A stretch of DNA of 41,839 bases from Pseudomonadota bacterium (GTDB lineage: Bacteria; Pseudomonadota; Alphaproteobacteria; Rhizobiales; Beijerinckiaceae), in the NCBI GenBank assembly GCA_023423995.1, contig JAFAEL010000133.1:1-41839 (forward strand). The letters are read 5' to 3'. The stretch's first letter is position 1; every line of letters begins with the position of its first letter. Positions 1 to 41,839 of the stretch are shown piece by piece. The position numbers and the translations under genes were made by a program. The notes under the pieces are model-generated. The model was not told the origin of the DNA, searched no databases, and saw nothing but the letters and a program-made list of their open reading frames with translations.

Positions 1-270
1 CACGAACCGGGCGATCAGGTACCAGCCGGCATAGACCAGGAGCATCACGCCGCCGAAGATCGCGAACAGGGGCGCCTGGCCGAGCATCTGGCTTCGGGTG
101 GCGGATGCCGTCGCCACGAAGAGCGACGCGGGAAGCGCGAAGCTCATGACGAGGGTGTTCAGCGTCTCGACATGGTGGTTCTCGACCATTCCGCGGCGGC
201 CCGCGACGTAGCCCAATCCCAGGACGAAGAAGACCGGGGCCAGCGCCAGAACGATGACGTCGAAGGTCAT
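1..270 (-). CDS. mdcF: Malonate transporter, AEC family (partial, N-terminal 90 residues)
   Basis: Inner-membrane carrier of the auxin efflux carrier (AEC) family, expected to import malonate for the decarboxylase encoded upstream. The window edge cuts the gene, leaving the first 90 codons. They read MTFDVIVLALAPVFFVLGLG and continue with hydrophobic segments (about residues 3-20, 40-56 and 68-88) separated by short charged loops such as GRRGMVENHH, which fits the first helices of AEC carriers. The ATG at 270 overlaps the stop of mdcB by 4 nt (ATGA), so the two genes are translationally coupled. The family call comes from the visible N-terminus and the substrate from operon context. Confidence 0.8.
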   Translation of the reverse strand, partial: MTFDVIVLALAPVFFVLGLGYVAGRRGMVENHHVETLNTLVMSFALPASLFVATASATRSQMLGQAPLFAIFGGVMLLVYAGWYLIARFV

Positions 271-1145
271 GGGATCGTCCTTTCCTGGAGGTCGACGAAG
301 AGCGTCATGGCGAGAAGATCGGCGGAGCCGCCCGGGCTGAGCCGCCGGGCGACGAAGCTCTCGTGGATGGCTTTGGCGCGATCCCGCCAGCCGGACGCGC
401 CGACGCCGCCGGCGTCCAGGAAACGCTGCGCCGCCGCCTGCGCGAAGAGGAGACCGTCCGGACCGCCACGATGCAGGAGGTTCGTGTCCTCGACCGCCGC
501 GATCAGGGCGAAGCACGCCTCGACGCGCGCCGCCTCGGCATCGGCTGGCGCGGCCCGCCGGCCTCGTCGCAGGGTGGGCAGCCCGATCCGGTAGACGCTC
601 GGGAAGCCGAAGGCGGCTTCCATCCTGGCGCCGCCTGCGCCGAAGCGAAGCCGCGCCATGCTGCCATGGCTGCGCAGGAGGGTAGGGCCGTCGACGATCC
701 CGTCGCTCCAGAGACGGGCGACGATCTCGCCGAGCGGCAGGGTGGGATGGGTCCGTCGCGCCGCCCGGGCGCCTGCGGCGGCGCAGAGCAGGCCCAGGCC
801 GAAGATCGCCCCGCGATGCGTGTTCACGCCCGAGGTCGCAGCCCTCATGGCGGCTTCCGCCTCGAGGCCGATGATCCGGAGCCGGCTCATCCCGCACCCC
901 GTGGCGCCGGCCTCCGCCAGGTCTTCGAGGTGCGGCGTGATCGCCGCCGCGCTGTCCCGAAAGGTCGCCGCGTCCATGTCGGCATGACTGCCGGCATCGA
1001 CATGGCTCACGAGACCCGGCTTCGGATAGGTCTCGACCTCGAGGAGAAGGCATTGCGCCGCGCAGGCCGCGATCTCCGCCGCTTCGGTTGGGCGCGCTGG
1101 ACGCCGCCGGACGAGAACGGCTCGGGAGGGAAGGGCGGCGGTCAA
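267..1145 (-). CDS. mdcB: Triphosphoribosyl-dephospho-CoA synthase MdcB
   Basis: Makes 2'-(5''-triphosphoribosyl)-3'-dephospho-CoA from ATP and dephospho-CoA, the precursor of the malonate decarboxylase prosthetic group. The 292-residue protein has the CitG/MdcB family signatures: EVETYPKPGLVSHVDAGSH near residues 37-54 and SGVNTHRGAIFGLGLL near 105-120. The frame stays open upstream, but the sequence before residue 1 does not look like the family. I place the start at a TTG (1145) whose bases overlap the mdcG stop by 4 nt, giving the usual family length. MdcG downstream in the pathway transfers the product to the acyl carrier protein MdcC. Confidence 0.88.
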   Translation of the reverse strand: MTAALPSRAVLVRRRPARPTEAAEIAACAAQCLLLEVETYPKPGLVSHVDAGSHADMDAATFRDSAAAITPHLEDLAEAGATGCGMSRLRIIGLEAEAAMRAATSGVNTHRGAIFGLGLLCAAAGARAARRTHPTLPLGEIVARLWSDGIVDGPTLLRSHGSMARLRFGAGGARMEAAFGFPSVYRIGLPTLRRGRRAAPADAEAARVEACFALIAAVEDTNLLHRGGPDGLLFAQAAAQRFLDAGGVGASGWRDRAKAIHESFVARRLSPGGSADLLAMTLFVDLQERTIP

Positions 1146-1822
1146 TGGACGATCCTCGTGTCGCTGAAGCTTTCGCGGCGGAGGAGCGACACGCCCGCCA
1201 TCGTCTTCACGAGGACCTCCGGCGAGGCGCCCAGGAACTCGCGCCAGTTCACGGCTGCGCCGTCCGGTCGGATCAGCTCGCCGTCGATCCGCATGGGGGC
1301 TGCGGCTTCGATCGCGGCGAGGCTCTCGGCGAGTGCCTCCGGATCCGTCCCGCGGCCGAGATAGAGGAGGAGGTCGAGGTCGGAGCTGGCCGTCAGGTAG
1401 TCCAGTTCCGTGAGGCTCTGCCACGCCAGGCCTCCGAAGACCCGTGCCTCCGCGCCATGCCGCGATGCCAGCCTGCCGAGCCGCTCGAGGGTCGGCCACC
1501 AGGAGATCGGAGCGTCCCGGATGACCCCGCCGAGTTCCGGGGGCGGACAGACGGCCTCGATGTCACCAGGCCGCACGCGGAGCGAGAGCCGCCGCTTGCC
1601 GGCGGAGGGTGGGAGGGGCAGGCCGAGCGTGACGCCCGGCGCCTCTCCGGGAAGGGCGCGGCGCGTGACCAGCGGCAGGCCGCGCCTCGCCCAGGAGAGG
1701 ACGAGCGGCTCGACCGGCGAGCTGGCATGCGCGCTCAGCGCTCCGCGCCAGCCTTCCGGGCTGACGAAGACGAGCTGGTGGCGCTGGAGTTGGCGCTCAG
1801 AGCGATTGCACGGCGAGTTCAC
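1142..1822 (-). CDS. mdcG: Phosphoribosyl-dephospho-CoA transferase MdcG (holo-ACP synthase)
   Basis: Nucleotidyltransferase that attaches the phosphoribosyl-dephospho-CoA group to a serine of MdcC, converting apo- to holo-acyl carrier protein. The 226-residue product starts with RHQLVFVSPEGW near residues 14-25 and has the nucleotidyltransferase acid pair SSDLD at 146-150. WW near 108-109 and RVFGGLAWQSLT near 127-138 are typical of MdcG. The chosen GTG (1822) has a GGAG about 7 nt upstream and lies inside mdcE, a 26-nt overlap. No ATG, GTG or TTG exists in frame between that point and the first conserved residues. The next gene, mdcB, overlaps its stop by 4 nt. Confidence 0.85.
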   Translation of the reverse strand: MNSPCNRSERQLQRHQLVFVSPEGWRGALSAHASSPVEPLVLSWARRGLPLVTRRALPGEAPGVTLGLPLPPSAGKRRLSLRVRPGDIEAVCPPPELGGVIRDAPISWWPTLERLGRLASRHGAEARVFGGLAWQSLTELDYLTASSDLDLLLYLGRGTDPEALAESLAAIEAAAPMRIDGELIRPDGAAVNWREFLGASPEVLVKTMAGVSLLRRESFSDTRIVH

Positions 1823-2519
1823 GGACGCGCTCCGCAATGTCGGCTGCCTTGGGACGACCGGCGCGTTCCTTGCCGAGCGCGGCGCGGCGGTCCCGTGCAT
1901 CCGGTAGGTCGTCGAGGAGGGCGGCGAACTGGTCGGCGAGCGGCCGCGCCGGGTCCCAGACGAGGTGGACGGCTCCCGTCCGCATCAGGTTGTCGAGCCC
2001 GGGCGCGAAGACCGGCGTCGACTTGGCTTTCTCCGTCAGCACCTCGATCGAGAGCTTCGTCACTTTCGCCATGGAGGGCAGGTCCATGACGGCCGGGTCG
2101 GCTCCGGGGATGCCGACCAGCACGCGCGTGGCGAGGGCAGTCGCCAGGAACGCCCCGGCTGCCGAGTGGCCGTAGAGGATTCCGATCGTCGGCCGCCCCT
2201 GGAGGTCCGCGTAGATCAGGGTCTTTGCCAGGTGGGCCAGAAACTCGTTCAGCCCGAGCAATTCGTCCCGCTTGCTCATGCGCTGGCTGTCACTGTCCAC
2301 GATCACCAGGATCGGGCTGCTGCCGCCCCCGACCGAAGCCAGGACGTGCTTCGACAGCCGGATCGCTTCGTCGACGCCGAGGGGCGTCCGGTCAGCGACC
2401 CCGATCACGGTGGCGGCGCCACCGGATGGGAGCGGTGCGGAGCCAAGCAGGAGGCCACCCTCCGTGGCGATGTCGTGCCCGTCCGGGAAGAGCGAGGCGA
2501 GGATCTCAGCGAGCGTCAT
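1797..2519 (-). CDS. mdcE: Malonate decarboxylase gamma subunit MdcE
   Basis: Forms with MdcD the decarboxylase component that releases CO2 from malonyl-S-ACP and regenerates acetyl-S-ACP. The 240-residue protein has the carboxyltransferase/crotonase-like fold, with conserved VIVDSDSQRMSKRDELLGLNE at about 72-92 (shown in part) and the GHSAAGAFLATALA helix at 117-130 that lines the active site. Length fits the family. The ATG at 2519 lies inside mdcD (14-nt overlap), and the 3' end overlaps mdcG. Overlaps on both sides show a single co-translated operon. Confidence 0.92.
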   Translation of the reverse strand: MTLAEILASLFPDGHDIATEGGLLLGSAPLPSGGAATVIGVADRTPLGVDEAIRLSKHVLASVGGGSSPILVIVDSDSQRMSKRDELLGLNEFLAHLAKTLIYADLQGRPTIGILYGHSAAGAFLATALATRVLVGIPGADPAVMDLPSMAKVTKLSIEVLTEKAKSTPVFAPGLDNLMRTGAVHLVWDPARPLADQFAALLDDLPDARDRRAALGKERAGRPKAADIAERVRELAVQSL

Positions 2520-3450
2520 GGCTGGGCCTCCGGACCTTGTCGGCGAGGGCGATGAACTGGTCGGCGGGAAGCGCCGGCACGGCCTCCGGCTCCGGCACGC
2601 CTTCCGCGCGCCAGATGTCGACCGCGTCGGCGCAGGCGCCGAAGCGTTGGAGCCGATCCTCGAGCCGGACTTGCTCCGCCTCGACGGCCTGCAGGCCGAA
2701 ATGGCCGGACGATGCCAGCAGGTGGAGCGCGACTTTCCTGAAGGCCTCCACGGTGTCGTCGACGAACATCTCGGCGGCGCCGAGCAGGCGTCGATGCTTG
2801 CCGCCCATGGTGCGCCAGACGAGCGCGCGGTCGCGGGAATCGAATTCCTCGACGCCGCGGTTCGTCTCGATCACCTCCGGGCCGGAGACTGCGATGCGGC
2901 CCTGTTCGGAAACCGCCAGCGCCGAGCAGCAGCCAGAGATGAGACCGCCGCCGCCATAGCAGCCGGCACGGCCGCCGATGAGCCCCACGACGGGCACGCC
3001 GGCGAGGCGCGCCTCGACCACGGCCCGCATGATCTCGGCGATGGCGAGCTCGCCCGCATTCGCCTCCTGGAGGCGGACGCCGCCCGTATCGAACAGGATC
3101 AGCACCGGGACGGAGCCGAGGTCCCGTGCCGCGTGGAGCAGCCCGGTCAGCTTCGCGCCGTGGACCTCGCCAAAGGCGCCGCCCATGAAGCGCCCCTCCT
3201 GGGCCGCGACGAAGACGGGCTTGCCGGCGAGCATGCCCCGTCCGACGACGATCCCGTCATCGAACTGTTCGGGAAGGTCGAAGACGCGCAGATGCGGGCT
3301 CACTTCCCGCTTCTCGGGTCCGATGAACTCGGCGAAGCTCCCGGGATCGAGCAGGAGCCCGACCCGGGCGCGCGCGGAGCTTTCGTACCAGCTGATCGCG
3401 CGGTTTGGCTCGGCATTCGGCTCTGACAGAGGCCGCTCGGCGGGGTTCAT
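2506..3450 (-). CDS. mdcD: Malonate decarboxylase beta subunit MdcD
   Basis: Carboxyltransferase-like subunit that pairs with MdcE to decarboxylate malonyl-S-ACP. The 314-residue protein has family-typical stretches: ISWYESSARARVGLLLDPGSF near residues 20-40, the glycine-rich oxyanion region GRAGCYGGGGLISGCCSALA near 150-170, and ISGPEVIETNRGVEEFDSRD-type sequence after it. The start is the ATG at 3450 (MNPAERPLSE), which overlaps the mdcC stop as ATGA. The frame is open further upstream, but that sequence is Arg/Pro-rich noise in the shadow of mdcC. Cytoplasmic part of the MdcACDE complex. Confidence 0.92.
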   Translation of the reverse strand: MNPAERPLSEPNAEPNRAISWYESSARARVGLLLDPGSFAEFIGPEKREVSPHLRVFDLPEQFDDGIVVGRGMLAGKPVFVAAQEGRFMGGAFGEVHGAKLTGLLHAARDLGSVPVLILFDTGGVRLQEANAGELAIAEIMRAVVEARLAGVPVVGLIGGRAGCYGGGGLISGCCSALAVSEQGRIAVSGPEVIETNRGVEEFDSRDRALVWRTMGGKHRRLLGAAEMFVDDTVEAFRKVALHLLASSGHFGLQAVEAEQVRLEDRLQRFGACADAVDIWRAEGVPEPEAVPALPADQFIALADKVRRPSHDAR

Positions 3451-3761
3451 GCGTCGTCCTCCATGAGGCGTGCCGCCTGGGCGAGGCGGAGCGAAACGGT
3501 GTCCGGGCGAGCACCGCCGTCGTTGATCGAGAAGCGCAGGCCGCCGGGCGCATAGCGCTCGACGAAGTCCGAGATGACGGCCTCCCACACCTCGACGAAG
3601 CCTTCGGCAGCCGTCCTGATCTCCACCTGGCATTCGGTCCCCGGCAGGACGCGCTCGGCGAGCACCTCGAGATTGCCGGATGCGACCACGCCCGTGATGG
3701 CGCTCGGCCTCGTTCCTCGCGCCGGCCGGCTCGTGCTGTGGCGGAAGCTGAGATCTTCCAT
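3447..3761 (-). CDS. mdcC: Malonate decarboxylase acyl carrier protein (delta subunit) MdcC
   Basis: Small acyl carrier protein (104 residues) that carries acetyl and malonyl groups on a phosphoribosyl-dephospho-CoA arm. The conserved attachment context GVVASGNLEVL is visible, with Ser28 the likely modified residue by analogy to characterised MdcC proteins. I start at the ATG at 3761 (MEDLSF), which has GAGGAG about 10 nt upstream, rather than at an in-frame ATG six codons earlier. The gap to mdcA is 14 nt and the stop overlaps mdcD. It needs MdcB and MdcG, both encoded downstream, for activation. Confidence 0.9.
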   Translation of the reverse strand: MEDLSFRHSTSRPARGTRPSAITGVVASGNLEVLAERVLPGTECQVEIRTAAEGFVEVWEAVISDFVERYAPGGLRFSINDGGARPDTVSLRLAQAARLMEDDA

Positions 3762-3775
3762 GGCGGTTCGTCTCC

Positions 3776-5422
3776 TCACCAGTTCCGGAATTTCGACGGG
3801 GGCGCGTAGAGGCCGCCCGACCAGCGGACGAGATCCTTGATGGAGTGTGCGGCCAGCATGCTTCTGTCCGCGTCGAGCGGATCGATGCCGAGATCTTCCG
3901 GGCGGCGGATCACGCCCCGCTCGCGCAGGCGCTGCACCATCGCACGGTCCCGCGTCCGGCCGACCTCCGTGTAGCCGGCAACCCCACGGATCGCCTGTTC
4001 CCGCTCCGCGGCGCTCCGGCAGAGGAGCAGGTTCGCGATGCCTTCCTCGGTGAGGATGTGAGTGACGTCGTCGCCGTAGATCATCACGGGCGCGAGCTCG
4101 AGCTTCAGCTTCTCGGCGAGCGCGAGTGCGTCGAGCTGTTCGACGAAGAGCGGCGCGTTCTTCTCTCCAAAGGTCTCGCCGATCTGCACCACGAGCTTCC
4201 GCCCTCGCCGCAGCGGCGCCGGCCCGTCGGGATCGGCCTCCCTCCCGGCCTGCAGCCAGGGCTCGCTCGGATGGCGTCGCCCGCGGGCGTCGGAGCCCAT
4301 GTTCGGCGCTCCGCCGAAGCCCGCGATGCGGGAGGTCGTGACCGTCGAGGAGTTGCCCTGCAGGTCGATCTGCAGGGTTGATCCGATGAACATGTCGCAG
4401 GCATAGAGGCCCGCCGTCTGCGAGAAGGCGCGGTTCGAGCGTAGCGAGCCGTCCGGCCCGGTGAAGAAGACGTCCGTGCGGGCCCGGATGTAATCATCCA
4501 TCCCGACTTCCGAGCCGAAGCAGTGGATCTGCTCGACCCAGCCGGATTCGATCGCCGGGATCAGGGCCGGGTGCGGGTTCAGGGCGAAGTGCGTGGCGAC
4601 CTTGCCCTTGAGGCCGAGCTTCTCGCCATAGGTCGGCAGGAGCAGCTCGATGGCCGCCGTGCTGAAGCCGATTCCGTGGTTCAGCCGGCGCACGCCGTAG
4701 GGCGCGTAGATCCCCTTGAGCGCCAGCATGGCGGTGAGGATCTGCGTCTCGGTGATCGCCGCCGGATCGCGGGTGAAGAGCGGCTCGACGAAGAACGGCT
4801 TCTTCGCCTGGACGACGAAATTCACCCGGTCACCTGGGATATCGACGCGCGGAACGCGGTCCACGAGCTCGTTCACCTGGGCGATGACGATGCCGTCCTT
4901 GAAGGCCGTCGCCTCGACCACGGTCGGCGTGTCTTCGGTATTCGGGCCCGTATAGAGGTTGCCATCCCGGTCGGCGCTGACCGCCGCGATCAGGGCGAGG
5001 TTCGGCGTGAGGTCGACGAAGTAGCGGGCGAAGAGCTCGAGATAGGTATGGACGGCGCCGAGCTCGATCTTGCCGCCGAAGAGCATCGCGGCGATGCGCG
5101 CCGATTGCGGGCCGGAATAGGCGTAGTCGAGCTTCTTCGCGACGCCGCGCTCGAACAGATCGAGGTGGTCGGGCAGCACCACCCCGGACTGCACCATGTG
5201 CAGGTTGTTCACTTTCGCGAGATCGACCGCGAGGAGGGCGCCGCTGAGCAGGTCCGCCTGCTTCTGGTTGTCGCCTTCGAGGCAGACGCGATCTCCCGGA
5301 CGCAGGACCGCCTCGAGAAGCCGGGTCGTGTCCTCAGCTGCAACGATCTTGCCCTGCGCGACCTTCGAACCTGCCTCGAGGCGGGTATCCCGCTCGACGC
5401 GGCGCTGGTTCCAGATGCTCAT
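3776..5422 (-). CDS. mdcA: Malonate decarboxylase alpha subunit MdcA (acetyl-S-ACP:malonate ACP transferase)
   Basis: Catalyses exchange of acetyl for malonate on the acyl carrier protein, the first step of the decarboxylation cycle. The 548-residue length matches the family. Landmarks include WNQRRVERDTR at the N-terminus, the stretch GDRVCLEGDNQKQADLL near 43-59, and the strongly conserved FGGAPNMGSDARGRRHPSEP block in the C-terminal half. The ATG at 5422 has AGGAG 6 nt upstream. It is the first gene of the minus-strand mdc operon and is divergent from the Mo-hydroxylase/sox operon. No mdcR-type regulator lies next to it. Confidence 0.94.
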   Translation of the reverse strand: MSIWNQRRVERDTRLEAGSKVAQGKIVAAEDTTRLLEAVLRPGDRVCLEGDNQKQADLLSGALLAVDLAKVNNLHMVQSGVVLPDHLDLFERGVAKKLDYAYSGPQSARIAAMLFGGKIELGAVHTYLELFARYFVDLTPNLALIAAVSADRDGNLYTGPNTEDTPTVVEATAFKDGIVIAQVNELVDRVPRVDIPGDRVNFVVQAKKPFFVEPLFTRDPAAITETQILTAMLALKGIYAPYGVRRLNHGIGFSTAAIELLLPTYGEKLGLKGKVATHFALNPHPALIPAIESGWVEQIHCFGSEVGMDDYIRARTDVFFTGPDGSLRSNRAFSQTAGLYACDMFIGSTLQIDLQGNSSTVTTSRIAGFGGAPNMGSDARGRRHPSEPWLQAGREADPDGPAPLRRGRKLVVQIGETFGEKNAPLFVEQLDALALAEKLKLELAPVMIYGDDVTHILTEEGIANLLLCRSAAEREQAIRGVAGYTEVGRTRDRAMVQRLRERGVIRRPEDLGIDPLDADRSMLAAHSIKDLVRWSGGLYAPPSKFRNW

Positions 5423-5783
5423 GCTGCTGCTCCTGCGGCGCGCGCGGCCACGATCCCCCGGTGCTCCGCCAGAGAGGTCGGCGGGGTACTGGCCGTGTCC
5501 GCAAGGTCAGGTCTGAAGGCCGTCATCGCCGGGCTCCCGGTGCTCACGCAGCGAGATCTGGGGCGCGGGACGCGGCTTGTTTTGTGCAATGGAACTCTGA
5601 TTGCCGGTTCGCACTACGCCGATGTTGCAGAGCGCGGTTTGCGCGGAGCTCTACGGAGCCGGAGATCCCGGATCCGGCTCGCCAGGGGCGACGATCCTTC
5701 GCCCGTGCCTCGCCGTCGCCACAACTCGGATTTGACTTCGTCCAAATCCAACTGATGATCCCCGAGACCTGAGGAGACGCCGA
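5423..5783. promoter_or_regulatory. Divergent control region between mdc and the Mo-hydroxylase/sox operon
   Basis: A 361-nt stretch without a convincing gene separates two divergently transcribed operons. It must hold promoters for both. It includes a relatively AT-rich patch around 5577-5620 and the inverted repeat listed separately at 5728-5749. A GAGGAG ribosome binding site lies at 5771-5776, about 8 nt before the ATG at 5784. I could not fix the mdcA promoter with confidence. Confidence 0.6.
5728..5749 (+). promoter_or_regulatory. Perfect inverted repeat, candidate operator overlapping a -35-like box
   Basis: GGATTTG-N8-CAAATCC: two perfect 7-bp arms at 5728-5734 and 5743-5749, centred about 45 nt upstream of the ATG at 5784. 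The left arm overlaps TTGACT (5732-5737), a plausible -35 element, with a weak GATGAT-like -10 about 17 nt downstream. No U-run follows and the flanking operon starts just after, so an operator is more likely than a terminator. The cognate regulator is not in the window. Confidence 0.5.
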
Positions 5784-6251
5784 ATGCCGCGATTGAACGT
5801 CAACGGGACCGTTCGGGACATCGAAGTGGAGCCGGACACGCCGCTTCTCTGGGTCATCCGCGAGCAGATCGGGCTCACGGGCACCAAGTACGGCTGCGGC
5901 GTCGCGCAATGCGGTGCCTGCACGGTGCATATCGACGGCGCCGCGATCCGCGCCTGCACCATGCCGGTCTCGGCGATCACCGAGGACCAGAAGATCGTCA
6001 CGATCGAGGGGCTGTCGCCGGACGGCTCGCACCCGGTCCAGAAGGCGTGGCTGGCGCTGGACGTACCGCAATGCGGCTTCTGCCAGCCCGGCATGATCAT
6101 GGCCGCCTCGGCGCTCCTGGCCCAGACGCCCAAGCCTACCGACGAGCAGATCCGCTCGGAGATCACGAATATCTGCCGCTGCGGGACCTACAACCGGGTC
6201 CTCGCGGGAGTGAAGCTCGCCGCCGAGGGCGGCGAGGTCGGCCGCGGCTGA
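5784..6251 (+). CDS. (2Fe-2S) subunit of an IorA/CoxS-type molybdenum hydroxylase
   Basis: Electron-transfer subunit of a xanthine oxidase-family dehydrogenase. The 155-residue protein contains an N-terminal plant-ferredoxin cluster (Cys38, Cys43, Cys46, Cys58 in KYGCGVAQCGACTVHIDG and the following loop) and a second helical cluster (Cys97, Cys100, Cys131, Cys133 in CGFCQPGMIM and CRCGTYNRV). Length and motif order match IorA, CoxS and XdhC-like small subunits. GAGGAG precedes the ATG. It is followed after 11 nt by the molybdopterin subunit and is the first gene of an operon that continues into the sox genes. It has no signal peptide of its own, so it would be co-exported with its Tat-carrying partner. 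Confidence 0.93.
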   Translation: MPRLNVNGTVRDIEVEPDTPLLWVIREQIGLTGTKYGCGVAQCGACTVHIDGAAIRACTMPVSAITEDQKIVTIEGLSPDGSHPVQKAWLALDVPQCGFCQPGMIMAASALLAQTPKPTDEQIRSEITNICRCGTYNRVLAGVKLAAEGGEVGRG

Positions 6252-6262
6252 GGGAGAGCGAT

Positions 6263-8455
6263 ATGACCGAGCTTCACGCTTCCGCCGCCGCCCTCTCGCG
6301 CCGCGGCTTCCTGGCCAGCACGGCCGCCGTGGCAGGCGGCCTTAGCCTCGGCTTTCACCTGCCGCTCGACGAGGCGGCGGCGCAGACCGCTCCGGGCTCC
6401 CCGGAGGTGAATGCCTGGGTGGTAATTCGCCCGGACGAGACGGTCGTGGTCCGCGTGGCCCGGTCCGAGATGGGGCAGGGCACGCTCACCGGCCTCGCCC
6501 AACTCGTGGCCGAGGAGCTCGAATGCGACTGGTCGAAGGTCACGACCGAATACCCGACCCCCGGCCAGAGCCTCGCGCGCAACCGGGTCTGGGGCAACTT
6601 CTCGACCGGCGGCAGCCGCGGCGTACGGGAATCGCACGAGTACATGCGCCAGGGCGGCGCGGCGGCGCGCATCATGCTGGTCCAGGCCGCCGCGAATGGC
6701 TGGGGCGTGCCGGCATCCGAGTGCCGGGTCCAGAAAGGCGTCATCTCGCATCCCGGCTCGGGACGTTCGACGACCTACGGCAAGGTCGCCGAGGCGGCGG
6801 CGAAGATCGAGCCGCCCAAGGAGATCAAGCTCAAGGACCCGAAGGACTGGACGATCGCCGGAAAGCCCCTGCCGCGGCTCGACACGGCCGAGAAGCTCAC
6901 CGGCAAGCAGGTCTACGGCATGGACCTGAAGCTGCCGGGCATGCTGAACGCGGCCATCAAGGATTGCCCGGTCTTCGGCGGCAAGGTCGCGAGCTTCGAC
7001 GCCAAGGCCGTCGAGGGGATGCCCGGGGTGAAGAAGGTCCTCCAGGTCGGGGACACGGCGGTCGCGGTGGTCGCCGACACCTGGTGGCGGGCGAAGACGG
7101 CGCTCGACGCCCTTCCGGTCACCTGGGACGATGGTCCGAACGCGAAGGTCTCGAGCGAGACCATCATGGCGACCCTGAAGGAGGGGCTCGACGCCAAGGA
7201 GGCCTTCATCGGCAACCAGAACGGCGACGCGGCCGGTGCGATCGCCGGCGCGGCGAAGAAGGTCGAGGCGGTCTACGGCTACCCCTTCCAGAACCACGCC
7301 ACGATGGAGGTGATGAACGCCACCGCGATCTGGACGCCGGACCGGTGCGAGCTCTGGACGCCCACGCAGAACGGCGAGGCGGCGCTGGCGGCGACCTCGG
7401 AGGCGGCGGGCCTGCCCGCAAGCAAGTGCGACGTCTACAAGATCCATCTCGGCGGCGGCTTCGGCCGGCGCGGCGCAGCGCATGACTGGGTGCGCCAGGT
7501 CGTGCTCATCGCCAAGGAGATGCCGGGCACGCCCGTCAAGCTGATCTGGTCTCGCGAAGAGGACATGGTCCACGGCAAGTACCACCCGATCACGCAGTGC
7601 AAGCTGGTGGGCGGGCTGGACGACAAGGGCGACCTCGTCGGCCTCCACATGCGCATCTCGGGCCAGTCGATCCTGGCCGGGCTGTTGCCGCAGAACCTGC
7701 AGAACGGGCGCGACCCGGTCACCTTCCAGGGTCTCAACCCGAGCGGAGCCGAGGCCGCGATCGGCTACACGGTGCCGAACATCCTGATCGACCACGCCAT
7801 GCGCAACCCGCATGTGCCGCCGGGCTTCTGGCGCGGCGTGAACACGAACCCGAATGCCATCTACCTCGAAAGCTTCATGGACGAGCTCGCCCATGCGGCC
7901 GGGCAGGACCCGCTCGAGTTCCGGCGCAAGCTGATGACGAAGCACCCGAAGCACCTCGCCGTGCTGAACGCCGTCGCCGAGCGTGCCGGCTGGGGCAAGC
8001 CGATGCCGGCCGGCAGCGGGCGCGGCATCGCGCAGATCATGGGCTTCGGCAGCTACACGGCCGCGGTCGCGGAGGTGTCCGTGAGCGACGGCGGCGTGCT
8101 CAAGATCCACCGCATCGTCGCCGCGACCGACCCCGGCTACGCCGTGAACCCGCAGCAGATCGAGGCGCAGGTGGAGGGCTCGTTCGTCTATGGCCTGTCC
8201 GCGGCGCTCTATGGCGAGTGCACGGTGCAGGACGGCAAGATCGTGGAGCAGAACTTCGACAGCTACCAGGTGCTGCGCCTGGACGAGATGCCGAAGGTCG
8301 AGACGATCGTGATGCCGTCCGGCGGGTTCTGGGGTGGGGTCGGCGAACCCACCATCGCGGTAGCGGCCCCCGCGGTCCTCAACGCGATCTTCGCGGCCAC
8401 CGGCAAGCGCGTCCGGCAGATCCCGATCAAGAACACGGATCTGCGCCGCGCGTGA
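6263..8455 (+). CDS. Molybdopterin-binding subunit of an IorB-type molybdenum hydroxylase, Tat-exported
   Basis: Catalytic subunit (730 residues) of a xanthine oxidase-family enzyme of the isoquinoline/aldehyde oxidoreductase (IorB) branch. A Tat signal is clear (LSRRGFLAST at 11-20, then a hydrophobic core). Cofactor motifs include MGQGTLTGLAQLVAEEL, HLGGGFGRRGAAHD, PPGFWRGVNTNPNAIYLESF and the C-terminal GGVGEPTIAVAAPA, where the Glu is the expected catalytic base. The loop PPGFWRGV is IorB-like, not the AYRCSFR or AYRGAGR loops of CO dehydrogenases. AGGGAG precedes the ATG. The stop overlaps the next ATG by 1 nt. The substrate is unknown; its place in a sox operon is unusual. Confidence 0.92.
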   Translation: MTELHASAAALSRRGFLASTAAVAGGLSLGFHLPLDEAAAQTAPGSPEVNAWVVIRPDETVVVRVARSEMGQGTLTGLAQLVAEELECDWSKVTTEYPTPGQSLARNRVWGNFSTGGSRGVRESHEYMRQGGAAARIMLVQAAANGWGVPASECRVQKGVISHPGSGRSTTYGKVAEAAAKIEPPKEIKLKDPKDWTIAGKPLPRLDTAEKLTGKQVYGMDLKLPGMLNAAIKDCPVFGGKVASFDAKAVEGMPGVKKVLQVGDTAVAVVADTWWRAKTALDALPVTWDDGPNAKVSSETIMATLKEGLDAKEAFIGNQNGDAAGAIAGAAKKVEAVYGYPFQNHATMEVMNATAIWTPDRCELWTPTQNGEAALAATSEAAGLPASKCDVYKIHLGGGFGRRGAAHDWVRQVVLIAKEMPGTPVKLIWSREEDMVHGKYHPITQCKLVGGLDDKGDLVGLHMRISGQSILAGLLPQNLQNGRDPVTFQGLNPSGAEAAIGYTVPNILIDHAMRNPHVPPGFWRGVNTNPNAIYLESFMDELAHAAGQDPLEFRRKLMTKHPKHLAVLNAVAERAGWGKPMPAGSGRGIAQIMGFGSYTAAVAEVSVSDGGVLKIHRIVAATDPGYAVNPQQIEAQVEGSFVYGLSAALYGECTVQDGKIVEQNFDSYQVLRLDEMPKVETIVMPSGGFWGGVGEPTIAVAAPAVLNAIFAATGKRVRQIPIKNTDLRRA

Positions 8456-8739
8456 TGCGGCCGTTCTGGCTGCTCTGCGCCATCGCTGCGATGTCCGTCG
8501 TCGCGAAGGCGCAGAGTGCTCCGCCCGGGGCTTCGTCCTGCAGCGGGTGTCATGCGCCGCAGCCTGGGCAGGGCGGGGCCGTGCCGCCGATCGCCGGCAG
8601 GCCCGCCCCCGAGGTCACGGAGGCCATGGCCGCCTTCCGGGCCGGCGAGCGGCCCGGGACCGTCATGGCCCGGATCGCGCGCGGCTTCTCGCCGGAGGAG
8701 ACGCTCGCGATTGCCGAATGGCTGGAGCGGCAGCGGTGA
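8455..8739 (+). CDS. fccA: Small class I cytochrome c, FccA/SoxE-like
   Basis: A 94-residue periplasmic cytochrome c with a cleavable Sec signal (about 1-20) and one haem site, CSGCH, at 29-33. Met71 in RPGTVMARIARGF is the likely distal ligand. The sequence PPIAGRPAPEVTEAM...FRAGERPGTVMARIARGFSPEE resembles the cytochrome subunit of flavocytochrome c sulfide dehydrogenase. It follows the Mo-hydroxylase with a 1-nt overlap (TGATG) and overlaps fccB by 4 nt (GTGA). It could therefore take electrons from FccB, from the Mo-hydroxylase, or from both; IorB-type enzymes often have a cytochrome c partner. Pairing with FccB is my preferred reading. Confidence 0.8.
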   Translation: MRPFWLLCAIAAMSVVAKAQSAPPGASSCSGCHAPQPGQGGAVPPIAGRPAPEVTEAMAAFRAGERPGTVMARIARGFSPEETLAIAEWLERQR

Positions 8740-10028
8740 GAGATTTTCGCGCTTCCCGGGGTAACTCTCACCCGCCCCGCCGCACCCTTCTCGCGGGCTT
8801 GGCTTGCTCGACGCTCGCGGCAGCGATCCCCCGCCCCGCGATCGCCCAGGCGCGACCGAAGGTCGTCGTGATCGGGGGCGGCTTCGGCGGCGCAACTGCG
8901 GCGCGCGAGCTCAAGCGCGCCGGTGCGGACGTGACCCTGGTCGAGGCCAATCCGGTCTATGCGGCCTGCCCGTTCTCCAACGAGGTGATCGCCGGCCTTC
9001 GCCCGATGACGGCGCAGCATTTCGGGTACGACGGCGTGCGGACGGACGGGATCGACGTCGTTCATACAAATGCGACCGGCGTGGATCCAGCGGCGCGGCG
9101 CGTGATGCTCGGGGACGGCGCCCGGCTGACCTATGACCGGCTCGTCCTCGCGCCCGGCATCGATCTGCGCTTCGATGCGCTGCCGGGCTACGGCGAGGAG
9201 GCCGCCGAGGCGATGCCGCACGCCTGGAAGGCGGGCCCGCAGACGCTCCTTCTCCAGCGTCAGCTCGACGCCATGGAGGATGGCGGGACGGTGGTGATGT
9301 CCGTGCCGGCGAACCCCTATCGCTGCCCGCCCGGGCCCTATGAGCGGGCGAGCCTGATCGCGCATTACCTCAAGACCCGGAAACCTCGCTCGAAGCTCAT
9401 CGTGCTCGACGCGAAAGACACCTTCTCGAAGCAGCGCCTGTTCGAGCAGGGCTGGAAGGCTCTCTATCCGGATCATCTCGAATGGGTGCCGCTCGCCGCG
9501 GGAGGGCAGGTGACGGGCGTCGAGCCGTCCACCCGAACCTTCGTGACGGATTTCGGCCGACAGCGGGCTTCGGTCGCCAACGTGATCCCGCCCCAGCGGG
9601 CGGGTTCGATCGCCCAGATCGCGGGCGTGGCGGATCGCTCGGGCTGGTGCCCTGTCGATCCGGTGACCTTCGAGTCGCGGCTCCGGCCGAATATCCATGT
9701 CGTCGGGGATGCCATCATCGCGGGTGGCATGCCGAAATCCGCTTTCTCAGCCAACGCCCAGGCGAAGGTTTGCGCGGCTGCGGTGACGGAACTCCTCGCC
9801 GGCCGCGAGCCCACCGCGCCGAAGCTGATCAACACCTGCTACAGCCTGGTGGCGCCGGATTACGGCATATCGATCGCGGGCGTGTACCGGCCGCAGGGCG
9901 GCGTGCTGGCCGATGTGGAAGGTGCGGGCGGCGTCAGCCCGCTCGATGCCCCGCCGGAGACCCGGAAACTCGAGGCGGCCTATGCGGCAGACTGGTTCCG
10001 GACCATCACGTCCGAAGTGTTCGGATGA
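8736..10028 (+). CDS. fccB: Flavocytochrome c sulfide dehydrogenase flavoprotein (FccB/SoxF)
   Basis: Periplasmic FAD enzyme oxidising sulfide to sulfur or polysulfide and passing electrons to a c-type cytochrome. The 430-residue protein has a Tat-like leader (PPRRTLLAGLACSTLAAA at 13-30), a dinucleotide-binding motif VIGGGFGGATAA at 45-56, and YAACPFSNEVI, where Cys78 aligns with the cysteine that covalently binds FAD in characterised enzymes. The redox cysteines are visible in NPYRCPPGPYERASL and INTCYSLVAPDYG. The GTG start (8736) overlaps the fccA stop and has GGAG 8 nt upstream. The stop overlaps soxX by 4 nt. Confidence 0.93.
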   Translation: MRDFRASRGNSHPPRRTLLAGLACSTLAAAIPRPAIAQARPKVVVIGGGFGGATAARELKRAGADVTLVEANPVYAACPFSNEVIAGLRPMTAQHFGYDGVRTDGIDVVHTNATGVDPAARRVMLGDGARLTYDRLVLAPGIDLRFDALPGYGEEAAEAMPHAWKAGPQTLLLQRQLDAMEDGGTVVMSVPANPYRCPPGPYERASLIAHYLKTRKPRSKLIVLDAKDTFSKQRLFEQGWKALYPDHLEWVPLAAGGQVTGVEPSTRTFVTDFGRQRASVANVIPPQRAGSIAQIAGVADRSGWCPVDPVTFESRLRPNIHVVGDAIIAGGMPKSAFSANAQAKVCAAAVTELLAGREPTAPKLINTCYSLVAPDYGISIAGVYRPQGGVLADVEGAGGVSPLDAPPETRKLEAAYAADWFRTITSEVFG

Positions 10029-10468
10029 CGATGTGGCATGGCTTCGGAGCGATGGTGCTGGCGCTCTTCGTGGGATCCGGCTTCTCGGTCGCGCAGGAGG
10101 TGATCGGGGACGCGATGCCGAATTCGCTGACCGGCGCCCCGGGAAATGCAACGCGGGGGCGCGCCATCGTGGCCGACCGCACGCGTGGCCTCTGCCTCCT
10201 GTGCCATTCAGCCCCGATCCCGGAGGAGCGCTTCCAGGGCGATCTCGCGCCGCCCCTCGCCGGCGCCGGCGCGCGCTGGTCGGAGGGCCAGTTGCGGCTG
10301 CGCGTGGCAGACGCCCACCGGCTCAATCCGGACACGATCATGCCGTCCTATCTGCGCCGGGACGGCTTCAACCGTGTCGCGCCCGCCTGGCGCGGAAAGT
10401 CTGTCCTGGAGCCGCAGGACATTGAGAATGTCGTGGCATATCTCGTTACCCTTGGAGAGCAGCCCTGA
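10025..10468 (+). CDS. soxX: Sulfur-oxidation c-type cytochrome SoxX
   Basis: Monohaem partner of SoxA in the SoxAX complex, which couples thiosulfate or related sulfur species to the SoxY cysteine. The 147-residue protein has a Sec signal (about 1-23), the haem motif CLLCH at 57-61 and a probable Met106 ligand in DTIMPSYLR. The context SLTGAPGNATRGRAIV before the haem and LEPQDIENVVAYLVTL at the end is typical of SoxX. The ATG at 10025 overlaps the fccB stop; an alternative ATG two codons in is also possible. Confidence 0.93.
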   Translation: MTMWHGFGAMVLALFVGSGFSVAQEVIGDAMPNSLTGAPGNATRGRAIVADRTRGLCLLCHSAPIPEERFQGDLAPPLAGAGARWSEGQLRLRVADAHRLNPDTIMPSYLRRDGFNRVAPAWRGKSVLEPQDIENVVAYLVTLGEQP

Positions 10469-10478
10469 GGAGCGCCCA

Positions 10479-10931
10479 ATGCCGCTAGGCCCGACCCGGC
10501 GCGAAGTCCTGCTCGCCGGCGGTGCTGCGTCACTCGTCCTCGCTGTGCCGGCCTTCGCCACGCCCGAGGAGATGGCCGGCGCCGTCCGGAATTTCACCGG
10601 CGGGGCGGCGGTGAAGGCGGGCCGGGTGAAGCTCGATCTGCCGCCGCTGGTCGAGAACGGCAATGCCGCGCCCCTTACGGTCGTCGTCGAGAGCCCGATG
10701 AGCGAAGCGGACCATGTTCGCCGGATCGCGGTGTTCAACGAGAAGAACCCTCAGCCGAACGTCATCACGGCCCATCTGGGCCCGCGTTCCGGCCGTGCTA
10801 CCCTCGCAACCCGCATCCGGCTCGCCAATTCGCAGCGCATCACGGCCGTTGCGGAGATGAACGACGGGTCGTTCTGGTCCGGCACCGCGGACGTGATCGT
10901 CACGCTCGCCGCCTGCATCGAGGGCTCGTGA
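10479..10931 (+). CDS. soxY: Sulfur carrier protein SoxY with atypical C-terminus
   Basis: Periplasmic carrier (150 residues) that binds sulfur intermediates on a C-terminal cysteine. A Tat-like leader with twin Arg (TRREVLLAGGAASLVLAVPAFA, residues 6-27) and SoxY-like strands (VKLDLPPLVENGNAAPLTV, VITAHLGPRSGRATLATRIR) are visible. The swinging arm normally ends in a GGCG-type motif; here it reads AACIEGS, keeping the cysteine (Cys146) without flanking glycines. GAGGAG lies upstream of the ATG, 10 nt after soxX. soxZ starts 1 nt after the stop, as expected for the SoxYZ heterodimer. Confidence 0.92.
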   Translation: MPLGPTRREVLLAGGAASLVLAVPAFATPEEMAGAVRNFTGGAAVKAGRVKLDLPPLVENGNAAPLTVVVESPMSEADHVRRIAVFNEKNPQPNVITAHLGPRSGRATLATRIRLANSQRITAVAEMNDGSFWSGTADVIVTLAACIEGS

Positions 10932-10932
10932 C

Positions 10933-11253
10933 ATGGCGCGCGCGCTCATCAATGTCCCAAAGACCGCCCGACGCGGCGAGGTGATCGAGATCCGGACCCT
11001 GATCTCCCACCCGATGGAGACCGGCTACCGGCCCGGCCCGAACGGCACGATCCTGCCGCGGGACATCATCACGCGCTTCGCCTGCGCCTATAACGGCGTC
11101 GAGGTCTTCAGCGCCGAGCTTCATCCCGCGATGTCGGCCAACCCGTATCTGGTCTTCACGACCGTTGCGACGGAGAGCGGCACCATCACGCTGACCTGGA
11201 CGGGCGATAACGGCTTCAGCCAGACCGAAACGGCCTCGATCGAGGTGGCGTGA
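10933..11253 (+). CDS. soxZ: Sulfur carrier subunit SoxZ
   Basis: Partner of SoxY in the SoxYZ carrier complex, 106 residues, all beta immunoglobulin-like fold by family. Typical segments are ARRGEVIEIRTLISHPMETGYR near the N-terminus, PRDIITRFACAYNGVEVFSAELHPAMSANPYL in the centre and TITLTWTGDNG near the end. No signal peptide is present, consistent with co-export on the Tat leader of SoxY. The stop overlaps the soxA GTG by 4 nt. Confidence 0.95.
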   Translation: MARALINVPKTARRGEVIEIRTLISHPMETGYRPGPNGTILPRDIITRFACAYNGVEVFSAELHPAMSANPYLVFTTVATESGTITLTWTGDNGFSQTETASIEVA

Positions 11254-12020
11254 GGCGTCTTGCTCTCACGCTGCTCGCCTGTCTCGTCGCCTCATCCTTG
11301 GGGGCGGAGATCAGGCCGGAGGATCGCCGCTCGGACTTCGAGCAGATGAGCCCGGAAACCCGGGCCATGCAGACCGACGACACGGCCAATCCGGGCATGC
11401 TCGCGGTCCTCGACGGCGAGGCGCTCTGGAGTGTGCCGGCCGGATCGTCCGGGAAATCCTGCGCCGATTGCCACGGCGACGCCAAGAGTTCGATGAAGGG
11501 CGTCGCCGCGCGTTATCCGGCCTGGAATGACGACCGGAAGGCGCCGCTCGACCTCGCCGGCCAGATCGACCTTTGCCGAAGCGAGCGCCAGGGTGCGCAA
11601 GCCTGGCAGCCTGAAAGCCCGGAACGGCTCGCCGTCACCGCCTATGTAGCGCACCAGTCGCGCGGGATGCCGATCACGCCCCCGGGCGGGTCTGACATGG
11701 CAGGGGTCCGCGAGCGCGGACGCAAGCTGTACTCGGCCCGCATGGGCCAACTCGACCTCTCGTGCGCCGCCTGCCACGACGACAATTGGGGACGCCGGCT
11801 CGCGGGCGCGCCGATCCCGCAGGCGCATCCGGTCGGCTATCCGATCTACCGGCTGGAATGGCAGTCGGTAGGCTCACTGCAACGTCGCTTCCGCAACTGC
11901 ATGAGCGGCGTCCGGGCGGAGCCCTATCCGTTCGATGCGCCCGAATACATCGAGCTCGAGGCCTTCCTCATGCAGCGCGCGGCCGGCCTGGCGATCGAAG
12001 TTCCCGCAGTCCGGCCGTGA
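11250..12020 (+). CDS. soxA: Dihaem cytochrome SoxA
   Basis: Catalytic subunit of SoxAX, 256 residues with a Sec signal (1-19). Two haem motifs are present, CADCH (71-75) and CAACH (172-176), so this is the dihaem form. The active-site cysteine is Cys217 in FRNCMSGVRAEPY, the residue that becomes a cysteine persulfide ligand in studied SoxA. Cys109 could form a structural disulfide as in dihaem relatives. The GTG start overlaps soxZ by 4 nt. It is the last gene of the operon; soxB, which normally completes the core Sox system, does not follow. Confidence 0.94.
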   Translation: MRRLALTLLACLVASSLGAEIRPEDRRSDFEQMSPETRAMQTDDTANPGMLAVLDGEALWSVPAGSSGKSCADCHGDAKSSMKGVAARYPAWNDDRKAPLDLAGQIDLCRSERQGAQAWQPESPERLAVTAYVAHQSRGMPITPPGGSDMAGVRERGRKLYSARMGQLDLSCAACHDDNWGRRLAGAPIPQAHPVGYPIYRLEWQSVGSLQRRFRNCMSGVRAEPYPFDAPEYIELEAFLMQRAAGLAIEVPAVRP

Positions 12021-12032
12021 GTCTCTTGCTGT

Positions 12033-12052
12033 CCCTGTGAGGCATCACGGGG
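12033..12052 (+). terminator. GC-rich hairpin after soxA, possible terminator
   Basis: Eight paired bases (CCCTGTGA 12033-12040 with TCACGGGG 12045-12052, one G-U wobble in RNA) close a GGCA tetraloop 12 nt after the soxA stop. There is no U-run, so it may stabilise the 3' end or act with Rho rather than terminate alone. Confidence 0.4.
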
Positions 12053-12108
12053 CAGCCGCCGGACGATCACCAGATTGGCTCGCCCGCGCCGAATCCTCCT
12101 GAGGCGCG

Positions 12109-12165
12109 CGTTTCATGTGACGCCGTGAAACGTTTCGGAGCGTGCTTCAGGTCAGGATTGCTGAC
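12109..12165 (+). promoter_or_regulatory. Cluster of palindromes upstream of the sigma-54 promoter
   Basis: Three dyads lie 35-90 nt before the -24 box: CGTTTCA (12109-12115) with TGAAACG (12126-12132), the overlapping perfect palindrome GAAACGTTTC (12127-12136), and GTCAG-N5-CTGAC (12151-12165). They are placed where activator sites for a sigma-54 promoter or a repressor would sit. None matches an NtrC site as I know it. The rest of the 12021-12393 gap shows only the hairpins and promoter listed here. Confidence 0.4.
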
Positions 12166-12198
12166 ATATCTATCCTCTCCACAGAAGGCGCGTTCCGG

Positions 12199-12214
12199 TG
12201 GCACGCGGATTGCG
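12199..12214 (+). promoter_or_regulatory. Sigma-54 (RpoN) promoter, -24/-12 type
   Basis: TGGCACG-N4-TTGCG, with GG at 12200-12201 and GC at 12212-12213 separated by exactly 10 nt, as the RpoN consensus requires (TGGCACG-N4-TTGCW). Only the last base differs. The predicted start is near 12225, giving a leader of about 170 nt before the ATG at 12394. The genes it would transcribe encode an importer and a thiocyanate hydrolase/nitrile hydratase-type enzyme, both fitting nitrogen acquisition. Confidence 0.72.
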
Positions 12215-12260
12215 CAACCCTCAGGACATGGACGGAGCAGGACCGTCTCCTGGCGATAGG

Positions 12261-12283
12261 TCCGGCGCCCCAGAAGCGCCGGA
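12261..12283 (+). promoter_or_regulatory. Hairpin in the leader of the transporter/hydrolase transcript
   Basis: Perfect 8-bp arms TCCGGCGC (12261-12268) and GCGCCGGA (12276-12283) close a 7-nt loop, about 35 nt after the predicted sigma-54 start and 110 nt before the ATG. No U-run follows. It may stabilise the mRNA or serve as a binding site. Confidence 0.35.
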
Positions 12284-12393
12284 GCCATAGGGACCGGTTC
12301 GGGCGGATTGGAACAGGCTCTCCGATCCAGCCGGCGACTTGGCCGTCCAGGGCGTCAAGCTGCCACCAAGGCAGGCATAAAGAGGGGTCGAAG

Positions 12394-13479
12394 ATGACGA
12401 AACGGGACGACGTAAACGCGCCGGCCACGGGCGACACCCGCCGTGGCGCCCTGACGAAGCTGCTGGCTGTATCCTCCGTCGCGCTTGCCGCGCCGTGGGT
12501 CACCACGAAGGCGCGCGCTGCCGGGCAGATCAACGTCATTCTCAACAACGGCCTGCTCGCGAAGCTCTGGATCGACGAGCTCAATCCGCTCTTCGAGAAG
12601 GAGACGGGCGCCAAGGTCATCGTCCAGCAATCCGCCACGGCCGCGATGCTGGGAATGCTCAAGACGCAGAAGGACAATCCGCCCGACCTGATGCAGTTTT
12701 CCGATGCGGGCGTCCTGCTCGCCCGGGCAGAGGGCCTCCTGAAGCAGCACGACCGGAGCAAGATCCCGAACTTCGCCAACCTCCGGCCGGAGTTCAATTT
12801 CGCCGACGACTTCTCCGCCGGCTGCATCGACGCGATGAACACGCTCCACGTGAACACGCAGCGAATCAAGGACCGGCCCGATAGCTGGGCTGCCATGTGG
12901 GAGCCCGCCTACAAGGGGAAGATCGCGATCCCGCCGATCTCGTGGAACAACGGCGTCCGCATGATCACGACGGCCGCCCAGGTCGCGACCGGCAAGCCCT
13001 TCAAGGACGCGCAGTACGACCTCGATGCGGGCCTCGCCCATCTCGCGAAGCTCAAGCAGAACGGTGCGGTCGTCTACACGGGTGCGCCGCAGGCCATCCA
13101 GATGCTGCAGAGCGGCCAGGTGCCGGTCGTGCCGTTCTATGGCTGCTTCATCAATCCGGTGATCGCCTCCGGCGCCAACATCGCCCCGGTCGTCGATCTG
13201 AAGGAGGGCATGCACGGCGAGATCGTGGGGCTGAACATGCCGCTCAACGCTCGCAACGTGGAGCTGGCCCAGAAATACGTCGACATGTCGCTGTCAAAGG
13301 AATTCCAGACGAAGATCGACAAGGTTCTCGGCGCGCGCTGCGGCCACAAGGACGTCGAGCCGTCTGCGGAAACCTTGAAGCTCATCGGATCGCTCGACAA
13401 GACGTTCTACGCCGACTGGGCCTTCCTGGCCAAGGAGCGGCCCAAGATCGCCGAGAAGTGGAACGACATCTTCGGCTGA
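12394..13479 (+). CDS. ABC transporter substrate-binding protein, PotD/family 1 type, Tat-exported
   Basis: Periplasmic solute receptor (361 residues) of the spermidine/putrescine-type family. The N-terminus has a twin-arginine leader (DTRRGALTKLLAVSSVALAA, 14-33, cleavage near ARA-AGQ). The mature protein starts with the strand INVILNNGLLAKLWIDEL and has the lobe pattern of family 1 binding proteins (GAKVIVQQSATAAMLGML, PDLMQFSDAGVLL, WAAMWEPAYKGKIAIP). The ATG has AGAGGGG upstream. It is the first gene behind the sigma-54 promoter and is followed by two permeases, an ATPase and the hydrolase genes. Ligand not identifiable from sequence; thiocyanate, a nitrile or a related small solute is suggested by context only. 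Confidence 0.85.
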   Translation: MTKRDDVNAPATGDTRRGALTKLLAVSSVALAAPWVTTKARAAGQINVILNNGLLAKLWIDELNPLFEKETGAKVIVQQSATAAMLGMLKTQKDNPPDLMQFSDAGVLLARAEGLLKQHDRSKIPNFANLRPEFNFADDFSAGCIDAMNTLHVNTQRIKDRPDSWAAMWEPAYKGKIAIPPISWNNGVRMITTAAQVATGKPFKDAQYDLDAGLAHLAKLKQNGAVVYTGAPQAIQMLQSGQVPVVPFYGCFINPVIASGANIAPVVDLKEGMHGEIVGLNMPLNARNVELAQKYVDMSLSKEFQTKIDKVLGARCGHKDVEPSAETLKLIGSLDKTFYADWAFLAKERPKIAEKWNDIFG

Positions 13480-13488
13480 CATCCGACG

Positions 13489-14385
13489 ATGGCAAGCATC
13501 GCGCAAACGATGCCGGGTCAGGCGCCAGGCGGGTTCGTCTGGCCCGCCTGGACGCTCAAGCTCGGCCGCAACGGGCTGCTGATCGTGCCCGCAGTCGCCT
13601 TCATGGCCGCGTTCTACTTCGCGCCCCTGGCGAACCTCTTCGCCGGCAGCGTTCTTGATCAGGCCGGCTCGCTGACACTCGGCCATTACGCGTCGGCTCT
13701 CTCGAGCCGGCGTGTCCTCACCGCGCTCGAGCGCACGATGCGGCTATCGGTGGCAACCACCGGGATCACCTTCCTGATCGCCTATCCGATCGCGCTGTTC
13801 CTCATCGGCTGCGGCCGCAGGTTGCGAACCGCGATCCTCGTGGTGACCTTTGCATCCCTGGCGGCGAGCCTCATCGTCCGGAACTATGGCTGGCTCATCG
13901 TCCTGGCGGATGCGGGGCCCGTGAACCAGTTGATGCTGGCACTCGGGATCTTCGAGGCGCCCGTCCGGATGGCGTATAGCGAGGGCGCGGTCCTCGTGGG
14001 TCTCGTGCACTACGCGCTGCCCTTCATGATCCTGCCGATCTACGGTTCCCTGGTTCGCCTCAGCCCGTCGACCTGGGAGGCCGCGCAGTCTCTGGGCGCC
14101 TCGCCGGTGACGGCGCTGCGCACCGTCGTCCTGCCGCTGTCGATGCCGGGCATCTATGGCGGTGTCAGCCTTACATTCGCGATCGCAACGAGCGCCTTCG
14201 TTACGCCCCTGATGCTCGGCGCGCCCTCGACGGCCTTCGTGTCCCAGGTGGCGGCCGACGAGATGCTCGTCCAGCTGAACTTCGCGCGCGGCGCCGCGAT
14301 CGTGGTGGTGCTGACCGTGTGCACCTTCGCGGCCCTTGCCGCCTATACCTTCTCGGTCCGCCGGATAGGGGTCGCCCGTGTTTGA
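13489..14385 (+). CDS. ABC transporter permease, PotB-like
   Basis: Inner-membrane permease, 298 residues, of the spermidine/putrescine-type (binding-protein-dependent) class. About six membrane segments can be seen, starting at LLIVPAVAFMAAFYFAPLANL (about 28-48). The cytoplasmic EAA loop that contacts the ATPase reads WEAAQSLGASPVTALRTVVL (about 195-214) followed by PLSMPGIYGG. It begins 9 nt after the binding-protein gene and overlaps the second permease by 8 nt. Confidence 0.88.
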   Translation: MASIAQTMPGQAPGGFVWPAWTLKLGRNGLLIVPAVAFMAAFYFAPLANLFAGSVLDQAGSLTLGHYASALSSRRVLTALERTMRLSVATTGITFLIAYPIALFLIGCGRRLRTAILVVTFASLAASLIVRNYGWLIVLADAGPVNQLMLALGIFEAPVRMAYSEGAVLVGLVHYALPFMILPIYGSLVRLSPSTWEAAQSLGASPVTALRTVVLPLSMPGIYGGVSLTFAIATSAFVTPLMLGAPSTAFVSQVAADEMLVQLNFARGAAIVVVLTVCTFAALAAYTFSVRRIGVARV

Positions 14386-15178
14386 GTCCCGCTCCTACAC
14401 GGTCGTTCTCTCGGGCTTGGCGGCGCTCGGGCTCGCCTTCCTGGTGTTCCCGGTCGTCGTGACGATGGTGGGGTCGTTCGAGAAGTCGAGCTTCATCGCC
14501 TTCCCGCCGACCGGATTGTCCCTCCACTGGTACGGCGAGATCGGGTCGATCGCGCGGATCGGGGAGGCCACCCTGACCAGCTTCAAGGTGGCGCTCATCT
14601 CCGGAACGCTCGCGACGCTCCTCGCGACCGGAGCTGCGCTCGCGATCGTTCGGGGCGGGGTCCCGTTCGGCGCCGCGATCGCTGCGCTGCTGGCCTCCCC
14701 GGCGGCGCTGCCGATGGTGGCGATCGGCATGGCGCTTATCCAGTTCTTCATCATGTCGGGCATGGCCTTTTCGTTGACCAGCCTGATCATCGGCCACGTG
14801 GTGCTCGTCCTCGCCTATCCGCTCCGGACGATCGTCTCGGCGCTGGTTCTCTCGGACAGGACGCAGGAGCAGGCAGCCGCCTCGCTTGGTGCAACCCCGA
14901 TCGTGGTCTTCTTCACGGTCACCCTGGCCCAGATCGCGCCGGGGCTGGTCTCGGGCTTCCTGTTCGCCTTCCTGATCTCGTTCGACAACTATCCGATCAG
15001 CCTCTTCCTCGTCCGCGGCGAGTACACGACGATGCCGATCGAGCTGTTCAACTATATCAACCAGAACCTGGACCCGACCCCGGCCGCGTTCTCCTCGGTC
15101 TACATCGTCGTCGTGACGCTGATCATCGCGCTGGCCGAGAAGCGCTTCCGCATCATCTCACTGGCTTTGCCCCGCTAG
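14378..15178 (+). CDS. ABC transporter permease, PotC-like
   Basis: Second inner-membrane permease, 266 residues, with a GTG start inside the preceding gene. Membrane segments start at VVLSGLAALGLAFLVFPVVV (about 9-28). The EAA loop is EQAAASLGATPIVVFFTVTL (about 166-185), followed by AQIAPGLVSGFLFAF. The segment SFDNYPISLFLVRGEYTTMPIELFNYI resembles PotC-type permeases. It completes the heterodimeric channel of this importer; the ATPase gene starts 7 nt downstream. Confidence 0.88.
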   Translation: MFESRSYTVVLSGLAALGLAFLVFPVVVTMVGSFEKSSFIAFPPTGLSLHWYGEIGSIARIGEATLTSFKVALISGTLATLLATGAALAIVRGGVPFGAAIAALLASPAALPMVAIGMALIQFFIMSGMAFSLTSLIIGHVVLVLAYPLRTIVSALVLSDRTQEQAAASLGATPIVVFFTVTLAQIAPGLVSGFLFAFLISFDNYPISLFLVRGEYTTMPIELFNYINQNLDPTPAAFSSVYIVVVTLIIALAEKRFRIISLALPR

Positions 15179-15185
15179 GATCGCC

Positions 15186-16286
15186 ATGGCTCGCCTCGAA
15201 ATTGAGCATCTCGCCGTCTCCTACGGGCCGGTGCGCGTGATCCCGGACCTGTCCCTGGATGTCGCGGATGGGGAATGCGTCGCGCTCCTCGGCCCCTCCG
15301 GCTGCGGCAAGACGACGACGCTCCGCTCGGTCGCCGGGTTCGTTCGGCCGACCTCCGGCTCGATCAGGATCGACGGACGGAACATCTCCGAACTGCCCCC
15401 GCACAAGCGGAATATCGGGCTGGTGTTCCAGGAATACGCCCTGTTCCCGCACATGACGGTGGCGGACAACATCGCCTATGGTCTCCGGCGGCGCGGCATC
15501 GCCAAGAGCGAGATCGCAGGGCGGGTCGCGGAGGCTCTCCGGATGGTGCGGCTGGAGCGCTTCGCCGAGCGCTATCCGCTCGCCCTGTCCGGTGGCCAGC
15601 GCCAGCGTGTGGCGCTCGCGCGGGCCCTCGTGATCGAGCCCGACATCCTGCTCCTCGACGAGCCGCTCGGCGCTCTCGACCGCAAGCTGCGGGACGAGAT
15701 GCAGTTCGAGCTCAAGCGCCTCCAGGCGAATCTCGGGATCACGTCCATCATCGTGACGCACGACCAGGAGGAGGCGCTCTCGCTCGCCTCCCGGATCGCG
15801 CTCATGTTCGATGGCGACATCGCGGAGATCGGGCCCCCGGGAAGCCTCTACGAGAAGCCGCGGAGTGCGCGGGCGATGGACTTCCTCGGCGCGAGCTCGG
15901 TCATCCGGGCGAAGGTGGAGCGGAGCGGTGGCGATACCGGCTATCGGGTCGATGGCGGGATCGTGCTGTCCGGCCCTGGAATCGACGCCCCTGCGGGCTC
16001 CGACGTCCTGCTCGCGCTCCGTCCGGAAAAGATCGCTCTGTCCACGGGCGAGCAGCCGGAGCAGAACGCCGTTCGCGGCCGCATCAACCAGATCGTCTTC
16101 AAGGGGCCGGTGGCGGATGTCTATGTCGACAATCCGGGCTTCTCGGTGAGGGCCCAGATCACGATCACGGAGCCCGGCATCGAGCAGCGCTTTGCACCGG
16201 GCTCGGAGGTCTGGGCCCGGTTCCCGCCGGGCAGCATCCTCGTCTATCCCGCGAAGCCGAGCCCGGCTGAAGGAGTGAAGCGGTGA
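15186..16286 (+). CDS. ABC transporter ATP-binding protein, PotA-like with TOBE domain
   Basis: ATPase (366 residues) energising the importer. Walker A GPSGCGKTT lies near residues 36-44, the signature LSGGQRQR near 137-144, Walker B ILLLDEPLGALD near 156-167 and the switch His in VTHDQEEA near 191-198. The C-terminal part (about 240-366) is a TOBE domain, with DVLLALRPEKIAL as its usual entry. The GGA-preceded ATG fits. Its stop overlaps the GTG of the following hydrolase subunit, so transport and hydrolysis genes are translationally coupled. Confidence 0.93.
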   Translation: MARLEIEHLAVSYGPVRVIPDLSLDVADGECVALLGPSGCGKTTTLRSVAGFVRPTSGSIRIDGRNISELPPHKRNIGLVFQEYALFPHMTVADNIAYGLRRRGIAKSEIAGRVAEALRMVRLERFAERYPLALSGGQRQRVALARALVIEPDILLLDEPLGALDRKLRDEMQFELKRLQANLGITSIIVTHDQEEALSLASRIALMFDGDIAEIGPPGSLYEKPRSARAMDFLGASSVIRAKVERSGGDTGYRVDGGIVLSGPGIDAPAGSDVLLALRPEKIALSTGEQPEQNAVRGRINQIVFKGPVADVYVDNPGFSVRAQITITEPGIEQRFAPGSEVWARFPPGSILVYPAKPSPAEGVKR

Positions 16287-16618
16287 GCGGAATCCCGGAG
16301 AGAGCCGTCAACGACCTGGGTGGGTTGGATGGCGGGCCTGTCGATCGCCATGAGCATCCCCTGACGCTGTTCGAGAAGCGCGTCGATGCCCTCGTCATGC
16401 TGATGACGAACCCGTCCATCGGCGCGTTCCGGGTCGACGCCCTTCGTCGTGGCGTCGAGGCGAACTCGCCGGAGACATACGCCAGCCGCGGCTACTACGA
16501 GAAGTGGCTCTATGCGGTGCGCGACCTGCTGGTGGAGCAGGAGGTCCTCGCGCCGGCCGAGATCGAAGCGCGCATCAGCGCTCTGCGCGCGGCCGAACAG
16601 AGGGGCGTTGCGGCGTGA
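16283..16618 (+). CDS. scnB: Thiocyanate hydrolase beta-type subunit (N-terminal half of nitrile hydratase beta)
   Basis: A 111-residue protein matching only the N-terminal half of nitrile hydratase beta subunits: VNDLGGLDGGPVD near 9-21, LFEKRVDALVMLM near 31-43 and RGYYEKWLYAVRDLLVEQEVL near 70-90. Thiocyanate hydrolase (SCNase) is the known enzyme in which the beta subunit is divided into two polypeptides with this gene order (scnB-scnA-scnC). Toyocamycin nitrile hydratase is also three-subunit, so a nitrile substrate is not excluded. The GTG at 16283 overlaps the ATPase stop by 4 nt. Confidence 0.8.
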   Translation: MSGIPERAVNDLGGLDGGPVDRHEHPLTLFEKRVDALVMLMTNPSIGAFRVDALRRGVEANSPETYASRGYYEKWLYAVRDLLVEQEVLAPAEIEARISALRAAEQRGVAA

Positions 16619-16920
16619 CCACCTCCACACTGCTTCCCGGCACGCGCGTGGTGGTCCGGCGCGGCCCGCCGGAGCGGCACTGCCGCACCCCGTCGTATCT
16701 GCGCGGCAGGGTAGGGACGGTTCTGGCGGAAGTCGGGACGTTCCACGATCCCTCGCTGCTCGCCTTCCATAAGCCCGGCCTCCCTTGCCGCCGGCTCTAC
16801 CGGGTCAGCTTCCGCCAGGCCGATCTCTGGCCCAGCTACCAGGGCCCCAAGGACGTACTGCTTGCCGATCTCTACGAGCACTGGCTCACCCCGGTCTCGG
16901 CTGAGACTCGCGCGGCGTAA
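16615..16920 (+). CDS. scnA: Thiocyanate hydrolase alpha-type subunit (C-terminal half of nitrile hydratase beta)
   Basis: A 101-residue SH3-like protein corresponding to the C-terminal half of nitrile hydratase beta: GTRVVVRRGPPERHCRTPSY near 9-28, LRGRVGTVLAEVGTFHDP near 29-46, RRLYRVSFRQADLW near 59-72 and a closing DLYEHWLTP. It starts at a GTG overlapping the previous stop (GTGA) and forms the split beta pair with it. The split is by separate genes, not a frameshift: both halves have own starts, and the overlap geometry is the same as elsewhere in the operon. Preceding and following genes complete an scnBAC-like set. Confidence 0.8.
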   Translation: MTTSTLLPGTRVVVRRGPPERHCRTPSYLRGRVGTVLAEVGTFHDPSLLAFHKPGLPCRRLYRVSFRQADLWPSYQGPKDVLLADLYEHWLTPVSAETRAA

Positions 16921-16932
16921 GGAGCTTCGACC

Positions 16933-17634
16933 GTGCACGACGACCACGACGATCATCATCACGGGCATGACCACGATCATGACCACGACCACGATCACCC
17001 CCACGCTCCGGCCGCCGACGATCCTGCGCCGCCGACCGAAGCCCGGCTTCTCGAACAGGCCCTTCGGGAACTGCTGATCGAAAAGGGCGTCATCAGCGCC
17101 CAGATGGTCCAGCGTCAGATCGACACCATGGACAGCCGCAATCCGGCGCTCGGCGCGAAGATCGTCGCAAGGGCCTGGACCGACGAGGCCTTCAAGCGGG
17201 AGCTGATCGCCAGTCCGCTCAAGACCCTCGAGAGGGAGACCGGCATCGGGATGATCGTCGCCGGCATGCCGGACCTGCGGATCGTCGAGAACGAGCCCGG
17301 GATCCACAACGTCGTCGTCTGCACGCTCTGCTCCTGCTACCCGCGCATGCTGCTCGGCATCCCGCCGGCCTGGTACAAGGCGCCGGACTACCGCGCGCGC
17401 GTGGTCCGCGAACCTCGCGCGGTGCTCGCCGAGTTCGGGCTGGAACTGGACGCCGAGACGGAGATCCGCGTTCACGACAGCACGGCGGACCTTCGCTACC
17501 TGGTGATCCCGGAGCGCCCCGCGGGCACGGAAGGTTGGGACCTGGAGTCTCTCGCCGCCCTCGTCACGCGGGATTGCATGATCGGCGTCACGCGTCCGGA
17601 ACTCCCGGGTGCCGCCTCGGGGCAGAGCGCGTAG
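16933..17634 (+). CDS. scnC: Thiocyanate hydrolase gamma-type subunit (Co-type nitrile hydratase alpha family) with His-rich tail
   Basis: Metal-binding catalytic subunit, 233 residues. The claw motif VCTLCSCYPR places Cys130, Cys133, Ser134 and Cys135 around the metal; Thr rather than Ser after the first Cys marks the cobalt type. In the known enzymes two of these cysteines are oxidised to sulfenic and sulfinic acids. Family stretches include VIARAWTDEAFK-like KIVARAWTDEAFKREL, PPAWYKAPDYRARVVREPRAVLAEFG and the final DCMIGV. The first 25 residues are His/Asp repeats (13 His), a probable metal-binding tail. GTG start with AAGGAG 8 nt upstream. No separate activator/metallochaperone gene of the P47K type is nearby. 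Confidence 0.85.
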   Translation: MHDDHDDHHHGHDHDHDHDHDHPHAPAADDPAPPTEARLLEQALRELLIEKGVISAQMVQRQIDTMDSRNPALGAKIVARAWTDEAFKRELIASPLKTLERETGIGMIVAGMPDLRIVENEPGIHNVVVCTLCSCYPRMLLGIPPAWYKAPDYRARVVREPRAVLAEFGLELDAETEIRVHDSTADLRYLVIPERPAGTEGWDLESLAALVTRDCMIGVTRPELPGAASGQSA

Positions 17635-17700
17635 CGACCTCCAAAGACTAGGCGTCAGCAGGCGTCGAACTCCGCGGGCCAAGGCGCACACGGAGACGAG

Positions 17701-17735
17701 GCCGCGCGGCTCAGTCGCGCGGCGGAGGCCGCCGC
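17701..17735 (+). terminator. Probable terminator after scnC with two overlapping hairpins
   Basis: GCCGCGCG/CGCGCGGC (17701-17708 and 17716-17723) and GCGGCGG-AGG-CCGCCGC (17719-17735) share bases, so only one can form at a time. The second is followed by CCC and TTCGTTCTTGTG, a weak U-rich tract. This fits intrinsic termination of the transporter/hydrolase operon before the metal-uptake operon. Confidence 0.5.
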
Positions 17736-17752
17736 CCCTTCGTTCTTGTGTA

Positions 17753-17764
17753 ATGTTACAACAT
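17753..17764 (+). promoter_or_regulatory. Zur-like operator palindrome
   Basis: ATGTT-AC-AACAT, a perfect dyad extended by TA and AAC on its sides; on the minus strand it reads GTTATGTTGTAACATTAC. From memory this resembles Zur boxes (a core of ATGTTAT with ATAACAT). It lies in an AT-rich island 16 nt before the methyltransferase ATG, where a bound repressor would block transcription. Fur-family specificity cannot be fixed by eye. Confidence 0.5.
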
Positions 17765-17780
17765 AACGTATCGAGCGGTG

Positions 17781-18527
17781 ATGCAGACCCCCGAAGGCGG
17801 CGAGGCCGCGATTGATCCCCTCGAACTCTACGCGTCCGGGATCGACACCTCAGACTACGTGGCACGTGTCGCGCCGCTGATCCGACAGGTTCTGCCGAGC
17901 AGGGGGCACCTTCTCGACATCGGCGCAGGTGGAGGCCAGCTCGGCGCTTCCCTGCGCATGTCAGGCGCGGAATGGACGGCTGTTGAACCATCCCCGACGA
18001 TGCTGGCCCGCCTCGGTCGTCTTCCGACGCCACCCCAAGTCATTCCCGTCGAATGGACCGAAGCACGGCTCCCCGCGCGCGGCTTCGACACCGTGCTGGC
18101 GGCGAACATGCCTGCGCCGCTGACCTCGGCATGCGAATTCCTGACCCGGTGCCGCGCATGGACGCGCCGCTCGATCGTCTGGGTCGTGCCGGCCCAGAAC
18201 GGGCCCCGCGGGCTTTGCCTCGCGGGCTGCCTCCCGCGTGAATGGCATGGCGAGGACGAAACTCCCGGCGTGGACATCGTGCTCGGGCAACTCCCAGCGG
18301 CTGACCACCCGGAAGTGGTTCTGAAAAGCTCCTGGTGCTTCTCGCTGCATGTCCGCAGCGTTCCCGCCATCGCCACCTATCTTGCCGGCCGGCTCGGCTG
18401 GGACGGGGGAGACCCACGTCGCCCCGCCCTCGTCGCGCACCTCTCCGCCGTGGCCGAGGCGGCAGATAACGGCTTCCGTCTGACTGTCCCGCGCGAATCC
18501 GCCATCCTGGTCTGGGGGGCGAGATGA
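17781..18527 (+). CDS. Class I SAM-dependent methyltransferase heading a TonB/ABC uptake operon
   Basis: A 248-residue methyltransferase. Motif I is HLLDIGAGGGQLGASLR near residues 43-59, followed by the acidic strand WTAVEPSPTMLARLG near 64-78 and FDTVLAANM near 96-104. No membrane segment or signal is seen, so it acts in the cytoplasm. I use the ATG at 17781; a GTG directly before it would add one residue. Its stop overlaps the TonB receptor ATG by 4 nt, so it is part of the uptake operon. The substrate is unknown; modification of an imported metallophore or a metal-responsive housekeeping role are both possible. Confidence 0.8.
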   Translation: MQTPEGGEAAIDPLELYASGIDTSDYVARVAPLIRQVLPSRGHLLDIGAGGGQLGASLRMSGAEWTAVEPSPTMLARLGRLPTPPQVIPVEWTEARLPARGFDTVLAANMPAPLTSACEFLTRCRAWTRRSIVWVVPAQNGPRGLCLAGCLPREWHGEDETPGVDIVLGQLPAADHPEVVLKSSWCFSLHVRSVPAIATYLAGRLGWDGGDPRRPALVAHLSAVAEAADNGFRLTVPRESAILVWGAR

Positions 18528-20689
18528 GACTCGCCTCACCCGCCGTTCTCGCCCTGGCCGGCTTCGCCGCCACGGGTACGGCTCTCGGGAAGCCGGGCCT
18601 CCCGGTCCCGACCAGCCTGGACGAGATCGTGGTGACCGCGACCGGCATTCCGACCCGGCAGAGCGAGGTCGCCGCGACCACGCAGGTCATCGACCGCGAG
18701 AAGATCGAGCATTCCAGCGCCAAGTCGCTGACCGACCTCCTGGCCGAGAACGCTGCTGGGTTCCTCTCGGAATGGGCCCCGGGCCAAACTTCCATCAACA
18801 TCCGGGGCGGCGCGACGGACGGCCAGGGGCGAGATTTCAAGGGCCAGGTGCTCGTCCTCATCAACGGGCGCCGCGCCGGCACGGCGAACCTCTCCAAGCT
18901 CTCCGTCGCCGATGTCGAGCGCATCGAGATCGTGCGCGGACCTGCCTCGGTGATCTATGGCAGCCAGAACATCGGCGGCGTGATCAACATCATCCTGAAG
19001 AACGGCAGGACGGCACCGGGCAGCCTGATCGAGGGCACGACGGGGCTATGGGAACTCGCACAGGGCCGCGCGCAAACCGGCGGCACGGTCGAGGGGTTTG
19101 ATTATTACCTCGGCGTGTCGGGCGGCCGGCGCGGCGACTACGACGGCGGCGGCGGCCGGCGCCAGATCAACACGTCGTGGAAGCGGAACGGCCTGACGGG
19201 CGCCTTCGGCTTCCAGGTTCATCCGGACCACCGGTTCGACTTCACCTTTCGGACGGACGGGATCTACGATTCCGGTTTCCGGGGATCGAGCGCGAACTAT
19301 CTGAGCCGGGACAACCGCTTCAACGCCTCGTTCGACGCTTCCTATTCCGGCGTGGCGCTGGATGGCGGCGCGAACCTTTTCGCGCAGTTCTACGCGGTGC
19401 GGGACGTCGACCAGTTCAAGTGGGCCTCGCCCATCGTGCGGAGCGGCAGCCTGCCCGCGCCGGGAACCTCCTCCGACTACAACAAGCGTGGGCTCGACAT
19501 CGCGGGAACGCGCCTGCAACCGCGCTTCACCCTTTGGGAAGGCAATGAACTGCTGATCGGCCACGACTGGGAGGAGAGCGTCCTGCGCTCGCATCGCTAC
19601 CGGATCGGCGTGCCGGGCAACGTGCTGGCGCAGGTCCCACCCTACGATAACAACCAGACCGACCGCAGCCAGGCGATCTACTTCGAAAACATCCAGAAGC
19701 TCTTCGAGAATCGGGTGACCTTGCGCGGCGGCCTGCGCCAGACCTGGGGCCGCACCTATTTCCAGCAGACGCCATACCTTACGGCGCAGCGGCCGAGCTC
19801 AAATCCTTACGACGCGCTGACCTACTCGGCCGGGATCGCCTGGACCGCCACCGACTGGCTGGCGCTGCGGGTCGGCGCCTCGTCCGGCTTCCGTGCGCCG
19901 ACGGCGACCGAACTCGCTGCGGATTTCACCGCTCTCGGGGGCGGGCGGACGTTCGGAAACGCCAATCTCAAGCCGGAGACCAGCGATCAAATCGAGGTCG
20001 GCGCGACGTTCGCCGGGGCCGGCTGGCGCCTCGACGCTGCCCTGTTCCAGAACGTGATCCAGGACCGGATCACGACGCGGTTGCGCCCGGGCGTCGCGAA
20101 TACGTCCGACTACGTGAACAACCCCGGCGACGTGCTGATCCGGGGTATCGAGCTGCAATACGACCAGGACATGCTGGCGCTGATCGGTCGGCGATCCGAC
20201 GCTTGGCGATGGCAGCTCTACGCCAACGGCAGCTACAATTTCGACATGAAGGACAAGGGCTCGCTGACCGTCGCGACGGCGAACACCCATAACGTCGAGC
20301 GCGTGTACCGGTACCAGGCGGCGCTCGGGACACGATTCGGTTCGGTCGGCACCGCGCATGACTGGACCATCCAGGTCCAGAGCATCATCCGCGGCCCGGT
20401 CTACTACAACACCGAAGAGAACCTGCTCGTGCCTGAGGTGGAGCCGTACCGCGAGTACATTTGGAAGAAGAGCCCGTTCGCGATCTGGAACGTTCGGGGC
20501 GAGGTTCAGCTGGATGAGGGCGTCCAGCTCTACCTGGCGGTGAACAACGTCTTCGACGTCAACAACCATCCGCTCTTCATCGCAAACGACAAGGGCGCGG
20601 TGGTCGCCGATCTGCGCTTCTACAACGGGGGAATCGGCACCTCGATGCCTGGCCGCGACGTCCAGGTCGGCGTGCAGGCGCGCTTCTGA
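18524..20689 (+). CDS. TonB-dependent outer-membrane receptor
   Basis: Outer-membrane active transporter, 721 residues. After a signal peptide (about 1-22) the TonB box DEIVVTATG lies near 33-41. The plug domain follows, with SLTDLLAENAAGFLSEW, INIRGGATDG, VLVLINGRRAG and the boundary motif VERIEIVRGPASVIYGSQNIGGVINII. The rest is a beta barrel with RVGASSGFRAPTATELAADF, NANLKPETSDQIEVG and a C-terminal aromatic residue (QVGVQARF). It resembles CirA/BtuB-type receptors for metal chelates. It is coupled to the methyltransferase upstream and to a BtuF/FecB-like binding protein 3 nt downstream. Confidence 0.93.
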   Translation: MRLASPAVLALAGFAATGTALGKPGLPVPTSLDEIVVTATGIPTRQSEVAATTQVIDREKIEHSSAKSLTDLLAENAAGFLSEWAPGQTSINIRGGATDGQGRDFKGQVLVLINGRRAGTANLSKLSVADVERIEIVRGPASVIYGSQNIGGVINIILKNGRTAPGSLIEGTTGLWELAQGRAQTGGTVEGFDYYLGVSGGRRGDYDGGGGRRQINTSWKRNGLTGAFGFQVHPDHRFDFTFRTDGIYDSGFRGSSANYLSRDNRFNASFDASYSGVALDGGANLFAQFYAVRDVDQFKWASPIVRSGSLPAPGTSSDYNKRGLDIAGTRLQPRFTLWEGNELLIGHDWEESVLRSHRYRIGVPGNVLAQVPPYDNNQTDRSQAIYFENIQKLFENRVTLRGGLRQTWGRTYFQQTPYLTAQRPSSNPYDALTYSAGIAWTATDWLALRVGASSGFRAPTATELAADFTALGGGRTFGNANLKPETSDQIEVGATFAGAGWRLDAALFQNVIQDRITTRLRPGVANTSDYVNNPGDVLIRGIELQYDQDMLALIGRRSDAWRWQLYANGSYNFDMKDKGSLTVATANTHNVERVYRYQAALGTRFGSVGTAHDWTIQVQSIIRGPVYYNTEENLLVPEVEPYREYIWKKSPFAIWNVRGEVQLDEGVQLYLAVNNVFDVNNHPLFIANDKGAVVADLRFYNGGIGTSMPGRDVQVGVQARF

Positions 20690-20692
20690 CCG

Positions 20693-21580
20693 GTGCGCGT
20701 CCCGCTCCTCGCGCTCGCGGCCCTGCTCGGCGGAGCCGCCGTTCCGCCATCGGTCGCAGCGGGGCCCGTCTCCGTGTCGGACGCGGTGGGCCGGACAGTC
20801 GAGATCGCGGCGCCACCCATGCGGATCGTGCCCATCTTCGCCTCGAACGTCGAGTTGGTGGCGGCGCTCGGCCTCGCGGACCGGATCGTCGGGATCGAGG
20901 ATTACACGCGCTTCCCACCCGAGGTGCTGTCGCGGCCGCGTGTCGGCGGCAGGCTGGGCTTCTCGGTGGACGCGGTCGCGGCGCAGCGGCCCGATCTCGT
21001 GATCGTCACGCCCTCTCGCCAGGCGATGCACCAGTTGCTCGATCCCATGGAACGGCTCGGCATCCCCGTGATCGTCCTCCTCGCCAGATCCATGGAGGAG
21101 GTTCTCGGCAATCTGCGCCTGCTTGGCCGGGCTCTCGGCACGCCCGAGAAGGGGGAGGCCGTGGCCGCTTTGCTTGCGCGCCGGCTCGAAGCCGTCGCCG
21201 CCGGCGGGGCAGGGCGTCCCTGTCCGAGCGCCGTGATGGTCACCGGGCAGCTCGGCAACGGGCTGCTCCTCGCCGCGCGCCCCGACACCTATACGGGCGA
21301 TGCGATGGTCCGGTCGGGCGCCTGCTTCGCGCTGGCCGGGCGAGGCGCCGTCCCGCAGGTCTCGCCTGAAGCCGTGCTCGCCTCCGATCCCGATGTGCTG
21401 CTCTTCGCGGGCTCGCGCCAGGGCCTTGCCGAGCTCATCGCCCGGCCGGGCTTCCGCGACATGCGCGCCGTCAAGGCTGGTCGGGCCTTCACGGTCGAGC
21501 GCGCGCAGTTCCTGATCCCCGGACCGCGAACGGTCGACGGGATCGAGGCTCTGGCCAGAACCCTGCGGGAAATGCCGTGA
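20693..21580 (+). CDS. Periplasmic metal-chelate binding protein, BtuF/FecB-like
   Basis: Class III solute-binding protein, 295 residues, with a signal peptide (about 1-23). The family pattern is clear: VSDAVGRTVEIAAPPMRIVPIF near 27-48, LVAALGLADRIVGIEDYTRFPPEV near 54-77, VDAVAAQRPDLVIVT near 93-107 and PVIVLLARSMEEVLGNLRLLGRALGTPEKG after that. It hands the ligand taken up by the TonB receptor to the permease. The GTG start (20693) sits 3 nt after the receptor gene; the stop overlaps the permease start. Confidence 0.9.
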   Translation: MRVPLLALAALLGGAAVPPSVAAGPVSVSDAVGRTVEIAAPPMRIVPIFASNVELVAALGLADRIVGIEDYTRFPPEVLSRPRVGGRLGFSVDAVAAQRPDLVIVTPSRQAMHQLLDPMERLGIPVIVLLARSMEEVLGNLRLLGRALGTPEKGEAVAALLARRLEAVAAGGAGRPCPSAVMVTGQLGNGLLLAARPDTYTGDAMVRSGACFALAGRGAVPQVSPEAVLASDPDVLLFAGSRQGLAELIARPGFRDMRAVKAGRAFTVERAQFLIPGPRTVDGIEALARTLREMP

Positions 21581-22557
21581 AACCGGCGTTCGGTCTCGCC
21601 GCCGTGATCGTCGCGGCCGCCGTCTTGTCCGCCTCCGCGGGACATGACTGGGCGACGCCGGCCGACCTCCTGAGGGCGCTCGCAGGGGACGAGTCCCTGC
21701 GCAGCCGGCTTCTCCTGGAATGGCGGCTGCCGCGCGTGCTGGCGGCCGGGCTCGTCGGCGCGCTGCTCGGTCTCGGGGGGGCGATCTTCCAGGGCGTGTT
21801 CCGCAACCCGCTCGCCGAGCCTTACCTCCTCGGCTCCGCCGGCGGTGCGGCGATCGGGGCGACGGTCGCGCTCCTCGTGCCGCTCGGCGTGCCATCGGGC
21901 TACGCGCTCGCGCTTCTCTCGTTCGGGGGCGCATGGGGTGCGACGGCGCTGGTGCTCGCGGTGGGGCGGCTGGCGGGCACGATCGACGCCGCGGGACTGC
22001 TGCTGGCGGGTATCGCAGTCGCCGCCGTGCTCGGCGCTGTCCGCTCCTTCCTGATGCTTGCACTCTCGGACGAGACGGTCAGCCTGCAGATCGTGCTGAG
22101 CTGGACGCTCGGTGGCATCCAGACTCCGGGCTGGACCGGGCTCCTGGTGCTGACCGGGCTGGTGAGCGCGTGCATGCTGCTGTCCATGCGGCTTGCACGC
22201 GGGCTCGATCTTCTCGGGCTCGGGGACGAGGTGGCGCATGGCTTCGGGCTCGATCCTGGCCGTTTCGTCGGGATCGCCGTCCTGGTCGGGGCCGCCGTGG
22301 TGGCCGTCGCTGTATCCTATGGCGGGCTCGTTGCCTTCGTGGGGCTGATCGCGCCTCACATCGGGCGGTGGTGGGTCGGGCCCCGCCATCGCGCATTGCT
22401 GCCGGTGAGCGCAGGGATCGGGGCAGCGCTTGTGCTCGTCTGCGATGGTGTGGCGCGCGCCGCTTTGCCCCCGGCGGAGGTGCCGCTCGGCCTCATCACG
22501 GCAGCGCTCGGGGGACCATTCTTCCTCCTGGTGCTGGCCCGGAGACTCCGGGCGTGA
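21577..22557 (+). CDS. FecCD/BtuC-family ABC permease
   Basis: Inner-membrane permease, 326 residues and about ten helices. Landmarks are the cleaved-looking first helix, RLPRVLAAGLVGALLGLGGAIFQ, the signature FRNPLAEPYLLGSAGGAAIGA and the coupling region GDEVAHGFGLDPGRF. The C-terminal SYGGLVAFVGLIAPHIGRWWVGPRHRALLPVSA is diagnostic of the FecCD family. The GTG at 21577 overlaps the binding-protein stop (GTGA), and its own stop overlaps the ATPase GTG by 4 nt. Confidence 0.93.
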   Translation: MKPAFGLAAVIVAAAVLSASAGHDWATPADLLRALAGDESLRSRLLLEWRLPRVLAAGLVGALLGLGGAIFQGVFRNPLAEPYLLGSAGGAAIGATVALLVPLGVPSGYALALLSFGGAWGATALVLAVGRLAGTIDAAGLLLAGIAVAAVLGAVRSFLMLALSDETVSLQIVLSWTLGGIQTPGWTGLLVLTGLVSACMLLSMRLARGLDLLGLGDEVAHGFGLDPGRFVGIAVLVGAAVVAVAVSYGGLVAFVGLIAPHIGRWWVGPRHRALLPVSAGIGAALVLVCDGVARAALPPAEVPLGLITAALGGPFFLLVLARRLRA

Positions 22558-23306
22558 CGGCGCTGGCGGCCAAGAACCTCTCGGTCCGCAGGGGTGGGCG
22601 GGCGCTACTCGACGGCGTCACGCTGTCCCTTGAGCCCGGCGAACTGGTCGGGATCGTCGGGCCGAACGGGGCGGGCAAGTCGACTCTGCTGCGTTGCCTC
22701 GCCGGGCTGATCCTTCCCGAGAGCGGAGATGTCCTGGCGGGCAGCGCTCCGGTGCGCTCACTGCCGAGCCGCGAGCGGGCGCGGCTCATCGGCTACGTGC
22801 CGCAGCGCTTCGAGCCCGCCTGGGATTACAGCGTCCGGGAGGTGCTCGACATGGGGGCTTCGCGCGCGATCGCACCTCCTGGTGCCCGCGCAACCGCCGT
22901 CGAGGAGAATGAACTCGAGCCGCTGCTCGACCGGCGCTGGTCGCGCCTCTCCGGGGGCGAGCGTGCCCGCGCGCTGCTGGCCTCCGTGACGGTGACGCGC
23001 CCGCCGATCCTCCTCGCCGACGAGCCGGGGGCCAGCCTCGACGTGCGGCACCGCCACGCGGCACTCCGCCGGCTCAGATCCTACGCGGAATGCGGAACCG
23101 CCGCAGTCGTCCTCCACGAACTCGACCTGGCGCTCCGCTTTTGCGACCGCCTGATCGTGCTGGATGGCGGCCGCGTAGCGCTCGACGCTGCCGCGACCCA
23201 TGCGGCGACGAGCCCGGTCCTCGACCAAGTGTTCGGAGTCACGTTCGAGCGGCTGGATGCGGCTCGCGGCGAGGCCGTCCCGCTCATCGTGGGCACCCGT
23301 CGTTAG
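22554..23306 (+). CDS. ABC ATPase of the metal-chelate importer
   Basis: FecE/BtuD-like ATPase, 250 residues. Walker A VGPNGAGKST lies at about 35-44, the Q-loop in IGYVPQRFEPAWDYSVREVL near 79-98, the signature LSGGERARALL at 132-142, Walker B ILLADEPGASLD at 152-163 and the switch His in VVLHELDLALRFCD. The helical domain between Q-loop and signature is somewhat short, with about 45 residues. The GTG start overlaps the permease stop. It is the last gene of the five-gene uptake operon. Confidence 0.92.
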   Translation: MTALAAKNLSVRRGGRALLDGVTLSLEPGELVGIVGPNGAGKSTLLRCLAGLILPESGDVLAGSAPVRSLPSRERARLIGYVPQRFEPAWDYSVREVLDMGASRAIAPPGARATAVEENELEPLLDRRWSRLSGGERARALLASVTVTRPPILLADEPGASLDVRHRHAALRRLRSYAECGTAAVVLHELDLALRFCDRLIVLDGGRVALDAAATHAATSPVLDQVFGVTFERLDAARGEAVPLIVGTRR

Positions 23307-23388
23307 ACTGGGGCCGGACGGAACTGACGACGATCGAGCCTGCCCTTCCGCACCGCCGCCACGGCTGGGCGGAAGCGCCGCCCCAGTC
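23306..23388. terminator. Nested inverted repeats between convergent genes
   Basis: Outer arms GACTGGGGC (23306-23314) and GCCCCAGTC (23380-23388) enclose inner arms CTTCCGC (23345-23351) and GCGGAAG (23369-23375); all pair perfectly. The structure starts at the ATPase stop and ends just before the stop of the convergent minus-strand gene, so a two-way terminator is the simplest reading, although neither side has a clear U-run. Confidence 0.35.
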
Positions 23389-23394
23389 GCGGCG

Positions 23395-23757
23395 CTATTG
23401 CAGCTCGCCTGGCGCATAGCCGGGATGCGCGGCGGCAATCGCGGCTGCGATTGATGCGGCCGGCTTGGGCCGGACATCTTCCTGTCTGAAGGCGAAGCAG
23501 GGGGGCTGGTTTACGACGGGTTGGTTTGAGGCGCGCACGATCGCCTCGCAATCCTCGCGGTCGAATTCCAGAAGCTTGCATGCGGAATCCGGGATCGAGC
23601 TCACGATAGGGCGGCCGGTGGCCGCGACCGGATAGCAGAGGTCATAGCGATTGCCGGTTTCGCCCGGGGTGAAGGTCGGCCCGGCTTGCGCAAGCGCGCC
23701 GCCGCAGACACCGGCGGAGAGGAGCGCTGCGCTTGCGAGGTAGGCTAGCCGGCTCAT
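23395..23757 (-). CDS. Small secreted protein of unknown function
   Basis: A 120-residue protein I do not recognise. It has a Sec signal (MSRLAYLASAALLSAGVCGGALAQ, shown here as residues 1-24: hydrophobic core 5-21, AxA-like cleavage at 22-24). The mature part has four cysteines (in DLCYPV, DSACKLL, EDCEAI and PPCFAF), which could form two disulfides in the periplasm. The C-terminus is Ala-rich. It is convergent with the metal-uptake operon and separated by 225 nt from the next minus-strand gene upstream in reading direction. Confidence 0.65.
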   Translation of the reverse strand: MSRLAYLASAALLSAGVCGGALAQAGPTFTPGETGNRYDLCYPVAATGRPIVSSIPDSACKLLEFDREDCEAIVRASNQPVVNQPPCFAFRQEDVRPKPAASIAAAIAAAHPGYAPGELQ

Positions 23758-23982
23758 GTGGTGCCTCCATTGCAGGAAGTGGCGGAGCGCTCAGGTTGCC
23801 TTTGGGCTGGTTCTGCCGCTCCTGGGCTTCCTGCGGCAGCCTGCGTCCTGTGCCGCCCGGAAGGAGCTCCGGCTTCTACCGGCCCGGCGTGGCGACGGGC
23901 ACTGTCAGAACTTGCGGCCGCTGCGAGGGAGGCGGACACCCCATGTGAGGCGCTCGTCTCCCTGTGGGTCAAGGCCCGTCGG

Positions 23983-25071
23983 TCAGCGGAAGGGGCGCGC
24001 GATCGCCTCCTTCGCCCGAGCCAGCAGTCGGGCGCTGCCGCGCGCCTGGATCGGGTAGCGGCCGCGCAGGTCCGTCATGATTTGCGCGATGATGGCTTCA
24101 TCTCGCTCCGTCGCGGTTCTCTGGAGATCGTTCGGCGGGCGGGGCTGCTCGGACGCGACGCGTGCGTCCCATGGCTCGCCCCAGACGGCATGGGCGAAAG
24201 CGTCGTTCGCCGTTCCGAACGTCTCCCGCGCGGACGCACGGCTTCCATTGTCCAGCCCGCGGAAGGATTCCACGTCCAGATCTCGCTGTCGCACGAGCGT
24301 GGAGATCTCCTCGGTCAGCTGCCGGGCGGCCCGGTTGTCCAGTCCGTGCGGCCCATACTCCGCCCGGAGCCGTCGCGATATCTCGACCGCAAACGGGCCG
24401 GGGCTGCGGTTTTCCAGCCGCGGCCGCGCAGCGCCGTCGACCAGTTCTCCCTTCAGGTGGCCGAGGCGGACGGCGTCGAGGAGACGCTCGACGAGAGGCG
24501 CCCCGGATCGAGCATCCTGCAGCGGGACCACCTCGCGTCGGGTGTGGGCGATGGCTGCCCAGGGCTCGAGGACGCGCGCGTAGTCGTATCGTCGGTCACG
24601 CAGGTCTCGCTGGAAGGCGATCTTGAACGGGCGCGCCTCGCGCAGAAACTGCGCGCGCCACGCATATTGCGAGTTGATCGCTCCGGCTTGCGGGCGAACC
24701 GTCATCAGCACCTCGATCTCGTATCCGAGGGCCGCGAACAGCTCGTGGAAGATGGCCGGTCCGCGGTGCCAGGGCCGGAGCAGCGCCAACCGCTCATACG
24801 AGATCAAGACGACTTCCGGCCTGGCGGCCCGGACCTGCTCCGCGAGCGCTCCTGTCAGTTCCCGTCGCTCGACCCGGGGGCGCCGCCAATCCAGCGCCTC
24901 CCCGAGGTGCTGATGGCTGATGTGAGGGGGCGTCCCCGTAGCCGAACGCGGCGTCAGCTCGGGATAGAGCACGCCATTGCTAGCAAGGACGTCCCTGTGG
25001 TCGGCCAGAATCGCCTGAAACGTCGTCGTGCCGGTTCGGGGCAGGCCGATATGAATGACAGCGCGGCCCAT
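23983..25071 (-). CDS. Sulfotransferase-family protein
   Basis: A 362-residue protein starting VIHIGLPRTGTTTFQAIL, the 5'-phosphosulfate-binding loop of PAPS-dependent sulfotransferases (residues 5-22). RPEVVLISYERLALL near 84-98 and VLMTVRPQAGAINSQYAWRAQF near 120-140 fit the central part of the fold. No signal or membrane segment is seen. It begins 18 nt after a gene for an APS kinase-like/nucleotidyltransferase fusion, so donor synthesis and sulfate transfer may be one unit. The acceptor is unknown; a surface glycan is a possibility. The C-terminal 60 residues are basic and diverged. Confidence 0.78.
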   Translation of the reverse strand: MGRAVIHIGLPRTGTTTFQAILADHRDVLASNGVLYPELTPRSATGTPPHISHQHLGEALDWRRPRVERRELTGALAEQVRAARPEVVLISYERLALLRPWHRGPAIFHELFAALGYEIEVLMTVRPQAGAINSQYAWRAQFLREARPFKIAFQRDLRDRRYDYARVLEPWAAIAHTRREVVPLQDARSGAPLVERLLDAVRLGHLKGELVDGAARPRLENRSPGPFAVEISRRLRAEYGPHGLDNRAARQLTEEISTLVRQRDLDVESFRGLDNGSRASARETFGTANDAFAHAVWGEPWDARVASEQPRPPNDLQRTATERDEAIIAQIMTDLRGRYPIQARGSARLLARAKEAIARPFR

Positions 25072-25089
25072 CTCGGCATCTCTCTCCGG

Positions 25090-25866
25090 CTAGGAGAGCC
25101 CGAGCCTCTGCCGGACGCGCGTGGCCGAGATCCCTTCGGCGTCCTGGCCGAGATCGATGCGGGCGACCTCGTACCCGACATCCCGGCCATAGAAGACGTT
25201 CGTGATGTTCGGCAGCGGCACCACTACGAAGCGGCCCTCGAACTCGCGCAGCCCGTGCTCGATGCGGGCGCGCACCTGCTCGAAGGAGAACGGGTTCTTT
25301 GCGTCCGTTCCACCCGTGTCGCGGATCGCGACGCAGACCTGCCCGACGCGCTTGAGCCCCTCGATGATGAGCTGCCGGTGCCCGTCGTGAAAGGGCTGGT
25401 ACCGGCCGATGAAGAGAGCCGTCGGCGCCTTGGGGTCGAAGACGGGGCGGACCAGGCTGCACACCCGCTCCGCCCAAAGCTCCGGGGCGCCTTCCTCCGT
25501 AACCCGGACGTCGTGCCGTCCGGGAGGCTCGAACAGCCTGTTGGTATCTTCGAACCGTCCCGCCTTGATCCGGTCTAGCCAGACAATGAATGCCTCCCCG
25601 CCCTCCTGGAAGGCGGCCCGTGTCGAGGAAGTTGGGCAGATGAAGTCTGCCACAGCGAAGCCGCCCGTCTTCGTGACCTGGTCGCAGAGCCAGCCCATCC
25701 TGCGGGCATGCTCGACCCGGTCCTCCTCCGAGAAACCAAGATCGCGATTGACGTGCCGGCGAACCTCGTCGGCATTGAAGTGAACCGCGTTCAGCCGCTT
25801 GGCGACGAGCCCAGCAAGCGTCGTCTTGCCCGCTCCAGGCAGGCCCATGATCAGCATCTTCTTCAA
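25090..25866 (-). CDS. APS kinase-like P-loop kinase fused to a HIGH-type nucleotidyltransferase
   Basis: A 258-residue two-domain protein. Residues 1-140 form a P-loop kinase resembling adenylyl-sulfate kinase (CysC): GLPGAGKTTLA at 8-18, FNADEVRRHVNRDLGFSEEDRVEHARRM from 30, and ADFICP near 73-78. Residues 150-258 are a cytidylyltransferase/NMNAT-like domain with FIGRYQPFHDGHRQL (HxGH at 160-163) and the C-terminal ISATRVR motif. A TTG at 25866 preceded by AAGGA gives LKKMLIMGLPG, the usual start of such kinases; an ATG three codons in is the alternative. It probably acts with the adjacent sulfotransferase, though APS as its substrate is inferred. Confidence 0.75.
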   Translation of the reverse strand: MKKMLIMGLPGAGKTTLAGLVAKRLNAVHFNADEVRRHVNRDLGFSEEDRVEHARRMGWLCDQVTKTGGFAVADFICPTSSTRAAFQEGGEAFIVWLDRIKAGRFEDTNRLFEPPGRHDVRVTEEGAPELWAERVCSLVRPVFDPKAPTALFIGRYQPFHDGHRQLIIEGLKRVGQVCVAIRDTGGTDAKNPFSFEQVRARIEHGLREFEGRFVVVPLPNITNVFYGRDVGYEVARIDLGQDAEGISATRVRQRLGLS

Positions 25867-25917
25867 CGTCTCGGGTCCTTCGCCGCCGGTGTCAGACCCC
25901 CCACACTCAATGTAGCT

Positions 25918-25929
25918 GCAATCGATTGC
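25918..25929. promoter_or_regulatory. 12-bp perfect palindrome upstream of the kinase/sulfotransferase pair
   Basis: GCAATCGATTGC lies 52 nt upstream of the TTG at 25866 on the minus strand. A centred CG with symmetric arms is the format of LacI-family operators. No LacI-type gene is in the window. Confidence 0.35.
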
Positions 25930-26027
25930 GGGTGCCGGGCAGGGCAAGGGATTGTCCGATCCAGGACCTTTGCAGTTTGTCTGAGTACTCCGCCCTGGTG
26001 TCACCCTCCCGCCGCCCTCCTCGGCAG

Positions 26028-26873
26028 CTACGACATGCGTTTGAGGCGCGTCACCCGGCTCGGATTGACCTCAGCGAGGAGGAGGTCGCCGGTCGGCAGC
26101 CCCCAGATGCCGTGCGCGCCATTGAGCATGGGGCGGCAGCGCCCGATCCGGCGTCCGTCGGCGTCGATGAGATGCAGGTTGGGCACGAGGTCGGTGACGT
26201 AGCTCCGGCCTTCCGTGTCGCCCCAGATGGCGACCGGCTGCAGGAAATCTCCCCAGGTCTGGAGATGCCGGCCCTCGCGGTCGAAGACCTGAACGCGGTC
26301 ATGCGTCCGGTCCACGACGACTACGCGGCCGTCGGCGAACGTCCAGAGGGCGTGCGGCCAGCCGAACTCGCCGTCGCGGCTGCCCAGGCCGCCCCACGAC
26401 CCGAGCGGCGTGCCGTCTGCGGCGAAACGGTGGACGAGCGAGGCGGCGTAACCGTCCGCCACATAGATATCCCCCCAGGCCGACACATGGACGTCGGCTG
26501 GATGATTGAAAGGCGCGAGCGGCCCGCCGCGGGTGCCGAGGCCGCCCACTCGCTCGCCCGCCGCGGATATGATGACGACCTCGTGCATGTCGCGGTCGAC
26601 GGCCCAGAGCCGGCCATCCGGGCCGGCATGCAGGTAGTGCGCGTCGGCGATCGCGTCTCCCCCGAAGCCGCGGATGTATTCGCCCTCCGGCGAAAGCTCG
26701 ATGATGCGCGGGTCGCTTGGATGCACCAGCGGATCATGGCGCAGCATCACGAACACGTGCCCGCGCGAATCGGCGGTCACGTCCGTGACGAAGCCGGAAT
26801 TTGCAGGCCACGATCCGAACGGGCGTTCAACGCTGTATCGCGCGTCGCCCAGCGCGACGATGAGTTCTGCCAC
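26028..26873 (-). CDS. NHL-repeat beta-propeller protein
   Basis: A 281-residue protein made of NHL/SMP-30-like repeats. Recurrent units include VTADSRGHVFVMLR, LHAGPDGRLWAVDRD, VHVSAWGDIYVADGYAASLVHRF, LWTFADGRVVVVDRTHDRVQVF and GLPTGDLLLAEV, a pattern consistent with a six-bladed propeller. There is no obvious signal peptide. Similar proteins are annotated as peptidylglycine alpha-amidating monooxygenase-like, but no copper monooxygenase residues are present, so I claim only the fold. The substrate is unknown. It is divergent from recQ across 254 nt in which I saw no clear regulatory motif. Confidence 0.75.
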   Translation of the reverse strand: MAELIVALGDARYSVERPFGSWPANSGFVTDVTADSRGHVFVMLRHDPLVHPSDPRIIELSPEGEYIRGFGGDAIADAHYLHAGPDGRLWAVDRDMHEVVIISAAGERVGGLGTRGGPLAPFNHPADVHVSAWGDIYVADGYAASLVHRFAADGTPLGSWGGLGSRDGEFGWPHALWTFADGRVVVVDRTHDRVQVFDREGRHLQTWGDFLQPVAIWGDTEGRSYVTDLVPNLHLIDADGRRIGRCRPMLNGAHGIWGLPTGDLLLAEVNPSRVTRLKRMS

Positions 26874-27127
26874 CTGCTCAGCCCCGGATAGGATTGCGTC
26901 TCGGCCCGCCTTCCGAGCCGGACGTTGCGAGGGCTTTGAACGCGACGGAGAAGGCGGGCAAGGCCGTCGCGCGCTTGGCCGCCACCCGTTGCGGGCTGGT
27001 CGGGGGGGACCGGGAGGCGCATTGACCGCTCAGGGACGGTTCGGTAGCCCGCCCCAATGCTGAACCTGGATGAGTCCACCCGGCAGCGGCGCGGGCTCGC
27101 TCCAAGGCGCCCGCGGCGCTGGGTCCC

Positions 27128-28942
27128 ATGATCGTGGCCGATCGGGCACGCGCCGTCCTGAAGCAGGTTTTCGGCTACGACGATTTCCGGCCGGGGCAGC
27201 GCGAGATCGTCGAGGCCGTCCTGGCTGGCGAGGACGTCTTCGCCGTGATGCCGACCGGCAGCGGCAAGTCCATGTGCTACCAGCTGCCGGCCCTGGTCGA
27301 TGGCGGCCTCACGGTCGTGGTCTCGCCCCTGATCGCCCTTATGCGAGACCAGGTCCGCCAGATGCGGGCGCTCGGGGTTGCGGCGGCGAGCCTGAATTCC
27401 TCGGAAGACGACGAGAGCCGGCTCGACACGCTCGCGCGGCTGGATGCCGGCAAGCTGAGTCTGCTCTTCGTCTCGCCGGAGCGGCTGGCTGCGGGATCCC
27501 TCACGGCGCGCCTGCGCCAGGCCGGCACCCGGCGCCTGGCCATCGACGAGGCCCATTGCGTCTCGCAATGGGGGCACGACTTCCGGCCGGAATACCGGCA
27601 GCTCGCGCGGGCTCGCGAGACCTTGGGCGACGTCCAGGTGATCGCCTTCACGGCGACGGCCGACAGGACGACGCGCGCCGACATCGCGGCCCAGCTCTTT
27701 CCCAATCCGCCGCGCGTGGTCGTGCACAGCTTCGACCGGCCGAACATCGATTTACGCTTCGAGGCGAAGGATCGGCCGCGGGACCAGATCGAGACCTTCC
27801 TGCGCCGTCACCGCGGCGCCAGCGGCGTGATCTACGCAGCCTCGCGCAACTCGACCGAGCGCCTTGCCACTGCCCTCTCGGAGCGGGGCCACAATGCGCT
27901 CGCCTACCACGCGGGCATGGACCCGGCGCAGCGCAGTCGCCACCAGGATCGCTTCCTCCAGGAGGACGGGATCGTGATGGTGGCGACCGTGGCGTTCGGC
28001 ATGGGCATCAACAAGCCGGACGTCCGGTTCGTGATCCACGCCGACATGCCCGGCGGCATCGAGAGCTACTACCAGGAGATCGGCCGGGCCGGCCGCGACG
28101 GGCTGCCGGCCGAGACGCTGACGCTTTACGGCATCGACGACATGATGCTGCGCCGGCGCCAGATCGACGAAAAGGAGATCAGCGACGAGCGTCGTCGCAT
28201 CGAGCATCGCCGCCTCGCCGCGATGACCGACCTCTGCGAGGTGGCCCTCTGCCGCCGCCAGTCGCTGCTCGCCTATTTCGGCGAGGAATCCGGGCCATGC
28301 GGCCGTTGCGACCTCTGCACCGGCAGGATCGAGGCCGTGGATGCGACGGAGGCGGCGCAGAAGGTGCTCTCGGCCGTCGCCCGCACCGGCCAGCGCTTCG
28401 GGACGGGACATCTCACGGCCGTCCTGTGCGGCGAGGCCACCGATGCCGTGACGCGCCACGGGCACGACAAGATCAAGACGTTCGGCGTCGGACGAGACCG
28501 GGACAAACGCGCCTGGAGCACCACCATTCGCCAGCTCTACGCCGCCGGGGCCCTGGCCGAGGCGAGCGAGGAGCATGGCGGCTTCTGCCTGACCGAGAAG
28601 GGCGAGGCCATCCTGTTCGGGCGCGAGCGCATCGCGCTACGGCCACCGCCCGCGCGGCCGCCCGCCGAGCGTCGCGACCGGCGCCAGGCGCGCAGCGCCC
28701 GGTTCGAAGGGCTCGACGAGGCCACGACCGCGCTGTTCGAGGAGTTGCGGGCCGTCCGCCTGAGCATTGCGCGGGACGAAGGCGTGGCGGCCTACATCAT
28801 CTTCCCCGACCGCACGCTGATCGAGATGGCCGAGCAGCGGCCGACGACCCTGGACGAGATGCGCCGCGTCCAGGGCGTGGGCGACCGCAAGCTCGCCGCC
28901 TACGGCGAGGCATTCCTCGACGTCATCACGCAGCACACGTGA
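27128..28942 (+). CDS. recQ: ATP-dependent DNA helicase RecQ
   Basis: 3'-5' DNA helicase for recombination and replication-fork repair, 604 residues. Motif 0 YDDFRPGQREIVEAVL lies at 17-32, Walker A MPTGSGKSM at 41-49, DEAH at 140-143 followed by the RecQ-specific CVSQWGHDFRPEYRQL, and motif VI QEIGRAGRDG in the second RecA domain. The RQC zinc site shows as LCEVALCRRQSLL and CGRCDLC near 370-400. A C-terminal HRDC domain (about 520-600) ends with GVGDRKLAAYGEAFLDVI. Length and domain set match the family. Cytoplasmic, single gene. Confidence 0.96.
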   Translation: MIVADRARAVLKQVFGYDDFRPGQREIVEAVLAGEDVFAVMPTGSGKSMCYQLPALVDGGLTVVVSPLIALMRDQVRQMRALGVAAASLNSSEDDESRLDTLARLDAGKLSLLFVSPERLAAGSLTARLRQAGTRRLAIDEAHCVSQWGHDFRPEYRQLARARETLGDVQVIAFTATADRTTRADIAAQLFPNPPRVVVHSFDRPNIDLRFEAKDRPRDQIETFLRRHRGASGVIYAASRNSTERLATALSERGHNALAYHAGMDPAQRSRHQDRFLQEDGIVMVATVAFGMGINKPDVRFVIHADMPGGIESYYQEIGRAGRDGLPAETLTLYGIDDMMLRRRQIDEKEISDERRRIEHRRLAAMTDLCEVALCRRQSLLAYFGEESGPCGRCDLCTGRIEAVDATEAAQKVLSAVARTGQRFGTGHLTAVLCGEATDAVTRHGHDKIKTFGVGRDRDKRAWSTTIRQLYAAGALAEASEEHGGFCLTEKGEAILFGRERIALRPPPARPPAERRDRRQARSARFEGLDEATTALFEELRAVRLSIARDEGVAAYIIFPDRTLIEMAEQRPTTLDEMRRVQGVGDRKLAAYGEAFLDVITQHT

Positions 28943-28972
28943 CGCGAGTTCGATCGGGCTGAGAAGCGCATT

Positions 28973-29872
28973 TCAAGCGAGGGAGCGCCCTCGCTGAGCC
29001 CGTGGCGGTTGGACCCGTCCCGACCGCGGCGGGCGAGGCTGCAGGTGACCTGCGGGCTTGCCGTCGCGGCGCACCGATACTTCGCCGGACGGCACAGCGC
29101 GGGAAGTCCGGCCTGCCTCGGGCAGGGCCTGATCGACCAGCGTCTTCTCGGCGGCCGAGAGCTCCCGGAACTCGCCCTTCCCGAGATCGCCCAGTTGCAA
29201 CCCCGCGATCCCGACCCGGACGAGGCGCTCCACGCTCAAACCCGCGGCCTCCGCCATGCGGCGGATCTGCCGGTTTCTCCCTTCGGTCAGAACGATCTCG
29301 AGCCACGCGGTCCGGGGCCCCTGGCGGGTGACATCGACACGCCGGGCGGTCAGCCGCTCGCCACCATCGACGATTCCCGCACGCAAGAGCGAGAGCGCGG
29401 CATCGTCCGGCGCGGGTCTCACCTGGACATGGTAGACCTTCTCGACGTTCGAGGCCGGGTCCAGGAGCCGCTGCGCCCATTGCGTGTCGTTGGTCATCAG
29501 GAGCAGCCCCTCGCTGGCCTTGTCCAGCCGCCCGACGGGCGACAGGAAGGGCAGATCCGTTCCGGCGAGGCAGTCGTAGACGGTCGCGCGCTCCTGAGGG
29601 TCGTCGCGCGTGGTGACGAGACCGCGCGGCTTGTTGACCACCAGGTACAGCTTCCGCGTGCCCCGGACGGCTTCACCGTCCACCTCGATCCGGGACAAGT
29701 CGGGATCGACCCGGAGCGCGAGGCTGGCCGCAGGGCGGCCGTCCACCCGCACCCGGCCGGCCAGGATCAGCCTCTCGGCTTCGCGGCGCGAGCAGAAGCC
29801 GAGCTTGGACAGCGCGCGCGGCAGGCTGACAACGGCCCGGACATTTGCCCGGGCCGGCGAAGGTCGTCTCAC
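28973..29872 (-). CDS. rRNA/tRNA pseudouridine synthase, RsuA/RluB/E/F family
   Basis: A 299-residue RNA-modifying enzyme. An S4 RNA-binding domain is at the N-terminus (LPRALSKLGFCSRREAERLILAGRVRVDG, about 20-48). The catalytic domain follows, with LYLVVNKPRGLVTTRDD and the active Asp in SPVGRLDKASEGLLLMTND, and the closing LTEGRNRQIRRMAEAAG motif. The start is uncertain: the GTG at 29872 is the first usable one after the dehydrogenase stop (14 nt away) and has a poor ribosome binding site. The C-terminal tail (about 50 residues) is rich in Arg and Pro. Which uridine it modifies cannot be told from sequence. Confidence 0.9.
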   Translation of the reverse strand: MRRPSPARANVRAVVSLPRALSKLGFCSRREAERLILAGRVRVDGRPAASLALRVDPDLSRIEVDGEAVRGTRKLYLVVNKPRGLVTTRDDPQERATVYDCLAGTDLPFLSPVGRLDKASEGLLLMTNDTQWAQRLLDPASNVEKVYHVQVRPAPDDAALSLLRAGIVDGGERLTARRVDVTRQGPRTAWLEIVLTEGRNRQIRRMAEAAGLSVERLVRVGIAGLQLGDLGKGEFRELSAAEKTLVDQALPEAGRTSRAVPSGEVSVRRDGKPAGHLQPRPPRSGRVQPPRAQRGRSLA

Positions 29873-29886
29873 GATATGCGAAGAGG

Positions 29887-31149
29887 CTAGCTTGCGAAGA
29901 ACTGCTGCGTCCCGTGCGCCTCGATGGCCTGCGCCAGGCGCGAAAGCGCGTGGACATAGGCGGCGCTCCGAAGGGTCGTCGCGTGCTTCGCGGCCATCTC
30001 CCAGATCGCTTCGCCTTCGCGCTCCATCGCGGTCTTCAGTCGCGCATGGACGTCCTCGACCGGCCAGTAATAGCCCTGCCGGTTCTGTACCCACTCGAAA
30101 TACGAGACCGTCACCCCGCCCGCATTCGCCAGGATGTCGGGAAGCACGACCACGCCGCTCCGGGCCAGGATGGCATCCGCCTCGGGCGTCACCGGGCCGT
30201 TCGCGAGCTCGAGCACGACGCGTGCGCGGACGCTCGCCGCGTTCTCCGCGTGGATCATGTCCTCCAGGGCGGCAGGCACGAGAAGGTCGCACTCGACCGA
30301 GACGATCTCGTCGCCGGGAAGTGCCGTGACACCATCCGAGCCCGCGAGGCTCGTCACCGAGCCTGTCCGTTTCGCGGCGAAGAGCCTCTCCAGGTCCAGG
30401 CCGGACGGGCAGGAGATTGCCCCGCCCGAATCCGAGACGGCCACGATCTTGTACCCGTCGGAGGCGAGCAGCCGCGCGATATGCTGGCCGGCATTGCCGA
30501 AACCCTGGATGGCGACCCGGCCACCCGGCGCCAGCCCGAGCTTCTCGGCGAGATGGCGGACGAGGTAGAATCCGCCCCGTGCGGTCGCATCGTCCCGGCC
30601 CAGAGATCCGCCCAGAGCTATGGGCTTCCCGGTGATTACAGCCGGCGTGGATTGACCGACGATCGAGGCATATTCATCGGCCATCCAGCCCATGATCATG
30701 GAATTCGTGTAGACGTCCGGCGCGGGGATGTCCCGGTCGGGCCCGATGATCTTCGAGAAGGCCTGGATATAGGCCCGCGACAGCCGCTCCAACTCCGACT
30801 TGGACAGGGTATGCGGGTCCACCCGGACGGCGCCCTTCCCGCCGCCATAGGGCAGGTTCATCACAGCGCATTTGAACGTCATCCAGAAGGCGAGCGTCTC
30901 GACTTCCTCGTCTGTGGAATCCGGATGAAAGCGAATACCGCCCTTGGTCGGCCCGCGTGTATCGTCGTATCGGCACCGCCAGGCCATGAAGGACTTCCGG
31001 GAACCGTCGTCCATGCGGATGAGCAGGCGAACCTTGGTAGTCTCGCGGGGGTATTTCAGCTTTTCGAGGACGTCGGCGTCCAGTTCGAGATGCCTGGCCG
31101 CTTCATCTAGCCGGGTCAGCGCCTGATCCAGCATGGAACCTGAATGCAA
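29887..31149 (-). CDS. Glu/Leu/Phe/Val dehydrogenase (glutamate dehydrogenase)
   Basis: NAD(P)-dependent amino acid dehydrogenase, 420 residues, most like catabolic glutamate dehydrogenases. Landmarks are GPTKGGIRFHP near 88-98, the catalytic Lys segment LPYGGGKGAVRVDP near 118-131, PAPDVYTNSMIMGWMADEY near 162-180, ITGKPIALGGSLGRDDATARG near 192-212, and the Rossmann motif VAIQGFGNAGQH near 229-240. A TTG at 31149 has AGGAG 9 nt upstream; the ATG at 31134 (MLDQAL) is the alternative. It releases or fixes ammonia and is followed by the pseudouridine synthase. Confidence 0.93.
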   Translation of the reverse strand: MHSGSMLDQALTRLDEAARHLELDADVLEKLKYPRETTKVRLLIRMDDGSRKSFMAWRCRYDDTRGPTKGGIRFHPDSTDEEVETLAFWMTFKCAVMNLPYGGGKGAVRVDPHTLSKSELERLSRAYIQAFSKIIGPDRDIPAPDVYTNSMIMGWMADEYASIVGQSTPAVITGKPIALGGSLGRDDATARGGFYLVRHLAEKLGLAPGGRVAIQGFGNAGQHIARLLASDGYKIVAVSDSGGAISCPSGLDLERLFAAKRTGSVTSLAGSDGVTALPGDEIVSVECDLLVPAALEDMIHAENAASVRARVVLELANGPVTPEADAILARSGVVVLPDILANAGGVTVSYFEWVQNRQGYYWPVEDVHARLKTAMEREGEAIWEMAAKHATTLRSAAYVHALSRLAQAIEAHGTQQFFAS

Positions 31150-31274
31150 TCTAACTTACTCCTGGCTTTTGCGATGTCTCAGCAAAGCGAGGACGTATGG
31201 CGCGTTGCTGAGGATGGCGCAACGCGGAGCGACGCCGCGCTCCAGGGGCCTGACCGGCGAGGGGAGTTTCGAGA

Positions 31275-31817
31275 TTGGGTTCGAGAGAAGCTCGAAGCCG
31301 AGCCGACGGGGCTGGCGCCGGCCGGAGCTGGAGGCTCCTGGGGGCAGGGGACCTGGACGCGGTGGCGGTCCTCGCTTCCATCGTTCATCCGGATTACCCG
31401 GAGGACGTCTCCGTCTTCGCAGAGCGCCTGGCCTTGTTCCCGCAGGGCTGCTTCGCCCTTTGCGACGCCGGGCGATTGATCGGCTACGCGTTGAGCCATC
31501 CTTGGCTTTTCGGGGAGCCGCCGCGACTCAACTCTCTGCTGGGCGCACTCCAGCAACGGCCGACGACGATTCACATCCACGACGTGGCGCTGCTGCCCGA
31601 GGCGAGGGGAAGCGGCGCAGGGTCAGCCATCGTCGCCCGCATCGCTGCTTGCGCAGCCTCGGCTGGAGTTCCGAGCATGTCTCTTGTGGCCGTGGACGGG
31701 GCGCTTTCGTTCTGGGAACGACATGGTTTCCGGGTGGACGATGCGGCCGCTTCCTCGTCCAGCCTTCCGACCTACGGCAGGAGCGCCCGCTACATGGTCC
31801 GGAAGCTTCGGCCTTGA
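31275..31817 (+). CDS. GNAT-family N-acetyltransferase
   Basis: A 180-residue acetyltransferase. The GNAT fold is shown by VAVLASIVHPDYPED near 30-44, the strand IHIHDVALLPEARGSGAGSAIV near 97-118 with the acetyl-CoA pyrophosphate loop ARGSGAG, and SLVAVDGALSFWERHGFRVDD near 133-153. A TTG start at 31275 is supported by GAGGGGAG 8 nt upstream. The substrate is unknown. The gene is divergent from glutamate dehydrogenase and is followed by a strong hairpin at 31919. Confidence 0.83.
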   Translation: MGSREARSRADGAGAGRSWRLLGAGDLDAVAVLASIVHPDYPEDVSVFAERLALFPQGCFALCDAGRLIGYALSHPWLFGEPPRLNSLLGALQQRPTTIHIHDVALLPEARGSGAGSAIVARIAACAASAGVPSMSLVAVDGALSFWERHGFRVDDAAASSSSLPTYGRSARYMVRKLRP

Positions 31818-31918
31818 CGGCCGGTGAGGGCTTCGTCGCCTCGGGGGATGCGCGGGGTTGAAACCTGCCCGGTCCTCGCAGACATTTCGGATGTCATGAT
31901 CGCGGCACAGAATCATCG

Positions 31919-31960
31919 CGCGTCCTCGGGCCAAAGCAGGCTTGTAGGCCCGAGGACGCG
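31919..31960 (+). terminator. 14-bp perfect hairpin between the acetyltransferase and EIIA-Ntr genes
   Basis: Arms CGCGTCCTCGGGCC (31919-31932) and GGCCCGAGGACGCG (31947-31960) pair perfectly around a 14-nt loop that itself holds AAGC/GCTT. It is about 100 nt after the acetyltransferase stop and 45 nt before the next ATG. There is no U-run, so a factor-assisted terminator or a 5'-leader structure of the following gene are both possible. A smaller dyad, GACAT-N5-ATGTC, lies at 31881-31895. Confidence 0.45.
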
Positions 31961-32005
31961 TCGCCGGCAGGCTTTCGGATCGGTTCTCCCCTTCGCAAGG
32001 CTGTC

Positions 32006-32533
32006 ATGGTCCAGGTGCCGACGCTCGCGCGGCTGATCCCGCCCGACCGCATTTTCCCGCGACTGCACGCATCCAGCAGGCGCCAGGTCCTTCGCGACCT
32101 GGTCGGCGTCGCGGCCCCGCAACTCGAGGTCGACCACCGCGCGGTCTTCAGTGCCCTCATGTCCCAACCGGACCTGCCCACCTTCGGACCGGGCCGGGGG
32201 GTGGCGATGCCGCATGCCTGCATTGAGGGGTTGGAGGCGCCCGCGGCGTTCCTTGCTCGCCTTGCGCGGCCGATCCCGTTCGGGGCGTCCGATGGCGAAA
32301 TCGTGCAAATCGTGGCGCTCGTCCTGTCGCCGCAGGACGACCCATCCACCCTGCTGCGGTCCATGTCCTGCGTGGCCCGCGGCCTGCGGGACCGGGCCGT
32401 TCGGGACGCAATCCTGTCGGCTGGGGACTCGGATGCGATCTTCTCCGTCCTGGTCTCGGAGGACTGGCGGGAGCCGCTGACGATGCCTGCGATTTCCGCG
32501 CCTTCCCGGGCAGGGCGGCTGGGCTCGGGCTGA
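32006..32533 (+). CDS. PTS EIIA-Ntr (PtsN-like) domain protein
   Basis: A 175-residue EIIA domain of the nitrogen-related phosphotransferase system. LIPPDRIFPRLHASSRRQVLRDL at the N-terminus and GPGRGVAMPHACIEGL near 61-76 are typical; His70 is the expected phosphorylation site. PIPFGASDGEIVQIVALVLSPQDDP and LLRSMSCVARGLRDRAVRDAIL complete the fold. It stands alone without rpoN, hprK or hpr genes, so it may be a paralogue of the usual ptsN. The last 20 residues beyond the domain are Pro/Ser/Gly-rich. Role regulatory rather than transport, by family. Confidence 0.85.
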   Translation: MVQVPTLARLIPPDRIFPRLHASSRRQVLRDLVGVAAPQLEVDHRAVFSALMSQPDLPTFGPGRGVAMPHACIEGLEAPAAFLARLARPIPFGASDGEIVQIVALVLSPQDDPSTLLRSMSCVARGLRDRAVRDAILSAGDSDAIFSVLVSEDWREPLTMPAISAPSRAGRLGSG

Positions 32534-32580
32534 GGCGGCGCTCGAATAACCCCCAGCGGGGAGGCGGCAGAGGTTGCGGT

Positions 32581-33471
32581 TCAGAGACGTGCCCGAAGCC
32601 GGGGTGCGGTCCAATCCAGGAAAGCGCGGAGCTTGCGCGGCACCAGACGTGCCTCGGGATAGACCAGGTTCACCGGCAGGGGCGGGGGTGCGAATTCCTC
32701 CAGGATCGCGACGAGCGAGCCTGACCGCAACTCGTCTTCGATCTGATACGAGAGAAGCCGGGCGATGCCGACACCGGCGACGGCTGCGGCGATAGCGGCC
32801 TCCGTGGAGTTCACGGCAAGGCGCGTGCGCGGTTCGGCCTCCCATGCCGGGCCGTCGCCGCGATAGCGCCATTCGGGCGCGTTCGCGAAGCCCCTGAACG
32901 TGATGCCGTCATGCGAGAGTAGATCCTCGGGGACCGTGGGCGTTCCACGTTGGGCGAGATAGGCAGGGCTCGCGCAGGCGACCCGCTGCACTTCGCCCAC
33001 CTTGCTGGCCCGGAGATCATGATCGATCAGGTGTCCGATGCGGACCGCAACGTCGATGTGCTCCTCGACCAGGTCCACCTGGCGATCGTTGAGGAAAAGC
33101 CGCATGTCGATCTCCGGCTGCTCCTTCAGGAAGTCGATTGCCAGCGGCAGGAGGTGCGTACGGCCGAACATCGTCGGCGCCGTCACGTAGAGTTCGCCTT
33201 TCGGCGTGCTGTACTCGCCTGCGGCGCTCCGCTCCGCCTCCTCGACCTGCTCCAGGATGCGTCGGGCGGACTCGACATAGGCCCGACCGGCCTCCGTGAG
33301 TTGCACGCGGCGGCTCGTGCGCACCAGAAGCTGAGCGCCCAAGTGCTTCTCGAGGTCGGCGACCTTCCGACTCACCGTGGCGAGTGGCGCGCGCAGCCGC
33401 CGCGATCCGGCGGAAAGGCTACCCTCTTCCACGACGGCGAGCAGCACGGACATGGCCTCGAGGCGATCCAT
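32581..33471 (-). CDS. LysR-family transcriptional regulator
   Basis: A 296-residue LTTR. The N-terminal helix-turn-helix reads AMSVLLAVVEEGSLSAGSRRLRAPLATVSRKVADLEKHLGAQLLVRTSRRVQLTEAG (about 6-62, shown in part in the literature form FxxVxxxGSxSaAA). The effector domain begins near 90 with GELYVTAPTMFGRTHLLPL. DMRLFLNDRQVDLVEEHIDVAVRIGHLID and FRGFANAPEWRYRGDG match the AaeR/CrgA-like branch. It is divergent from the MBL-fold hydrolase gene, which it probably controls through the dyads between them. Confidence 0.92.
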   Translation of the reverse strand: MDRLEAMSVLLAVVEEGSLSAGSRRLRAPLATVSRKVADLEKHLGAQLLVRTSRRVQLTEAGRAYVESARRILEQVEEAERSAAGEYSTPKGELYVTAPTMFGRTHLLPLAIDFLKEQPEIDMRLFLNDRQVDLVEEHIDVAVRIGHLIDHDLRASKVGEVQRVACASPAYLAQRGTPTVPEDLLSHDGITFRGFANAPEWRYRGDGPAWEAEPRTRLAVNSTEAAIAAAVAGVGIARLLSYQIEDELRSGSLVAILEEFAPPPLPVNLVYPEARLVPRKLRAFLDWTAPRLRARL

Positions 33472-33477
33472 CGTGTC

Positions 33478-33502
33478 TTCCGGAAAATGGGAGGAAGCTT
33501 CC
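33478..33502. promoter_or_regulatory. Palindromes in the LysR/MBL-hydrolase divergent region
   Basis: Two perfect dyads, TTCCGGAA (33478-33485) and GGAAGCTTCC (33493-33502), lie 15 bp centre to centre-ish within the 139-nt divergent region, next to the lysR start. Such paired sites fit LysR autoregulation and activation of the gene at 33611. Confidence 0.4.
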
Positions 33503-33610
33503 CGAAGTGCCAGGATACAGCTTCCAGGAGGGAGGCTCTACCTTCCCGTCGGTTCGGACCGCCGGGCGACGCTGGGATGTCCGACACCGCGCCTTCCTGG
33601 AGCTTGTCTC

Positions 33611-34576
33611 ATGGCTGCCTCGCTTCCCCGTCGTGCTGTTATGCTCGGGCTTTCCACCGTGACCCTCGGAACGGGTGCGCAGACGATGGCGGCGAGGGCG
33701 GACGCGCCGTCCTCCTCCCCCGAGTTGACGCCGCTGGCCCAGATCAAGGTCGGCCGCTTCACGGTGACGTCTCTGTCGGACGGTTATGCGGACATGCCGT
33801 ACAGCTACTTTCCGGGACGCACGCCCGAGCAGGTGGAGGCTGCCGCCAAGGCGCAGTTCACGGCCCGACCGAGCGGCGTCCGCTTCGTGTTCAACCAGTA
33901 TCTCGTCGAGGATGGAACAAGCCGCATCCTGATCGATGCCGGGCCGGCGGGGACGCTGGGCGAGACCGGGCGGCTACCTGCTGCCCTGGCGGCCCGCGGC
34001 CTGCGGCCGGATCAGATCGATGCCGTCATCGTGACCCACATGCACCAGGATCACCTTGGCGGCCTCGTCGCGGGCGGGAGGCGCAACTTCCCGAATGCGG
34101 AGGTCTACGTAGATCGGCGGGATGTGGCGCACTGGACGGATCCGGCGCGGCAGGCGGGTGCCGCAGACTACCTCCAGACCAGTTTCCGTCTCTCGTCCGA
34201 CTTGGTCCGGCTTTACCCGAGACTGCAGGCCACCCAGGGCGATCACCGGATCGCGCCTGGACTGTCGCTGATCGATCTCTCCGGACACACCCCAGGCCAT
34301 ATCGGCGTGCGCATCGAGGACGGGTCCCGCAGCCTCGTCATGGTCTCAGACATGCTCTTTCCCGTCGTGCATCCGACGATGGGAACGGACGTGAACTTCC
34401 TGTTTGAGCAGGACCGCGCGGCCGCGCATGCGATGCGCACCCGGTTCTTTCCCCGGGCCGCGGAGGAGGGGGGGCTGATTGCGGCCACCCACATGCCGTT
34501 CCCGGGGCTCGGACGCGTCGTCTCGGAGGGCGGCCGGTTCAGCTGGCTTCCGGCGGATTGGGCGTTCCAGGACTAG
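33611..34576 (+). CDS. Tat-exported MBL-fold metallo-hydrolase
   Basis: A 321-residue metallo-beta-lactamase-fold enzyme with a twin-Arg-containing leader (LPRRAVMLGLSTVTLGTGAQ, 5-24). Metal ligands are HMHQDH (143-148), the His in LSGHTPGHIG, the Asp in MVSDMLF and the His in AATHMPFPG. The pattern ILIDAGPAGTLGETGRLPAAL and THMHQDHLGGL is that of lactonase/hydrolase-like members near methyl parathion hydrolase and quorum-quenching lactonases; substrate is not determined. TGGAG lies 8 nt before the ATG. A flavoprotein gene follows 41 nt downstream. Confidence 0.88.
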   Translation: MAASLPRRAVMLGLSTVTLGTGAQTMAARADAPSSSPELTPLAQIKVGRFTVTSLSDGYADMPYSYFPGRTPEQVEAAAKAQFTARPSGVRFVFNQYLVEDGTSRILIDAGPAGTLGETGRLPAALAARGLRPDQIDAVIVTHMHQDHLGGLVAGGRRNFPNAEVYVDRRDVAHWTDPARQAGAADYLQTSFRLSSDLVRLYPRLQATQGDHRIAPGLSLIDLSGHTPGHIGVRIEDGSRSLVMVSDMLFPVVHPTMGTDVNFLFEQDRAAAHAMRTRFFPRAAEEGGLIAATHMPFPGLGRVVSEGGRFSWLPADWAFQD

Positions 34577-34617
34577 GGCCGACGCACGCACGCTCGCCTT
34601 CGCGGAGGCCGACCGAA

Positions 34618-35271
34618 ATGCTTCACAAGTGGCTCCAGCTTGCCTCCACGCCTTCGGTCAAGGCGGCCCGCGAGCGCTATGGCAGTGCCCGCCAGTATGC
34701 TCGCCTCGACGGCACGCTGGACCGGGACGGACCGGTCCGCAACGACCGGCTCGGCCCGGCCGAGCGGGCCTTCATCGCGGAGCGGGACGGGTTCTATCTC
34801 GCCTCGGTCTCGGAAACCGGATGGCCCTACGTTCAGTATCGGGGCGGGCCTGTCGGGTTCCTGAGGGTTCTCGACGAGCACACCCTCGGCTTCGCCGATT
34901 TCCGGGGGAATCGTCAGTACGTCACGACCGGCAACGTGGCCGCCGATGATCGAGTCTCGCTCTTCCTGATGGACTACGCTCACCAGCGACGGCTCAAGCT
35001 GTTCGGGCATCTGCAGATGATCGAGGCCGGCGCAAAGCCGGAACTCGTCGCGACCCTCGAGGTGCCGGGCTACGAGGCCGCGATCGAACGCGTCGCGCTG
35101 ATCCGAGTCGAGGCATTCGACTGGAACTGCCCGCAGCACATCACGCCCCGCTTCACGCAGGAGGAGGTGAAGCAGGCCATCCGTCCAATACACGACGAGA
35201 TCGCCCGGCTGCGGGCTGAGAACCGGCGCCTGGCCGGGCTCCTCGGCGACGGCGTTGGCGGAGGGGGCTGA
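34618..35271 (+). CDS. Pyridoxamine 5'-phosphate oxidase-family flavoprotein
   Basis: A 217-residue split-barrel FMN protein. The core is AERAFIAERDGFYLASVSETGWPYVQYRGGPVGFLRVLD (about 48-86), followed by LGFADFRGNRQYVTTGNVAADDRVSLFLMDY, a pattern of PPOX-family proteins with unknown substrate. The C-terminus ends in a short coiled-coil-like helix (EIARLRAENRRLAGLL) and a Gly run. GGAGG precedes the ATG. It likely shares transcription with the MBL hydrolase. Confidence 0.85.
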   Translation: MLHKWLQLASTPSVKAARERYGSARQYARLDGTLDRDGPVRNDRLGPAERAFIAERDGFYLASVSETGWPYVQYRGGPVGFLRVLDEHTLGFADFRGNRQYVTTGNVAADDRVSLFLMDYAHQRRLKLFGHLQMIEAGAKPELVATLEVPGYEAAIERVALIRVEAFDWNCPQHITPRFTQEEVKQAIRPIHDEIARLRAENRRLAGLLGDGVGGGG

Positions 35272-35319
35272 CCTTCGGTCGCCGAGCCAGCTTCGATGAA
35301 GCCGTGTCGGCGGGGCAGG

Positions 35320-36351
35320 TCAGCGGCCCCGGGCGATGTCCACGACGGCACGGGCGAAATCCCGGGGCGCCTCCTGAGGAAGGTTGTGTCCCACCCCGCC
35401 CGTGACGAGCCGGTGCTCGTACCGGCCGGAGAACTTCTTGGCATAGGCGGCAGGGTCGGGATGGGGCGCCCCGTTCGCGTCGCCTTCGAGCGTGATCGCC
35501 GGCACCGCGATCGCCGGAAAGGCGGCGAGCCGCTTCTCGAGGTCGTCATACTGCCGCTCTCCGTCCGCCAAGCCGAGCCGCCAGCGGTAATTGTGGATCA
35601 CGATGGCGACATGGTCGGGGTTGTCGAAGGCGGCGGCGGACCGCTCGAAGGTGACGTCGTCGAAGTTCCATTTCGGCGAGGCGAGTTGCCAGATCAGCCT
35701 CGCAAAATCGCGCCGGTAGCGGTCATAGCCCTCCCGGCCGCGCTCCGTGGCGAAGTAGTACTGGTACCACCACTCGAGCTCGTTCCTGGGCGGCAGCGGC
35801 ATCCTGTTCAACTCGGGGCTCCCGATCAGGTAGCCGCTTACCGACACGAGGGCGTTGCATCGCTCGGGCCAGAGCGCCGCGATGATGTTCGCCGTGCGCG
35901 CCCCCCAATCGCAGCCTGCGACGGTGGCCCTGTCGATCCCGAGCGCGTCCATGAGGGCGACGGTATCCGCCGCGATGACCGCCTGCTGCCCGTTCCGCGC
36001 CGACGCATCCGAGACGAAGCGGGTGCTCCCGTACCCGCGCAGGTAGGGAACGATCGCCCGATAGCCGGATGCGGCCAGAAGGGGCGCCACTTCGGCATAG
36101 GTGTGGATGTCATAGGGCCAGCCATGCAGGAGGATCACAACCGGCCCGTCCTGCGGGCCGAGTTCGACGTAGCCGGTATCCAGGACGCCCGCACGGACCT
36201 GCCTGAGCCGGCCGAAGGACGGGTTGATGCCGGCGCGGCCGACCTGCGCCCACGCAGGCCGGCCCGATCCGAGTTGAAGAGAGGCCGTGGCCAAGACTGC
36301 GGCGCCAAGGAACCGGCGACGGTCAGGGACGAATTGTCCTGAACTGCTCAT
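35320..36351 (-). CDS. Alpha/beta hydrolase, epoxide hydrolase-like, Tat-exported
   Basis: A 343-residue exported hydrolase. A Tat motif DRRRFLGAAVLATASL lies at 10-25. The core has the oxyanion motif LLHGWPYDIHTY (HGWP at 76-79), the nucleophile elbow VAGCDWGARTANIIA with Asp148, and a C-terminal GVGHNLPQEAP with the catalytic His. Asp as nucleophile points to epoxide hydrolase or haloalkane dehalogenase rather than esterase. An upstream open extension is ignored because the Tat leader begins properly at the ATG (36351). It is the last gene of a four-gene minus-strand group. Confidence 0.88.
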   Translation of the reverse strand: MSSSGQFVPDRRRFLGAAVLATASLQLGSGRPAWAQVGRAGINPSFGRLRQVRAGVLDTGYVELGPQDGPVVILLHGWPYDIHTYAEVAPLLAASGYRAIVPYLRGYGSTRFVSDASARNGQQAVIAADTVALMDALGIDRATVAGCDWGARTANIIAALWPERCNALVSVSGYLIGSPELNRMPLPPRNELEWWYQYYFATERGREGYDRYRRDFARLIWQLASPKWNFDDVTFERSAAAFDNPDHVAIVIHNYRWRLGLADGERQYDDLEKRLAAFPAIAVPAITLEGDANGAPHPDPAAYAKKFSGRYEHRLVTGGVGHNLPQEAPRDFARAVVDIARGR

Positions 36352-36409
36352 GACGGGAGCCTCAAGTCGGGAGGGGTGGATCGGTCGAGCACATGCGGCG
36401 GACGGGTGC

Positions 36410-36859
36410 TCAGATGACGTTGTAGGCGACATCGATATTGCCGCTCGTCGCCTTCGAGTACGGACATACCTTCGCGGCGGCTTCCACCAGCTCCTGCGCG
36501 ACGCTTCGCTCCATGCCCGGCATGGATATGCTCAGGCGTGCCCTGAGGGCGTATTCGCCACCTTTCGTAAGGAGATCGACCTCCGCATCGACAGCGAGGT
36601 CCGAAGGCAGGTCGAGCCTCTTCCCGCGAGCCACCACACCGAGGGCTCCCTCGAAACATGCCGACCAGCCGGCCGCGAAAAGCTGCTCCGGGTTGGTCCC
36701 CGGTCGGGAGGAGCCAGGCGGCGACAGCTTGATGTCGAGCTGGCCATCGGAACTGCGCGAGACCCCATTCTCGCGGCCCCCCGTCGTATGCGTCCTTGCG
36801 GTGTAGATGACCTTGCCGGAACTGATGCTGCTCATGGTCGTCGGGCCTGACTGGCTCAT
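36410..36859 (-). CDS. ohr: Organic hydroperoxide resistance protein, Ohr/OsmC family
   Basis: Thiol peroxidase that reduces organic and fatty-acid hydroperoxides in the cytoplasm. The 149-residue protein shows VIYTARTHTTGGRENGVSRS, GTNPEQLFAAGWSACFEGAL with the peroxidatic Cys68, and VCPYSKATSGNIDV with the resolving Cys132, the Ohr arrangement. AAGGAG 7 nt before the ATG supports the start. No OhrR (MarR-type) gene is adjacent, so control probably comes from elsewhere, perhaps the divergent regulator at 38900. Confidence 0.93.
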   Translation of the reverse strand: MSQSGPTTMSSISSGKVIYTARTHTTGGRENGVSRSSDGQLDIKLSPPGSSRPGTNPEQLFAAGWSACFEGALGVVARGKRLDLPSDLAVDAEVDLLTKGGEYALRARLSISMPGMERSVAQELVEAAAKVCPYSKATSGNIDVAYNVI

Positions 36860-36904
36860 GGCTTTCTCCTTGGCGCGTGAGAGAGGATCACCGGAAAGAC
36901 GCTC

Positions 36905-37312
36905 TCAATCGACGAGCGTCAGGAGCGGCTTGCCCTTCTCGACGATGTAGGTCGCGAGCTCGGCGGCCTTGCCGCTGCCGACGTTCCTCACGGCATGCGG
37001 CGTTCCCCGCGGGATCATCAGGGCGTCGCCGGCCCGGAGCGTCACCGGGGAGCGCCCATCGAGCACGTATTCAAGGGCGCCTTCGACCACATAGACGAGC
37101 TCCTCGCCCGGATGCGTGTGGCGCTGGGCGGAAAGCCCCGGAGCGAATTCAACGAGCACTTGGACGACCTCGCGCCCGGGAATGCTCAGATCCTGCCTCA
37201 CGAGGTCGGTGCGCTTCAGCCCAGCCAGAACCGCGTCCTGCGCTTTTGCTGCGAAGACAGTCGTCGCCGCGACCAGCATCGCCGCGGCGAGCGTCTTTCC
37301 AGATGATGCCAT
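36905..37312 (-). CDS. Exported cupin-domain protein
   Basis: A 135-residue single-cupin protein with a signal peptide (GKTLAAAMLVAATTVFAAKAQ, about 5-25). The metal ligands of cupin motif 1 are His65, His67 and Glu71 in QRHTHPGEELVYVVEG, and motif 2 supplies His106 in MIPRGTPHAV. The ATG at 37312 starts a proper leader; the frame extends upstream without meaning. Reaction unknown. It lies between an epoxide hydrolase gene and ohr, which hints at a role in stress or xenobiotic handling. Confidence 0.85.
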   Translation of the reverse strand: MASSGKTLAAAMLVAATTVFAAKAQDAVLAGLKRTDLVRQDLSIPGREVVQVLVEFAPGLSAQRHTHPGEELVYVVEGALEYVLDGRSPVTLRAGDALMIPRGTPHAVRNVGSGKAAELATYIVEKGKPLLTLVD

Positions 37313-37427
37313 GGAGTTGGGCCTTTCTAGTCGCCGCAGGAGCCGGATCTCCCGTCGGGTGTTCTGAGCTGTGAGGCACGCGGGAACTCCTCTCGCGGCT
37401 CGCCGAAGTCGCTGCACCGGACCCTCC

Positions 37428-38708
37428 TCAGAGAAGCTGGCGGAGCGGTCTGAACGCGGTTCGAAGCTCGGCGGAGAGGAGCGCCGGTTGTTCCCAGGCG
37501 GCGAAGTGCCCGCCCTTCTCGAGCCGGTTGTAATGGATGAGCTTGGGATAGGCTCGTTCCGCCCAGCTCCGCGGGCATTGGTACAACTCGTCCGGAAAGG
37601 CGCTGACGGCGACCGGAACGGTGATGTCCAGCGGCGAGAAGAACGGGAGCTTGTTCTCCCAGTAGAGGCGGGCGGAAGACACTCCGCTATTCGTCACCCA
37701 ATACAGTGTGACATTGTCCAGAATGTCGTCTCGCGTGAGTCCCTCCACCTCACCTTCGAAGGCGCGGGCGATCAACTCGTAGCTGCGCAAGTCGTGGTCG
37801 AGCATCCAAGCTGCGAGACCGATTGGCGAATCCTCGATGCCGTACAGGGTCTGGGGTCGGTTCCCCATCTCCTGGGCATAGGCGAGGCCCTTCTTGAAGA
37901 AGAAGGCGAGCTGGTCATAGGCCTGCCTCTCCTCCGCCGAAAGACCGGCCGGCGCCGGGCCGCCCTGGAGCGCGCTGAAGATCTCGGCTGGCACTGCGAA
38001 GGGCATGTTGGTGTGGAGGCCGATCAGCCCCGGGGCGGACTGCACGGCCATGAGTTCGGTCACCATGGCACCCCAGTCGCCGCCCTGGCCGGCATAGCGC
38101 CCATACCCGAGCCGGTTCATCAGCTCCGCCCAGGCTCGGGCGACGCGCTCCGGTCCCCAGCCGGTCGTCTTGGGCTGACCGGAGAAGCCGTGCCCGGGAA
38201 GCGACGGGATCACGACATGGAAGGCGTCCGACGCGCCGGCGCCGTGTGCCGTCGGGTTCGTGAGCGGATCGATGATCTTGAGCTGCTCGGCAATCGAGCC
38301 CGGCCATCCATGGGTCACGATCAGCGGCAACGCGTTGTCGTGCTTCGAACGAACGTGGATGAAATGAATGTCGAGACCGTCGATCTCGGTGACGAACTGA
38401 GGGAACGCGTTCAGCCGCGCCTCGAACCTGCGCCAATCGTGCTCGGTCGCCCAGTAGCGTGCGAGCTTCTCCGTCGTCGCGAGTTGAACTCCCTGGGAGG
38501 CGTCCGCCACGAGTTCCCTGCTCGGCCACTTCGTGGCGGCAATCCGCCGGCGAAGGTCGACGAGCTGCTCGTCGGGGACGTGAACCCGGAAGGGATGGAT
38601 AGGGTCTCCCGCGCCGTGCCCCGTGACAGGAGAGACGCTGGCCGCGCCCAGGGCTGCTGCGGTTGCCAACAGCGCGCGGCGGTGGGGCGAGAGCGACAGT
38701 GCGGTCAC
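37428..38708 (-). CDS. Epoxide hydrolase with N-terminal EHN domain, exported
   Basis: A 426-residue microsomal-type epoxide hydrolase. A leader with RR (HRRALLATAAALGAASVSPV, 9-28) precedes the EHN domain (IHPFRVHVPDEQLVDLRRRIAATKWPSREL from about 37). The catalytic core has THGWPGS at 132-138, the nucleophile Asp211 in AGQGGDWGAMVTEL, PSLPGHGFSG and a late KGGHFAAWEQP with the catalytic His. Start is a GTG at 38708. It is the first gene of the minus-strand group and is divergent from the large regulator. It differs in class from the epoxide hydrolase-like protein at 35320. Confidence 0.92.
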   Translation of the reverse strand: MTALSLSPHRRALLATAAALGAASVSPVTGHGAGDPIHPFRVHVPDEQLVDLRRRIAATKWPSRELVADASQGVQLATTEKLARYWATEHDWRRFEARLNAFPQFVTEIDGLDIHFIHVRSKHDNALPLIVTHGWPGSIAEQLKIIDPLTNPTAHGAGASDAFHVVIPSLPGHGFSGQPKTTGWGPERVARAWAELMNRLGYGRYAGQGGDWGAMVTELMAVQSAPGLIGLHTNMPFAVPAEIFSALQGGPAPAGLSAEERQAYDQLAFFFKKGLAYAQEMGNRPQTLYGIEDSPIGLAAWMLDHDLRSYELIARAFEGEVEGLTRDDILDNVTLYWVTNSGVSSARLYWENKLPFFSPLDITVPVAVSAFPDELYQCPRSWAERAYPKLIHYNRLEKGGHFAAWEQPALLSAELRTAFRPLRQLL

Positions 38709-38792
38709 GTTGGTCCTCCTCTGCCAAAAGGCTCGTCGGGCGATTGCGTCGCCGACACTGCCAGAGGGGCCGAGGTGCCGCCCGTTATCGTT

Positions 38793-38878
38793 TGTGAGCT
38801 GATGTCAGCGCCTGTAAGCGTCGCGCTCAGGACCCTCCGCGTGGTGCGTGCGCTCCCGATCCCTTATGGTCGGGAGCG
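38793..38878. promoter_or_regulatory. Divergent control region of the epoxide hydrolase group and its regulator
   Basis: Between 38709 and 38899 lie a direct repeat TGTGAGC (38793-38799) / TGTAAGC (38813-38819) spaced 20 nt, a palindrome GCTGA-TG-TCAGC (38798-38809) between them, and a 9-bp perfect inverted repeat CGCTCCCGA (38851-38859) / TCGGGAGCG (38870-38878) ending 21 nt before the regulator ATG. Tandem direct repeats are the usual target format of OmpR-type winged-helix proteins such as the adjacent gene product. Confidence 0.45.
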
Positions 38879-38899
38879 TCCACCCGGTGGGAATTGCCC

Positions 38900-41647
38900 A
38901 TGGCTAGCCTCTCGCGAGCACCGGCCGGTGAGCGCATATCCTTCGGCCCATTCACCCTGATCGCGAGCGAACGGCTCCTGCTGAAGGCAGGCAGGCCTGT
39001 CGAATTGGGGGCGCGGACCCTGGATGTGCTCCTGGCTCTCACCTCGCGTCCGCACGAGGCCGTGAGCAAGAGGGATCTCATGGCAATTGTCTGGCCGGAC
39101 GTGACTGTCGAAGAGGGAAGCCTTCGGTTCCACGTCGCCGCTCTCCGTAAGGCGCTCGGCGACGGAAAGGATGACGCCCGGTACATCGCGACCTTGGCCG
39201 GCCGGGGCTACTGTTTCGTCGCGCCAACCTCTGCATCGGCCGATCCGGCGCCTACCCAGGCATCGGCTCCGCCTCTCATTTCGCGCAGCTACCTTCCCGC
39301 TCGCATCATCCGGATGATCGGCCGGGACGACACCGTGAGGACGCTCTCGGGCGAGCTGCCCGCTTCGCGCTTCATCACGATCGTCGGCCCGGGTGGGGTG
39401 GGCAAGACGACGGTCGCCGTCGCGGTCGCACACGATCTGGCCGAGGCATTCGAAGGCGCGATCCTTTTTGTTGATCTCGCTGCACTGAGCGATCCGACCT
39501 TCGTGGCCGCCTCCGTTGCTGCATCGCTCGGCCTTTCCGTGCAATCGGATGATCCAGCGCCCAGCATTGTCGCTTTTCTTCGCGACAAGCGGGTCCTGTT
39601 GATCCTCGACAACTGCGAACACCTGATCGAGGCGGCCGCCGGGTTGGCCGCGCGGATTATGGCCGGGGCGCCGGAGGTTCATCTCCTTGCGACCAGCCGG
39701 GAAGCTCTTCGGGTTGAGGGGGAGCATGTTCGCCGGCTGGCGACGCTCGCGGTTCCATCGGACGCGCCTGAACTCACGGCGGCAGACGCCCTCAACTACT
39801 CGGCGCCCCAGCTGTTTCTCGACAGAGGCCTGGCGAGCGGTGCCCGCCTCGAGCTCGACGACGAAAGCGTCACGCTGATCAGTGACATATGCCGCAAGCT
39901 CGATGGACTTCCCCTGGCGATCGAGCTCGCCGTTGGGCGGGTCCAGGCCTACGGCCTGCAGCAGACGGCCTCTCTGCTCGACCAGCGGCTATCTCTGCTC
40001 TGGGGTGGCAAACGGACCGCGCCGCCACGGCAGAAGACCCTGCAGGCCACGCTGGACTGGAGCTACCAGCTGCTGACCGACGATGAGCGGAGGGTTCTCG
40101 GCCGCCTTACCGTGTTCGTCGGGCAATTCACGCTGGAAGCGGCCCTGGCCGTCGTGCCTGACCTCAATCTCGACGATGGGCTGCTGATCGCGACAGTGGA
40201 CGGCCTGGTGGCCAAGTCGATGATCGCCGCCCACCCGGTCGGGGCGACCATGCACTATCGGCTGCTCGAGACCACGCGCACCTATGCACGCGACATCGGG
40301 CTGGAGCGCACCGAACTCGCTGAAGTGTCTGCGCGTCATGCGCGCTACTGGCAGCGCTGGCTGGAGCCGCCGCAAGCCTCGCCAAGCGCGGCCGAGAGGG
40401 CGGCCTATCTGGCGCGCCTCGGCGACGTCCGCTCCGCCCTGGAATGGTGCTTCGGGCCCGACGGAGATCCCGTCATCGGCGTCGGATTGGCGGCCGCGGC
40501 CGCACCTGTTTTTCTCGCGATCTCCTTGTTCACGGAGTGCTCCCGCTGGTCGAAATCCGCTCTCCTCGCCCTAGATGCCGGCGGGCGCGGCGGAACGGAC
40601 GAGATGCGGCTTCAGGCGGCGCTCGGGCTATCGCTGATCTTCACGAGGGGTGAAACGGAGGCTGCCCGCAAGGCCGCAGGCCGGAGCCTGGACATCGCCG
40701 GGCGACGCCGGGACACCCTCAGCCAGGTACAGTCGCTGGCGCTGCTCCACATGTTCCACCACCGGACCGGCGATTTCCGGACCGCTCTCGACTATGGGCG
40801 TCAGGCGCTCGCATGCGCCGAGGCGATGAAGGATCCTGTGGCAGCGGGGATCGGGCATTGCGCCGTCGGTGTGTCCCTCCACCACATGGGTGACATCCGC
40901 GGAGCTGGGGCGGAGCTCGAGGCGGCCCTGCAATACGCGAGGGCAGCTGCACGGCCGAGCATGATCTATCTCGGGTTCAGCCATGCCAATTGGGCGAGCG
41001 GCACCCTGGCGAGAAATCTTTGGCTGGAAGGCCGGCCGGACGAGGCCGAAGAGCGAGCAAGACAGAGCGTGGACGCCGCCGGCCTCCTGGGTCGCCCGAT
41101 CTCGCTATCAATCGCCTTCAATTGTGCCGTGACCGTCTTCCTGTGGATCGGGGATCTCCAGAGTGCAGAGCACTACACGGAGCAACTCGTTGCCCACGCC
41201 GAGTCCCATTCGCTGACGCCGTTCCGCGCAGTCGGGCGAGGGTTCAGGGGTGAGCTGTCGCTTCGGCGGAACGATGCCGAGTTCGCCGTACAGGAACTGC
41301 GGGCTTGTCTGAGCGACCTGGAGGCTGCGCGCTACACGCTGCTCGCGACACCCTTCACGATCTCGCTCGCAGAGGGACTGGCCTCGATCGGCAGATCGGC
41401 GGAAGCGATGGCGTTGCTCGACGAGAGGATCCGCCACGACGAGACGACCGGAGCGCTCGCCTATCTCCCCGAGCTCCTGAGAATGAGGGGCGCGATCACG
41501 CATCGGGCAAATGCCTCGAAGCGTGCGGAAGCAGAGCGCTGCTTCAGGCAAAGCCTCGAGTGGAGCAGAAAACTCGGGACGCCAGCATGGAGCCTGCGCG
41601 CCGGATCGGATCTCGAAAGGATGCCGATCGAGCAGAGAGGCAGCTGA
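38900..41647 (+). CDS. Winged-helix (OmpR/CadC-type) regulator with NB-ARC ATPase and TPR-like domain
   Basis: A 915-residue signal-integrating transcription factor. Residues about 12-108 form an OmpR-type winged helix (ISFGPFTLIASERLLLKAG, SKRDLMAIVWPDVTVEEGSLRFHVAALRKALGD, YIATLAGRGYCFVAP). The NB-ARC-like ATPase follows with Walker A VGPGGVGKTT near 162-171 and Walker B-like VLLILDNCEHLIEAA. Then GLPLAIELAVGRVQAYGLQQTASLLDQRLSLL. The C-terminal half (about 530-900) is alpha-helical and TPR-like. No membrane segment is seen. A TTG two codons upstream is an alternative start. It most likely controls the divergent epoxide hydrolase group. Confidence 0.88.
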   Translation: MASLSRAPAGERISFGPFTLIASERLLLKAGRPVELGARTLDVLLALTSRPHEAVSKRDLMAIVWPDVTVEEGSLRFHVAALRKALGDGKDDARYIATLAGRGYCFVAPTSASADPAPTQASAPPLISRSYLPARIIRMIGRDDTVRTLSGELPASRFITIVGPGGVGKTTVAVAVAHDLAEAFEGAILFVDLAALSDPTFVAASVAASLGLSVQSDDPAPSIVAFLRDKRVLLILDNCEHLIEAAAGLAARIMAGAPEVHLLATSREALRVEGEHVRRLATLAVPSDAPELTAADALNYSAPQLFLDRGLASGARLELDDESVTLISDICRKLDGLPLAIELAVGRVQAYGLQQTASLLDQRLSLLWGGKRTAPPRQKTLQATLDWSYQLLTDDERRVLGRLTVFVGQFTLEAALAVVPDLNLDDGLLIATVDGLVAKSMIAAHPVGATMHYRLLETTRTYARDIGLERTELAEVSARHARYWQRWLEPPQASPSAAERAAYLARLGDVRSALEWCFGPDGDPVIGVGLAAAAAPVFLAISLFTECSRWSKSALLALDAGGRGGTDEMRLQAALGLSLIFTRGETEAARKAAGRSLDIAGRRRDTLSQVQSLALLHMFHHRTGDFRTALDYGRQALACAEAMKDPVAAGIGHCAVGVSLHHMGDIRGAGAELEAALQYARAAARPSMIYLGFSHANWASGTLARNLWLEGRPDEAEERARQSVDAAGLLGRPISLSIAFNCAVTVFLWIGDLQSAEHYTEQLVAHAESHSLTPFRAVGRGFRGELSLRRNDAEFAVQELRACLSDLEAARYTLLATPFTISLAEGLASIGRSAEAMALLDERIRHDETTGALAYLPELLRMRGAITHRANASKRAEAERCFRQSLEWSRKLGTPAWSLRAGSDLERMPIEQRGS

Positions 41648-41684
41648 CAACGAGGCTTTAACGCGGCCAGAGCTGGTGCGCAGA

Positions 41685-41839
41685 TCAGAGGCGGACGGTT
41701 TTTCGATCCGCCAGCGCCCGCTCGGCGGCGAGCAGGACGTCCAGACCCCGCCACGGCTTGCGAAGCGCCCGTACTCCCTCGGGTACTGACAGCTTGTCGT
41801 CGTCCCTGCCCGTCGTGACGACCACGTGGACATGGGGCC
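41685..41839 (-). CDS. Response-regulator receiver domain, C-terminal end (partial)
   Basis: The last 51 codons of a gene entering from the right edge. The sequence HVHVVVTTGRDDDKLSVPEG then VRALRKPWRGLDVLLAAERAL matches the end of a CheY-like receiver: the strand with Thr/Ser before Gly, the KPW (Lys-Pro) loop and the last helix. It ends soon after the domain, so it is a single-domain receiver or has its output domain on the N-terminal side. Its kinase and target are outside the window. Confidence 0.65.
   Translation of the reverse strand, partial: PHVHVVVTTGRDDDKLSVPEGVRALRKPWRGLDVLLAAERALADRKTVRL

Follow-up and report, generated by a model that had tools for sequence, protein, structure and literature searches.

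A probable cobalt-type nitrile hydratase-like enzyme of three components, encoded with its own putative ABC importer in a Beijerinckiaceae contig

A nitrile hydratase (NHase) beta subunit split into two genes, followed by a metal subunit and preceded by sulfur-oxidation genes, raises the question of whether the locus encodes a thiocyanate hydrolase (SCNase), as a preliminary description had proposed, or an enzyme that acts on organic nitriles. We addressed this question in a stretch of 41,839 nucleotides from a Pseudomonadota bacterium of the family Beijerinckiaceae, analyzed at its full length and hereafter called the window. Several elements of that description were borne out: the N- and C-terminal halves of beta are encoded by separate ORFs that match the Pfam families NHase_beta_N and NHase_beta_C, the metal subunit is an NHase_alpha protein with the cobalt-type motif CTLCSC at 17320-17337, and the genes for N-half, C-half, and metal subunit follow each other in this order at 16283-17634. 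The sulfur genes are separated from the NHase genes by four ABC-transporter genes (12391-16286). The features of the cassette are the following:

12391..13479, + strand: solute-binding protein of the ABC transporter, PotD/SBP_bac_8 family; SBP_bac_8, 5.6e-20; 362 aa when read from the chosen ATG
13489..14385, + strand: ABC permease 1 (PotB-like); BPD_transp_1; PotB model 125 bits, below cut-off
14378..15178, + strand: ABC permease 2 (PotC-like); BPD_transp_1; PotC model 101.8 bits, below cut-off
15186..16286, + strand: ABC ATPase (PotA/PhnT-like); ABC_tran 1.5e-37, TOBE_2; potA model 342 bits, cut-off 355.6
16283..16618, + strand: betaN, separate N-terminal half of NHase beta, 111 aa; NHase_beta_N PF21006, 66 bits, 3.9e-18
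16615..16920, + strand: betaC, separate C-terminal half of NHase beta, 101 aa, GTG start; NHase_beta_C PF02211, 67.8 bits, 1.2e-18
16933..17634, + strand: metal (alpha/gamma) subunit, 233 aa, His-rich N-terminus; NHase_alpha PF02979, 255 bits, 3.9e-76
17320..17337, + strand: metal-ligand motif CTLCSC, cobalt type, residues 130-135 of the metal subunit, read from the sequence

The Pfam matches of betaN, betaC, and the metal subunit are far beyond chance level. The ORF of the solute-binding protein spans 12142-13479, within which the ATG at 12391 was chosen as a putative start. The stop of the ATPase gene and the start of betaN share four bases (GTGA, 16283-16286), and betaN and betaC are joined by another four-base GTGA overlap (16615-16618). 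The transporter genes, which the preliminary description did not mention, are conserved partners of the NHase genes: the order solute-binding protein, permease, permease, ATPase, betaN, betaC, and alpha was kept in ten loci (the window, L003, L004, L019, L112/L113, L149/L150, L176, L179, L188, and L191), and the loci with this seven-gene order were labelled Alpha- and Betaproteobacteria. Identities to the counterparts in the nine other cassettes were 62-70% for the solute-binding protein, 54-58% for permease 1, and 57-62% for permease 2.

The metal subunit was compared with the profiles of both candidate enzymes. It scored 200.9 bits against TIGR03887 (SCNase gamma), below the cut-off of 291.45, which was exceeded in seven of the 399 genomes covered from a single order, with scores of 338-400 bits. 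Against TIGR01323 (NHase alpha), the score of 245.1 bits fell narrowly below the cut-off of 249.85. In a tree of 62 rows the window was placed in a clade of 23 rows (support 97/96), while SCNases (seven rows) and classical NHases (nine rows) each formed a clade of their own, both with support 100/99. This tree comprised 57 rows of a 156-row tree and five of seven later-added loci (L177 and L178 were left out). With a slightly different set of 65 rows, obtained by adding L177, L178, L183, and L185 and dropping L045, the support for the window's clade was 99/90, and the four additions were not securely inside it. The 156-row tree and the residue counts exclude L031, L032, L053, and L066, which had long branches or joined long branches; loci duplicating others were left out, and 24 of the 119 other listed proteins were used. 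AU tests gave p values of 0.046 (marginal) for the window inside the SCNases and 0.020 for the window with the classical NHases; grouping the whole clade with the SCNases (p 0.385) or with the classical NHases (p 0.34) was not rejected. Judged by its sequence, the metal subunit represents a lineage distinct from both the SCNases and the classical NHases. The preliminary description had looked to this phylogeny for a decision; it left the window outside the SCNase clade, and did not place it inside the ordinary NHases either, the outcome which that description had taken to speak against a thiocyanate hydrolase.

Individual residues pointed in both directions. The CTLCSC motif was invariant across a 25-row alignment. 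Position 138 is Arg in the window, as in 10/10 SCNases, while 17 of 19 NHases carry Trp there; in the third lineage, Arg or Lys occupied this position in 93 of 94 rows. On the other hand, the SCNase residues D120, S144, R149, N184, and K186 (window numbering) were not matched, and L44, N120, P144, K149, and T184 of the window are the same as in NHases. A second Arg in betaN was found throughout the window's clade (13/13) and in the SCNases (3/3), but in none of five classical NHase rows.

A split beta subunit is the rule among relatives of the window and is common to a large lineage, since it was observed in 61 of 62 scorable loci; the script could not score 18 of the 80 loci as split or fused, among them L020, which is split by eye. 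Gene order varied within the third lineage, some loci being arranged as C-half, alpha, and N-half (e.g., L083 and L014), and in L081 and L082 the plasmid genes annotated as scnC adjoin a single SH3-like protein of 283 aa. By score, both beta halves of the window match NHases better than SCNase: the best PDB match of betaN was the Pseudomonas putida Co-NHase beta subunit (37.0 bits, versus 17.9 bits for SCNase beta), which betaC also matched with 51.7 bits, versus 22.3 bits for SCNase alpha. Neither a P15K gene nor a second betaN-like ORF was found in the 41.8-kb window. Likewise, a single betaN-like gene was present in all 13 tested loci of the window's clade, and at most one in each of the 13 other third-lineage loci tested.

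The sulfur genes upstream comprise the following:

8455-8739: small cytochrome at the expected place of FccA, just under the Pfam threshold (25.3 versus 27)
8718-10028, + strand: FccB, with FCSD domains
10025-10468, + strand: SoxX, over the NCBIfam cut-off
10479-10931, + strand: SoxY, AACIE paralogue (TIGR04487, 218.6 bits, cut-off 172)
10933-11253, + strand: SoxZ, over the NCBIfam cut-off
11250-12020, + strand: SoxA, over the NCBIfam cut-off

The presence of Fcc/Sox-type genes thus agreed with the preliminary description, with the reservations that the cytochrome stays under its threshold and that SoxY is the AACIE paralogue; with the model for the true (GGCGG-type) SoxY it reached 95.6 bits, below the cut-off of 125. 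The pathway which that description had drawn from this neighbourhood, leading from a C-N-S compound to ammonia and oxidised sulfur, found little support, as the sulfur genes do not regularly accompany the cassette. The link to sulfur oxidation is weak because FccB adjoins only two of the ten cassettes (in L019 together with a SoxX-like gene) and because of the type of SoxY. AACIE-SoxY exceeded its cut-off in three of nine cassette genomes, in one of six further genomes that have a close metal subunit, and in 6 of 44 controls, and no match lay near the cassette in the nine cassette genomes. We did not adopt a causal link between NHase and sulfur genes, given the two adjacent FccB genes and the lack of a tie between AACIE-SoxY and the cassette, and tentatively regard the FccB/Sox genes (8718..12020) as putative context rather than part of the system.

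More frequent neighbours were found on the other side of the cassette. An isochorismatase-family amidohydrolase gene lies behind it in seven of the ten loci and a methylisocitrate-lyase-like gene in six. Neither was seen in the 41.8-kb window, which together with L176 and L188 makes up the three cassettes devoid of both, and also of a GntR regulator gene. Genome-wide, the amidohydrolase was detected at 55% identity or more in eight of nine cassette genomes (several genomes of this survey being close kin), seven of these matches being the cassette-adjacent copies themselves; it was found in 2 of 44 controls and in two of six genomes with a close metal subunit in which no cassette was seen, a group of which only G009 and G005 were placed in the window's clade. 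The highest identities to the window's cassette were seen in G916 (solute-binding protein 70%, betaN 68%, alpha 67%), where the amidohydrolase is located about 200 kb from the cassette; G1210, the genome of L188, has a relative at 41% only. The presence of amidohydrolase and lyase behind most cassettes points to a route from nitrile to amide to acid. For the window this route is an extrapolation from the fuller cassettes, since it is among the three loci without these genes.

On balance, we consider it rather likely that the window encodes a three-component, cobalt-type NHase-like enzyme of a separate lineage, its genes forming a single cassette with those of an ABC importer dedicated to it. 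The probable reaction is the conversion of an imported organic nitrile to its amide, thiocyanate splitting being less likely; to our knowledge, no enzyme of the window's clade has been assayed. The importer would bring a small nitrile into the cell, where, by analogy with the family, water would be added to the C-N triple bond at a Co(III) site that includes two oxidised cysteines (133 and 135) as well as arginines of the beta halves. The amidohydrolase, adjacent in seven relatives and not seen in the window, would then free ammonia and an acid from the amide, and in some hosts the methylisocitrate-lyase-type enzyme may cleave the acid. A substrate consistent with this scheme would be a nitrile that carries a carboxyl or hydroxyl group. 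By analogy with the activator of other family members, the free betaN may also deliver cobalt. A possible, though doubtful, extension of this reading is a nitrile-assimilation operon in which importer, hydratase, amidohydrolase, and lyase turn a carboxylated hydroxynitrile (e.g., an oxaloacetate-type keto-acid cyanohydrin) into ammonia and central metabolites, and in which free betaN is a cobalt chaperone replacing a separate activator; duplication starting from such a state could have produced the activators of SCNase and of classical NHases.

Classical NHase was dropped as an identity, as fused beta and activator are absent and the clade is separate. The thiocyanate hydrolase of the preliminary description was also dropped, on the missed cut-off, the different clade, and the missing N-terminal extensions and P15K, and was retained as a rival: the importer would take up thiocyanate, hydrolysis would yield ammonia and carbonyl sulfide, the latter would give sulfide, and the Fcc/Sox-type genes would oxidise it. 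Arg138 and the non-rejected grouping of the clade with the SCNases make thiocyanate a possible substrate on sequence grounds, and the same account could draw on the betaN Arg-Arg shared with SCNases, a subunit split and gene order like scnB-scnA-scnC, the sulfur genes beside the cassettes of the window and L019, and a window without amidohydrolase. We nevertheless judge it unlikely, since split beta is widespread in a large lineage, placement within the SCNase clade was marginally rejected, matches over the SCNase gamma cut-off score far above the window's metal subunit, the sulfur genes do not follow the cassette, and the usual neighbour in relatives is an amide hydrolase, for which thiocyanate degradation has no need.

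The nature of this partner suggests another substrate, an N-cyano (cyanamide-type) or similar compound whose N-carbamoyl product the partner would hydrolyse. For the amidohydrolase of L019, N-carbamoylsarcosine amidohydrolase is the nearest solved relative, at 172 bits, followed by 3ot4/3uao at 132.8 bits, which we take to be maleamate amidohydrolase. A hydantoinase-like gene lies near the Acuticoccus copy, as does a homologue (33%) of the partner. That arrangement has no ABC cassette that we could see, however, a natural N-cyano substrate is not evident, and the methylisocitrate-lyase-like gene suits a carbon-skeleton substrate better, so that we hold N-cyano compounds to be improbable. Equally improbable, in our assessment, is a broad-range nitrile detoxification in which the transporter merely shares the operon and imports an unrelated compound such as a polyamine. 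Its genes do resemble those of systems for polyamines and 2-aminoethylphosphonate, with every score under the respective equivalog cut-off, but the constant order of seven genes across Alpha- and Betaproteobacteria-labelled loci and the overlap of ATPase and betaN genes in the window argue against it.

These results indicate that split beta and a cobalt motif are insufficient to call an SCNase, and surveys using both marks would misassign a large lineage. In an NHase-family lineage with no adjacent activator gene, whether the free N-half takes part in cobalt delivery becomes directly testable, and the conserved importer and amidohydrolase offer a concrete route toward the natural nitrile. Among the open-licence papers listed in our literature search, no title or abstract dealt with an ABC-NHase cassette or with a split NHase lineage without activator.

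Among known systems, SCNase of Thiobacillus thioparus (ScnABC, PDB 2dd4) resembles the window in its separate N- and C-beta proteins, in the order B-A-C, and in a metal subunit with CTLCSC, a His-rich start, and Arg after C-Y-P. It differs in its longer chains (beta 157 and alpha 126 aa, versus 111 and 101), which in alignments start about 38 and 31 residues before the window's proteins, as they do in SCNase ORFs, in the P15K gene present in four of five SCNase loci, and in the clade and the five unmatched residues of its metal subunit. Classical Co-NHases (P. putida 3qxe and Pseudonocardia 1ire) share the fold family, the cobalt motif, and the conserved Arg and Tyr-Tyr/Trp of beta; unlike the window, 8 of the 11 loci tested have a fused beta together with an additional betaN-like (activator) gene, and most of these enzymes carry Trp in place of Arg138. 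The split NHases of the third lineage, whose annotations read nitrile hydratase alpha or SH3-like protein, share the split beta and, in tested loci, the absence of a second betaN-like gene, whereas the ABC genes of the window are missing from most of the loci retrieved. Finally, toyocamycin NHase (ToyJKL, Streptomyces rimosus) also has three separate subunits and, unlike the window, sits in an antibiotic cluster. The likeness is approximate, resting on reported masses of 21.2, 10, and 11.4 kDa, as excerpted from PMC8574189, which are of the order of size expected for the window. This enzyme hydrates an organic nitrile, according to an excerpt of PMC12648386, and on that account three subunits do not imply thiocyanate.

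Three co-directional ORFs of the nitrile hydratase (NHase) family lie directly 3' of an ABC ATPase gene, with no intervening bases, and 4-base GTGA overlaps at the ATPase/betaN and betaN/betaC junctions suggest translational coupling:

16283-16618, + strand: betaN, ORF, Pfam NHase_beta_N
16615-16920, + strand: betaC, ORF, Pfam NHase_beta_C
16933-17634, + strand: metal (alpha/gamma) subunit, ORF, Pfam NHase_alpha, motif CTLCSC

These separate ORFs and their Pfam assignments confirm the split beta subunit and the CTLCSC metal subunit of the preliminary description; this motif is the cobalt form in the family. The metal subunit scored 245.1 bits against the NCBIfam model of NHase alpha (cut-off 249.85) and 200.9 bits against that of thiocyanate hydrolase (SCNase) gamma (cut-off 291.45), and its PDB matches were nearly equal (P. 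putida Co-NHase, 207.2 bits; SCNase gamma, 203.0 bits). The PDB matches of betaN (37.0 vs 17.9 bits) and betaC (51.7 vs 22.3 bits) favoured NHases over SCNase. Weak betaN-profile matches also occurred within metal-subunit ORFs of comparison loci (L040, L064, L116, and others; E down to 2e-9), hinting at a possible internal kinship of the two proteins.

Trees of the metal subunit (a quick tree of 156 rows and a careful one of 62) gave the same grouping. In the latter, SCNases (7 rows, 100/99), classical NHases (9 rows, 100/99), and a clade containing the window (23 rows, 97/96) were separate. With groups for the constraint tests defined from the first tree, forcing the window with SCNases cost 30.9 log-likelihood units (p-AU 0.046, a marginal value) and forcing it with classical NHases cost 38.7 (p-AU 0.020). 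The metal subunit is thus placed neither with the SCNases, as had been proposed, nor inside ordinary NHases, the outcome named as contrary to that proposal. Joining the whole clade to SCNases (p 0.385) or to classical NHases (p 0.34) was not rejected, and therefore either could be its sister in the deeper branching.

The split beta subunit had also been read as a mark of SCNase. Of 584 relatives from a genome scan, the best 80 were kept; in this set, which is ordered by resemblance to the window and therefore biased toward its kin, the halves were separate genes in 61 of 62 scorable loci and fused in one. A split beta is accordingly no peculiarity of SCNase. Instead of two separate halves, one 283-aa SH3-like protein adjoins the annotated scnC genes on two plasmids (L081, L082). 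These SCNase gamma genes lie near IS elements on Roseomonas and Azospirillum plasmids, with TauE-type exporters nearby; at L081 the 283-aa protein has a betaN match, with a P15K-like ORF and CbtAB in the vicinity, and at L082 HupE stands beside that protein and the gamma gene.

Fetched loci were searched with profiles of betaN and of P15K, the SCNase activator. Classical NHase loci carried a fused beta and a second betaN-like ORF in 8 of 11 cases (the remaining three, short stretches, gave one match each), and scnB plus P15K were found in 4 of 5 SCNase loci. A single betaN-like gene was present in 13/13 clade loci and in 12/13 other split NHases outside the SCNases and the classical NHases (the third lineage; none in L054). 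In these 13 clade and 13 other loci the profile searches found no second betaN-like or P15K gene, and weak extra matches overlapped the metal-subunit gene. According to passages of one source, a chaperone gene lies just 3' in Co-NHases and SCNase (PMC3511329). Because no activator gene adjoins the tested loci, their gene content suggests that betaN itself may serve as chaperone or that one may be encoded elsewhere.

At 41 columns that distinguish the SCNases (10 rows) from the NHases (19 rows), the window agrees with SCNases at 8, with NHases at 9, and with neither at 24. Within the strictest 11 it is NHase-like at five (L44, N120, P144, K149, T184), SCNase-like at one (R138), and neither at five. 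Position 138 is Arg or Lys in 33/33 clade rows and 93/94 other third-lineage rows, and Trp in 17/19 NHases; a second Arg follows the conserved betaN Arg in 13/13 clade rows, 3/3 SCNases, and 0/5 classical rows. Both residues presumably sit beside the metal site, and the position-138 Arg/Lys and betaN Arg pair would suit an anionic substrate, either thiocyanate or a carboxylated nitrile. Overall, we consider thiocyanate an improbable substrate.

The organic nitrile reading draws on the gene neighbourhood. Four ABC genes (solute-binding protein (SBP), two permeases, ATPase) precede betaN in the same order in 10 loci: the window, L003, L004, L019, L176, L179, L188, L191, G025 (two contig ends, L113 and L112), and G533 (L149/L150). 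This cassette is rare, being found by SBP searches in 2/61, 1/397, and 1/399 genomes, and among 18 regions retrieved around strong metal-subunit matches, 4 contain it. It occurs in two forms, with and without a regulator and partner enzyme genes. The fuller form (7/10 loci) has a GntR-type regulator gene 5' and an isochorismatase-family amidohydrolase gene 3', with a PEP-mutase/methylisocitrate-lyase-like gene in six of the seven (not L003); none of these genes was present at the cassettes of the window, L176, and L188. The nearest solved relative of the L019 amidohydrolase is N-carbamoylsarcosine amidohydrolase, and those of the L019 lyase-like protein are petal death protein, then methylisocitrate lyases. 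The amidohydrolase also lies 3.7 kb upstream at L013, a locus of the same clade where ABC genes were not seen, and a 33% homologue lies ~2 kb upstream of betaN in the Acuticoccus relative L110. The L013 stretch (4964-9210, Gammaproteobacteria MAG label) holds amidohydrolase, RraA-like aldolase, BKACE enzyme, and TctC-type binding protein genes upstream of the split NHase. At L216 and L218, where no NHase genes were seen nearby, the same amidohydrolase type adjoins, by eye, glutaredoxin-like and LeuC/LeuD-type hydratase genes, a set that would fit a maleamate-to-malate route.

Genome-wide, this isochorismatase-family amidohydrolase at >=55% identity was found in 8/9 cassette genomes and in 2/44 controls, which came from earlier draws unmatched one to one, several cassette genomes being close relatives. 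Seven of the eight matches were the cassette-adjacent copies; the independent one (G916) lies ~200 kb from a cassette whose SBP, betaN, and alpha are the closest to those of the window. Among six genomes that have a close metal subunit but showed no cassette, two reached this identity (G005, G871), three had a 49% match each (G009, G888, G1017), and G953 had none; G005 and G009 fall in the clade, and G871 is not securely placed.

The sulfur genes upstream of the window's cassette are FccB, SoxX, a SoxY paralogue of the AACIE type, SoxZ, and SoxA, preceded by a molybdenum hydroxylase. At L019, FccB and a SoxX-like gene immediately precede the cassette, at a contig end; for the other eight cassettes, no FccB/Sox match was found in the available sequence, which extends 1-15 kb 5' of the SBP gene. 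No SoxB or SoxCD was recognised among the genes identified in the window. The AACIE family exceeded its cut-off in 3/9 cassette genomes, in 1/6 of those that have a close metal subunit but showed no cassette, and in 6/44 controls; the three positive cassette genomes belong to one order, in which five genomes without a cassette match were also positive. That two cassettes from distant lineages adjoin such genes is suggestive, without amounting to evidence of a common pathway. The SoxY paralogue (10479-10931) bears a C-terminal AACIE arm in place of GGCGG, forming a Sox-like set with SoxX, SoxZ, SoxA, and FccB. The two-gene molybdenum hydroxylase (5800-8455) directly precedes this set; its small 2Fe-2S protein was recognised by eye, and its large subunit (6263-8455) bears a weak resemblance to xanthine and aldehyde dehydrogenases and has, by eye, a Tat-like start. 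Downstream, 17778-23306 encodes a methyltransferase-like protein, a TonB-dependent receptor, a BtuF/TroA-like binding protein, a FecCD/BtuC-like permease, and an ATPase, the last recognised by eye and from a weak match; this content points to metal-chelate or cobalamin uptake, which might supply cobalt.

Taken together, we favour import of an organic nitrile, hydration to the amide, and hydrolysis by a partner as the probable mechanism. A small organic nitrile would be brought in by the ABC importer and hydrated at the Co(III) centre, and the amide would yield acid and ammonia through an amidohydrolase extrapolated to the window from the fuller cassettes. Passages of one paper include transport proteins of the polyamine type in a proteomic table for 3-cyanoalanine and, for a pseudomonad, describe oxaloacetate cyanohydrin as an intermediate of cyanide assimilation (PMC8567248); these reports show only that such substrates exist. 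What is new here is a separate NHase lineage without an adjacent activator gene and tied to an importer, of which the literature searched, largely without subscription papers, gave no description. Three-subunit NHases are already known, as portions of two papers record for toyocamycin NHase (PMC8574189, PMC12648386), and the window's system is therefore a variant and not the first three-subunit NHase.
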